IMG/VR virus record: IMGVR_UViG_3300025128_000091
Location: 1-43,973 of that record
DNA: 43,973 bases
Source of the DNA: a virus
Strand: one strand, 5' to 3'
The notes beneath the pieces are model-generated. The model worked only from the letters and a program-made list of their open reading frames with translations, searched no databases and was not told where the DNA came from. The translations under genes and the position numbers were made by a program. Position 1 is the stretch's first letter. Every line of letters starts with the position of its first letter. Below, in pieces: positions 1-43,973 of this stretch.

Positions 1-27
1 GATTTTATTGACTTATTATCATAAAAG

Positions 28-56
28 AATAATAATTATTATTGTGTAATAATAAT
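28..56. repeat. AT-rich nested palindromes in the left leader
   Basis: Bases 28-43 form a perfect 16-base palindrome (AATAATAATTATTATT). Bases 35-43 and 48-56 form a 9-bp inverted repeat around the 4-base loop GTGT. The whole stretch 1-90 is almost pure A/T, unlike the coding DNA that follows. This could be an easily melted element (origin-like or a divergent promoter zone). It could equally be a terminator hairpin for a gene to the left, or simply low-complexity promoter DNA. The repeat is read directly; any function is inference. Confidence 0.5.
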
Positions 57-73
57 AAAATAATATTGATAAT

Positions 74-90
74 TTTATATCTCTATATAA
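74..90 (+). promoter_or_regulatory. Archaeal TATA-box promoter for the early block
   Basis: Two TATA-like elements, TTTATAT (74-80) and CTATATAA (83-90), lie about 50-65 bases before the first start codon. The usual archaeal spacing of about 25 bases would place transcription start near 105-115, leaving a short leader. That leader carries GAGGTGAT at 128-135, an almost full match to the archaeal anti-Shine-Dalgarno sequence, 3 bases before the ATG at 139. No other clear promoter is visible until the gap at 10850-10960, so this one probably drives the genes up to about 10849. Confidence 0.6.
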
Positions 91-138
91 ATGGGGCCAT
101 CCGCATTATACTCCTGCTTGTCGCAGAGAGGTGATTGA

Positions 139-1035
139 ATGAACATAGAACAAATGATTGGATATAACAATGAACACCACCCGATTGGGAAGGTCAGAAA
201 GATGTTGGAGAAGGGCGAGGTGCCCGACCTCCTATTCACTGGACCTCCCGGTCGGGGTAAGACTGAACTTGCACTTGCTTTGGCTCGTGCTCTGAACGCC
301 GAGATTCACGAGTTGAACGCTAGTGACGATAGAGGTATCGACATGGTGCGCACTCATCTCAAAACACTCACAACCACTCGCTCTCTCTCACAGCGAGTGA
401 TTCTTCTCGACGAGGCTGATGGTCTCACGAAGCAGGCTCAAGAAGCCCTACGTCGAATGATGGAGACAGGAAACGCTCTCTTCATCCTTACAGCAAATAA
501 TGAGAATGCGATTATTCCTGCTCTAAAGAGTAGGTGTTACCATCTTGGTTTCCCTGCCTACACTGATATTCAGATGGGGCAACTCATCACAAGAGTGAGA
601 GATGATGCAACCAACGAGCAAAGACGCGCTGCGTTTGCTATCGCTCAAGGAGACATGCGTGTTCTCACAAAACTACTTCACTATAGCGACCCATCAGAAT
701 GGGTTGGACTTGTAAGAGATGATGCTGCAACAAACGCAGCACTCTCTCTTGCTGGAGGTCTCTGGGAAGACCTTCGCTCAGAACTACTACATCTTTCAGC
801 ACGAGGCTCAAACAGAGTATACATGCTGAAACAATTACACGATAAGGTCCGCGACATGGTCGGGGACTTGATGACTGTGGAAGAGTTCCACACATATTCC
901 CGCGTCTGGGGAGACGCAGTCTTGGCCGCACACCAATGGCCCCTCGGTGACGAAGGGTTCATAGATTGGTTAGTGGGCACGATGGCTTCCCTCCACCGTG
1001 GGGTGAACGAAAAAAACAAAGGAAAAGGTGAATGA
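139..1035 (+). CDS. rfcS: Replication factor C small subunit (clamp loader ATPase)
   Basis: AAA+ ATPase that would load the sliding clamp onto primed DNA. Seen in the 298 residues: Walker A GPPGRGKT (35-42), the RFC-type ELNASDDRG box (58-66), Walker B LLDEAD (89-94), sensor 1 TANN (118-121) and the SRC arginine-finger motif (131-133). The helical C-terminal collar follows. Length is slightly under the roughly 320 residues of cellular archaeal RFC-S. It is the first gene after the promoter, and PCNA and PolB are encoded downstream. No large subunit (RFC-L) is visible in this window, so it may act as a homo-oligomer or with the host RFC-L. The family call is secure; partner choice is inference. 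Confidence 0.93.
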   Translation: MNIEQMIGYNNEHHPIGKVRKMLEKGEVPDLLFTGPPGRGKTELALALARALNAEIHELNASDDRGIDMVRTHLKTLTTTRSLSQRVILLDEADGLTKQAQEALRRMMETGNALFILTANNENAIIPALKSRCYHLGFPAYTDIQMGQLITRVRDDATNEQRRAAFAIAQGDMRVLTKLLHYSDPSEWVGLVRDDAATNAALSLAGGLWEDLRSELLHLSARGSNRVYMLKQLHDKVRDMVGDLMTVEEFHTYSRVWGDAVLAAHQWPLGDEGFIDWLVGTMASLHRGVNEKNKGKGE

Positions 1036-1036
1036 A

Positions 1037-2368
1037 ATGACCGGATTGAATGGAAATAAGAACGACGAAGGTGGACTCAGCGCAGATGTGCTGGAACGCC
1101 TGCACTGGTGGGCCGAACTGCACGGCAAGACGGAGGATGAGGCGAAGGCCGACTTCCTCTCCTATTGCGCAGATGCACTCGGCATTACCAGTGTGAATGA
1201 CGAAGACGAGGACTTCATCCTCGACGCTGCGGAGACATTCGTAGTAGAGAAGCGTGTGATGACTTCAAGTGGAGCAAACACATCTGAACTTGTAGGAATG
1301 TTCCTTGGCCCTGAGCCAAAGGTAAGAGACAAGCGTGAAGTGCAAAGATTGACTGCATTGATTGCTGCGAGGCAGGACCTCAACGCAGCAATCCAAAGTG
1401 GAAAGGTAGCACGAGCATTCGTAGAGAATGGCGTGTGGATGCTAGAGAAGGCAAACGGAGTGGTCGCCTCAACACAAGACCGATTTGAGGAAGGCGTTGA
1501 CCCGTGGTTCCTTGTTCGGGATAACGGGATGACCCTTGCTCTGCTACAAGACAACCCAGATTGGGCGCGACACGGTGAACCTATCGGACCTGTTCTATGG
1601 TCACGAGTATACAGGTTTGCGGGTAACACCCAAGAGGACCTAATGGATGATGTGCAAGTGTTGCGCATTACTGTAACAGGTAGCGATGTTGAATCTGTAA
1701 GCAAGACTGTTCGCATCGGTGAACCATGCCGAATTAAGGTGCGTGAGCGTAAGAGCGTAAACCCCGGCTGGGAAGATTCCTACAGTGGGGCTAACAAGTT
1801 CTTCGACAACATTGTCTACACAAACGACTTCGTTGACGAGGAAGACCGTGGCCTACTCAAGCCTGAAACTTTCATGACTGCACTTGACTGCTATGTTGAA
1901 AACATGGTTGACTTGATGGATGTCTACGAAGATAAGTCTGAGCACATTGCGGGTATTGATAACAAGGTTGGACCTTTGGTAGTCATCAAGGGAAGAGTCA
2001 CAGATATCAACGCCACAGGATGGGACAGTGACTACGACCCAACAGGTAAGGATTACACCATGCGCGTATCCTCCTTTGCTCTACAGCGCGAGTTTGCTAA
2101 CAACATGTATCGACGTGAAGTTAGTGTGAGAGTTCATGGACATCTTGTTCAGAACAACCACGCATTCGACTTCTTGAGCGACGACGGATGGAAACCATAC
2201 GCAGTCAAATCTACTGTGCTCATCTTTGGTCGCTTGGGCCTTAGGAGAAACGATGAGGGTGATACACCTACAGTGAAGGCAATTGGTGTCTATGCTGTTC
2301 CTCGCCTATCAATCGCTGGCGGAGAAGGTGGCAACACAAGCCTCGGACAGTTCGGAGGCGGTCAGTAA
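1037..2368 (+). CDS. Putative OB-fold single-stranded DNA-binding (RPA-like) protein
   Basis: 443 residues. I do not recognise a named family with certainty. The N-terminal third is helical and acidic. Residues from about 80 (SELVGMFLG) and about 315-425 show the alternating beta pattern of OB folds (VVIKGRVTDIN, then VSVRVHGHLVQ, then STVLIFGRLGL). The C-terminus is Gly-rich, which fits a flexible SSB-type tail. It sits between RFC and the RecA-like ATPase in the replication operon, where an RPA-like protein would make sense. Start: a GTG at 1028 is in frame, but the ATG at 1037 has AAAGGTGA just upstream and follows the RFC stop by one base, so it is preferred. Alternative: another nucleic-acid-binding replication accessory protein. 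Confidence 0.5.
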   Translation: MTGLNGNKNDEGGLSADVLERLHWWAELHGKTEDEAKADFLSYCADALGITSVNDEDEDFILDAAETFVVEKRVMTSSGANTSELVGMFLGPEPKVRDKREVQRLTALIAARQDLNAAIQSGKVARAFVENGVWMLEKANGVVASTQDRFEEGVDPWFLVRDNGMTLALLQDNPDWARHGEPIGPVLWSRVYRFAGNTQEDLMDDVQVLRITVTGSDVESVSKTVRIGEPCRIKVRERKSVNPGWEDSYSGANKFFDNIVYTNDFVDEEDRGLLKPETFMTALDCYVENMVDLMDVYEDKSEHIAGIDNKVGPLVVIKGRVTDINATGWDSDYDPTGKDYTMRVSSFALQREFANNMYRREVSVRVHGHLVQNNHAFDFLSDDGWKPYAVKSTVLIFGRLGLRRNDEGDTPTVKAIGVYAVPRLSIAGGEGGNTSLGQFGGGQ

Positions 2369-3321
2369 TGGCTGGTTTCAAAAACCTCAAGGAGAACCCT
2401 CCTGTAGAGGAGGAAGCAGTGGAGGAGGTGGCTTCGGTCACCCCTCCCTCTCCTACATCGGGAGGCTCAATCTGGGGAGAGATTCAGAGCGCCGCGAATG
2501 AAGTAACGGAGTCTGCTGTCTTCTGTGGTATCATTGGTCACGAAGGCACTTGCAAGACAGGCATCGTTCTTGATAGCATCAAAGATGATGAGAACATACT
2601 CATCGTCGACTTCGATAATGGCGGGAAGACTCTACGCTCTTCTTACTACAGAGACAAGATGCACAACATCCGTGCGCTAAACCCATGGGTCTTTCAAAAG
2701 GGAACACGAGATGCGGTTCACTATCCTAACACTCACCAGAGAGTTATCGATATCATGAACGAAGCAGTTGACTGGGCAGAGCGACAGAAGCAGCCTGATT
2801 ACACTGGACCCAAACTAGGGACTGTGCTGGTTACAGCGCTTGACCTTTGGGATACAGTAGCAAAGAACTGCATGTTCATCGAAGACCTTGGCACTGCTCC
2901 TGATGGTATCGGAGCGAAAGTCAAACCTCATGAGAAAGTGGGTATGCGATTCAACTGGCAGATACGTTCTACCAGATTCCATATGCTCACGGCTCTTTGT
3001 CGTCAACTAATGAGTCAAGGTGTTCGCGTTTTCGTGGAGACTCACCTCAAAGAAGAATACGATGGTCACAAACCATCTGGTGAATACAAACCAGACTGGG
3101 AGAAGCAGATGGGCAACTATCTTCATCAGATTGTGTGCATGCACAAAACTCCTGTTCGTGATGATACAGGTGCTAAGACTGGAGAGGTTCGCTACGAGGC
3201 TGAGTTCCACAAGTGGAGAACTAACTCTGACCTTGTAGACCAGAGACGCACAGTCATGGTCACTCAGACAGGAAAACCTGCGCAGTGGCACGGACTACCC
3301 GAACTGCGCGGTGAAATCTGA
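2368..3321 (+). CDS. RecA/Sak4-like recombination ATPase
   Basis: 317 residues with a RecA-type P-loop core. Walker A is GHEGTCKTG (57-65). A hydrophobic strand ending in Asp, VLVTALD (153-159), is a reasonable Walker B. ETHLKEEY downstream resembles the sensor strand of phage Sak4-like annealing/recombination ATPases. Residues 1-35 are Pro/Glu-rich and probably disordered. The ATG at 2368 overlaps the previous stop (TAATG), with GGAGGCGGT ahead of it. Between the OB-fold gene and the PCNA gene, it most likely loads onto single-stranded DNA coated by the OB-fold protein to drive recombination-dependent replication. It is more reduced than host RadA, with no obvious N-terminal HhH domain. RecA-like fold fairly sure; exact role inferred. 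Confidence 0.7.
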   Translation: MAGFKNLKENPPVEEEAVEEVASVTPPSPTSGGSIWGEIQSAANEVTESAVFCGIIGHEGTCKTGIVLDSIKDDENILIVDFDNGGKTLRSSYYRDKMHNIRALNPWVFQKGTRDAVHYPNTHQRVIDIMNEAVDWAERQKQPDYTGPKLGTVLVTALDLWDTVAKNCMFIEDLGTAPDGIGAKVKPHEKVGMRFNWQIRSTRFHMLTALCRQLMSQGVRVFVETHLKEEYDGHKPSGEYKPDWEKQMGNYLHQIVCMHKTPVRDDTGAKTGEVRYEAEFHKWRTNSDLVDQRRTVMVTQTGKPAQWHGLPELRGEI

Positions 3322-4070
3322 TGGGAGCAAGAGTCAACATCAGCGGAGGACTACTCAAGTCCTTTCTCAGTGGCTTCGGTCCGGGGGTCGGTGACCTCCG
3401 GGCTGTTGCCCAACAGTCGACTCTCAGAGGAGGAGTGGGGACACCCACACACCTACTGTATAGGTCTGAGGCATGTGACGTAGAGGAGAAGGGAGAGATT
3501 CTCTTCTCTGATATCGACACTGTGCTATCGTTCCTAAAGGTGCAACCTAAGGAATCCTTTGTTCGACTATGGCAGAGACCGGACAGATTACAGGTCTCTT
3601 GTGGGATGAGTAGCATCGATGTGCCTAGTTCTAAATACATACGCTCAGGTCTCAACATAGAGGACATGAATGTTCTAGTTGAAGACGGAGAGAACACACA
3701 GTGGAAGTCCTTCAAAGGAAAGGCGCTCAAGACATACTTCTCCACCACTTCCAAGTGGTTAGGAGAGATTGCAGGTATGCAGAAGGTTGTCGGTAAAGAC
3801 ATGATTTACACGACACAGTATGATTCGTCAGAAGGACAGTTCATTGTAGAAGCAGGTAAGAAAGGAGGGGTGCGCATGAGTGTAGCCACTGACCTTCATA
3901 CACATGATGGGGAGGACTCCTCTTCGGTGTTTGGACAGTGGCTTCCTGAACTTATGGCGACAGTTCCTACTGGTGCTGTAGATGTGTTCACGAGTGATGG
4001 TTTCATCATGGTTCTACGCCATGTGGACAAGGACTTCCTGTTGATTGCATTAGACCAAGATGGTGATTAA
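3321..4070 (+). CDS. pcn: Sliding clamp (PCNA-like)
   Basis: 249 residues, the size of archaeal/eukaryotic PCNA subunits (about 245-260). The sequence is divergent, but the C-terminal run GFIMVLRHVDKDFLLIALD has the beta-strand and final-strand pattern of processivity clamps. The gene lies between clamp-loader/recombinase genes and PolB. It would form a ring that tethers PolB and other PIP-box proteins to DNA. The start overlaps the preceding stop (TGATG at 3319-3323). I see no enzyme motifs. The call depends on length, strand pattern and context more than on strict motif matches; a T4 gp45-type clamp is the nearest alternative. Confidence 0.68.
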   Translation: MGARVNISGGLLKSFLSGFGPGVGDLRAVAQQSTLRGGVGTPTHLLYRSEACDVEEKGEILFSDIDTVLSFLKVQPKESFVRLWQRPDRLQVSCGMSSIDVPSSKYIRSGLNIEDMNVLVEDGENTQWKSFKGKALKTYFSTTSKWLGEIAGMQKVVGKDMIYTTQYDSSEGQFIVEAGKKGGVRMSVATDLHTHDGEDSSSVFGQWLPELMATVPTGAVDVFTSDGFIMVLRHVDKDFLLIALDQDGD

Positions 4071-4475
4071 ATGAAATGGACAATTACAACCTCAGACATA
4101 ACACGCATAAGTAACGAGTCACATAGAGAATGGTTTTTCTTATCACGAAGTCCATTCACCGACCCTGATTGGAAGTTATTGATGAGCGTGATAAAACATC
4201 AGTTAAGAGAGCCCAATGGGTCCGATAGATACATATCGCATAATATTCAATTAGGTAAAACAGGAGTTATTATTCGTCTACCTCTTATGAGTGACTCATA
4301 TCCTGATGAAGATTCACGTTATAACGAATTCATAGAATACATAGGAGAGATTCTACTTGGCCCATACGGGTTGAGTGAAAAGTTTGAGAACAGTTACAAC
4401 CGTATTACTGTTCAATGGATAAATAGACGACCTAAACAACACATTACATTTGAAATTGAAGAGAAGGTGGAATAA
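4071..4475 (+). CDS. Hypothetical protein between clamp and polymerase
   Basis: 134 residues, not recognised. Mixed alpha/beta composition, no Cys cluster, no membrane segment and no signal peptide. The ATG follows the PCNA stop directly, with GGTGAT just ahead overlapping that stop, so translation is probably coupled. The position between the sliding clamp and PolB suggests a replication accessory or regulator, but nothing in the sequence proves it. Confidence 0.75.
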   Translation: MKWTITTSDITRISNESHREWFFLSRSPFTDPDWKLLMSVIKHQLREPNGSDRYISHNIQLGKTGVIIRLPLMSDSYPDEDSRYNEFIEYIGEILLGPYGLSEKFENSYNRITVQWINRRPKQHITFEIEEKVE

Positions 4476-4476
4476 A

Positions 4477-4683
4477 ATGAGTGAAGAAGAGAATGAGATA
4501 GAAGATGAAGAATGTAATTGTAGAAACATCACATGGGAGAAGATGCACGAGTGCTACTATAGTCAATACAACAACCCTGATGCTGACCCGATTAACGGTT
4601 GGGCTTGCATCTGTTTAGACTGTGATGCAATACTTAGGATATCTGAGACCGACCCACTGATACACGACTGGGATGATTACTGA
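4477..4683 (+). CDS. Small acidic Cys-rich protein, probable zinc binder
   Basis: 68 residues from the ATG at 4477; an upstream in-frame start at 4450 lies inside the previous gene and lacks a ribosome binding site, while GAAGGTGG precedes 4477. The N-terminus is very acidic. Cysteines at C13, C15, C26, C44, C46 and C49 form CxC and CxCxxC clusters that could bind one zinc ion. The gene ends in a 1-base overlap with the PolB start (TGATG). Function unknown. It is one of several small Cys-cluster proteins in this genome. Confidence 0.7.
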   Translation: MSEEENEIEDEECNCRNITWEKMHECYYSQYNNPDADPINGWACICLDCDAILRISETDPLIHDWDDY

Positions 4684-7022
4684 TGATAGTAGATACAATA
4701 TTTAGAGATGGAGAATGCCCGATTATTTATTCCCGATACAGGGATGAAGACCGTAACCTCATTGAGAGGAGAGAGGAGTTCCACCCTTACTTCTGGGTGC
4801 CTGCGGACACACCTGACTTCCGACTAGAGCGACTCAAGCGGTCGTTCCCCGGAACAGCCGTGCGCAAGGACATAACAGCAACAGGGTTGGATAAGACACC
4901 ACTCATCAAGATTGAGACAGACAACCCATTCGACATTACGCGCATGAGTAAGTTCTTCGACAAGACATACGAAGCAGACATACCTTTCGTTGACCAGTGG
5001 CTCATGGAGAATGTTCCTGAGATGCCTGACTGGAAGCCTCGTAAGTGGTGGTATGATATCGAATGCAATACAGGTGATGATAACTTCACGACGGTCATTG
5101 CAGTCATTGATAGCGACCTCGATATGCCTGTTGTATTTGCATGGGCTGATGAGAGAACCAACTGCCCTTATCCTCTAACAGGGAGAAGCAGAGAACTACA
5201 TCGTAGAAAGGTTCGCGATGTAGAGTATGAACTACATCTGTGTTTCAGTGAGAAGCAGTTGCATGAGAACTTCATCGACTTTCTTCACGAAAGAGACCCA
5301 GACATGATGATTGCTCACGCAGGATGTTTCTTTGATATCCCACACCTCATCAATCGAATCAATAAATCCAATCGCTTGAGTCCATTAGGATTCGTGCGCA
5401 GACCCAAGAGAGGAGAGGACTCCTACTACCCTACCGACCAACCTATTGCTGGACGTTGGCAGTTTGATACTGCTGCTCGTGAGAAGACAGGAACTGGCTT
5501 TGAGCGAGTATGGAAAGACAGTGGAGGAGGACAATTAAGGAATCTAAAACTGAACACTATTGCAGAGGAACTCAAACTTGGCTCTAAGTTGACTGAGGAG
5601 ATAGAGGGAATGAGTGTCCACAATGGATGGTATGAATACTGGGGAGACTTCGTTGACTATTGTCTTCTTGATACAGAGTTACTCAGAGGTATCGATGAGG
5701 CTCGCAATGTTACAGACTTCTATGTGGAGATGGTTCGACTCTGTGGAGTAAGCATGCAATCAACAACGAATGTTACAAAGTTCGCTCGTGGATTACTTTC
5801 GCGCAGAACAGAACTCAAGTCTCCGTCAAGAACTCATGTAGAAAAGGAGGAGTTGAAGGGTGCTGAGTTTATTCTCAAGGACCCCGGTCTTTACGAAAAT
5901 GTAGGTATCATAGATTACAAAGGGATGTATCCATCGTTCATCACAGGATACAATCTATGCTATACAACAAAGAGAAGCGAGCCCGGACCCGGCATTATCA
6001 AATTAGATAACGGGTCTTACTGGGACCAAACTCAAAAGGGCATACTTCCCCAAGTAGTTGATTACCTATTCGATTATCGTGCTGAATGTAAACGACGAAT
6101 GAGAGATGCAAATACAGATTCAGAACGTGCTGCATGGAATACCACACAATCTGCGGTCAAGCGTGTTATGGCATCATTGTATGGTATGACGGCTCATGTA
6201 GGATATGGATGGGCTGATGCTGATATCGCTCACACTATTACTAGCGAGGGACGTAGATGTATTCGTCTACTCGATAAGGTAGCAACAGATATGGGATACG
6301 AGACCCTCTACGGTTTCACAGACTCCGCCTTCATCAAGGTGCCTCAAGAAGAAGCCGAGGACCTTGCTGAGGCCATCACAAAGGTGGTTCAAGAAACTAC
6401 AGGCAACAAGGAATTGGTGGCTGAATTAGAGGCATGGATGCCACGTTGGATTCTAGTTGGAGCAAACGCCTACGCTGGACGTGTCGCTTATCCTGTAGAG
6501 GATGCTGGAAAAGTTAAGAGTGCCAACTTCCTCAAAGGGTCTGCTCTGGCTCCAATAACAAAGGGCATTCAGAAAGATGTTCTGAATATGATATTCGATG
6601 GTGCATCTGAACAAGACATCAGAGAACATGTTCTTCCTATTGTGCGCAAAATCAAGAGTGGCGACATAGATTGGAAAGAGGTAACCATGAGCACAAGGCT
6701 TGGTATGCCCATCAAACAGTATAAGACGTTAAGTGGTGCAAGCAAGGCTGCTGATTACTATAACAGAAACATAGCATACGACCCCTTCGACGAAGGAGAC
6801 TCAGTGCAGTGGACTTATGTCGATAAAGTGCCGGGAGGTATGGAGCCGACAGAAACAATCGCGTTTCGTGAACCAAGTGAGGTTTCAGGGTTCACGTTAG
6901 ATACAAGCACCATCATCGATAAGATGATTGGGGCTAAGTTGAAGGGTATTTACAAAGTGCTCGGATGGGACCTTGATGGGGCGCTTGGTGCTCCACGACC
7001 AAAGAACTACGGATGGTGGTAA
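4683..7022 (+). CDS. polB: Family B DNA polymerase with proofreading domain
   Basis: Replicative DNA polymerase, 779 residues, about the size of archaeal PolB. Exonuclease motifs are present: Exo I YDIE (D125, E127), Exo II AHAGCFFD (D218) and Exo III YCLLD (Y326, D330). Polymerase motif A is DYKGMYPS (D411), motif B KRVMASLYG (K493-G501) and motif C YGFTDS (543-548). Odd points: motif C has Phe where the family normally has the first Asp of YGDTDS, keeping only the second catalytic Asp (D547). Motif B has Ala for the usual Asn. The protein ends in GWW without a C-terminal PIP box; see the micro-ORF at 7024. The start overlaps the previous stop. Family certain, and both metal-binding catalytic Asp are kept, so it should be active. 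Confidence 0.96.
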   Translation: MIVDTIFRDGECPIIYSRYRDEDRNLIERREEFHPYFWVPADTPDFRLERLKRSFPGTAVRKDITATGLDKTPLIKIETDNPFDITRMSKFFDKTYEADIPFVDQWLMENVPEMPDWKPRKWWYDIECNTGDDNFTTVIAVIDSDLDMPVVFAWADERTNCPYPLTGRSRELHRRKVRDVEYELHLCFSEKQLHENFIDFLHERDPDMMIAHAGCFFDIPHLINRINKSNRLSPLGFVRRPKRGEDSYYPTDQPIAGRWQFDTAAREKTGTGFERVWKDSGGGQLRNLKLNTIAEELKLGSKLTEEIEGMSVHNGWYEYWGDFVDYCLLDTELLRGIDEARNVTDFYVEMVRLCGVSMQSTTNVTKFARGLLSRRTELKSPSRTHVEKEELKGAEFILKDPGLYENVGIIDYKGMYPSFITGYNLCYTTKRSEPGPGIIKLDNGSYWDQTQKGILPQVVDYLFDYRAECKRRMRDANTDSERAAWNTTQSAVKRVMASLYGMTAHVGYGWADADIAHTITSEGRRCIRLLDKVATDMGYETLYGFTDSAFIKVPQEEAEDLAEAITKVVQETTGNKELVAELEAWMPRWILVGANAYAGRVAYPVEDAGKVKSANFLKGSALAPITKGIQKDVLNMIFDGASEQDIREHVLPIVRKIKSGDIDWKEVTMSTRLGMPIKQYKTLSGASKAADYYNRNIAYDPFDEGDSVQWTYVDKVPGGMEPTETIAFREPSEVSGFTLDTSTIIDKMIGAKLKGIYKVLGWDLDGALGAPRPKNYGWW

Positions 7023-7023
7023 A

Positions 7024-7116
7024 TTGCAGAAGAAATTAACCCAATGGGGAATGAAAACAGGAACGACAAGACAGACGACGATAGACGAATGGAGTGATGG
7101 TAAATGCCCGGTATGA
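7024..7116 (+). CDS. Candidate micro-ORF with two PIP-box-like motifs (speculative)
   Basis: A 30-residue reading frame opens with TTG two bases after the PolB stop, in the +1 frame relative to PolB. GGTGGT overlaps that stop and could serve as a ribosome binding site. It contains QKKLTQWG and RQTTIDEWS. Both match three of the four anchors of the PCNA-interacting motif (Q, aliphatic, aromatic) and resemble the C-terminal tails of euryarchaeal PolB enzymes. It could be a separate clamp-binding peptide, or a PolB tail reached by frameshifting. It could also be chance in the short gap before the next gene, which it overlaps. The TTG start and small size make this a weak call. Confidence 0.3.
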   Translation: MQKKLTQWGMKTGTTRQTTIDEWSDGKCPV

Positions 7117-7199
7117 AAAGATGTGTTGTATGTGGCAAACCATCTTTGCTACATCCAATATCTCAACTCTGTCGTGAGTGTAACAAGAGGTGGGGCTAA
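7104..7199 (+). CDS. Micro zinc-ribbon protein (31 residues)
   Basis: Encodes a 31-residue basic peptide with CVVCGK near the N-terminus and CREC near the C-terminus: two CxxC knuckles about 18 residues apart, as in a minimal zinc ribbon. GGAGTGAT lies at 7091-7098, a good ribosome binding site 5 bases before the ATG. Its stop overlaps the next start (TAATG). Function unknown; nucleic-acid or protein binding is typical for such knuckles. Two similar micro-genes lie at 12421-12611. Confidence 0.6.
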   Translation: MPGMKRCVVCGKPSLLHPISQLCRECNKRWG

Positions 7200-7471
7200 T
7201 GTCTGACTTCGCAAACCACGTCGCTAAAACTGCTGCTCGTGTAGTAAATCTGCTCAAAATAAAAAACGAACAGTATGGGGATAGTGTCCAACAACCCCTG
7301 CGCGTATTCTCAAAGTTAGATTCACAAGCAGGCATTCGTGTTCGCATCGATGATAAGTTATCTCGTCTTGCTCGTGGTAACGACAGCATCGAGAGTGATA
7401 TCGACATCGTTGACGACCTTATTGGATACTTGATACTACTTCGTATGATGATGGAGGAGGAAGAAGAATGA
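7199..7471 (+). CDS. MazG-like / DUF1599 (Nmad1-type) small protein
   Basis: 90 residues. KNEQYGDS, then RIDDKLSRLARG, then LIGYLILLRM is the pattern of the small all-alpha DUF1599 proteins common in tailed phages, also called nucleotide-modification-associated domain 1 and related to MazG pyrophosphohydrolases. Such proteins are thought to act on nucleotides or modified dNTPs. The Glu and Asp residues around RIDDK and ESDIDIVDD are candidate metal ligands. A GTG at 7190 is in frame, but the ATG at 7199 overlaps the preceding stop and has GAGGTG ahead, so it is chosen. Family moderately sure; substrate unknown. No base-modifying enzyme is visible nearby. Confidence 0.6.
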   Translation: MSDFANHVAKTAARVVNLLKIKNEQYGDSVQQPLRVFSKLDSQAGIRVRIDDKLSRLARGNDSIESDIDIVDDLIGYLILLRMMMEEEEE

Positions 7472-7668
7472 GCGATTATGATACAGTAAAAATAACCAAG
7501 GATGATTTGACTGAACTCTTAGCAAAGGAGGCTTATTACAGAGGCCGATGTGATGGTTTGAAAAATCAACTGAGGGAAGTTATCTCCTTCTACAAGAAGG
7601 GTCAAGGACCACACATCTCTCGTTATGTCGTTATCGAGAAACTAACTAAGATGTTGGGGGAAGAATGA
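7468..7668 (+). CDS. Hypothetical small helical protein
   Basis: 66 residues, not recognised. It is highly charged and predicted mostly helical, with a likely short coiled coil around residues 12-45. No Cys cluster and no membrane segment. The ATG overlaps the preceding stop (ATGA at 7468-7471), with GGAGGAAGAAG ahead, so it is probably co-translated with the MazG-like gene. Function unknown. Confidence 0.7.
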   Translation: MSDYDTVKITKDDLTELLAKEAYYRGRCDGLKNQLREVISFYKKGQGPHISRYVVIEKLTKMLGEE

Positions 7669-7865
7669 TGCTAGGAACAAAATGGAAGAACAGACATGTG
7701 AAAACTATTGTTGAGATTGTAGAGGTCATAACAGAAAAAGAGCCTATGCAATACAAAGAAAATGTAACTGTTTTTGTGGTCAAAAATATCCGAGGTAATT
7801 ACACAACCAAGTGGGAAGAAAATTATTTTCTACAACACCATATGCTTTTGGAGGAAGAAGAATGA
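7665..7865 (+). CDS. Hypothetical small beta-rich protein
   Basis: 66 residues. The pattern KWKNRHVKTIVEIVEV, then VTVFVVKNIRG, then a C-terminal helix resembles small phage proteins of SH3-like barrel type, but I cannot name a family. Two adjacent ATGs (7665 and 7668) are possible. The first overlaps the previous stop, and the run GGGGGAAGA lies just upstream. It ends in an ATGA overlap with the nuclease gene. Function unknown. Confidence 0.65.
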   Translation: MMLGTKWKNRHVKTIVEIVEVITEKEPMQYKENVTVFVVKNIRGNYTTKWEENYFLQHHMLLEEEE

Positions 7866-8782
7866 ATCGCATTTATCCTGATGGGTCTTCATACGCATGG
7901 ACTCCTGAGATGGGAGAAGATGGAATCATCATCCGTGTTAGTAAGTCCACACTAACATCTACTAAGTGGTGCGCACAGCAAATGTTTCTCAGTAAAATTC
8001 ATGACGTTGAGCAAGAGATGCATGATTATCTCATTATAGGAGATGATGTTCATAGAGCCATAGAAGAATACTACGACCGTATTGATACAGATATACTTTC
8101 AGACTTGCGCAAGAGTGCTCTCTCAGGCAACAACCGTTCTGTGGAAACAACACTGCGCGGCTTTCTTCCTAACAAAGAAGAACTGGTTGAGGGACGACGA
8201 GAGGAAAATCGTGATGAGCCCTTCTATGAGCGTGACTACAATCTCAATATCGATTGGATGATGAAGAATGAAGTTGCTCGTCTTATGATATCAGACCCTG
8301 AGAAGTTTATGCCTGTTGCGAATGAAGTTAGATTGGATGTAGAGACCGAAGTTGAAGGAGTGCCTGTTCGACTGGTAGGTATCATTGACCGAGTGTTCAG
8401 AGATGAAGACGGTGGTCTTGGCCTCATGGAGTTGAAGACAGGTAAATGGAATCCAACTTACAAGTTATCTGATATGCGAATGGAGATGTCCTACTACAAG
8501 ATGCTCATTGAAATGACTGACCCTGCTTTGCTCGCTGAGAAAGGGCTTACTGGAGACGTTACTCATTGGGGATGGCGTTACAGTGCAGCAGACCATATGA
8601 CTTACGAGGAATGCAAAAGAGTTAGCGAGAGAGCCATGAAGGTTCGCCTTGGTAAGTTGGTCAAAATGTATCTTGATGAGCAGTTCGATATGGTTAACTC
8701 TGGAAGCAGAGAAGGATGGAAATGTGCGCGATGTGATTATATGCAACACTGCCCACAGTTTCAAGCGGAGGCGAGCACATGA
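7862..8782 (+). CDS. Cas4/RecB-like PD-(D/E)XK nuclease with iron-sulfur cysteines
   Basis: 306 residues. The catalytic set of the RecB/Cas4 nuclease family is visible: H64 in GDDVHRAIEE, D176 in GIIDR, E190 and K192 in MELKTG, and an aromatic helix (SYYKMLI) after it. One Cys near the N-terminus (C37) and a C-terminal CxxCx5C (C288, C291, C297) match the split four-Cys [4Fe-4S] site of Cas4, AddB and Dna2. It probably trims DNA ends with single-strand polarity during replication, recombination or packaging. An in-frame GTG at 7811 lies deep in the previous gene; the ATG at 7862 with GGAGGAAGAAG ahead fits better. No cas1/cas2 genes are near, so a CRISPR adaptation role is not indicated. Confidence 0.85.
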   Translation: MNRIYPDGSSYAWTPEMGEDGIIIRVSKSTLTSTKWCAQQMFLSKIHDVEQEMHDYLIIGDDVHRAIEEYYDRIDTDILSDLRKSALSGNNRSVETTLRGFLPNKEELVEGRREENRDEPFYERDYNLNIDWMMKNEVARLMISDPEKFMPVANEVRLDVETEVEGVPVRLVGIIDRVFRDEDGGLGLMELKTGKWNPTYKLSDMRMEMSYYKMLIEMTDPALLAEKGLTGDVTHWGWRYSAADHMTYEECKRVSERAMKVRLGKLVKMYLDEQFDMVNSGSREGWKCARCDYMQHCPQFQAEAST

Positions 8783-9090
8783 ATAAAAGAAATGCAGTTA
8801 CATTCCTATTGGAAGCAGCACTACAAGAGAAAACTAATATCAAGATTAGAGTTGAGTGGGGAGGACGTAATATGAAGAAAGGATACGTTATTGAAAGATT
8901 ACCGGGCGCTGAGATATTCATCAGACTTGACCCTGACTACTTCGATGAGGAAATAGAAATCGTTGAGGTTTGGCAGAAGTTATCGTTATGGATTGATACA
9001 GGTATGCCTAATCCACTTTCGTTACGAGACGACCAAACAGAATATCGTCAAACTACTCTTAGAGAATACTTTCACGAGGAGGAGACATAA
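8779..9090 (+). CDS. Hypothetical protein between nuclease and primase
   Basis: 103 residues, not recognised. Mixed alpha/beta, rich in charged residues (acidic stretch DPDYFDEEIEIVE), with no Cys cluster or membrane helix. The ATG overlaps the nuclease stop (ATGA) and the stop overlaps the primase start (TAATG). It is therefore translated as part of the nuclease-primase run and may be an accessory factor. No function can be read from the sequence. Confidence 0.7.
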   Translation: MNKRNAVTFLLEAALQEKTNIKIRVEWGGRNMKKGYVIERLPGAEIFIRLDPDYFDEEIEIVEVWQKLSLWIDTGMPNPLSLRDDQTEYRQTTLREYFHEEET

Positions 9091-10163
9091 TGAGTTTACT
9101 CACATTTGATTTTCCAAGAGAAGTAGGTCTATTCAGAAAGGTAGTTCACAGTGGCAACGAGATGGAATCATATTGGTCTGCGCAAAGAAACTGCCAATGT
9201 TCTTACATGTCTGTATATGGATTTAGAGCAGTCAAGCCCAACGGACGACGTGGTGAATACAACACTGCTATTGTCCGTCATTTTGTTATTGACTTTGACC
9301 GTAAAGAAAGAGTCGGCTCACAAGTCGTTGACGTTAGTGGTGACCGTGTCCTTGAGCAAGTCCGACGACTCCATCAGATGTTGATGTCGAAGAATGTTCA
9401 TCACGCTGTTTGGTTTAGTGGTAATGGATTTCACGTTTGGGTTCGTCTCAGCACCGTGCATCGCCCAGCGACAGGGAGTGAAGTTTCGCTCATCAAGGCT
9501 GCTGGGAAGAAGGTTGTTAACGGTTGGAAGAAGGACCTCGACCTCACTTGTATGGACCCCACTGTCCCATTCGACATGGCAAGGATGATTCGCATTCCGA
9601 ACTCCTTCAACGCTAAACAACACGTTCTTCGATGGAGTGTTCCCTTGCGCAGTGAGGAGTTGCTTGCGTGGTCTTGGGACAATGTTTGTGAGCGTGCTGA
9701 GACATCGAGAGATGGCGTATTCGAGTATGGCGATAACGGCATAGACATACCAATCGAACAAGTCCGTCGCGCCCGATTTGAGAAGCGGGTTGGAGAGACT
9801 GTGCACTTTGATACAATCAGCATGGATGGTATCAAGATTTTGCCGTGTCTAATGGAAGCAGCATGCCAAGTGGGAAGCAACCCTCCTCACAATGCACGTA
9901 AATCTCTCGCTATCTATTTAGCGAGCCGTCTGCGAAACTTCCTACCTGTAGAGAGAACAACTCAAGAGATGCGAGACGAGCATATAGAGCGTATTACAAA
10001 TTACATTACTACTCTACAATGGGCAGATTATGATGAAAGCCTAACACGATATCATGTAGCATCTATCGTCAACAGAGGATATCAACAACACTGTGCTTCG
10101 TTAGAGGCTGATGGGTTGTGCCTCGGTCGTTGCCAACTATGGGATGGGACGGGTGACCTATGA
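9090..10163 (+). CDS. priS: Archaeo-eukaryotic primase: PriS catalytic core fused to a PriL-like Fe-S domain
   Basis: 357 residues. The N-terminal half carries the AEP primase signature: IDFD (D68, D70), SGNGFHVWV (H115) and RMIRIPNS. The C-terminal half (about 245-350) matches the PriL iron-sulfur domain: LPC (C253), a helical NARKSLAIYLASRLRN segment, then a CASLEADGLCLGRC run giving C335, C344 and C348. Four Cys with this spacing suggest a [4Fe-4S] cluster. Cellular archaea encode PriS and PriL separately; here both parts are in one short chain, as in the fused primase of Nanoarchaeum. It would make primers for PolB. ATG at 9090 overlaps the previous stop, with GAGGAGGAG ahead. Catalytic part secure; Fe-S domain likely. 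Confidence 0.88.
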   Translation: MSLLTFDFPREVGLFRKVVHSGNEMESYWSAQRNCQCSYMSVYGFRAVKPNGRRGEYNTAIVRHFVIDFDRKERVGSQVVDVSGDRVLEQVRRLHQMLMSKNVHHAVWFSGNGFHVWVRLSTVHRPATGSEVSLIKAAGKKVVNGWKKDLDLTCMDPTVPFDMARMIRIPNSFNAKQHVLRWSVPLRSEELLAWSWDNVCERAETSRDGVFEYGDNGIDIPIEQVRRARFEKRVGETVHFDTISMDGIKILPCLMEAACQVGSNPPHNARKSLAIYLASRLRNFLPVERTTQEMRDEHIERITNYITTLQWADYDESLTRYHVASIVNRGYQQHCASLEADGLCLGRCQLWDGTGDL

Positions 10164-10849
10164 AACCCCTCATCATTGATAGCAACGAACGAGGTCCTCT
10201 ACCAGATGCTGTAGAGAGACACGCGCAGAAAATGAAACCCCCTGTTCCTTTGATACGAGAGAAACTAATCGTTGGAGATTACAAATGCGGTGAGTGGTAT
10301 ATCGAAGCAAAGACAGTGGGAGACTTTCTACAATCTTTAAGAAATGGTCACTTGATGAGACAGTTGGATAACCTAGATGCGAATGCATCGTTGTTCGGCG
10401 TTGTTGTCTGGGGTAGCATTGGAGATTATGTCGCTGGTGTAAGAGCCAGAGGCGGAGAAGGAATGACGGTTAGCAAAGCCACCAAGCAGGTCTCTGGTGG
10501 GTTAGCACGCATCGCTGCGGACTTTGGATGTCTCGTATATCGAGCACCCAATATTCTGGAGGCATCTTATTTCTTAGGTGCACTTCATCAGAAGACCTAC
10601 AAGGCTGCGAGTCGCCACGGTGCTCAAGCCATCAAGAGAGTCAGCACGAACGATGTTCGTTTTGATATGCTCAGAACCATACCCGGTATCGGACCGGAGA
10701 TGGTAGACGCCATCCTCGATGAATGTGGTAGCATCGAAGAAGCGGCGTGCGCAGATTGTCTGCGTCAAGTGCCACGCATGGGTAAGGTTCTCCGAGCCCG
10801 TGTTGTAGAAGCACTAACTAGCGAAGCCCCAGTGAGGGTTGAGCGCTGA
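10160..10849 (+). CDS. XPF/ERCC4-family structure-specific nuclease with HhH tail
   Basis: 229 residues. The ERCC4 nuclease core shows VGDY (D40), IEAKTVGDF (E49, K51, D55; the usual ERK is EAK here) and SLRNGHLMRQ. A tandem helix-hairpin-helix domain follows, with TIPGIGPEMV (173-182) and a second hairpin around RQVPRMGKVL (202-211). This is the size of short archaeal XPF nucleases without the helicase domain of Hef. It would cut branched or flapped DNA from stalled forks or recombination. It overlaps the primase stop (ATGA). Archaeal XPF often needs PCNA; no PIP box is obvious at its C-terminus. Family sure. Confidence 0.92.
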   Translation: MKPLIIDSNERGPLPDAVERHAQKMKPPVPLIREKLIVGDYKCGEWYIEAKTVGDFLQSLRNGHLMRQLDNLDANASLFGVVVWGSIGDYVAGVRARGGEGMTVSKATKQVSGGLARIAADFGCLVYRAPNILEASYFLGALHQKTYKAASRHGAQAIKRVSTNDVRFDMLRTIPGIGPEMVDAILDECGSIEEAACADCLRQVPRMGKVLRARVVEALTSEAPVRVER

Positions 10850-10960
10850 ACCACCAGTTCCCCCACTACCGAACTGTGAATCTTCATATAGTGCACCCCT
10901 CTCGGAGGAGTTGTATTTATTGTGTGATAAGGTAGTGAGAAACCAAGAAAGGTGAGAATA
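10850..10960 (+). promoter_or_regulatory. Intergenic gap with probable second early promoter
   Basis: This is the only gap of about 110 bases inside the plus-strand block. It holds an inverted repeat CAGTTC (10855-10860) / GAACTG (10871-10876) with a 10-base loop, a TATA-like stretch TTGTATTTATTG at 10911-10922, and AAAGGTGAG at 10948-10956 as ribosome binding site for the ATG at 10961. The TATA-like site would place transcription start near 10940-10945. The inverted repeat may be a weak terminator for the upstream genes or an operator. Sequence elements are seen; the function is inferred. Confidence 0.4.
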
Positions 10961-12424
10961 ATGAGAGAATGGAACCAATACACGGCAGTAGAACGATACC
11001 CCATAATGCGGGAATATGTAGAGCGCTTTAGGCAGACTTCGTTTTTCAACGAAATGGCTGGACTGATGTCGTTCTTCTTCTTGCAGGGACACACGGTGGT
11101 GGACTATGTCCGCATACCAGTGTGGGCGAGCGCATTAGACCCCAGAGTGCAATTTTTCTGGATACAACCAACGAGGACAGGTAAGTCCATCGCTTGGGAA
11201 TTCATCGGTGAAGTAGCAAGACATGCAGACATCAGGTCTGATATCTTTACTTCTGGAACCGATGCAGGAATGATTGGCTCGTTCAAGTCATATAAGAACG
11301 AAGACGGGTCATACACGACTGAGGAGCAACCCGGTTTGCTCAACGGAAAGAAGTTGCTGAACTTCGATGAGGGGAGTGTTCTTCTCCAACCGAATCCTAA
11401 GCAGTTCTTCCAAGAGGTTATCCTGTATTTACAACAAGCGATGAACCCTGTTGGCAGTCATAGTAATACACTAACAAAACACATGAAGGATGGAACTATA
11501 GAGACAGAGTCTCGTGTATCTTTCTGGATTACAACTTTTCCTCCTGCTGGAGTAAAAGAATACGTGCTCACAAAAGGACTTTTCCAAAGAGTGCTTCTTC
11601 TATACTGTCCATGGAATAACGACATGCGTATGGAAGTATCTAAACGTAGAATGCGTGGAGTATGGCAGGATAAGAAGAAAGGAATTATGAGCACAGAAGA
11701 ACTATCTGTGCACTTCAAAGAAGTAGAGTCTCTTGTGCGCGAACACCTATTCGCTTGTAGTAGTGTTATAGATGCTAAGATGTGGGCTCAATTTGATGAA
11801 ACCATCAAAGAGGAAAGAGAAGAGCGAGAGCGATTAGTGCGAGCCTCTGCCTTGGAACTATTCAACAAGACGCCTGACTTTGACCTGAGTATGGATGCTG
11901 CGGTAGAAGAGTTCTATCATCTAGTTCACGGTATGGATAACAAGTTGGGTGATGTTGTTTTATCCTTCATGCCTAATCTAGAGAACTACCTAAACATCTT
12001 CGCTACACATCTTCTTATCATTGAAAAATTACAACAAAAACAATCAGGGGAAGAATACAACCCTGCTGATAGGTGGGACATTACAGGTGAGCACATTGAT
12101 ATGGCAATGGAGATTCTCTATGATGTTTTTGAACGTCTCATCATCTGGTTGGAAAGTGACCTTGAACTTGGTGCTGCAAAGGCTGAGAAGGTAGCCATGG
12201 CTTCTGCTTGGAAGAAGGCTATTGATTCCTGTAAGACTATTGACCTCGGTGAGAAGAAAGGCGATGGTTGGGTTACTAAGAAAGAACTACTCAAAGTATA
12301 TGGTCGTCAACAAGAGCGCAGTGACCCTGTAGTTTACAATCACTATCGTAAGGCTAAGCCTATGTTTAAGGAAACTAAAGTCAACGGTAGACCCCACGTA
12401 AAGTGGAGCGGTGAGGCGGAATGA
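10961..12424 (+). CDS. AAA+/P-loop ATPase, candidate replicative helicase
   Basis: 487 residues from the ATG at 10961; the in-frame GTG at 10952 lies inside the ribosome binding site. Walker A is the variant QPTRTGKS (69-76), Walker B is LLNFDE (132-137), a sensor-like strand FWITTFP sits at 188-194, and R210 in GLFQR is a possible arginine finger. The long helical region after it is followed by a C-terminal winged-helix-like segment (WVTKKELLKVYG). The order resembles DUF3987/MCM-like helicases that travel with AEP primases in viruses. No other helicase is visible in the window, which supports a fork helicase role. A DNA translocase in another process cannot be excluded. Confidence 0.62.
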   Translation: MREWNQYTAVERYPIMREYVERFRQTSFFNEMAGLMSFFFLQGHTVVDYVRIPVWASALDPRVQFFWIQPTRTGKSIAWEFIGEVARHADIRSDIFTSGTDAGMIGSFKSYKNEDGSYTTEEQPGLLNGKKLLNFDEGSVLLQPNPKQFFQEVILYLQQAMNPVGSHSNTLTKHMKDGTIETESRVSFWITTFPPAGVKEYVLTKGLFQRVLLLYCPWNNDMRMEVSKRRMRGVWQDKKKGIMSTEELSVHFKEVESLVREHLFACSSVIDAKMWAQFDETIKEEREERERLVRASALELFNKTPDFDLSMDAAVEEFYHLVHGMDNKLGDVVLSFMPNLENYLNIFATHLLIIEKLQQKQSGEEYNPADRWDITGEHIDMAMEILYDVFERLIIWLESDLELGAAKAEKVAMASAWKKAIDSCKTIDLGEKKGDGWVTKKELLKVYGRQQERSDPVVYNHYRKAKPMFKETKVNGRPHVKWSGEAE

Positions 12425-12516
12425 ACATATGCCACAAAGGAAATTGTTTGAATCCTGCTCTGCGCGGTTTTCGTTATTGTCTATCTTGTCTACGAGGTAA
12501 GGAGGAAGAAGAATGA
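12421..12516 (+). CDS. Micro zinc-ribbon protein (31 residues)
   Basis: ATG overlaps the helicase stop (ATGA). The peptide has CHKGNC near the N-terminus and YCLSC about 14 residues later, then an acidic KEEEE tail. The paired Cys knuckles suggest one zinc ion. Its stop overlaps the next start. It is too short to assign a role; the conserved coupling pattern supports it being a gene. Confidence 0.55.
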   Translation: MNICHKGNCLNPALRGFRYCLSCLRGKEEEE

Positions 12517-12611
12517 AAACTAAGATATGTGACTCTTGTTCTTGGGCATCTAAGATGCTTGGTTACCGCATAGAATGTGCGTTTTGTAATCCACGGAGGG
12601 ATAACGAATGA
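12513..12611 (+). CDS. Micro zinc-ribbon protein (32 residues)
   Basis: ATG overlaps the previous micro-gene stop (ATGA at 12513-12516) and is preceded by the strong site AAGGAGGAAGAAG. The peptide contains CDSC and CAFC spaced by about 13 residues, a minimal zinc knuckle, with basic surroundings. Its stop overlaps the exonuclease start (ATGA at 12608-12611). Function unknown. Confidence 0.58.
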   Translation: MKTKICDSCSWASKMLGYRIECAFCNPRRDNE

Positions 12612-13207
12612 AAGACATGGCTATTGATATTGAAACATCCAATTTCTCGTATGAAATAGGAGGGTGGGATAAAACTCATCTGTTTGACCCTGTTGTAGTT
12701 GCAACATGGGATGGTGAGGAAGCACATGTATTTAGCAAACAAGAAGTGAATATGGATGGGGTTATTACTCATCCACTTCATCCTAAAGAATTAGGCTCAC
12801 ATCTAGAAAAACACATAGAAAGTGGCGGTCGAATAGTAGGCCACAACATTCGTGGGTTTGATTTACCTATACTCAAGAATGCTCTTGACTGCCACTATGC
12901 TGGTGTTTTACTTGGTATGAAAGAACCAATTGTTCTTGATACTGCGTGGAGTCTGCGCAAGATATCAGGTAACCGCATACCCTTAGATGAAGTATGTAAA
13001 GCCACCTTCGGAGAAGGAAAGGTCTCTATGAAATCTATAGATGCGCCTATTGCATGGCGTGAAGGCCGCTACGATGAAGTAGCAAAGTATTGCCTTGAAG
13101 ACTGCAAGTTAAATCTCACCCTGTTCAAACACGGGGTTGAGAATGGAATGGTCAAATCTCGTAACATAAGCACGGGATTGATTGACGAAATAGAGGTGAT
13201 TTGGTAA
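12608..13207 (+). CDS. DEDD-type 3'-5' exonuclease (DnaQ/PolB-exo-like)
   Basis: 199 residues with an RNase H-like exonuclease fold. Exo I is DIET (D7, E9), Exo II GHNIRGFDLPI (D85), LDTAW (D111) is a supporting strand, and Exo III YCLEDC (Y161, D165). This is the DEDDy arrangement of proofreading exonucleases, here as a stand-alone protein although PolB has its own exonuclease domain. It could remove primers or flaps, degrade host DNA, or process recombination ends. Start by ATGA overlap; stop overlaps the chaperonin start (TAATG). Family sure, role inferred. Confidence 0.85.
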   Translation: MKDMAIDIETSNFSYEIGGWDKTHLFDPVVVATWDGEEAHVFSKQEVNMDGVITHPLHPKELGSHLEKHIESGGRIVGHNIRGFDLPILKNALDCHYAGVLLGMKEPIVLDTAWSLRKISGNRIPLDEVCKATFGEGKVSMKSIDAPIAWREGRYDEVAKYCLEDCKLNLTLFKHGVENGMVKSRNISTGLIDEIEVIW

Positions 13208-14709
13208 TGACTGATGAAAGAAGCACGGGAAGAGAAGCACAGATGAGTAACATAACTGCGGCGGTGAACGTAGCAGAAACGGTGAGGTCAACGCTTGGCC
13301 CAGCCGGGATGGATAAATGTCTCATTGATGAACAAGGAGAGACCATCATTACAAACGATGGTGTAACGATATTGAGAGAATTAGATACGGCCCATCCGGG
13401 GGCAACAATGATGGTTGAAGCAAGCAAGACACAAGAGGCAGCATGCCGAGATGGAACAACGAGTGTCGTTGTTCTAGCAGGGCAGATGTTGGCTTTGAGT
13501 GAAGGATTGCTAAGGAGAGGAATACATCCGCGCACAATCATACGCTCTTTCAATATGGCAAGTGAAACTACTTTGGATAGTTTGCCTAAAGCGAATGAAG
13601 TAGATGTTAATCTTGTAGCCTCTACCGCTCTCAGAGGTAAAGCCGCTGAGAGTCATTTACAATTAGCAGCAGACCTTGTTGTTGATGTAGCCAAATCAGT
13701 GAAAGGAGACATGGACCAAGTTCGTGTTATCACACAAAATGGTGGCTCGATGTCTGACTCATACGTGCACAAAGGACTTGTTCTTAGCAAAGCGTTTGCC
13801 GACCCTAATGTAACTGCTGACCCTAACGGAGCAATACTCATGCTTAACGGTGGCCTTGAAGGTTTCAACCTACAAGATATACAAATGCAATTTACTGACC
13901 CTGCACAGTTGCAGGCTATTCAGCAACAAGAGATAGCAATGCTCAGCGGGATGGTGCAGACAATAATCGACTTAGGTGTGGGTATACTATTCGTTAGAGA
14001 CGGAGTTCATGAGGCTATCGTAAAGGCTTTGGGTGCGAATAACATTGGAGTTGTATCTCGCTTACAAGAATCCGATATGATTGCCTTGAATAAAATAACA
14101 CTAACTCCTGTTTACCACAGGTTAGAAGATGTTCAAGGTAACCTTCACCAAGAAAGAGAAACAACCGTAGAACAGAAACGCATAGGCGACCTCGACTACG
14201 TCACTGTGAAGGCTAAGGAGGCTGATGTTGTTACCCTAATTATACGTGGTGCTACCCGTCAGACACTAGATGAATACGAGCGTGCTTTCGACGACGCACT
14301 TGGTGTTACATGCCTCTACATGAAAGATGGTGGTGCATATCCGGGTGGAGGTGCTGTGCTATCTAAGGTGGCAGGTGTTGTCCGTGAAAAGGCTACATCT
14401 ATCAGTGGTATTAGTGCGCGTGAAAGAATGTGTCTGGAGGCATACGCTGACTCGTTAGAAATTATTCCTGCTGCTATCGCAGCGAATGCTGGCATGGACC
14501 CACTTGACGTGGTAATGGAACTACGCTCATGTCCTGACGATTGGGGTCTATACATCGACGAAGATGGTATTGGTGAAATCATGGCAACAGCAGATAAAGG
14601 AATCTACGAGCCCATTTCACTTGTGCGCCAAATCATCACCTCTGCCACTGAGGTATCAACATCTATTCTACGGATTGATGATATTATCGCAAAGAGGCCG
14701 CGTGCATGA
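13207..14709 (+). CDS. ths: Thermosome (group II chaperonin) subunit
   Basis: 500 residues; cellular archaeal thermosome subunits are about 540-550. Equatorial-domain motifs are visible: GPAGMDK (31-37), TNDGVTIL (49-56), RDGTT (81-85, where cellular proteins have GDGTT), GGGAV (380-384) and NAGMDPLDV (426-434). The C-terminal IDDII is kept, but the flexible Gly/Met tail is missing. The apical region is divergent and somewhat short. ATP-driven protein folding in the cytoplasm; in a virus it may help fold capsid or the very large tail protein. A TTG at 13201 is in frame, but the ATG at 13207 has a perfect GAGGTGAT ahead. No group I GroES-like partner is needed or seen. Confidence 0.95.
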   Translation: MTDERSTGREAQMSNITAAVNVAETVRSTLGPAGMDKCLIDEQGETIITNDGVTILRELDTAHPGATMMVEASKTQEAACRDGTTSVVVLAGQMLALSEGLLRRGIHPRTIIRSFNMASETTLDSLPKANEVDVNLVASTALRGKAAESHLQLAADLVVDVAKSVKGDMDQVRVITQNGGSMSDSYVHKGLVLSKAFADPNVTADPNGAILMLNGGLEGFNLQDIQMQFTDPAQLQAIQQQEIAMLSGMVQTIIDLGVGILFVRDGVHEAIVKALGANNIGVVSRLQESDMIALNKITLTPVYHRLEDVQGNLHQERETTVEQKRIGDLDYVTVKAKEADVVTLIIRGATRQTLDEYERAFDDALGVTCLYMKDGGAYPGGGAVLSKVAGVVREKATSISGISARERMCLEAYADSLEIIPAAIAANAGMDPLDVVMELRSCPDDWGLYIDEDGIGEIMATADKGIYEPISLVRQIITSATEVSTSILRIDDIIAKRPRA

Positions 14710-14828
14710 GCATAAGCGGGATATTCTGGGAAATACTATTCCTATTTATCCTACTGGAAATATGCATGCTAGTTATTGATAAATTACTAAGAGGAGCGTT
14801 AAACTTACCATCTAACGAAGAGGAGTAA
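14706..14828 (+). CDS. Small single-pass membrane protein (40 residues)
   Basis: ATG overlaps the thermosome stop (ATGA). Residues about 5-25 are a continuous hydrophobic helix rich in Ile, Leu and Phe, followed by a short charged tail ending in EEE. This fits a one-span membrane protein. It is the last gene of the plus-strand block and stops one base before the end of the opposing gene. A role in lysis or membrane association is possible but unproven. Confidence 0.55.
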   Translation: MSISGIFWEILFLFILLEICMLVIDKLLRGALNLPSNEEE

Positions 14829-14829
14829 C

Positions 14830-15735
14830 TCAACCGCTTGTTAAATGCCAGAAGCCACAACCGCCGCCGCCAACTTGTTGGCAACGATACACAGAGATAG
14901 GTTGACCTGATTGTTGACTCTGATAATCTGCTGCTCGTTGAGCGGCGGCTTGGTTTGAATACTTACCTTTGGAGGGTGTGGGGCAATCTCCTTTGAGCAC
15001 CTCTGTTGGATAATCACCCTTGATTGGTGGAGTAAAACCATGCTGTGATAGTAATTGATTTACTTCACGAGCACTCCTCAAAAAAGGATATTCACCGTCG
15101 TATCTTTCTGCATGTGCACCTACACGTCCTGCTTGTGAGCGAATATCACTATGCACTACTTCTCCCTCATCGTTTCTTTTGTAGCGAGCATGGGGTGGGA
15201 TGTCTTCGTGTGCACCTTCTTCGCCTTTGATGAACCACGGCCCTTCTTGTATCGATGGATGCCATTTACTTCCGTCAGGGTCAACACCACCGAAACCATA
15301 CCACTGTCCCTTTGCTTTACCGGAAGTCCCTTCTTTAGATATGTAATACGGTTTATCGTTAAACATAGCAATTTTTCTTCCAGCGTGTTCTCCTATAGGA
15401 ACAAAGGTATCTTCTTTAAGCAAACGCCAAGCGAGGTCTAGTGGGTTGCCTTTTACAATAGTAGGCTTACCACCAACCCCTTGCTTCTTAGCACGTTTGC
15501 GTTTAGTGGCTGCTTGTTTCTGCCCACCGGTCATCTCACCTGATGTCTTCGGTGTCTTAGAACTTACGCGCACAGATGGACGACACTTAGGATAGCCTTT
15601 GCTCCCCTTCTTTGCTTTACCTCGACCACAGGGTGGATGTTTGCCATCTTTGTCTTTACGAGATACATCGACCCACTTTTCTTTGAACCAACGATTTAGG
15701 TTCTTTACTACAAGAACACTATTTTCGTTACTCAT
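14830..15735 (-). CDS. Basic DUF5872-like protein with W-LLK motif and C-terminal Cys/His knuckle
   Basis: 301 residues, multi-part. Residues 12-83 (FKEKWVDVSR, PPCGRGKAKKGSKGYPKC, ATKRKRAKK) match a Lys/Arg-rich family I know from marine phages and giant viruses as DUF5872. Residues 98-107 carry the motif PLDLAWRLLK shared with the next four genes. The middle (110-235) is rich in Gly and aromatic residues and unassigned. The C-terminus repeats YRC, CGFWHLT, a pattern seen at the end of many phage proteins and likely to bind zinc. Last gene of the late block. A DNA-binding or virion internal protein is plausible; not shown. Confidence 0.7.
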   Translation of the reverse strand: MSNENSVLVVKNLNRWFKEKWVDVSRKDKDGKHPPCGRGKAKKGSKGYPKCRPSVRVSSKTPKTSGEMTGGQKQAATKRKRAKKQGVGGKPTIVKGNPLDLAWRLLKEDTFVPIGEHAGRKIAMFNDKPYYISKEGTSGKAKGQWYGFGGVDPDGSKWHPSIQEGPWFIKGEEGAHEDIPPHARYKRNDEGEVVHSDIRSQAGRVGAHAERYDGEYPFLRSAREVNQLLSQHGFTPPIKGDYPTEVLKGDCPTPSKGKYSNQAAAQRAADYQSQQSGQPISVYRCQQVGGGGCGFWHLTSG

Positions 15736-15739
15736 CTAA

Positions 15740-16141
15740 TCAACCACTTTTCTTTTGATTTTCCTTCGATGTCTTATCATCTGTAATAGGACCGCCTGCT
15801 GCCCAAGTATAACATGTTCTATCTTTATGGCACTTGAAATGATGCATCCAGCAGTAACCTAAATCTCCTTCTAATGGCATGCACTTTTCCATTCTTGGAC
15901 TAATATCAAAAGCAATACAATTACTACAATTAGAGTTCTTAGCAACATCAACTGTTGTGTTCCAATGCTCTGCTGCTCTGACCCAGTAATCTTCATCAGA
16001 TAGATTAAGTGGACCGTATTGAATATGTTCTGAGTGGATTGCTTTGTTTCTGTTTACAGTATTGAGTTTCAAATCTCTGGTGGCCATAGGGCAAGTTTGT
16101 TTTTCTTTAATCAACTCCCAAGCCATATCAAGGGAAATCAT
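15740..16141 (-). CDS. Cys-rich protein with N-terminal W-LIK motif
   Basis: 133 residues. The motif SLDMAWELIK occupies residues 3-12. The rest holds seven Cys: C17, and a cluster C72, C75, C87, C97, C104, C110 (pattern NCSNC, KCMP, GYCWMHHFKC, RTCYTW) that should bind metal (zinc or an iron-sulfur cluster). I have seen similar Cys-rich domains in phage late regions, but cannot name a function. The start overlaps the previous stop (ATGA). Next to other small late proteins carrying the same N-terminal type of motif. Confidence 0.7.
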   Translation of the reverse strand: MISLDMAWELIKEKQTCPMATRDLKLNTVNRNKAIHSEHIQYGPLNLSDEDYWVRAAEHWNTTVDVAKNSNCSNCIAFDISPRMEKCMPLEGDLGYCWMHHFKCHKDRTCYTWAAGGPITDDKTSKENQKKSG

Positions 16142-16341
16142 TTCTTTTTACCTCCCTTCTTGCCTTTCTTACGGAACTTACCACGACAGTATTGCACTGC
16201 CCATCCGTTAGCATAAGCCGAAGGGTAAACTTTGAACTTTCTTTTTGCTGCTGCTTTTCCTTCTGGGCATAGTTTCTTTTCTAAAGTGTCCCATGCTACA
16301 CCCATACCAACACAATGTCCACAGTTACAAAAATCACTCAT
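16138..16341 (-). CDS. Small Cys/Lys-rich late protein (PSAYANG motif)
   Basis: 67 residues from the ATG at 16341; the upstream in-frame GTG at 16353 lies within the ribosome binding site AGAGGTGG. N-terminal CNCGHC, then VAWDTLEKK (15-23, a looser copy of the W-LLK motif). This is followed by AAAKRKFKVYPSAYANGW, which resembles the basic repeat of DUF5872-type proteins (KVWPSAYASG in others), and a run of Lys/Gly at the end. Strongly basic C-terminus suggests binding to DNA or to an acidic partner. Overlaps both neighbours. Confidence 0.7.
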   Translation of the reverse strand: MSDFCNCGHCVGMGVAWDTLEKKLCPEGKAAAKRKFKVYPSAYANGWAVQYCRGKFRKKGKKGGKKK

Positions 16342-16667
16342 TAACAGTTCCACCTCTTTAGTGCAGCACCTTTTGGAGTTAACTTACCTTTCTTACTGGT
16401 AGGTCCTTTGACTCCAGTCATTCGTGCGCAGAAGGATTTACGACGCTTTGCTTTCTTAGAGCCAGTCTTCAACTTACTCGGCTTCGTAGTCACAGGTGGT
16501 TTGAGGTTTGCGCCAGTCTTACGCTTTGCAGCAGCACGACCTTTAGCGTTCAATCCACCCTTCTTACTGTGTTTCTTTGGGTTGTATCCGTGGAAAGGTT
16601 TGGACTTCTTCTTTGCTTTCAGCAAAGACCACGCTTCGTCAAAAGGTTCCATAGGTGTAACTTCCAT
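16341..16667 (-). CDS. DUF6321-like Lys-rich protein with W-LLK motif
   Basis: 108 residues. PFDEAWSLLK at 8-17. The remainder matches a conserved family I know as DUF6321 from pelagiphages, cyanophages and giant viruses: KKGGLNAKGRAAAKRKTG, NLKPPVT, AKRRKSFCARM and a final LKRWNC. Highly basic (Lys/Arg about a third). The reading frame opens at 16691, but the ATG at 16667 has AGAGGT at the right distance and follows the previous stop by one base, so it is preferred. Function unknown; basic charge and late location suggest a virion-associated nucleic-acid binder. Confidence 0.78.
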   Translation of the reverse strand: MEVTPMEPFDEAWSLLKAKKKSKPFHGYNPKKHSKKGGLNAKGRAAAKRKTGANLKPPVTTKPSKLKTGSKKAKRRKSFCARMTGVKGPTSKKGKLTPKGAALKRWNC

Positions 16668-16668
16668 A

Positions 16669-17235
16669 CTAAAAACCTCTTTCGTCGCCATAGCAATCTA
16701 AACACAATCCTCGCATACTCGCCAGTAACTCTGCATTAGAACCTTTATCGTCAATGAGTCGACTGCACCGAACACATCGCTGCTTATTTTTTAACAAACG
16801 CCACGATAAATCCATAGGAGCACCTGTTCGTAGATTACCTTTCATGCGCTCACGCTCAGCATCTTCTTGTTGAGGAGTAGGAGTGCTTGCCGTAGTTTGA
16901 GGAGCGGCTTGAGTTTTACCTTCTCGTCTATCAATTGCTCCTTGAGCGATTGGGCCACGAGTTCGCGCTTTGGCTCTACATCCAGCACATTCACCACTGG
17001 GAAGCAGTTTCATGTCGCATAATGTGCACATATTCGTTGATGGTCCATGAGCAGCATCTCTATACATTTGCGATGCCATTTCAGGAGTTATCTCACCTGA
17101 TTCAACTAAATCATAATATTCATCGGGGTCTATTTGTTTCTTCACATCAGAAGTTTTCTCGGGTTTCTTTGGAGGTTTACCACCAATAGCGATAACCATA
17201 ACAACGCCCGTTTTCTTGGACTTACCTTTTGGCAT
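16669..17235 (-). CDS. Double zinc-ribbon protein with W-LLK motif
   Basis: 188 residues. N-terminal Lys-rich start then a hydrophobic VVMVIAIGG strand. First ribbon: C70, C73 (CTLC) and C83, C86 (CAGC). A Gln/Thr/Pro linker covers about 105-127. The motif PMDLSWRLLK is at 140-149, followed at once by a second ribbon: C154, C157 (CVRC) and C178, C181 (CLDC). Two zinc ions are expected. It starts at ATG 17235, with GGGGTGTGA upstream. Not assigned to a family; nucleic-acid or protein binding is likely. Confidence 0.72.
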   Translation of the reverse strand: MPKGKSKKTGVVMVIAIGGKPPKKPEKTSDVKKQIDPDEYYDLVESGEITPEMASQMYRDAAHGPSTNMCTLCDMKLLPSGECAGCRAKARTRGPIAQGAIDRREGKTQAAPQTTASTPTPQQEDAERERMKGNLRTGAPMDLSWRLLKNKQRCVRCSRLIDDKGSNAELLASMRGLCLDCYGDERGF

Positions 17236-17239
17236 ACGC

Positions 17240-17440
17240 TCACACCCCGCTTACCGCACCGATAGTTAATTGTTCAATGTTACGACGAGGCTTTTGCCAA
17301 AGTGCACCGCAACTAGGACACTCCCAGATGAGTATTCGTCCTCTTTTTTCATTCACATATTTACCTTCGATTCTACGTGCAAGAACCTTATCTCTACACT
17401 GGGGACAATGCTGACTGAGTCTATCCAGCAGTTCTCCCAT
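17240..17440 (-). CDS. Small zinc-ribbon protein
   Basis: 66 residues with C12, C15 (CPQC) and C41, C44 (CPSCGALW), a classic zinc ribbon, in a basic chain. AAGGTGATGAT precedes the ATG and overlaps the previous stop. It lacks the W-LLK motif of the five genes that follow it. Function unknown. Confidence 0.72.
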   Translation of the reverse strand: MGELLDRLSQHCPQCRDKVLARRIEGKYVNEKRGRILIWECPSCGALWQKPRRNIEQLTIGAVSGV

Positions 17441-17444
17441 ATCA

Positions 17445-18695
17445 TCACCTTAGTAGTAACCACTCACTTCCTTCGTAAACGAATGTCTTAGTGGTAGATG
17501 AGATTGCCTCATTAAGAGCAGTAGCGTCAAACCTAGCGTTTCCTGAACCTGTTACTTTTACATCAATAATATGTCCCTCTGGGAAGAGATACTTTCCTCC
17601 TCCACTTTTCTCAGGATTTAGTGTGACTGTCTGTCCTGAGTTTACATTGAGGATAAACACACTATCTCCATAGGAAGTAATGGTATATGTCGCAGTATTC
17701 TGCGCAGCGGATGGTGCAGATACTCCACGAGCAAACAATCGTTTGCTGACTATAGCAGTTTCACTGTTCTCTTGTCCTGCAAAGAACAATTGGTCTTGAC
17801 CTCTATGGCTGTCTCTATCGATGCCCTCATCGGGTCCATAACCAAGACTCCCTCCACTCTTTGTAGTAGAAACCCATAGGGCTGTTACATCGTTAAGTTG
17901 TGTCGCACTACCAACTGTAGTTCCAAAGTCACCAGCCTCTCCAGAGGCCATTAATCCAATGAGGTCTGCGGCTGTCTGCACACCCTCACCAGCCTCTCGC
18001 GATATCTGACTTGCTTTGCTATCGCTATCGTTATCGAGAGAAGCAGTTGTTAGTGGAACCATATACATAGGATTCGTGCGCAAGAATGCTCGCTTATCGT
18101 TTATTTCTAAAATATCGACGTTGTGATTGCCACCACCACTACTCTTGTATTCACATCTTACAGTTGCAAGCACAGTCACTTGTTCATTGACTTGTGAAGA
18201 GCCTGTATTGTAATCGATGAGATATTGATTAGGTAGAGTAGGATAGAGACCATCTCCAGTTTGAACAGGAGAACCACCAGCAAAATGAACCCTTGAAGCA
18301 CCACCATCAGATGCAACATATAGAACATACAGCGCTTGCTCATTCGCAGCAGCCATAGCAGTTCCAGTTCCATGAGATGAGTTACCAATAGTTACAGTAA
18401 CAGATGCACCGGGCCCACCACCAAACTCATACAACTGACCATCGAGAACAACATAGCCTCCTTGAACTGTGAGTGTAAATGCACTAGCACGAGTCATTGA
18501 GCCGGGCTGACTTCCGCTGTTTGTAGCGTTTCGAGTTGCTCCTATCGCACTGTCTTGCATTCGGAGAATACCGTTGCCGTGTAGACCTTGTAGCATGTTG
18601 GTCATTGTTGGAGAAGACAGTGCATCTCCATCACGAAGCCCGTCGGCTCCAAGTGTATTCTGCGCTGCTGTGTGTCCGCTTAGTGGGTCACTCAT
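17445..18695 (-). CDS. Tail fibre-like structural protein
   Basis: 416 residues from the ATG at 18695; an in-frame ATG at 18710 would place the GGAGG ribosome binding site (18703-18707) inside the gene, so the shorter form is chosen. Rich in Gly, Ser, Thr and Ala, beta-prone. Residues about 70-100 (FTLTVQGGYVVLDGQLYEF) and the C-terminal TKTFVYEGSEWLLL are patterns frequent in tail fibre or neck/appendage proteins of marine tailed viruses. It is probably a distal appendage that contacts the host surface. Exact position in the virion is inferred from gene order after the tail-tip genes. Confidence 0.65.
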   Translation of the reverse strand: MSDPLSGHTAAQNTLGADGLRDGDALSSPTMTNMLQGLHGNGILRMQDSAIGATRNATNSGSQPGSMTRASAFTLTVQGGYVVLDGQLYEFGGGPGASVTVTIGNSSHGTGTAMAAANEQALYVLYVASDGGASRVHFAGGSPVQTGDGLYPTLPNQYLIDYNTGSSQVNEQVTVLATVRCEYKSSGGGNHNVDILEINDKRAFLRTNPMYMVPLTTASLDNDSDSKASQISREAGEGVQTAADLIGLMASGEAGDFGTTVGSATQLNDVTALWVSTTKSGGSLGYGPDEGIDRDSHRGQDQLFFAGQENSETAIVSKRLFARGVSAPSAAQNTATYTITSYGDSVFILNVNSGQTVTLNPEKSGGGKYLFPEGHIIDVKVTGSGNARFDATALNEAISSTTKTFVYEGSEWLLLR

Positions 18696-18811
18696 AGTTC
18701 CGCCTCCCATTTCTTAGCATCTTCACGGTTCATGCCTATGTGTAGGCCGATGGGGACTCCCATGAAGAACCCGCCGATAAGACATATGATGAATAATTCT
18801 AACGAGGTCAT
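18692..18811 (-). CDS. Small single-pass membrane protein (39 residues)
   Basis: ATG at 18811 overlaps the preceding stop (TGATG), and its TGA overlaps the next ATG (ATGA at 18692-18695). Residues about 3-25 form one hydrophobic helix with Gly/Phe (FIICLIGGFFMGV), and the C-terminal part is charged (NREDAKKWEAEL). It looks like a one-span membrane protein placed among tail genes. Holin-like or membrane-anchoring roles are possible; no lysin is visible next to it. Confidence 0.6.
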   Translation of the reverse strand: MTSLELFIICLIGGFFMGVPIGLHIGMNREDAKKWEAEL

Positions 18812-19158
18812 CAGTCCAACTCCAGTATAAACGAGAAGAGAACCTCATTCTGAGCGTTCTTAGTGAACGGTTGAATGTCTGCTCTGTAAACAGGAATAAA
18901 CTCACCTGTGCTTGGGTCCTTGTATTGTAGATACACTTCCTGCACACTATCTGAAAATACATGATTGACTGTAAACGACCCTTCAACGAGAATACTCGTA
19001 TCATCAATTATGCGCACAGTAGGAGTAATTGACGCAAGAGTGCGTGCTCCACCATCATCAGCAGAAGCAGCAGTTCCGTCAGAGCCAATGTGTAATTCAT
19101 TGACGAGTGTAGCGAGGTGCTCAACAAGACGACGCTTGATAGAATTAAGCATCGGCAT
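18811..19158 (-). CDS. Short tail/baseplate protein
   Basis: 115 residues. Helical start (MPMLNSIKRRLVEHLATLV) then a beta-rich domain with LASITPTVRIIDDTSILVEGSF and a C-terminal strand pair ending in FSFILELD. The pattern is like small fibre-attachment proteins of tailed phages. GGAGGG stands 7 bases before the ATG, which overlaps the preceding stop. Sits between the hub-like protein and the fibre-like protein. The family is not certain. Confidence 0.6.
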   Translation of the reverse strand: MPMLNSIKRRLVEHLATLVNELHIGSDGTAASADDGGARTLASITPTVRIIDDTSILVEGSFTVNHVFSDSVQEVYLQYKDPSTGEFIPVYRADIQPFTKNAQNEVLFSFILELD

Positions 19159-21284
19159 CAGATTGCCCTCCTTGTTGGTTTACTCTTTACAGTGCGCATT
19201 TCGTGACTTCTTGAACGCAACATGCGAACAGAACCGCTTGAGCCTATGCTACCACCGTTTGGTGCACGCACGCTTATGCCTGTGAATGTTGTGGCTGTCT
19301 TGCCTGTATATGTGGCATGTATCGATTCTTCGATGATTAGATGCCCCGACGAAGGGAAGCCTGTTGTAGAAGTCACAGCCAGTGTAGTAGAGGTAAGTCC
19401 AGTGTGCGCAGTTCTAGGAGTTAGTCCTGTTCCTACAGCACTTCTACCAGCATCTGAACCATGGTTAGGTCCACGATGACCAATAAGGAAGCCAGAGTGT
19501 AAATCAGGGATTGTGTTGACTAAAGTGATAGCACCGTCACTAGCACCACTATATGTGGTGCTGTTACTAACAACAGTATTAGTTCTTGCTAGTTTACCAA
19601 GAATGAGTCGTCGCATGTAGAATCCTCTGACTCGTAAGTCACCTCTACCTACACCTGACTTTTCTAAACTCAGCCTCTGAGATGTTCTATCGTTAGATGA
19701 TGAGCCTATCGCACTCGCATCTTGGAATGCCATCATAATACCTTCAATACCTCTATCGTAAGATAGCATAGTTAAATCACTCAAACCTGTTTTTAGATTG
19801 TGCTCAACTTCAACAATGGCTTGCTTGAGAACTTCTCCCATCTCTGGGTTTTCATATAACACAACCATACCCGGTTCAAGGTCCCATGCATACAAGTTAC
19901 CCTCGCTGCTAAGAGCACCTTGCCCCTTTCGATTCAACCTCAACAACTGAGCGGCGTTTCTTCTTGCGGCTGATACTGTAGTGGCAGTCGGGTCATCATT
20001 AGTAATTGACTTAACAGACCCATGTTTCTTTTGCAACTCTGCATCATCAACAACTGCTTCGATAACATCGTTTAATGCAATGGCATCTCCTCTAACGATT
20101 ATCCTGTTTGCAACCTTAGCGACAGGGTCAATCTGAGTATTTGTTTCTCCGTGCTTGGTTCCTATTTTTCTATCTGTAATCATCATTACATCAGGACCGT
20201 AAATGAAGTTTCCAAAGCGGTCATAAAGAATAGCGTAGTGGTCGTATCTTCCAACGAATCGAACAGCGCTAGGTATAGTTACACCTCTAAAATCCTGCGC
20301 AAGGAAGTTTGTTGAGTGACGATGAGATTCCCCCTTATTGGTGGTAGACGAGCCTGTTCTACTTCCAGTATATGGTAGACCAACGCTGATGCTATTGAGA
20401 GAGTGTTGAACATCTTTGAAGATTCTTTGAACAAGGTCAGTTGTTCTCAAACCAACAGACGCTAATTGACCAGCATGGACATGTGTATCTGTAAACGATA
20501 AATCATCAAGAGAGCGCCCATACATATTTTGTAGTGTTAGTCTTGACCCTCTCGTTGCAGTCTCTACTGCTTTAGGTCTGAGTTTATCTGATTCACCATG
20601 TAACAACATTGGAGGTGTTGCAGTGCCACTGAGTGATGATGTTTCAAAGAAGACTGTTGTAGAATCATTGATGCCGGGAACGTCAGCATATGTGAGTCTA
20701 ACCGCACTTTCCTCCTCAATCAACCTGTATCTTCTTTCGGCAGTTACTTGGAAATCACTTTGGGCAAATCGTTTCAATGCAAGGTTTTGACCTGTAGTGG
20801 CGCTGTCTCTTATGTAGATAGCATGATGAATTCCGTTGTCGACTAAGACAGTCGCTTCAACAGTAGACCCGACACTGCTTCTTATGTTGTCGTCTCTACC
20901 TGTTGAAGACGATGCAGAAGAGGCTGAGTGAGGTGATGGTGCATGCGCACCGCTAAAACTAACAACAGTTGTGTTTGCAAGATTAGATGTTATCGTAGTG
21001 TTACCAGATGAGCCGGGTGTCTTTTGAGTTAGTGTTAGAACATTGTCTGCACGAGAAACGAGTATCTTACCATTGTGTCCTGATGCGTGCTCTATTGCTA
21101 GTTCAAGTGAAGTTGCAACATCGTTGTTGGTATTATCAATACTGAATTGATTGGATGCAAGGGTAGCACTCCCTGCTACTGCTGTGTATGTCCTAGATAC
21201 AGCATCTCCTGATATGAGCGTTATTTGCTGACCTGCTGATGGTTTCCCCGCAGCGATTGTAATAGAAGCAGTAGCAGCGGTCAC
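19158..21284 (-). CDS. Tail-tip / baseplate hub-like protein with N-terminal shared module
   Basis: 708 residues. GTG start with a perfect GAGGTGAT ahead; the GTGA overlaps the stop of the giant protein. Residues 2-113 are a copy of the recurring virion module (AIEHASGHNGKI, LTQ, GSSGNTTITSNLANTTV). The middle contains an AVRFVGRYDHYAILYD strand and then a stretch with LRLNRKGQGALSSEG, LEPGMVVLY and VEHNLKTGLSDLTML, which is the order of gpD/gp27-type hub proteins. The C-terminal part has a TLAVTSTTGFPSSGHLIIE repeat typical of tail beta-sandwiches. A hub or tip role is inferred from this and from order. Confidence 0.6.
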   Translation of the reverse strand: MTAATASITIAAGKPSAGQQITLISGDAVSRTYTAVAGSATLASNQFSIDNTNNDVATSLELAIEHASGHNGKILVSRADNVLTLTQKTPGSSGNTTITSNLANTTVVSFSGAHAPSPHSASSASSSTGRDDNIRSSVGSTVEATVLVDNGIHHAIYIRDSATTGQNLALKRFAQSDFQVTAERRYRLIEEESAVRLTYADVPGINDSTTVFFETSSLSGTATPPMLLHGESDKLRPKAVETATRGSRLTLQNMYGRSLDDLSFTDTHVHAGQLASVGLRTTDLVQRIFKDVQHSLNSISVGLPYTGSRTGSSTTNKGESHRHSTNFLAQDFRGVTIPSAVRFVGRYDHYAILYDRFGNFIYGPDVMMITDRKIGTKHGETNTQIDPVAKVANRIIVRGDAIALNDVIEAVVDDAELQKKHGSVKSITNDDPTATTVSAARRNAAQLLRLNRKGQGALSSEGNLYAWDLEPGMVVLYENPEMGEVLKQAIVEVEHNLKTGLSDLTMLSYDRGIEGIMMAFQDASAIGSSSNDRTSQRLSLEKSGVGRGDLRVRGFYMRRLILGKLARTNTVVSNSTTYSGASDGAITLVNTIPDLHSGFLIGHRGPNHGSDAGRSAVGTGLTPRTAHTGLTSTTLAVTSTTGFPSSGHLIIEESIHATYTGKTATTFTGISVRAPNGGSIGSSGSVRMLRSRSHEMRTVKSKPTRRAI
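20946..21281 (-). repeat. Shared virion module, copy 2 (hub-like protein)
   Basis: Residues 2-113 of the hub-like protein. Short form of the module: lacks the DGTxKDYFISD strand but keeps SRTYTA, AIEHASGHNGKI, LTLTQ and NTTITSNLANTTV. It is closest to the copy in the middle of the giant protein. Confidence 0.7.
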
Positions 21285-24200
21285 GGAATCACCTCATTAT
21301 CAGTATGGTCAGATTCACCAGAGTGACTACTGGTGTTCTGTTTATCACCCGGATAAACACTCTGTGTGTATCTCGGTTGAACTGAGAAATCTTCACGGAA
21401 TACTTCACCCCTATCAGTCTTTACAGATTGTCTTCGTGAAGCATCACCTCGGAAGTGTTGCAGTGTGTTACTGGTTGTAATTATACGCGCTACTGTTTGA
21501 CGCAGACTATTACTGAAACCAGTAACCTCAGAGCCCGGTATTACAGGACCGCTGCTTGTTGGAGCAGCATAATCTGTGGTAGCGAAAAGATAGGTGGGAG
21601 CATATGGAGGGTTTGTCGGTGATGGATTACTTGACCTTACATATCGTCCAGAAGAGGCGCGAGCGTTAGGAGCATCATACATGTATACCCCGTATTTTCC
21701 ACCAGCAGTTCCTGCCAAAGCATTTGTTTGGTCACGGAATATTTCGATATGACGATGGTCAAGAACGCGCACAGGACGTAGCAATAAACGAAGAAGACGG
21801 TCTTGGGTATTCGTTCTAGCATCATCATCTCCACTACTAAAACCACTTACAGTTGTGTTTGCTACATTTTCTGTAATTGTAACATTACCTGCTGACCCAA
21901 CAGTAGCCTGAGTGACTGTAATCGCTTGATTACCGTTTGCTTGAGTAGGAACTGCCGAGACAGTAATTTTCCCATTGTGTCCGTTAGCATGTTCTATTGC
22001 TGCTTTGAGTAATACAAGGAATGCGTTTTGTGTTATTGAAGAACTTACATTGAATCCTACAGATATACCAGTGGCTCCAGATGTAAGGGAGGCTGTAACA
22101 GAACCTGTGGATTTGAGAGTAGCACCTGCTGTTACAGCACTTAAATGGGCCACTCCTCCATCATTGGTATCTGATATGAAATAATCCTTAATCGTGCCAT
22201 CGGTGCTAGTAAGAGTAAGTTTAGTCCCAGCAGTCAAACCATGCGCTGCATCACCATCGGCAACAGTGATTGTCCCAGTCGCAGGAGACGCAACTGGGTC
22301 GTGATTATTGGTTTGGTAAGGATTACTACTGTCGCCTGTTTGAGAGCCCCAGCCAGAATCACTGATGGGCTCCATGTAATTCATTAGGTCAAGAATAAGA
22401 GTTCCTCCCTGAGACCATAGACCATGAGTCATATTCAATCGCATCACTTGCTTAAATGATGAGAAGTTTAGTTGCGTCAAATCGTAGTCAGCAACTGCTC
22501 TAGTATCTGTTTTGATTCCAGCCGCTACTATGTATCTTCGTCCAATTGCACGGTCAGTGTGCAGGCTGTGAGCCTCTGATGATACCGCTACAAACTCTTC
22601 ACCAATACCACCATCAAACTCTGTAACAGTCATTGCATCAAGACCAATACGTGGAGATGAACGAGAGATAGGGTCTTGTAAGAACTCGTCTGCTGGTGCA
22701 AGCGCTTCTTTCGCTTTCTCAACATTAGAGCCAGCCATTGCTTCTGGTTTGAGCAAACCATCATCTGCTGCTACATCGAGTGTGCTACTGATTCCTCGTT
22801 TGAGTTCGTCTGAGGCTAATGCTGTGTTCTTTGGTCGAATGTAACCTGCTCCTACAGGAGTTTCTGATGTATGATGAGATAGAACGTGACCAGTAGGAAC
22901 ACGCACTGTATCCATCGATTGAAGGACATCCTCGTTGAACACTGTAGGCCATCGAACACCACGGCCATCACCACGGTCTCCTACACGTTTTGCTGTAGCG
23001 GGGTCAAACAAATCTCTAGTTGCTCTTGAATCAACACCCGGTGCCGCAAACACTTGAGCAGTTTTCGTTCTGTCTGTCGCACGATAAGCATCTTCTGGGT
23101 CCCACGATGGTCGAATAGCAAAGCCACGCACAGGGAACTTGCGCACTTCCTCTCCGGTGGTATTACCCCACCAATCAATAATGTAGTGTGTTACAGCAAT
23201 TGCGAGATTTCTACGTTGATTTACCACTGTGGTTGATGTGAGTGAGCCAGCGTTTGTATCTCCTTGGTGGGTAGGAATAACGGTATCTGGATTGATGATG
23301 TTTCGCACTGCGCACCCATATGGTTTGGTCATTCTTCGACCATGACTGTATCGAACTTGTTGTATCTTGAGGTCTGACCCAGTCATGGCTGCGGCGTTAG
23401 TTGTTCTCTCAAGAACACCTGTGTAAGTTGTCGCTGTTGTAGCAGTTGAAGTAGACGCAGAACTACTACCTTCTGTATAAGTCGTGGTTGTTCGACTATC
23501 ACTTTGAACAAATGGACCGGGGTGATAACCAGAATGAGTATTCGCATACGGGTCTGTTAAAGCGGCTGTTGACCAGACAGCCCATCGAGGTCGATTGAAA
23601 GGCTGACGGACTCCAAAACGATATCCGAACCCTTGGTTCTGTAACGTCAAAGTAGATGCGTTGACTGTAGTAACAGATGAGCCATCTGAACCACTGTCTT
23701 TGTAGATAGTGAGGTCGTCCCAGTATTTACCCCAACCGGGCGCTGCTGTGCCCCATAATGTTAGTGTGCTCATATGTGCGCCAAACCTAGAGCCACCCGG
23801 CCAGAATGAACCAAAGTGATACTTCATGTTGCTACCCGGAAAAGAGTCAGTGTGGGCTTGTGGTGGGTATGCAGCATTGAAACTGTTAGGGTCTGTAATT
23901 ACACCGCCTGCTTGGTCCCAGTGTTTTGCTCTGAAATCAAATGGCCCATCACTTGCTGCATAAACAAACTCATGATAATGAACAACTTCAAAGTGCTCTG
24001 GTAAATGATTGTAAGGACTCTTATCTACAGCAGCATCATCTATGTCTGTTCTTGAATCAGAATAGTAAGTCATAGGTCTACCCAAATTGTAGTGCCAGAA
24101 ACATAAGAAAGCATCAGGGACGTGAAGGCTGTTTGTATCACGAGTGCCAGAAAGCAACTGAGGTAAGTTTCTTGAGGCAATACTTCGGTCAGACTTAGTA

Positions 24201-27200
24201 AAAACTTCACTGTGCGCAAGATTACCATAAGCACCAGTAAGTCGTAAGACTGTTCCATCTGAGATGTTTGACCAGAAGTCAGCATCAGCAGATACTCCGA
24301 TGAATCGATTGGTGGTTGTTGTTGCTTCACCGCTAGTATATCCTCTACTTGAGTAAGTTGCTGTGTGAGTTCTACCTGTAGAATCAACATAGGACAATTT
24401 GTGATTCCAATAGTCTCTTCCAACAAGAGGAAACAGGTCATTGTTTGTTACAGCGATAACTGCATCTTTTGTGGTGTTCGCTGTTGTCTCTGCTGTAATG
24501 GTTCTACGGAAAGTGCACGTTGGTGTAAGACTGCTATACTCATGGATGTAAGGGTCAAGATAGTAAGTAGGATATCCAGCCAGTGTAATCTGAGAGCCGA
24601 CCGAACCGAGAGTGCTTCGACAAAAATGATAGTAGTCGTCAGGGAAGTAATGCTCTGTCTTTCTCCAAGGATTTGTGCTGTAAATAGTGCTTGATTTGAT
24701 TGCAGGGGACCACCAAGGAACAGTCACAGTATAACCCGGTGTAGCCTTACGGAACATATTCGGACGATATGGTAGAGACCGACGAGTAAACGCACCTGAC
24801 GTGCTTTCATTTACACCCAACGGATTGAACAAACCAAGTGCTGGGACACTTGTAAATTGTTGACCGGGAGCAGGGTCGATATCAAGAATCATTTCGTTTA
24901 GGTAAATCTCACAACCGCGCACATCTGCCATTGTTGCCTCTGCGAGGATAAGGTCGTAGTTAGCACCACTCCACTGAATAGCGATGACTGTGTTTACTTG
25001 TTGGTCTGTGAGTGTAGGATACACAGTGCCAGTTGGTGCTCCTGTAGCCCCAAATGTTTCATTTGCATTGTTACCCATAAACTGCTGAGCAAACAGGTTA
25101 GGTTGGATAATAATCTGATATGCGCCTACTTCTAATGGGTCAGGGAAGTTCCATTGATGTTTGTAATTAGTTCCTCTTTCCAATTGGATTCTATGCCCAC
25201 CTGTAGAATTACAAGTTGCAGTTCCATCTGCTATTCCATACCCATCAAATCTCAATTTAGTTTCAAACATCAAAGTGAAACCATCACCATGTATATCTGA
25301 TGGTTTATGCGCAGATGTGAGACTTGAAAACCACATGAGAGCATGAGGGCCTACTGTATCTTTCGTGAATATAGTTGTATCAGTTCCGTCAGAATCCTCT
25401 GTGAGACCTGCTGTAATTATTGCGCTACCACTCAAATCTTCAACACTTTTCACTGCTGCTGATGAACATGCAAATGCATTAGTGTATACTCGTTGATACA
25501 ATGGATGTGCGAGATGACCGGGCATCATAGCCATTGTTGGTGTAACATAGTGATGTCCCATGCGAGGTAGAGGCATTGGTGTAAGACGGTCGCCACGAAT
25601 TACTGCCGTAGGTGCTGTTGTTGACCCTACTGTCTGCCATTGAATGTTCTTCTTATCTGGGCTCTCTCCACTTACCTCAGCGTGGTCACGTAATCGACGA
25701 GCAGCGAAGTGACGAGTTGTCCCAGCAGGTATGTAGAAACCGGGTTTGATTGTATCTCCGTTACTCGCTGAGAAGCCGGGTGGAAATACACATCCAGTAA
25801 AAGTAGAGCCGCTCACATTGGTATATGAGACCACAAAACCATTGACGACAAGGAAGTATCTACCATCAGGTATCGCCTCTTGCCTCCATACAGTTGTGCT
25901 AACTGTTCCATTTGCTGTAAGCACGCTACCACTGTGTGATACAAATGTGCGCGGGTCGTGAGTAATCGCCCCTGCTCCACTAATGTAAAGTGGTTCACGA
26001 GTGCTGTATGTGCTACCAACTTTCGTTACGTGGAAGTAAAGAGACCTATCATGAGGCTCATAGGATGTAGATAGCGGATTGGTGCTGTCGATGTTACCAC
26101 TTCTACTATCAGGGAAGGAATCAGGACGAGAATCAATTCTTTCCCATCCTTCGTTTTCCCAGAACGGTCCATTATTTGGAGCATCATTTTCACTGTTAAA
26201 GTTGCTCAAAACCGTAGCATCTGGCAATGAAGGTCTTTGGATACCACCACTACCCATTGTCTCATGTTGATATCCTTGTAGTCTATCGAAACCTGAGCGA
26301 ACGAGAATATTGCCCGGTATGGTATCTGGATTAGGTAAACGGATTTTTAGATTAGGTTCATTGCCTGAACCAGCAAGAGCAGGTGCAAGTCCCTGTGTGT
26401 CTCTATCTGCCACCACTTCAAAGTCTCGAATAACCACACCAAAGGGAGACCCTCCCTCTATTGTATGCAGTTGACCTGTATCATCTACTACATCCATTTC
26501 AAGAAATTGTAGTTCTTCGTTTGGAATAGTAAGAGCATTCTTAACTTCATAAGAGTGTTTTTCTGCTAATTGAGGATGAGCAAGTTCCTGCGCTTGAATA
26601 ATTGGCAACATCGAAGCGTTAGTTGTTTCAAACGAGAAACGAACATTGCCGTAGATGTTCTCACCAAACTTAACATACGAACCTCCTACCTTTCTCCACA
26701 CCCACGGAACAGCACCAAGACCACGAGCGTTAGGAGCAGGGAGGCAAAGATTACCACCACCCATTCTCTTCCATACAGCGTGCTCAGGGAAGAAGTTTCT
26801 TGCAGCGCTTCTATTTGCCCAATACTTTGACGCACTATGTGTGTTAGGGTCATCACCGTAAGTCAAGAAGGGAGCACTACCTGATTGGCAACTTCTCTTA
26901 AGAGTTTCAGCAATACCTGTAACTGTATTTGCAAGCATCTCATCTGCGTGCATAGAAGAGCCGGGATTGATATCTGTATCAAAGAAAAGGTCTCCTGTAG
27001 GGAACAAGCATGTATCCATTTTCTTAGTTAGATTTCCTGCTGCTCCAGCCCATTCACCGTTTTGGTCTGTGGCTGTTTGTTGGAAAGGAGGATAGTGTAT
27101 TCCTGTATTTGTAAAAGTAACTTGAGCATCTATATGTGGCCCACCATTAGACCAAGCGACATAACGGTCAAGATTGTGCCTATTGTTATGAGATGTAATT

Positions 27201-30200
27201 ACAGTTCCAGCATCTCCATTGGCTCTCCACTTTTGTCCTATGTAATCTCCAGCGAGAACAATACCGTCTCGGTCAGCCTTTGCTACTATAGGCAACTCTC
27301 CTTCATATGAGACTACAAGATAATGACGACCATGAAGACCTGTAGGACAAGATGTGCTCACAGGAGTATAAGTGTAATTGGGAGGGTCTGTCCCATCTTT
27401 CGTTACAACGTATGAAGGAGAGTTCAATGAATGGCATTGTGTGCTCACACCATAGGGATTGAAACCAAGAGCAGGGTGCCATGCTCCAAGACCTGCGCTT
27501 ACACCATTTCCTACAAGCAGGCTATTGAGATATGAATATCTTTCACCATGCCAGCCAATTGCACCAATAGGTCGAGTGCGGTCAATAGCATCAACAACCC
27601 CACTGAAATGCACATGAGTTCCAGCAAGTCCATCGAATATCGAACCTACATTCATGACTGCTGCGTTAGCAGCAGCGTAAGTTGGTAGAGGAGCAGATTG
27701 CGCTTCTATAGAAACTTGAGCGCCGTTTGACCAACGATGATGACCTGTTTGTGTCCAGACAAATATCTGATATGTATCAGATAGACCAGTTATGTGACTA
27801 TGGCTAGTCCCTTCTGTTGGGTCCTCAGGAAAGTAGTTACCAGTTCTGTAATTTGCCCCCAAATAAAATCGAGAATCAGTTGGATTATATCCATAGTAAT
27901 ATGCATACATGAATTCTGGATTGGTGCTTCCACTTGTGCGCAGAAGCCTCAACCAACCCTGTGATGGAAGACTGCGTGGGAGTTGACCTACACTATTTAC
28001 ATCAATGTAACCTCTGCTATTATCATCTGAGAATAAATCTCGACCTGTGTTGTTATCGATTTGACCAACGTGTGTCCATGCGTATCTATCTTGTTTTGAT
28101 GCTTCTTGGAAAGACGGCAAGAAGGTCCCACCAAGAGCCTTTAGGTTTCCTTCACCCGGCCATGAGTTAATCGCCGCTGCAATAATCGCTGCCATCTCTT
28201 CACTGTTTTGGCATCGCGTTGCATCTACAACGAAAACGTCACGAGCAGTATCACTCTCTGAAAGACCATAATCATAGGCTGTAAGCGCGAGTGCTCCTAC
28301 TCTGAACATGGTAGCATTTCCGTTTAGAATAATGGTATTACCGCCTGTGGCTGTTGTTACTACTGTTGTGAACTTTGCAGTTACAGTAGCACCAGAAACA
28401 GGATGTGGTGGGTTCTTGCGCACAGCATTGTCGAACCAGTTACCACCTGCTGGACAACCCCCATCCATATGATATAGAGCACGATATACAGCACCAGACA
28501 TAACACCATGAAGTCCTTGGTCATTAACTTCATAGAAAGAATAAGGGTGAGATGTCCCTAATCCAGCAGTATTCTTTGATGCTCCAAAGTGGTTGGTAAT
28601 CAAAGAGCCATGAAGAGCATTGTCTTGGCTAAAAGTTCCTTTAGGTGAGCCGTATGCTGGCTCCCAATTTCTTAAAGTGTTGAACGGGTAAGCAAATACT
28701 CTTTGCACTGATAACGCCTCAGGAAGATACATCAGTGCATCATTTTTGATAGCGTTAGGTAATTTAGCGTCAGCAAGAGCACTGCCTGTAAAGTATGTAT
28801 CACCCGTGCTAAATGGATTACCTTGTCTACCTACACTGTAGATTCTGCCCCAACCTGCACTCAAATCAGCGCTATTCATACTCGATGCAACACTTGGCTC
28901 TACTGCTGTTTCAAAATGCTTAGGAGCAGATTGCCCCGGTCCAAATATTACATACGCTACTTCATTTGCTGCATCATCGTAACGAGCGTAAGGATGAGCA
29001 AAGCGCAAAACTACAGGTATTGGCTTAGAGACAATAGTGTTACCATAAAGTGTATTTTTGTTTGCACTTCCCGATGGGTCATGACTATCTGTTCCTGAAT
29101 CCATATCTGTATGAAGAATAGCATCTGCGTTAGCAAATGGTGGTGCATCCTCTCCTCTATGTTGGTCAAGAGCATGAGTTCCGGGGAACATAGCCATTAT
29201 TGCTGTAGTATCTATAATCGCATGAGAGCCCATGTTCTCTCCGACGTTTTGTAAACCTGCGCAACCTGTAGGTCCACTGGAATATGGATGACTCATAACT
29301 TCCGTGTAGTCATTTTGAGTTCCGTCGTTAACATCCATAACCACGCCACTAAATCCACCACCGAAATACAAAGGCACACTGTGGTCAGGACTATCAGAGG
29401 CTCCTCTAAAATATGTAAGAGGCTCCCCATATGTGTTACCTGCAAGACGAATGCCATCGAACTTACGAGCGTTGGTTGTATCCCCCCATCTGTAGATGTA
29501 AGCGTTAGTTACTGCGGAGGCTGCAAACTCATTTTGTTCTGTGAGTATGTATCCGAAATAGTGAGTATTGTTACTCTCACCATAATCACTGAGAGGTTGA
29601 GCAAGAGCATATCCTTTATCACTTGACCATATCAATACCTTTTCAACAAACGATAAATCGGCTGCATTACTGAAAGGCTGTGTTCCCATATTAGTTCCTG
29701 CAACATGCTTCCTCCATGCTTCATATCGACCAAGAGGGCCAAAGGTAAAGATTCCATGAGACGCTTGCATTGCTATTTCATGAACAGCATGCGAAGTAGA
29801 GTAAGTTCCATGTGAGTAATCGTATCGAGTTCCACTGTTGAATGATGCTGGTGTATGACTTCTTGAACATGGGCCATCAATAGCAGGAAGAATATGGTCG
29901 CCGGGGAACCTTGTATAGAGTTCTCCACGAAGATGGCTGCGCCAGTTGCTTACATCTACTGCATTATTTGCACTATCTACGAGTATGGGTGTCGCTGTAT
30001 TGGCATTAGTTCCTCTATATCGTGTTGTAATATTGAGAACTGTCTTTGGAAGATAACCAACATCGATTCGCATACCAGCATCTATTTCCGCTCTGCTCAA
30101 ACCTCCAAGATGGTCGTTACCGTTTAGGCTAGTGCCTCCACCATCAGATGCAGTGCTAGTAACACTCCCATCATATAGACCCCAATCTACATCTCTGCGC

Positions 30201-33200
30201 ACATCAAAAAGGTCTCTCAGTGGAGTAACTTCTGACTTAGAATTGAATGTTTTGATGTGTATAGCAGTTTGAGCGCCATCGCCCATAAGTTCTCCATATG
30301 TTCTACCTGTAGCAGTATACAAATCACTACAATCGAAATAAGACCCGTCCCCGTTAGGATTTACAGTCATTGCGTGTTCCACAGCAGCAGCAATTAATTC
30401 ATCAGTAATGATAGAAGTTTGATTTAGAGCAGGGCTAATAAGAATAGGTGAGTCACCCGCTGTATCATTGGCTGGGCCTGTTTCAGAACTAAAATATGAA
30501 GAAAGCGTTTGACCTGTTACACCTGTAAAGGTCATCGTTCCTGATGCGTTATTATGAGTGCGACCAGTATAAGACAAGACAGTAGACGCACCACTTGTAT
30601 ATGCTGTTCCACTTGGTTTTGTTACAAGCAATAAACCAGAATCAGGAAAACCAAGCCACCCTAAAGCATCTAGACCACTGGCTGTTGGTAGGTCGTGCCA
30701 GAGAGTGCTGATAGTTAGGCTAGTTCCAGATACTGAAATAGTGCACGCATAGGCGTTTTCAGGAGCACGAACACCACGCCACAGGTTACCTCTCCATGTT
30801 GGGTCGGGAAGGTCGTAAGGTCCCATTGGGTAAGTAGCACCTTTCATGTTTTTTCCAATAGTAAATCCACCTTGTCCTATGTCTCTATCATCAAAGAAAA
30901 CAATTGTCTCGTTCTCTATTGTGTTAGGAAGAACTGTGCGGTCATTTACGAAGGGTTTCCCACTCTCTCTGTATACAAATCGAATTGTATGACTTTTACC
31001 ATTGTGGTCTACAAATCTAAATCCGTAAAGAGAAGAGTCACCAATCTCATTTGTTTTAACTTCTGATGTAGGAACGTGTGATGAATATGACGTTCCACCA
31101 GTAGTAGCATATATCTTATCGAATCGTCCGCCGTTGTTATTTTCTCCAAGTCCCCATTTACCAGCGTCAGGAGCCCAACCCGGTATACCAGATGCCACTA
31201 GACCTCCAAAATTGATACGAGAGCGAGCCTGAGTTCCAATGCGTAAACCTTCTACAACAGTTTCTGAAAGACCCTGTTTTTCAAACGATTCAGCATTGAG
31301 TGTGTTTGCAGAGCGACCAGTTGAAACCTCATCTATTGTATCAGAATAAGAACTAGAAACACTATCCATATTGGTATCAGAATCAAATCCTTTGTGTAGA
31401 TTGTTGATGAGGTCATCAGCATCTTCTTCTTGAGGAAGTAATTCTCTAAGAGTAGTAATAGGAGCAAATGGCCTTCCATCTTTATTGATAGGCATAGGAG
31501 CAGGATGCATATTTTCTCCAAGCATTTCGTTCGGCATACACCAAAAGTTACGGAATCGACCACCATGCCCTACGAGGAACTGAGGGCGATAGAGACTCTG
31601 TCCGCGACTATTGTCTAACCATGTGCAGAAATTACGACCAGATGCTCCGGGCACTGTGCTATGAATAACAATACTGAAACCTTCGTTACCGTCCGCATCT
31701 ACAACAACACGACCAAGATGTGCGCGTAAATATCCCATGTGGCTACCACGGTCGAACGAAGTAAACGCGGTATCATTCCAGAAAGGAGCAGGGTCGTGTG
31801 TGCTACCTGTAGCAGAAAAGTCAGCATGATGATGAGTTGCTGTTGGGTCCGTGGGTATGTTTGACTCAACTCCGATTGTTCGATTATCAGGACGTGCAGT
31901 GATACCAAATCTTTCTCCTTCACCAACATATTGGTCAGCAGGACGACGTTGATTACTGCGACCGTTAAGAGCACCTGCTTGATTAACTAAGCGAACAACT
32001 TCACGAGCAGCAGCCTCAATATCAGTTACACCTTCTTTAACTCCAATTTCACCGAGGTCAACACTAAGACGCCTAATGAAATCTAAATCTGTCCACTGTG
32101 GGAGATTACTTAGACGAGAATCTGTTAGTGTGAGTGTATTTGCCCTCTTACCTTTAAGACACAGGAATGCTGGTATGGCTCTTGTTCCTTCTGGTGTATC
32201 GAAAAACGTAGATGAAAATCTGTATCGAGCAGCATTAGATGATGTAACATAACCTGATTCAGTGCTTGCAATAAAATTAGCATGTCTTGTTGCAGCACTG
32301 CTGGCTGAGCAAACGCTGTTTTCTAACCTATCAGCCCCTCCTCGATGAGGAACATTAGAAGACCCGTAGTCGAGGTAAGCGTTGTTACCACGAGTCAGTA
32401 TGTTTGTTCCGCTGGTTGATGTAGTATTATGACCTAAAACAGAGTCTTGGTCAATAAAGAACCAAGATTTGTGCGCATATGCCCCCTCAACAAACTTAGA
32501 ACGACCAGAATCCGACATAGCAATTTTAACATCGCCACTAATGACTGTTCCTGTTCCACCACCACTATTGGTTCCTACCATTGTGATTGAACTGCTTGCT
32601 GTATCATTATTTTCGTTACCGACAGGGTCGTTGGTTCGTATTTGTGAGTGAAAACCAGATGCAACATCAAGTCCGTTTATTTTTGGCGTCATCTGACTAC
32701 TTTGAACCTGCATGAATAAATCATGAAAAGCGATAAACTCGCGGTCGTGTTGAACATCGTAAAGCAATACCCGAGCGTGTTGTTCTGTGCTCAAATATGG
32801 GTCTAAGAAAGCGACAGTAGGAGCGTTACTCAATCCAAGCATAGAGTAGTTTTCTTCAATTGTTTTGTTTATGTGTTGAACAAAATTACGTGCAGTTTCA
32901 ATACAAGTGTTTCCAATAAGGAAGTTTTCCATTGGGATACTGTCTCTTGGCATTGCAGCCATTGCACCTCTACCTCCATTGAAACCATTCCATACCTCAA
33001 ACTCATTGAGCACACCACGACTCTTACAGAACATACCATCGATGGCGTGGGGATTAGTGTAATGCATATTCATCCAAACAGTATCACCATATCGTAAACC
33101 ACCCGGAGCATATCCATTACCCCATGTTTGATTTACAACTCCATCCTCTACTCGGTCACACGCACCATCTGCGCCCCCAGAAAAATTAGTAACTGTGCAG

Positions 33201-36200
33201 TGGTCTACATTTTCAGTAATTGATGTATTTCCTGATGCTCCTTTAATGACTTGAGTAAGTGTTAATATGTTGTTACCCGTTCCTGTGCCATCAGAACTAA
33301 GTGCGACTGTAATTGTTTCAGGGTGCCCGTTGGCATGCTCAATACAATTTTTCAAAGCCAGAGCCTTATCATCAGCATTATTACCAGTTACATCAAATTG
33401 CAACGCAGAAGCGCTAGAAGACCCTTTCGCAGTATATGTCCTTGAAAGACCTGCACCATCTATGATGACTATAGTTTGGTCTGCTGATGAATCAGTATCT
33501 GTGAAAATTATAGTTGATGTTGCAGCCGTAGAACTGCGCGTAACCCCTCTTAGCGTCAGACTACCGAGAGTGCTAGTAATGGATGTTGACCCACCAAAAT
33601 GACTGAAAGGGATTACTGTGACTCTATCAATATTAGTAGAGGACGCATATTCAACGCTATATGTTTCACCGTTTTCATGCACTGCTTCATACACGAAACC
33701 AGATGAGAGAGCACCAAGTGGTATCTTGTCTCCTTCAAATCTATACACATTGCTACCAAGATGTTCCAAAAGTGTAATGACTGCACCTCCAGATTCAATG
33801 CGTGCAAGATGTGGATTCTGACGAGGACCAGCCTTGAATTCAACTGCACTCACATATTGACGTAGACCATAGTCAATATTGCCGCCTTGAGTCTGCACGT
33901 TAGCCCTATCATGATAGTAAGAGCGACGGAACTCACGACCTGCCGACGACGAAAACGGGTCATCTCGTATAGGAGGAGAGATATCATCAGGATAAGATGA
34001 AGATAGAAACAAAACTTCTCCATCTTTCAAGTCCTTGAAGAAATCTGTGGATACCTCTAACGGGCTTCCTGTGATAAGGATTCTTTTGTTTGTTCTATCC
34101 AACTGAGTGTATATCATCCACTCACCGTTTGAGCGATACAGACGACGTATACGGATATCATCTTCACCAAAACGAACGAGACCATTATCTGGGTTAGAGT
34201 CTGGTAATCGTTCTATGTTATCGATATAGATGTGTGAAGCATCCCTATCGACTCTAACTATGCGCACACCGTGTCTATCATCTCCTTCAACCCAACGACG
34301 ATGATAAGAAGCCATTACTTCTCGGTCAGCAGGAGGAAGGTCAGTGCAACGACGACCAACAGGATTGGGTGCCCATGTATGTGCTGTGAGCGTAGCATCT
34401 AAGTGCAACTTCATGCTGTTATCTGGTCCGGGGAAGATGCCAGCATCACGGTCTTCAAAGAATTGTTGAGGGAATAGAGGGATTTCAACGAGAGCACGAG
34501 TGCTGGCATACTGTGTTCCTAACTGATAGTCATGAGTAACACTTCCAATAGATTGGAACATACGGTCGTTTACTGTAGTTCCATCATTACATACACTCTC
34601 TTCATTAAACAACGGGTCAAGCATGATGAGACTACCATCTGATATAGCGTTACTAGCCAACCCTGTCCAAGCAGCATACGTGTCTGATTCACTACCATCA
34701 GAATTGATGAATCGACCAGTGCCTAAACTTCCTGCTGAACCAAAGAAATAGAAGGAGCCAGCAGTGGTTTTGTAATACTCTCCGTTTGCTCCTGATTCAA
34801 AATATACACGTCCGCGAGGTGGAAAACAATACGTTCCCCATGAGGCAAGAGCATCAGATTCGTTATTCAAAGGAACAACATCAATTTGACCCGGTGATGC
34901 TGCAACGACATCAGTCACTCTTACAGTGCAATCTTTTCGTGTTGACCATCCTAATCGAGACAACACACTTGGGTCCCAAGTTGGTTTAGTATTCACTGCT
35001 CCTTGACCGGGGCCACCAAGAGTTACAGTTACAACAGGAGCATCAGGACTGAGTTCTTTGATTAGATGTGAGTTAGGTGAGCCATCACCTGTAATGTTGA
35101 CCTCTGCTCCTGCGATATCATCCATCAAACCTGTAACTTGAAGAACAGATATTGAGCCGATATCAGTTGACTCATGCTTGAATGAAGACACTCTACCTCT
35201 AGTTTGTAGATACTCAATCGAAAATACAGTTGGGTCTGTGTTGTTATCTACTACACTCACAACCTTAGACAGTTGCATACAACGAGTTCTCGATGACGGT
35301 TGTAGAATGATATGTATGTTAGCGTCTTGTTTGAAATTATCAATTATATCATACACTTCATATGCGTGTGTGGATTGAGACGTAGTTCCTAGATTTCCTG
35401 ATACAGCAGTCATCTTATAAGACGATGCACCTAAATCGATTGACTCTTTTCTATCAGATGCCGCATGAATTATCATTTTGTGATAGACAGATGGATGTGA
35501 TACAGTGTCTGCGTTTATGTTTACTGCTATGGGTCCGCTGTTAGCAGGGTCTGTAGCAACACTTGGTGTATAGTTTGAAGGTAATTTACTCAAATCTAAT
35601 TCAATCTCATTTTGAGAACCACCTGTATTGTCTCCCACTAACTTATGAGAGTCCAACGCTTGTGGATTGTTTCCTATGTCTCCCTCAGGTATGATTATGA
35701 CTCCACCGGGAGCATGCAAAGTTCGACCCGAAGATATAGATGATGCAATAGTGGCTCCTACCCTCTTACTGTTAATGAGAGCACCAGCGTGTGGAACAGT
35801 CTTTTCTACGATAAGACAAGGGCCAGAGGTCCCCATTGTAGTTCCAAGAAGGTCAACAGCGTTGTAATGTATTTCGATGTATGGAAAGTCACTGTCTCCT
35901 GTTTCTAATATTGCAACTCTTGACTCTGACTCAGGAGTAAGATGAAGATTGTATACATCATCAGTCGCTACGACATTCTTAGTCCCATGACCTTTGAGAA
36001 GAAAAGGAGTAACATCAAACCCACTTCCTCCTATTGCAATAATATCATCATCTGATGCAGTTATACCAACAAGTCCGTTTCTTATTACTTGAACAACAGT
36101 AGATGATGTTACGACATCTATTGGTTTTCCTCTGAGCGCTTCTCTGTAAACTGAAACTTTACTGTTGATAGGAAGAGCAGAACCAATGCCTTCGCCATGA

Positions 36201-37705
36201 CCAACAAAGTTTACCATGGCGCTATCAGCAAGCCCGTCCATGGTTCGTGTTATCTGTTCGTTTTCGCTTTCAGGTAGAACTGTAAGATATCTATGTCCTG
36301 TTCGGTGTGAGTAAAAGTGACGACCTGTATGTCCTGATTGGAAACTTTCTCCGTGAGACCAATTACCTGCACTAACCGTGTAAGGATTGTTACTATTACC
36401 AATACTAATTCTACGAGAGAAGATGAATCCGTGATTCTTGTTGTTACTTTCATCGATTACCATACCACCTGTTCTGTCGATAGCCTGTGAGCCAAGACCA
36501 ATTGGTTGTAGTGGTTTACCTGAACCTGAATCAATAAGTAAGTCAGACTTGACTAAAACCATCGTGCTGTCGTTAGCAATTCCGTTGGTTGCATTGTAAG
36601 CAGTGCGACCGCTAAGAATACCACGAGCACCACTATCGGGAGTGGTATCAAAATCCAAATGAATACTGTTTACTGTGATAGTTCCTGCGTCATTCAAGGA
36701 TAACAAACGAACTCTTTCAGGAGCCTTGCTGTTAGCCTCACCTGTGCGCGTATCTGTGCATGTTGGGTTGATGAGTAAGTTGTGTGTGGTGTGTGCAATA
36801 CTAATGAGTTGAGCACCACCGCTATGAGCAGTGTTGAACACTTGATAATTACCAAGAGAGGGTAGCGTGTATGTTCCAGTAAATGAGTCACTCTTACCAG
36901 AAATAATGCGGTAAAGTGTTTGCACTTGAGTAGCATCAAGAGTTAACGTAGTCGCTGCTTCGGACGCATTAGACATGATGTAGAAAAGATTAGAGTCGAC
37001 TTGTATTGGCTCTTCAAACCTCCACAATCCTAGAGTTTTGGATGTTTTGTATACTCCTCTTTTTCTAACACTGCCCTGCTCAAACCCTAACTTCCAATGC
37101 AATGCTTCAATGAAACCTCTGTATTGTCCGCCTCGACCTCCTATGAATAGGTCATTATCGTTGTTATCTACACGACTTCCTTCTGGAACACTTTGAAACG
37201 CTACCATATCTCCGTTTACAAACAGCATTACTCTAGTGCCGTCATATGCTCCTACAACGTGGATAAGTTCCCGAGTGTGCTTTGATATCTCATTATCTGC
37301 TGTAATGAAAGAGGCTGTGTTTGTAGGATATTTTACACCGGAACCACCAACAAAAGTAGAACAGACTATCTGCCTTGCTTCTCCCGATTTAGTTGTAATG
37401 CTTACAGAAAAAGATGCAGCGCCGGGTTGATGAACATCTCCTACTCTTAACTCAAATAAGTCATCTTTTACAGCAACTACACCACCACAATCAGGAGTAA
37501 CCCATCCTTCAACAGTGAACGATTGAAACGAATATATGCCTTGAGTAGAATCAGTCTTTCTACCACCTTCTCCCATCGCTGGTGCTGATGACCTTGCACC
37601 AGCAGTGTTCAAACCTGTTGAGGAGAACGATGTTTGGGGACAAATAATTGAGTCGCTAACGCCGTTAAAGAACAACGCATGACTTCTTTCCCCAATAACC
37701 GTCAT
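21281..37705 (-). CDS. Giant tail protein (5474 residues) with N-terminal LamG-like lectin domain
   Basis: One open frame of 16.4 kb, roughly 0.58 MDa. The frame opens at a TTG (37723), but the ATG at 37705 follows the previous stop by 4 bases and is chosen. Residues about 5-210 are a LamG/concanavalin-like lectin domain (ALFFNGVSDSI, FQSFTVEGWV, HVVGAYDGTRVMLFVNG, LFIGGRGGQYRGFIEALHW). Two copies of the shared virion module lie near the middle (33172-33530) and near the C-terminus (21830-22290). The rest is Gly/Ser/Thr/Asn/His-rich, beta-prone and unassigned, with few Cys and no membrane segments. Between a Dit-like and a hub-like gene, it is most likely the main tail-tip or fibre protein that binds host glycans. 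It could be a polyprotein cleaved later; no protease site is visible. Confidence 0.75.
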   Translation of the reverse strand: MTVIGERSHALFFNGVSDSIICPQTSFSSTGLNTAGARSSAPAMGEGGRKTDSTQGIYSFQSFTVEGWVTPDCGGVVAVKDDLFELRVGDVHQPGAASFSVSITTKSGEARQIVCSTFVGGSGVKYPTNTASFITADNEISKHTRELIHVVGAYDGTRVMLFVNGDMVAFQSVPEGSRVDNNDNDLFIGGRGGQYRGFIEALHWKLGFEQGSVRKRGVYKTSKTLGLWRFEEPIQVDSNLFYIMSNASEAATTLTLDATQVQTLYRIISGKSDSFTGTYTLPSLGNYQVFNTAHSGGAQLISIAHTTHNLLINPTCTDTRTGEANSKAPERVRLLSLNDAGTITVNSIHLDFDTTPDSGARGILSGRTAYNATNGIANDSTMVLVKSDLLIDSGSGKPLQPIGLGSQAIDRTGGMVIDESNNKNHGFIFSRRISIGNSNNPYTVSAGNWSHGESFQSGHTGRHFYSHRTGHRYLTVLPESENEQITRTMDGLADSAMVNFVGHGEGIGSALPINSKVSVYREALRGKPIDVVTSSTVVQVIRNGLVGITASDDDIIAIGGSGFDVTPFLLKGHGTKNVVATDDVYNLHLTPESESRVAILETGDSDFPYIEIHYNAVDLLGTTMGTSGPCLIVEKTVPHAGALINSKRVGATIASSISSGRTLHAPGGVIIIPEGDIGNNPQALDSHKLVGDNTGGSQNEIELDLSKLPSNYTPSVATDPANSGPIAVNINADTVSHPSVYHKMIIHAASDRKESIDLGASSYKMTAVSGNLGTTSQSTHAYEVYDIIDNFKQDANIHIILQPSSRTRCMQLSKVVSVVDNNTDPTVFSIEYLQTRGRVSSFKHESTDIGSISVLQVTGLMDDIAGAEVNITGDGSPNSHLIKELSPDAPVVTVTLGGPGQGAVNTKPTWDPSVLSRLGWSTRKDCTVRVTDVVAASPGQIDVVPLNNESDALASWGTYCFPPRGRVYFESGANGEYYKTTAGSFYFFGSAGSLGTGRFINSDGSESDTYAAWTGLASNAISDGSLIMLDPLFNEESVCNDGTTVNDRMFQSIGSVTHDYQLGTQYASTRALVEIPLFPQQFFEDRDAGIFPGPDNSMKLHLDATLTAHTWAPNPVGRRCTDLPPADREVMASYHRRWVEGDDRHGVRIVRVDRDASHIYIDNIERLPDSNPDNGLVRFGEDDIRIRRLYRSNGEWMIYTQLDRTNKRILITGSPLEVSTDFFKDLKDGEVLFLSSSYPDDISPPIRDDPFSSSAGREFRRSYYHDRANVQTQGGNIDYGLRQYVSAVEFKAGPRQNPHLARIESGGAVITLLEHLGSNVYRFEGDKIPLGALSSGFVYEAVHENGETYSVEYASSTNIDRVTVIPFSHFGGSTSITSTLGSLTLRGVTRSSTAATSTIIFTDTDSSADQTIVIIDGAGLSRTYTAKGSSSASALQFDVTGNNADDKALALKNCIEHANGHPETITVALSSDGTGTGNNILTLTQVIKGASGNTSITENVDHCTVTNFSGGADGACDRVEDGVVNQTWGNGYAPGGLRYGDTVWMNMHYTNPHAIDGMFCKSRGVLNEFEVWNGFNGGRGAMAAMPRDSIPMENFLIGNTCIETARNFVQHINKTIEENYSMLGLSNAPTVAFLDPYLSTEQHARVLLYDVQHDREFIAFHDLFMQVQSSQMTPKINGLDVASGFHSQIRTNDPVGNENNDTASSSITMVGTNSGGGTGTVISGDVKIAMSDSGRSKFVEGAYAHKSWFFIDQDSVLGHNTTSTSGTNILTRGNNAYLDYGSSNVPHRGGADRLENSVCSASSAATRHANFIASTESGYVTSSNAARYRFSSTFFDTPEGTRAIPAFLCLKGKRANTLTLTDSRLSNLPQWTDLDFIRRLSVDLGEIGVKEGVTDIEAAAREVVRLVNQAGALNGRSNQRRPADQYVGEGERFGITARPDNRTIGVESNIPTDPTATHHHADFSATGSTHDPAPFWNDTAFTSFDRGSHMGYLRAHLGRVVVDADGNEGFSIVIHSTVPGASGRNFCTWLDNSRGQSLYRPQFLVGHGGRFRNFWCMPNEMLGENMHPAPMPINKDGRPFAPITTLRELLPQEEDADDLINNLHKGFDSDTNMDSVSSSYSDTIDEVSTGRSANTLNAESFEKQGLSETVVEGLRIGTQARSRINFGGLVASGIPGWAPDAGKWGLGENNNGGRFDKIYATTGGTSYSSHVPTSEVKTNEIGDSSLYGFRFVDHNGKSHTIRFVYRESGKPFVNDRTVLPNTIENETIVFFDDRDIGQGGFTIGKNMKGATYPMGPYDLPDPTWRGNLWRGVRAPENAYACTISVSGTSLTISTLWHDLPTASGLDALGWLGFPDSGLLLVTKPSGTAYTSGASTVLSYTGRTHNNASGTMTFTGVTGQTLSSYFSSETGPANDTAGDSPILISPALNQTSIITDELIAAAVEHAMTVNPNGDGSYFDCSDLYTATGRTYGELMGDGAQTAIHIKTFNSKSEVTPLRDLFDVRRDVDWGLYDGSVTSTASDGGGTSLNGNDHLGGLSRAEIDAGMRIDVGYLPKTVLNITTRYRGTNANTATPILVDSANNAVDVSNWRSHLRGELYTRFPGDHILPAIDGPCSRSHTPASFNSGTRYDYSHGTYSTSHAVHEIAMQASHGIFTFGPLGRYEAWRKHVAGTNMGTQPFSNAADLSFVEKVLIWSSDKGYALAQPLSDYGESNNTHYFGYILTEQNEFAASAVTNAYIYRWGDTTNARKFDGIRLAGNTYGEPLTYFRGASDSPDHSVPLYFGGGFSGVVMDVNDGTQNDYTEVMSHPYSSGPTGCAGLQNVGENMGSHAIIDTTAIMAMFPGTHALDQHRGEDAPPFANADAILHTDMDSGTDSHDPSGSANKNTLYGNTIVSKPIPVVLRFAHPYARYDDAANEVAYVIFGPGQSAPKHFETAVEPSVASSMNSADLSAGWGRIYSVGRQGNPFSTGDTYFTGSALADAKLPNAIKNDALMYLPEALSVQRVFAYPFNTLRNWEPAYGSPKGTFSQDNALHGSLITNHFGASKNTAGLGTSHPYSFYEVNDQGLHGVMSGAVYRALYHMDGGCPAGGNWFDNAVRKNPPHPVSGATVTAKFTTVVTTATGGNTIILNGNATMFRVGALALTAYDYGLSESDTARDVFVVDATRCQNSEEMAAIIAAAINSWPGEGNLKALGGTFLPSFQEASKQDRYAWTHVGQIDNNTGRDLFSDDNSRGYIDVNSVGQLPRSLPSQGWLRLLRTSGSTNPEFMYAYYYGYNPTDSRFYLGANYRTGNYFPEDPTEGTSHSHITGLSDTYQIFVWTQTGHHRWSNGAQVSIEAQSAPLPTYAAANAAVMNVGSIFDGLAGTHVHFSGVVDAIDRTRPIGAIGWHGERYSYLNSLLVGNGVSAGLGAWHPALGFNPYGVSTQCHSLNSPSYVVTKDGTDPPNYTYTPVSTSCPTGLHGRHYLVVSYEGELPIVAKADRDGIVLAGDYIGQKWRANGDAGTVITSHNNRHNLDRYVAWSNGGPHIDAQVTFTNTGIHYPPFQQTATDQNGEWAGAAGNLTKKMDTCLFPTGDLFFDTDINPGSSMHADEMLANTVTGIAETLKRSCQSGSAPFLTYGDDPNTHSASKYWANRSAARNFFPEHAVWKRMGGGNLCLPAPNARGLGAVPWVWRKVGGSYVKFGENIYGNVRFSFETTNASMLPIIQAQELAHPQLAEKHSYEVKNALTIPNEELQFLEMDVVDDTGQLHTIEGGSPFGVVIRDFEVVADRDTQGLAPALAGSGNEPNLKIRLPNPDTIPGNILVRSGFDRLQGYQHETMGSGGIQRPSLPDATVLSNFNSENDAPNNGPFWENEGWERIDSRPDSFPDSRSGNIDSTNPLSTSYEPHDRSLYFHVTKVGSTYSTREPLYISGAGAITHDPRTFVSHSGSVLTANGTVSTTVWRQEAIPDGRYFLVVNGFVVSYTNVSGSTFTGCVFPPGFSASNGDTIKPGFYIPAGTTRHFAARRLRDHAEVSGESPDKKNIQWQTVGSTTAPTAVIRGDRLTPMPLPRMGHHYVTPTMAMMPGHLAHPLYQRVYTNAFACSSAAVKSVEDLSGSAIITAGLTEDSDGTDTTIFTKDTVGPHALMWFSSLTSAHKPSDIHGDGFTLMFETKLRFDGYGIADGTATCNSTGGHRIQLERGTNYKHQWNFPDPLEVGAYQIIIQPNLFAQQFMGNNANETFGATGAPTGTVYPTLTDQQVNTVIAIQWSGANYDLILAEATMADVRGCEIYLNEMILDIDPAPGQQFTSVPALGLFNPLGVNESTSGAFTRRSLPYRPNMFRKATPGYTVTVPWWSPAIKSSTIYSTNPWRKTEHYFPDDYYHFCRSTLGSVGSQITLAGYPTYYLDPYIHEYSSLTPTCTFRRTITAETTANTTKDAVIAVTNNDLFPLVGRDYWNHKLSYVDSTGRTHTATYSSRGYTSGEATTTTNRFIGVSADADFWSNISDGTVLRLTGAYGNLAHSEVFTKSDRSIASRNLPQLLSGTRDTNSLHVPDAFLCFWHYNLGRPMTYYSDSRTDIDDAAVDKSPYNHLPEHFEVVHYHEFVYAASDGPFDFRAKHWDQAGGVITDPNSFNAAYPPQAHTDSFPGSNMKYHFGSFWPGGSRFGAHMSTLTLWGTAAPGWGKYWDDLTIYKDSGSDGSSVTTVNASTLTLQNQGFGYRFGVRQPFNRPRWAVWSTAALTDPYANTHSGYHPGPFVQSDSRTTTTYTEGSSSASTSTATTATTYTGVLERTTNAAAMTGSDLKIQQVRYSHGRRMTKPYGCAVRNIINPDTVIPTHQGDTNAGSLTSTTVVNQRRNLAIAVTHYIIDWWGNTTGEEVRKFPVRGFAIRPSWDPEDAYRATDRTKTAQVFAAPGVDSRATRDLFDPATAKRVGDRGDGRGVRWPTVFNEDVLQSMDTVRVPTGHVLSHHTSETPVGAGYIRPKNTALASDELKRGISSTLDVAADDGLLKPEAMAGSNVEKAKEALAPADEFLQDPISRSSPRIGLDAMTVTEFDGGIGEEFVAVSSEAHSLHTDRAIGRRYIVAAGIKTDTRAVADYDLTQLNFSSFKQVMRLNMTHGLWSQGGTLILDLMNYMEPISDSGWGSQTGDSSNPYQTNNHDPVASPATGTITVADGDAAHGLTAGTKLTLTSTDGTIKDYFISDTNDGGVAHLSAVTAGATLKSTGSVTASLTSGATGISVGFNVSSSITQNAFLVLLKAAIEHANGHNGKITVSAVPTQANGNQAITVTQATVGSAGNVTITENVANTTVSGFSSGDDDARTNTQDRLLRLLLRPVRVLDHRHIEIFRDQTNALAGTAGGKYGVYMYDAPNARASSGRYVRSSNPSPTNPPYAPTYLFATTDYAAPTSSGPVIPGSEVTGFSNSLRQTVARIITTSNTLQHFRGDASRRQSVKTDRGEVFREDFSVQPRYTQSVYPGDKQNTSSHSGESDHTDNEVIP
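21830..22290 (-). repeat. Shared virion module, copy 1 (giant protein, C-terminal)
   Basis: About 150 residues: ITVADGDAAHG, DGTIKDYFISDTNDGG, LKAAIEHANGHNGKI, VTQATVGSAGNVTITENVA. Long form, very close in sequence and order to the copy in the tail tube protein at 42229-42690 and separated from it by 20 kb. Confidence 0.75.
33172..33530 (-). repeat. Shared virion module, copy 3 (giant protein, middle)
   Basis: About 120 residues: STIIFTDTDSSADQTIVIID, GLSRTYTAKG, NCIEHANGHPETI, LTLTQVIKGASGNTSITENV, FSGGADG. Short form related to copy 2. Confidence 0.7.
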
Positions 37706-37709
37706 AGTA

Positions 37710-38894
37710 TCACAAACCTGCAATGAAATCTAATGGTTGGAAATCAATTGTAGCACCATAGATGGTTTCACCAGCATCATATGTGAGTGTAACACCAACA
37801 ACAGTCCCACTGATACCAGTCATTTTATTGTTAAAATCAAAAGTGCTTGATGCAGGAAGATTGTTCGCAGAACTTCCCTGTTGGATTGCTGTAACTGCTC
37901 CTGTAATAATAAGGAAGTTTCTAACAGCGTATCCATCAGGGTCTGTCGATGCTAAATCTGACTGCACCAGCGAATTGTAAGGTATTTGGATACCTATGAT
38001 ATAGTCATCATCAGTGTTGCTGGTATAGTTTATTGCTTGACCTAAACCACTTTCTGGGTCGGTAGCATCAGTTCTGATAACAGCCCCCATTGCGCCTGTT
38101 ACATTGCTATTAGCAACATTTGCAATGAGGTCTTGCGCTTTATCTCCAGCAGATTTACAACTATGAGTAGAACCACCACTAAAACCAGTTGTTCTAAAGT
38201 TCATTCCTTCTCCTAAGTTGAGATGTATAGGTGTATTTCCACCAGCCCCTGCTTCTTTTTGGACTAACTTAATTCCAGATACAGATGCATTGAAACCGTT
38301 AATTATACTCACAGTAAAAGCAGAGCCAAAGGTGTTTCCTCCTGTAGAAGTAACATTTGTGCTAAATGTCCCAGTGTGACCAGTCATTGCAGCATTCATT
38401 CTAGTAGCAACCTCTGCTCCAGTAGTTATTCCGTTGATTCCTACTGTAAGAGTCATTCCTGAAACACTATGAGATGCAGTGCTTGTATCGAACTTTACAA
38501 ATATAGTCGTTGAAGACGATAAAGATGCAAGATGTGTGCTTTGAAGTTTGAATTGTTTACCATTCAAATCAGCAATTGGAACATCTCCACTATCGGCTGA
38601 TAAATACAAATAACTTGGAGTATCTTCTGTTGTAGTTACACTCACAGCCTTTGAACTAAAGTCTAATGTTGCTTCTGCTGCGTTACCTGTGGGGTCTAAA
38701 CCACTACAATCGTCATCTCGGAGTATAGCATTTACACGAATAACAGCACTTACCCTGTTATTATCAAAGCCAGTGCGCTCACCTGTGTGTGGAAGGGGAA
38801 AGGGGGTTACGCTTTTCTTAAAATCAAGCGTAAAATCGATGGCATCAATGTTTACAATCTCAGAGTTTTGCTTAATCAGGCGTATTCCAACCAT
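37710..38894 (-). CDS. Distal-tail (Dit)-like protein with inserted module
   Basis: 394 residues. The first 60 residues (MVGIRLIKQNSEIVNIDAID, then FTLDFKKSV) and the last 60 (GISGTVVGVTLTY, YGATIDFQPLDF) look like the two halves of one beta-sandwich interrupted by a diverged copy of the shared virion module (residues about 92-242, ending GAGGNTPIHLNLGEGMNF, FSGG). Lies directly after the tape measure gene, the normal place of Dit in siphoviruses. ATG overlaps the previous stop. The Dit call is from location and fold pattern only. Confidence 0.55.
   Translation of the reverse strand: MVGIRLIKQNSEIVNIDAIDFTLDFKKSVTPFPLPHTGERTGFDNNRVSAVIRVNAILRDDDCSGLDPTGNAAEATLDFSSKAVSVTTTEDTPSYLYLSADSGDVPIADLNGKQFKLQSTHLASLSSSTTIFVKFDTSTASHSVSGMTLTVGINGITTGAEVATRMNAAMTGHTGTFSTNVTSTGGNTFGSAFTVSIINGFNASVSGIKLVQKEAGAGGNTPIHLNLGEGMNFRTTGFSGGSTHSCKSAGDKAQDLIANVANSNVTGAMGAVIRTDATDPESGLGQAINYTSNTDDDYIIGIQIPYNSLVQSDLASTDPDGYAVRNFLIITGAVTAIQQGSSANNLPASSTFDFNNKMTGISGTVVGVTLTYDAGETIYGATIDFQPLDFIAGL
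38169..38621 (-). repeat. Shared virion module, copy 4 (Dit-like protein), diverged
   Basis: About 150 residues. Keeps the block order (strand-rich start, helix MNAAMTGHTG, strand VSIING, then GAGGNTPIHLNL and FSGG) but little exact identity with the other copies. It has GHTG where the others have GHNG. Confidence 0.5.
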
Positions 38895-40591
38895 CAGAAG
38901 CGCCCCCTTGTTGGTGAGCCACCGTTTCTTCGCATTTCTTGAGCAATAATATCACTAATTTCTCGTGCTAGGGCTCTCTTATCACTACGGTCTGTGACTC
39001 CTGAGACGTTAATGTTCACTGTTACGTTGTTCTTACCAAACTGAGAGGCTCTATTGAGCGGAACAACTGCCTCGGGTCCTGATTCACCTATCATTGCTAG
39101 TGTTGGTGTGCTCACAACCCCTCCTTTCGCCAGTTGTGGGATGTTAGGTAAAGAAAAGGATTCGCCTCCAATCTTTGGAACCCAATCAGGAATTGTAATA
39201 TCTCCCATATTGTTAACAAAGTCATTGTATGTTCCAATCACTGCATTCCATACACCCTTGAAACCGTCAACGAACGCATCTTTGATTCTGCCGGGAATAC
39301 CTAACATAAAATTAACGAAATCTTCGGGACTGTTTTTAAGAATCCCAAAACCTTCAATGAATATATTTTTAATTTCTATCCACACATTGACGATACCGCC
39401 CCATATTCCAGCAATAACTCCAGCAACGATAGAAACAAGACCAAACAATAGTGTTCCTAGTAATGTAAAATATACTTTTACGCCCTCCCACCAACCTTTG
39501 ATGATAGCCAATGTCTCTTCTCTAAAACGTATTATTAACACAATTATGCCGACTATTGCAGCAGCGACAGCAGCGACAGGGAGACTAACTCCCAATACAA
39601 TGGCACCAATAGCAAGAGCAAATGCACTCAAAACAGTCATAATAATTGCCTCTATTGTAGAACCGTAACCCATCAATACAGCCACAAAACCAGTAATTGA
39701 GCCAAGAATAAGTCCAACACCAAGCAATGCAGTAGCAACAAATCCACTTAAGAAAAAGGATGCTGCCACTGCAAGAGTAGAGATTGCTCCAGTAATCGCT
39801 AAAGCAAAGTTATCTGTTTCTTGTTTAATAAGTTGAAAAGCACCAACTGCAAGTAATATTGGAGCAACAATAAAAGCAACAGTAGACCCAAACAGTATTC
39901 CTGCTGCTGTGGCTATGGTAAATGTAGCAGCCACGACGTTCAATGCACCTACAAGTCCCCCTTCTCCTTCACCTTGGAATATCATAATCACACCCTCCAC
40001 TATACTATGCAGAGTTGTTCCCGCAGCGCTCGTGCCGTCCATAGCAGATGTTGTTTCATACAGAGGAGACTCTGTGCCTTGTATAGCCAAACTCAGAGTT
40101 CCTAATATTATTGATACTGATAATGCTATACCGATGAAACCAAGCATACTTCCTGCTAGAACAGCCATTCTGCTTCCTAACATGTTGACTACCTTGTTGT
40201 TGCTTTGGAAAGCACCAGTAAGGAAAGTAGTAGCATCTGTAGCCACTTTCATTGCAGGCGTCATGTTGAGGAGAACAGAGGTGTATCTGGTCAGTTTTGG
40301 TGTGCTATCTTTTATTTGTTGTTCTTGTTTCTTACTTACTAACAATCTTTTAGTTGTGAGTGCAACCAATCTCTGCATACTTTGGCCTACGTTCCTGAGT
40401 GTCTGTGTTTTTCTCTTATACAACTGACTAAGTTTTGCTGTTTGAGTTTCAATAACCCCTTGAGAGTTAGCCAACTTGTTATTATCTGCTTGAAGAAAAT
40501 TAACTACGTCCCCTAAATCCTCAAGTTTTTCTTTGTAAATCTCAACCTTTTCGGTGAGACTTTGGATTTCTTTTAGTGGGTCATCTGCCAT
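38894..40591 (-). CDS. Tail tape measure protein
   Basis: 565 residues from the ATG at 40591; an in-frame GTG at 40600 lies in the ribosome binding site. N-terminal about 100 residues are coiled coil (KEIQSLTEKVEIYKEKLEDL). Residues about 135-400 hold many hydrophobic, Ala/Gly/Ile-rich membrane-like segments. The C-terminus has AKGGVVSTPTLAMIGESGPE, the signature of phage tape measure proteins. It sets tail length and probably is injected to help DNA cross the membrane. At about 1.5 angstrom per residue the tail tube would be near 85 nm, an estimate only. Follows the tail assembly chaperone pair as in lambda-like tails. Confidence 0.9.
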   Translation of the reverse strand: MADDPLKEIQSLTEKVEIYKEKLEDLGDVVNFLQADNNKLANSQGVIETQTAKLSQLYKRKTQTLRNVGQSMQRLVALTTKRLLVSKKQEQQIKDSTPKLTRYTSVLLNMTPAMKVATDATTFLTGAFQSNNKVVNMLGSRMAVLAGSMLGFIGIALSVSIILGTLSLAIQGTESPLYETTSAMDGTSAAGTTLHSIVEGVIMIFQGEGEGGLVGALNVVAATFTIATAAGILFGSTVAFIVAPILLAVGAFQLIKQETDNFALAITGAISTLAVAASFFLSGFVATALLGVGLILGSITGFVAVLMGYGSTIEAIIMTVLSAFALAIGAIVLGVSLPVAAVAAAIVGIIVLIIRFREETLAIIKGWWEGVKVYFTLLGTLLFGLVSIVAGVIAGIWGGIVNVWIEIKNIFIEGFGILKNSPEDFVNFMLGIPGRIKDAFVDGFKGVWNAVIGTYNDFVNNMGDITIPDWVPKIGGESFSLPNIPQLAKGGVVSTPTLAMIGESGPEAVVPLNRASQFGKNNVTVNINVSGVTDRSDKRALAREISDIIAQEMRRNGGSPTRGRF

Positions 40592-40593
40592 TA

Positions 40594-40842
40594 TTACCAC
40601 CCCTTACTATACGGCATCGGCCCACTTGTTCCCGCTACAGGGGCACCGCTCTTGGAGTCTGCGGTTGCTTTCTCTATTTCTTCTGCCTTGATTTCTTCCG
40701 CAGCAGCAGCCCAAGCGAACATTTGCTCAAACTCATCTTCGTCTAATTGTTTCAAATCAGACATGCTCAAACCATAGTGTTTCATCAAAAGATACTGCAT
40801 GGATTCCATGATTAAACCCATGTCGCTATTTTTACCTCTCAT
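40594..40842 (-). CDS. Tail assembly chaperone, T-frame (probably made only by frameshift)
   Basis: 82 residues from the first ATG. Helical and acidic, with MQYLLMKHYGLSMSDLKQLD and a FEQMFAWAAAAEEIKAEEIE run, like lambda gpT-type chaperone parts. Unlike nearly every other late gene, no ribosome binding site precedes its ATG. The frame is open upstream through the G-frame stop, back past the slippery site at 40881-40887. A -1 shift there would give a 215-residue G-T fusion (120 residues from G, 95 from this frame). It would bind the tape measure protein during tail assembly. Confidence 0.8.
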   Translation of the reverse strand: MRGKNSDMGLIMESMQYLLMKHYGLSMSDLKQLDEDEFEQMFAWAAAAEEIKAEEIEKATADSKSGAPVAGTSGPMPYSKGW

Positions 40843-40847
40843 AAACT

Positions 40848-40887
40848 GGGAGACCGATTCTACTCGCTCTCCCCATCTTCCAAAGGG
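40848..40887 (-). promoter_or_regulatory. Programmed -1 ribosomal frameshift signal (slippery heptamer plus hairpin)
   Basis: On the minus strand the G frame reads GGC CCT TTG. The heptamer CCCTTTG (40881-40887) fits the X XXY YYZ rule exactly. After a 7-base spacer (40874-40880) comes a stem GGGAGA / TCTCCC (40868-40873 with 40848-40853), extended by CGA/TCG after a G-G mismatch, with a 6-base loop that includes the G-frame stop. Slip by -1 continues into the T frame. Spacing and structure are as expected for tail assembly chaperone frameshifting. Read directly; not tested. Confidence 0.82.
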
Positions 40888-41240
40888 CCTGCAATAAGGT
40901 CCTGTGGTTGTGGTAGAAGACCTGTAATCTTCTCAAGAATATCGGGGCGTAAAGAAAGCATCTTAGCCTTACCTATTTCTGGCTCACATCTATCGATGCA
41001 AGTGGTTAGCATGTGCTTCCAATATCCTTCTAGGTCAATTGCGACCTCACCAGTGGTTCCGTTGAGGGAAACTACTTCCTTGATGGCTCGTTGTTTCTGG
41101 AGAAACGTGACGGGCTTAACCCATACTCTAAGGTATTCGTCATCCCCGATAGGGATGTCGTGTGGTTCCGCTGCACTGCGGACCAATAGGGCGTTCACGT
41201 CACTTACTAATTTCTTCTGTTGCATTTCCTCCAGACTCAC
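40860..41240 (-). CDS. Tail assembly chaperone, G-frame
   Basis: 126 residues. Pattern RVWVKPVTFLQKQRAIKEVV and a helical rest fit phage tail assembly chaperones that coat the tape measure protein. Start: GTG at 41240 with GAAGGTGA 5 bases upstream. An internal ATG at 41225 has GGAGG too close to be used well. Its 5' end overlaps the SAP-domain gene by 41 bases. Codons 119-120 (Pro-Leu) are the slip site for the G-T fusion. Order (tube, SAP protein, G, T, tape measure) is that of siphoviral tails. Confidence 0.8.
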   Translation of the reverse strand: MSLEEMQQKKLVSDVNALLVRSAAEPHDIPIGDDEYLRVWVKPVTFLQKQRAIKEVVSLNGTTGEVAIDLEGYWKHMLTTCIDRCEPEIGKAKMLSLRPDILEKITGLLPQPQDLIAGPLEDGESE

Positions 41241-41625
41241 TTACTTCACCTTCTTCGGTGCTCTCCTCAACTGATGCTACCTCCTCGGAGGGGGCATCTT
41301 CAACGGGTTCAGCAGCCTCTTCCGAGGGGGCTTCTTCCGCATATAGGCGTTCTATGAGGTCCGCCTTGTTTCCTGCGACCTTGAGGCCCTTAGCACGACA
41401 AAGCGCACGTAGTTCCTCTACAGTCATGGAATTGTAATCAGGTAGAACTTCCTCTACCTCTGTTGTTTCATCAGAGACTATCTCTTCTGGAAATGGGTTA
41501 TCTTCTACAGCCGCAGCCTCTGGGTCGAATACTTCTTCAACGAGTTTCTTCTCGATGACTTCTTCCTCTAACTCTGTTTCGATTGGTGAGCGTCGTTGAC
41601 CACCCGGATGTAAACTTCGTCGCAT
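41200..41625 (-). CDS. Acidic SAP-domain protein
   Basis: 141 residues. Residues 66-97 form a SAP/HeH helix-extension-helix domain (SMTVEELRALCRAKGL, GNKADLIERL). It is flanked by long acidic arms (EEEVIEKKLVEEV before; repeats of SEE/VEE after). SAP domains bind DNA or occur as joints in phage proteins. ATG at 41625 with a perfect GAGGTGAT ahead. Sits between the tail tube gene and the tail chaperones, an unusual place for a DNA-binding domain. Could be a tail-completion or virion-associated factor; role unknown. Confidence 0.78.
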   Translation of the reverse strand: MRRSLHPGGQRRSPIETELEEEVIEKKLVEEVFDPEAAAVEDNPFPEEIVSDETTEVEEVLPDYNSMTVEELRALCRAKGLKVAGNKADLIERLYAEEAPSEEAAEPVEDAPSEEVASVEESTEEGEVSESGGNATEEISK

Positions 41626-41634
41626 TATATCACC

Positions 41635-43973
41635 TCAAGAATGTAGTAGTGTATCGTAAGCAATGACTTTTACATGCTTTGGTAGAATCTTCAAATCAGT
41701 CTTGATTGGCCCTTTATCCTCGGGTATCTGTAGAGGGGCTTCACTGATGATGTAGTCATCAATAACCACGTAAACCTCTTCACGATTTGCTCCAGCCCCG
41801 TTTTTCACAAGGTGTAGAGTAATAGGCTCTGAGTAACCGTGAGTTCGGTTGGTGCGGAACTCATGGAACAATAGTGGGTCAGTAACGATAATGCCGAGAT
41901 TCATCTCATACTCGACTTTACCCTCAACTTGTAGACTCGCATTGCGAGAGCCAGCAAATGGAACTTGCTCAAGTGATTGTCCACCGGCATTACGGCTTTC
42001 TGCTTGAGGGTTACCACGCACAGTGTAAAGTGTTTGAATGCCGTTGGTTCCACTCAAAGAAAAGTTTGTAATCTGCGCAAGAGCAATACCAAAAGCAGTA
42101 ATCGTTCCATTGTAGTAGAAGAACGGCTTCTCAGTATTTGGTGCGATACCAGCAGCCTTTCGCTCAGAAGGCCCATTACCCACATTCTCAAACATACGAT
42201 GAGCCGTGAATCGGTCACCTTTCTTTTGACCACCAGTAAAATTGGTAGCAGCAGTATTGGCTATATTTTCTGTTATTGTTGTATTGCCCGATGGAATAGC
42301 AGCAACTTGAGTAAGTGTAATTGTTTGATTACCATCACCTGTGCCCGAAACAGCACTAACTGTAATCTTTCCATTATGACCATTAGCGTGTTCAATCGCG
42401 GCTTTTAGGTCGGCCAGCATAGTGGATTGAGTATCAGCAGCAAGGTTAAGTCCGATTGCTACACCAGTAGTATCTGAATCTGTAACAGCACCTGCTACCA
42501 CTGAACCAGTGCTTTTGAGAGTGTCTCCTGCTGCAACAACAGCACCAGTCGCAGGGCCACCATCGTTGTTATCAGAAATGAAATAATCTTTTTTTGTGCC
42601 ATCTGAACTAACAATGTGAATTTTTTGAGCCGCAGTCATACCGTTTGCAGCGTCACCATCAGTTACAGTAATTGTTGCAGTAGCAAGAACAACATCTTCT
42701 AAACGACCAGTATCTGTGTAAGCATTCAAAGCATCAAAATCGACTTTCATCATAACTGCTGCCTCAGCATCAGCCTTGAGTTCAAACGATTTTACTTTGC
42801 ATCCACGGAAGACGCGAGTAAATTGTTTACTATCATTAGCATCACCGGGAGCGTTATTTGTTTGAGAGCCAGTGTATGTATCCGTTCCACTATGACCACC
42901 CGTGCCATAAGAATTAACATCATGAGTTCGTAAAGATTGCTCAAGAGCAAATGATGGGATTTGACTTGATGTCCACATTGCGCGTTTTTGTCGATTGGTT
43001 ATAGTTCCAAAAGTTGCTGCTGTAGTATCAAAATTAGGCGAACCATTTGTAGCAGCATCTTCAAAAGCCACTACTTTCACTGTTTTACCAGCAGTATGGT
43101 CGAAGCAAAATGGGTCGTCGACGTAAATACGTCTGTCCGCAGAAACTGTTTCGTCAATAGCAATTACTCGCCTCATTTCAGTGCGTATGCTACTATGGAA
43201 CTGAGTTTGAGTGCCTGTCCATTTTGTTCTCGCGGCTGGCTCATCTTCGTAGGGAGTAACAACTTCGTCAGTATCTTCAACAACAATATATTCTCCAACT
43301 AATGGGTCGTTACTAATAGCCGAGCCAAACGATACATAAGTATCTCCTGCTGCAATTGCTGCTGCTGTAGGTGATACTGTTGCTTTTACAGTAGATGGTG
43401 CTACTACTGCCTCAGCACCAAGAGCATAATAAAACCAACGAGCACTGTGCATCATGGTTTCAAGAGAGCCACCTGAGTTCACCATCTTTTGAGGTTCTTG
43501 AACCACTACGTTTCGGCCAACACCGACTACATGACTGCGCAGAACCTCTACTGTTGTCTCTGGAACAGAAAGAGTAGCAGCAAGTCCAACAAACTGGTCT
43601 GTAAGAACAGTTTCATCAGACGCATCGGCTCCATCATCGTATGCCATTCCAGAATCGAGGGTTGGAGTCGCAAGGCTTTCTATGACGAGACTGTCTCCAC
43701 TTGCAGAGGCTCCTGTTTCTTTCATTGCAGGAGTGACTTTGATGGTTGTTCCACTGTTCTCGACAATGGTGTAAATATGACCCAACCCAAAATCATCTTG
43801 CTCGTAGTCTCCTCCTCCGATAACTCGTAATCGAGAGCCAGCCAGCATTCCTACTGGATATCTAAGTCGGCTTAAACTATCAAAGAAACCAGCACTTGCT
43901 CCAGAAAATGTAATTGTGCTCACATCCCCACTGGTAGCGATGCTAAAAGCAAGACCTCCAAAGTGTCCGTGCG
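41635..43973 (-). CDS. Major tail tube protein with embedded module (5' end outside window)
   Basis: At least 762 residues. A GTG at 43923 could start it, but no good ribosome binding site precedes it, and the frame stays open to the window edge with sensible sequence (HGHFGGLAFSIATSGD), so the true start is probably outside. The C-terminal part (FFYYNGTITAFGIALAQI, NFSLSGTNGI, NLGIIVTDPLLFHEF) has the beta pattern of tail tube proteins. Residues around 410-565 are a long copy of the shared virion module. Three to four times larger than a usual siphoviral tube subunit, so it probably displays outer domains. Location before the tail chaperone pair supports the call; a sheath gene is not seen. 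Confidence 0.68.
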   Translation of the reverse strand, partial: HGHFGGLAFSIATSGDVSTITFSGASAGFFDSLSRLRYPVGMLAGSRLRVIGGGDYEQDDFGLGHIYTIVENSGTTIKVTPAMKETGASASGDSLVIESLATPTLDSGMAYDDGADASDETVLTDQFVGLAATLSVPETTVEVLRSHVVGVGRNVVVQEPQKMVNSGGSLETMMHSARWFYYALGAEAVVAPSTVKATVSPTAAAIAAGDTYVSFGSAISNDPLVGEYIVVEDTDEVVTPYEDEPAARTKWTGTQTQFHSSIRTEMRRVIAIDETVSADRRIYVDDPFCFDHTAGKTVKVVAFEDAATNGSPNFDTTAATFGTITNRQKRAMWTSSQIPSFALEQSLRTHDVNSYGTGGHSGTDTYTGSQTNNAPGDANDSKQFTRVFRGCKVKSFELKADAEAAVMMKVDFDALNAYTDTGRLEDVVLATATITVTDGDAANGMTAAQKIHIVSSDGTKKDYFISDNNDGGPATGAVVAAGDTLKSTGSVVAGAVTDSDTTGVAIGLNLAADTQSTMLADLKAAIEHANGHNGKITVSAVSGTGDGNQTITLTQVAAIPSGNTTITENIANTAATNFTGGQKKGDRFTAHRMFENVGNGPSERKAAGIAPNTEKPFFYYNGTITAFGIALAQITNFSLSGTNGIQTLYTVRGNPQAESRNAGGQSLEQVPFAGSRNASLQVEGKVEYEMNLGIIVTDPLLFHEFRTNRTHGYSEPITLHLVKNGAGANREEVYVVIDDYIISEAPLQIPEDKGPIKTDLKILPKHVKVIAYDTLLHS
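42229..42690 (-). repeat. Shared virion module, copy 5 (tail tube protein)
   Basis: About 154 residues, long form: ITVTDGDAANG, DGTKKDYFISDNNDGG, LKAAIEHANGHNGKI, LTQVAAIPSGNTTITENIA, NFTGG. Nearly the same block order as copy 1. Confidence 0.75.

Follow-up and report, generated by a model that had tools for sequence, protein, structure and literature searches.

The locus described here raises the question of why neighbouring late genes, the products of which are otherwise unrelated, should carry the same short peptide. The window, by which we mean the whole stretch of DNA that was analysed, corresponds to a single IMG/VR virus record and comprises 43,973 bases. Its plus strand encodes an archaeal-type replication set, the members of which we take, from our own reading of the sequences, to be a clamp loader, a single-strand binding protein, a family B polymerase, a primase, a nuclease and a thermosome, and the last part of a late operon is on its minus strand. 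Magroviruses, the viruses of marine Poseidoniales, show the same arrangement, in which a family B polymerase, a clamp loader and a chaperonin share one strand and the late genes occupy the other (PMC10768690), and the window is a 44-kb fragment of a tailed virus of this Poseidoniales ("magrovirus") type. Head genes are absent from the fragment, and the tag-bearing cluster (14830–17235, minus strand) is located at the convergence of the two strands. More than a third of the record is occupied by a single open frame of 16.4 kb (21281–37723, minus strand; 5480 aa), counterparts of which comprise 5307 aa in record G004 and 5387 aa in record G018. This frame and three further genes of the tail region (19158–21284, 37710–38894 and 41635–43923, all minus strand) contain a common repeated module of about 100 aa with the pattern ..IEHANGHNGKITVS..LTQ..GNTTITENVANTTV..FSGG.., as if one adhesion-type domain had been reused across four tail proteins.

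A six-frame scan of the window with the pattern D-x-[ASGC]-W-x-[LIVM]-[LIVMT] returned exactly four matches, all on the minus strand from 15418 to 16812, in genes that had been named in an earlier note on this DNA (Table 1). That note described a W-LLK motif in five late proteins; the canonical form D-x-[AS]-W-x-[LI]-[LI]-K is present in four of them, whereas the copy in gene 3 is degenerate, with no Asp at the right place and a score of -15 bits on the motif profile. Homologues of gene 3 in two other loci (L032 and L041) read MTPMDESWAVLKELCEAGKKAAKRKF and MTPMDESWAVLK at the corresponding position, and 12 of 38 homologous ORFs contain a canonical motif somewhere in the frame, so that gene 3 has either lost the canonical form by decay or never gained it.

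Table 1. Tag-cluster genes of the window and the motif copies within them.
Feature	Position	Strand	Description
Tagged gene 1	14830..15735	-	301 aa; DUF5872 (residues 12-84), internal motif NPLDLAWRLLKED, WYGFGG-type domain, C-terminal domain
Motif copy 1, PLDLAWRLLK	15415..15444	-	six-frame scan; 28.1 bits on profile
Tagged gene 2	15740..16141	-	133 aa; Cys-rich domain, N-terminal motif
Motif copy 2, SLDMAWELIK	16106..16135	-	six-frame scan
Gene 3	16138..16353	-	71 aa; basic PSAYANG domain, degenerate motif VAWDTLEKK
Tagged gene 4	16341..16691	-	116 aa; N-terminal motif and DUF6321
Motif copy 3, PFDEAWSLLK	16617..16646	-	six-frame scan
Tagged gene 5	16669..17235	-	188 aa; CxxC pairs on both sides of internal motif
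Motif copy 4, PMDLSWRLLK	16789..16818	-	six-frame scan; 21.0 bits on profile

The domains beside the window motifs are DUF5872, DUF6321 and unclassified Cys-rich or basic segments. The Pfam matches of gene 1 to DUF5872 (3e-11) and of gene 4 to DUF6321 (3.3e-17) are above the curated cut-offs, and gene 3 gives a weak match to DUF5872 (0.0035). The WYGFGG domain of gene 1 is found directly after an N-terminal motif in loci L173 and L079, and the sole match of gene 1 in a tblastn search of a phage collection was to the DUF5872 stretch of a Prochlorococcus phage. The motif is carried by 16 of 37 ORFs homologous to gene 2, by 13 of 24 for gene 5, by 19 of 60 for the DUF6321 protein of gene 4 and by 23 of 75 with DUF5872. 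As only part of the homologues are tagged, either these domains also have roles that need no tag, or the tag is dispensable. For the next late gene (17240–17440, minus strand), which encodes a small zinc-ribbon-like protein of 66 aa, the tag was seen in none of 18 homologous ORFs.

Homologues of gene 1 provided 80 loci, which together with that of the window contain 108 motif matches in stop-to-stop frames, and as many as eight of these occur within 14.5 kb. Searching 30 whole records with a DNA version of the motif gave approximately 88 sense matches, confined to one strand per record, versus 0 for the reversed control, and across all viral loci 376 distinct motif copies were counted versus 1 for the reversed motif. 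A motif profile, trained outside the full-record loci, was applied to 21 records comprising 1765 genes; 125 genes are tagged versus 1.5 expected from reversed and shuffled proteins, and three of the 125 are false positives in DNA polymerase B (PFDEAExLAKHLT, without the Trp). A chance origin of the motif is ruled out by these reversed and shuffled controls. The earlier note had proposed such a search and allowed that the motif might be missing from homologues in relatives; it is found across the related viruses, on many domains. No tag was seen in records G007 and G010, but this is not evidence of absence, as their contigs end near the DUF5872 gene, at which the tagged cluster starts.

The tag is one 12-residue peptide, roughly M-T-A-F-D-x-A-W-x-L-L-K (for example MTAFDTAWDLLKAP, with variants), and is borne by up to 17 late proteins per genome, a count from records picked by homology to gene 1, and partly for having matches, that do not form a random sample. 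The fuller consensus of the 376 copies is M-[TSN]-[AP]-F-D-x-A-W-x-[LVI]-[LVM]-K-[AMEG]-[PD]. Two lineages of these viruses favour different forms of the motif, one being F-D preceded by A, V or T and with M, V or L at the position of the second Leu, the other P-[FMIL]-D with L at that position. The helical hydrophobic moment of the nine-residue core is 0.53, versus 0.32 for shuffled sequence. Most copies (302 of 376) are N-terminal, just after the Met, nine are C-terminal (for example KAMDDAWLMLKGR) and the rest are further in; some proteins have two or three copies. A form with one extra residue (SSFDAAWDSIAKE, KPFAVAWDSIAKE) is seen on a kinase-like family (L256, 2432–3220; G023 gene 87, in L119), and this longer variant is possibly tolerated by the receptor. 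No conserved Glu-type protease site of the T4/gp21 type follows the motif in the 376 copies; any cleavage by the S78 protease might be at a different site.

The predominance of copies just after the Met would be expected of an N-terminal expression or stability element, for instance a favourable translation start segment spread between genes by recombination, as would the moderate codon bias within the motif (e.g. CTC 0.43 versus 0.16). We consider this highly improbable, since synonymous codons vary in the motif, conservation upstream is limited to a Shine-Dalgarno-like run, and the motif also occurs internally, at the C-terminus and in multiple copies per protein. The varying codons and the displaced and repeated copies point instead to selection on the peptide. 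A repeat or promoter cassette at the DNA level was also considered and is ruled out by the same variation in codons and by the ribosome-binding run being the only common upstream element.

When the motif is masked, the 122 tagged proteins of the 21 records fall into 84 families, and the 599 distinct tagged proteins of all loci into 238. Within one genome the tagged proteins are almost all unrelated (17 of 17 in G020), and an alignment of 115 diverse carriers retains only MxxFDxAWxxLK. The proposal that the motif is placed on otherwise unrelated proteins is thus borne out, and the 84 families left after masking exclude the common descent of one fold, an outcome for which the earlier note had allowed. 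Many carriers do lie in neighbouring genes, and single-linkage clustering joins 171 proteins through shared domains, as might be expected if the carriers were one rapidly diverged family with the motif as a remnant of a shared fold. This reading is contradicted, however, by carriers of the ADP-ribosyltransferase (ART), kinase-like, ParB, methyltransferase, NUDIX and DUF6321 types, which are different folds or families, and by the position of the motif outside the folded domain in the ART and kinase models; it is hardly credible.

The tag was also suggested earlier to mark small basic or metal-binding proteins, and to these it is not confined. The median length is 188 aa, acidic proteins outnumber basic ones (49 versus 17 of 115), and many carriers are predicted enzymes. 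Profile searches identified GP88, D12 DNA methyltransferase, NUDIX, TFIIB-type zinc ribbon, DUF5872 and ParB domains and a weak GNAT match; a recognisable domain is lacking from many carriers, and two or more are present in few, fusions such as gene 1 being a minority. One family of about 40 members or more with the signature HGTTxxRxxxIMxxGLxP is predicted to have an ADP-ribosyltransferase-superfamily fold, on the basis of an AlphaFold model (pLDDT 81) for which the best Foldseek matches in the PDB are KptA/Tpt1 (E 1e-4, probability 1.00) and of sequence support at 3e-4; tblastn with this carrier gave no match in the phage collection. Kinase-like carriers have conserved K, E, D/N and D residues (HPxDxxFVVKxP, GDRxxxNxGxD, FDxD), and a Foldseek match to RIO2 kinases has a probability of 1.00. 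As the underlying model is poor (pLDDT 66), the kinase assignment rests on the conserved residues together with the Foldseek matches. A homologue search for a second kinase-like family led nowhere. In both types of model the tag residues form a detached part of low confidence, with pLDDT of 54 for ART and below 50 for the kinase. Several carriers thus have effector-type enzyme folds.

The genomic position of the tagged genes is strongly biased. Terminase, portal, S78 protease and an SU10/HK97-type capsid protein were identified in G020 and traced in other records, and homologues of terminase, portal and protease are present in each of the 20 records besides the window fragment. A protein of 1148–1803 aa is encoded between portal and protease. 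The capsid-gene strand holds 115 of 121 tagged genes versus 894 of 1610 others (Fisher p=3e-21), and three of the six off-strand genes are the polymerase false positives. In many records the largest tagged cluster is directly upstream of the consecutive terminase, portal, protease and capsid genes. Smaller groups occur towards the tail end next to DUF5872, the arrangement seen in the window, and tagged genes are also found between terminase and portal (G004) and beside the portal (G024). All eight ART-family and all five kinase-like genes of the 21 records are on the late strand. An early-strand ParB (G004) and an early-strand D12 methyltransferase (G001) are without the tag, a late ParB (G016) and late methyltransferases (G023, G024) are with it, and the late methyltransferase genes of G020 and G022 are without it. 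Inside the tagged cluster, an HMG-CoA lyase-like gene (G020 gene 35, 21202–22071; G024 gene 36, 40101–40967) has no tag, so location alone does not confer one.

A short tag common to unrelated late proteins predicts a docking role, and the docking site could in principle be a viral hub outside the particle, such as the viral chaperonin, the packaging motor or an intracellular site of assembly, with the carriers acting in the producing cell. Late expression would agree with this, as would the presence of a thermosome-like chaperonin in every tagged record longer than 60 kb except G018. At a late stage of infection, however, host-takeover enzymes would hardly benefit the virus unless they were carried into a new cell, and a chaperonin client signal is not expected to be one strict motif with invariant Trp and Lys. 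A non-virion hub therefore appears unlikely.

The tag is constant while its carriers turn over fast. Among the tagged genes 60% have no homologue in the 20 other records, a share that falls to 38% for early genes and to 14% for the remaining late genes. A close comparison is offered by record G024 and contig 2 of the Poseidoniales single cell AG-422-I20 (L277, L324 and L325), which share 95–96% DNA identity over the terminase-portal region and in which most shared proteins are 93–100% identical. The AG-422-I20 contig has an extra tagged gene, missing from G024, inserted beside the portal gene, and one tagged gene of G024 had no match in the searched stretch of the contig. The near-identity of the two also ties these viruses to a host among the Poseidoniales, which are abundant marine archaea.

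Viruses commonly use short linear motifs to hijack host hubs, and the tag might likewise bind a host protein, as a degron or a clamp- or polymerase-binding motif, and recruit its carriers to a host process. The N-terminal pattern gave 21 single matches in 257 Gb of bacterial and archaeal genomes, where approximately 15 are estimated by chance, and the sole clear case among the 21 is the AG-422-I20 virus contig. In 194 genomes of the host order, F-D-x-A-W-x-x-x-K occurs three times, once in this same virus contig. The motif is essentially absent from cellular genomes, including those of hosts, and is virus-specific; its chance-level frequency in host genomes indicates that no host motif is being copied. 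Binding to a host protein is quite improbable on these grounds, and also because the carriers are late and not early genes.

We favour the reading that the tag is a cargo-loading signal, by which late cargo is recruited to the assembling head, packaged and ejected into the next Poseidoniales cell, and give it a probability of roughly 0.6. Delivery by the particle would agree with late synthesis, with the closeness of the tagged genes to those of the head, with their rapid exchange and with the presence of enzymes of the kinds that injected effectors often are. The tag would act as a short linear targeting signal, an amphipathic helix of about 12 residues, and all late-made cargo would be brought by it to one receptor within the head during assembly. 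The most likely candidates for this receptor would be the scaffold-like tail of the prohead protease, which is charged and, in our own reading, partly coiled-coil-like, or else the HK97-type capsid protein, on its inner side. Once packaged, the cargo would be ejected into the next cell, which it would disarm or reprogram. Helix-mediated binding, the receptor, packaging and injection are steps that we infer. That a position-independent address code of 12 residues loads a rapidly exchanged effector arsenal into the head for the next archaeal cell has, in our estimate, slightly better than an even chance of being correct. To our knowledge such a cargo code would be the first from archaeal viruses.

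If the tag is indeed a mark of virion cargo, a functional class is gained at once by 599 distinct proteins (about 240 families), and sequence alone would suffice to recognise hundreds of uncharacterised proteins as injected effectors. The effectors that archaeal viruses use against an uncultured host could then be catalogued from metagenomes, a short and genetically portable tag would be available for loading proteins into an HK97-type head, and these viruses would provide a comparison case with T4 and encapsulins for cargo acquisition by HK97-lineage shells. None of six motif strings was found in the papers searched on these viruses, the sole literature match being an unrelated one in rice breeding, and the ICTV profiles consulted for Poseidoniales viruses make no mention of a shared tag or cargo system (PMC10768690, PMC13108676).

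Magroviruses and other Poseidoniales viruses (Magrovirales and Adrikavirales) have replication and morphogenesis genes in two opposed clusters, and an HK97-type capsid protein, protease, portal and terminase (PMC10768690, PMC13108676); the viruses described here share these opposed clusters and this head gene set. The domain repertoire of the carriers overlaps that of the polyvalent proteins of phages and conjugative elements (Iyer et al. 2017), in which ART, ParB-like and metallopeptidase-like domains occur in late or packaging contexts and are proposed to be injected with the DNA (PMC5512222). Polyvalent proteins join several disparate domains (2–15) in one chain, whereas the carriers are mostly single-domain proteins with one short tag, which by analogy appears to be a different solution to the same delivery problem. 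Encapsulins take up unrelated cargo enzymes by means of a short peptide, placed at one end of the enzyme or the other, which the lumen of their HK97-fold shell recognises (PMC7355545). An HK97-type capsid protein is present in the viruses described here too; encapsulins, however, are cellular compartments, whereas the carriers are encoded by late genes of viruses.

T4 internal proteins offer a further parallel, in that a capsid targeting sequence (CTS) of about 10 residues is found at the N-terminus of several different late head-cargo proteins, and in T4-type phages this cargo, of which the ADP-ribosyltransferase Alt is a member, is ejected into the host cell and differs from one related phage to another (PMC9026906). 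Both systems place one short sequence on several otherwise unrelated late proteins, and in both a prohead protease accompanies portal and terminase in the same virus, as in G020. The tag differs from the CTS in its archaeal hosts and in its consensus, which is unrelated in sequence, in its internal, C-terminal and multi-copy occurrence and greater number of carriers per genome, and in having no conserved gp21-type cleavage site after it. The mechanism would be that of a capsid-targeting tag, unrelated in sequence to the CTS, used in archaeal viruses on an unusually large and exchangeable set of proteins.
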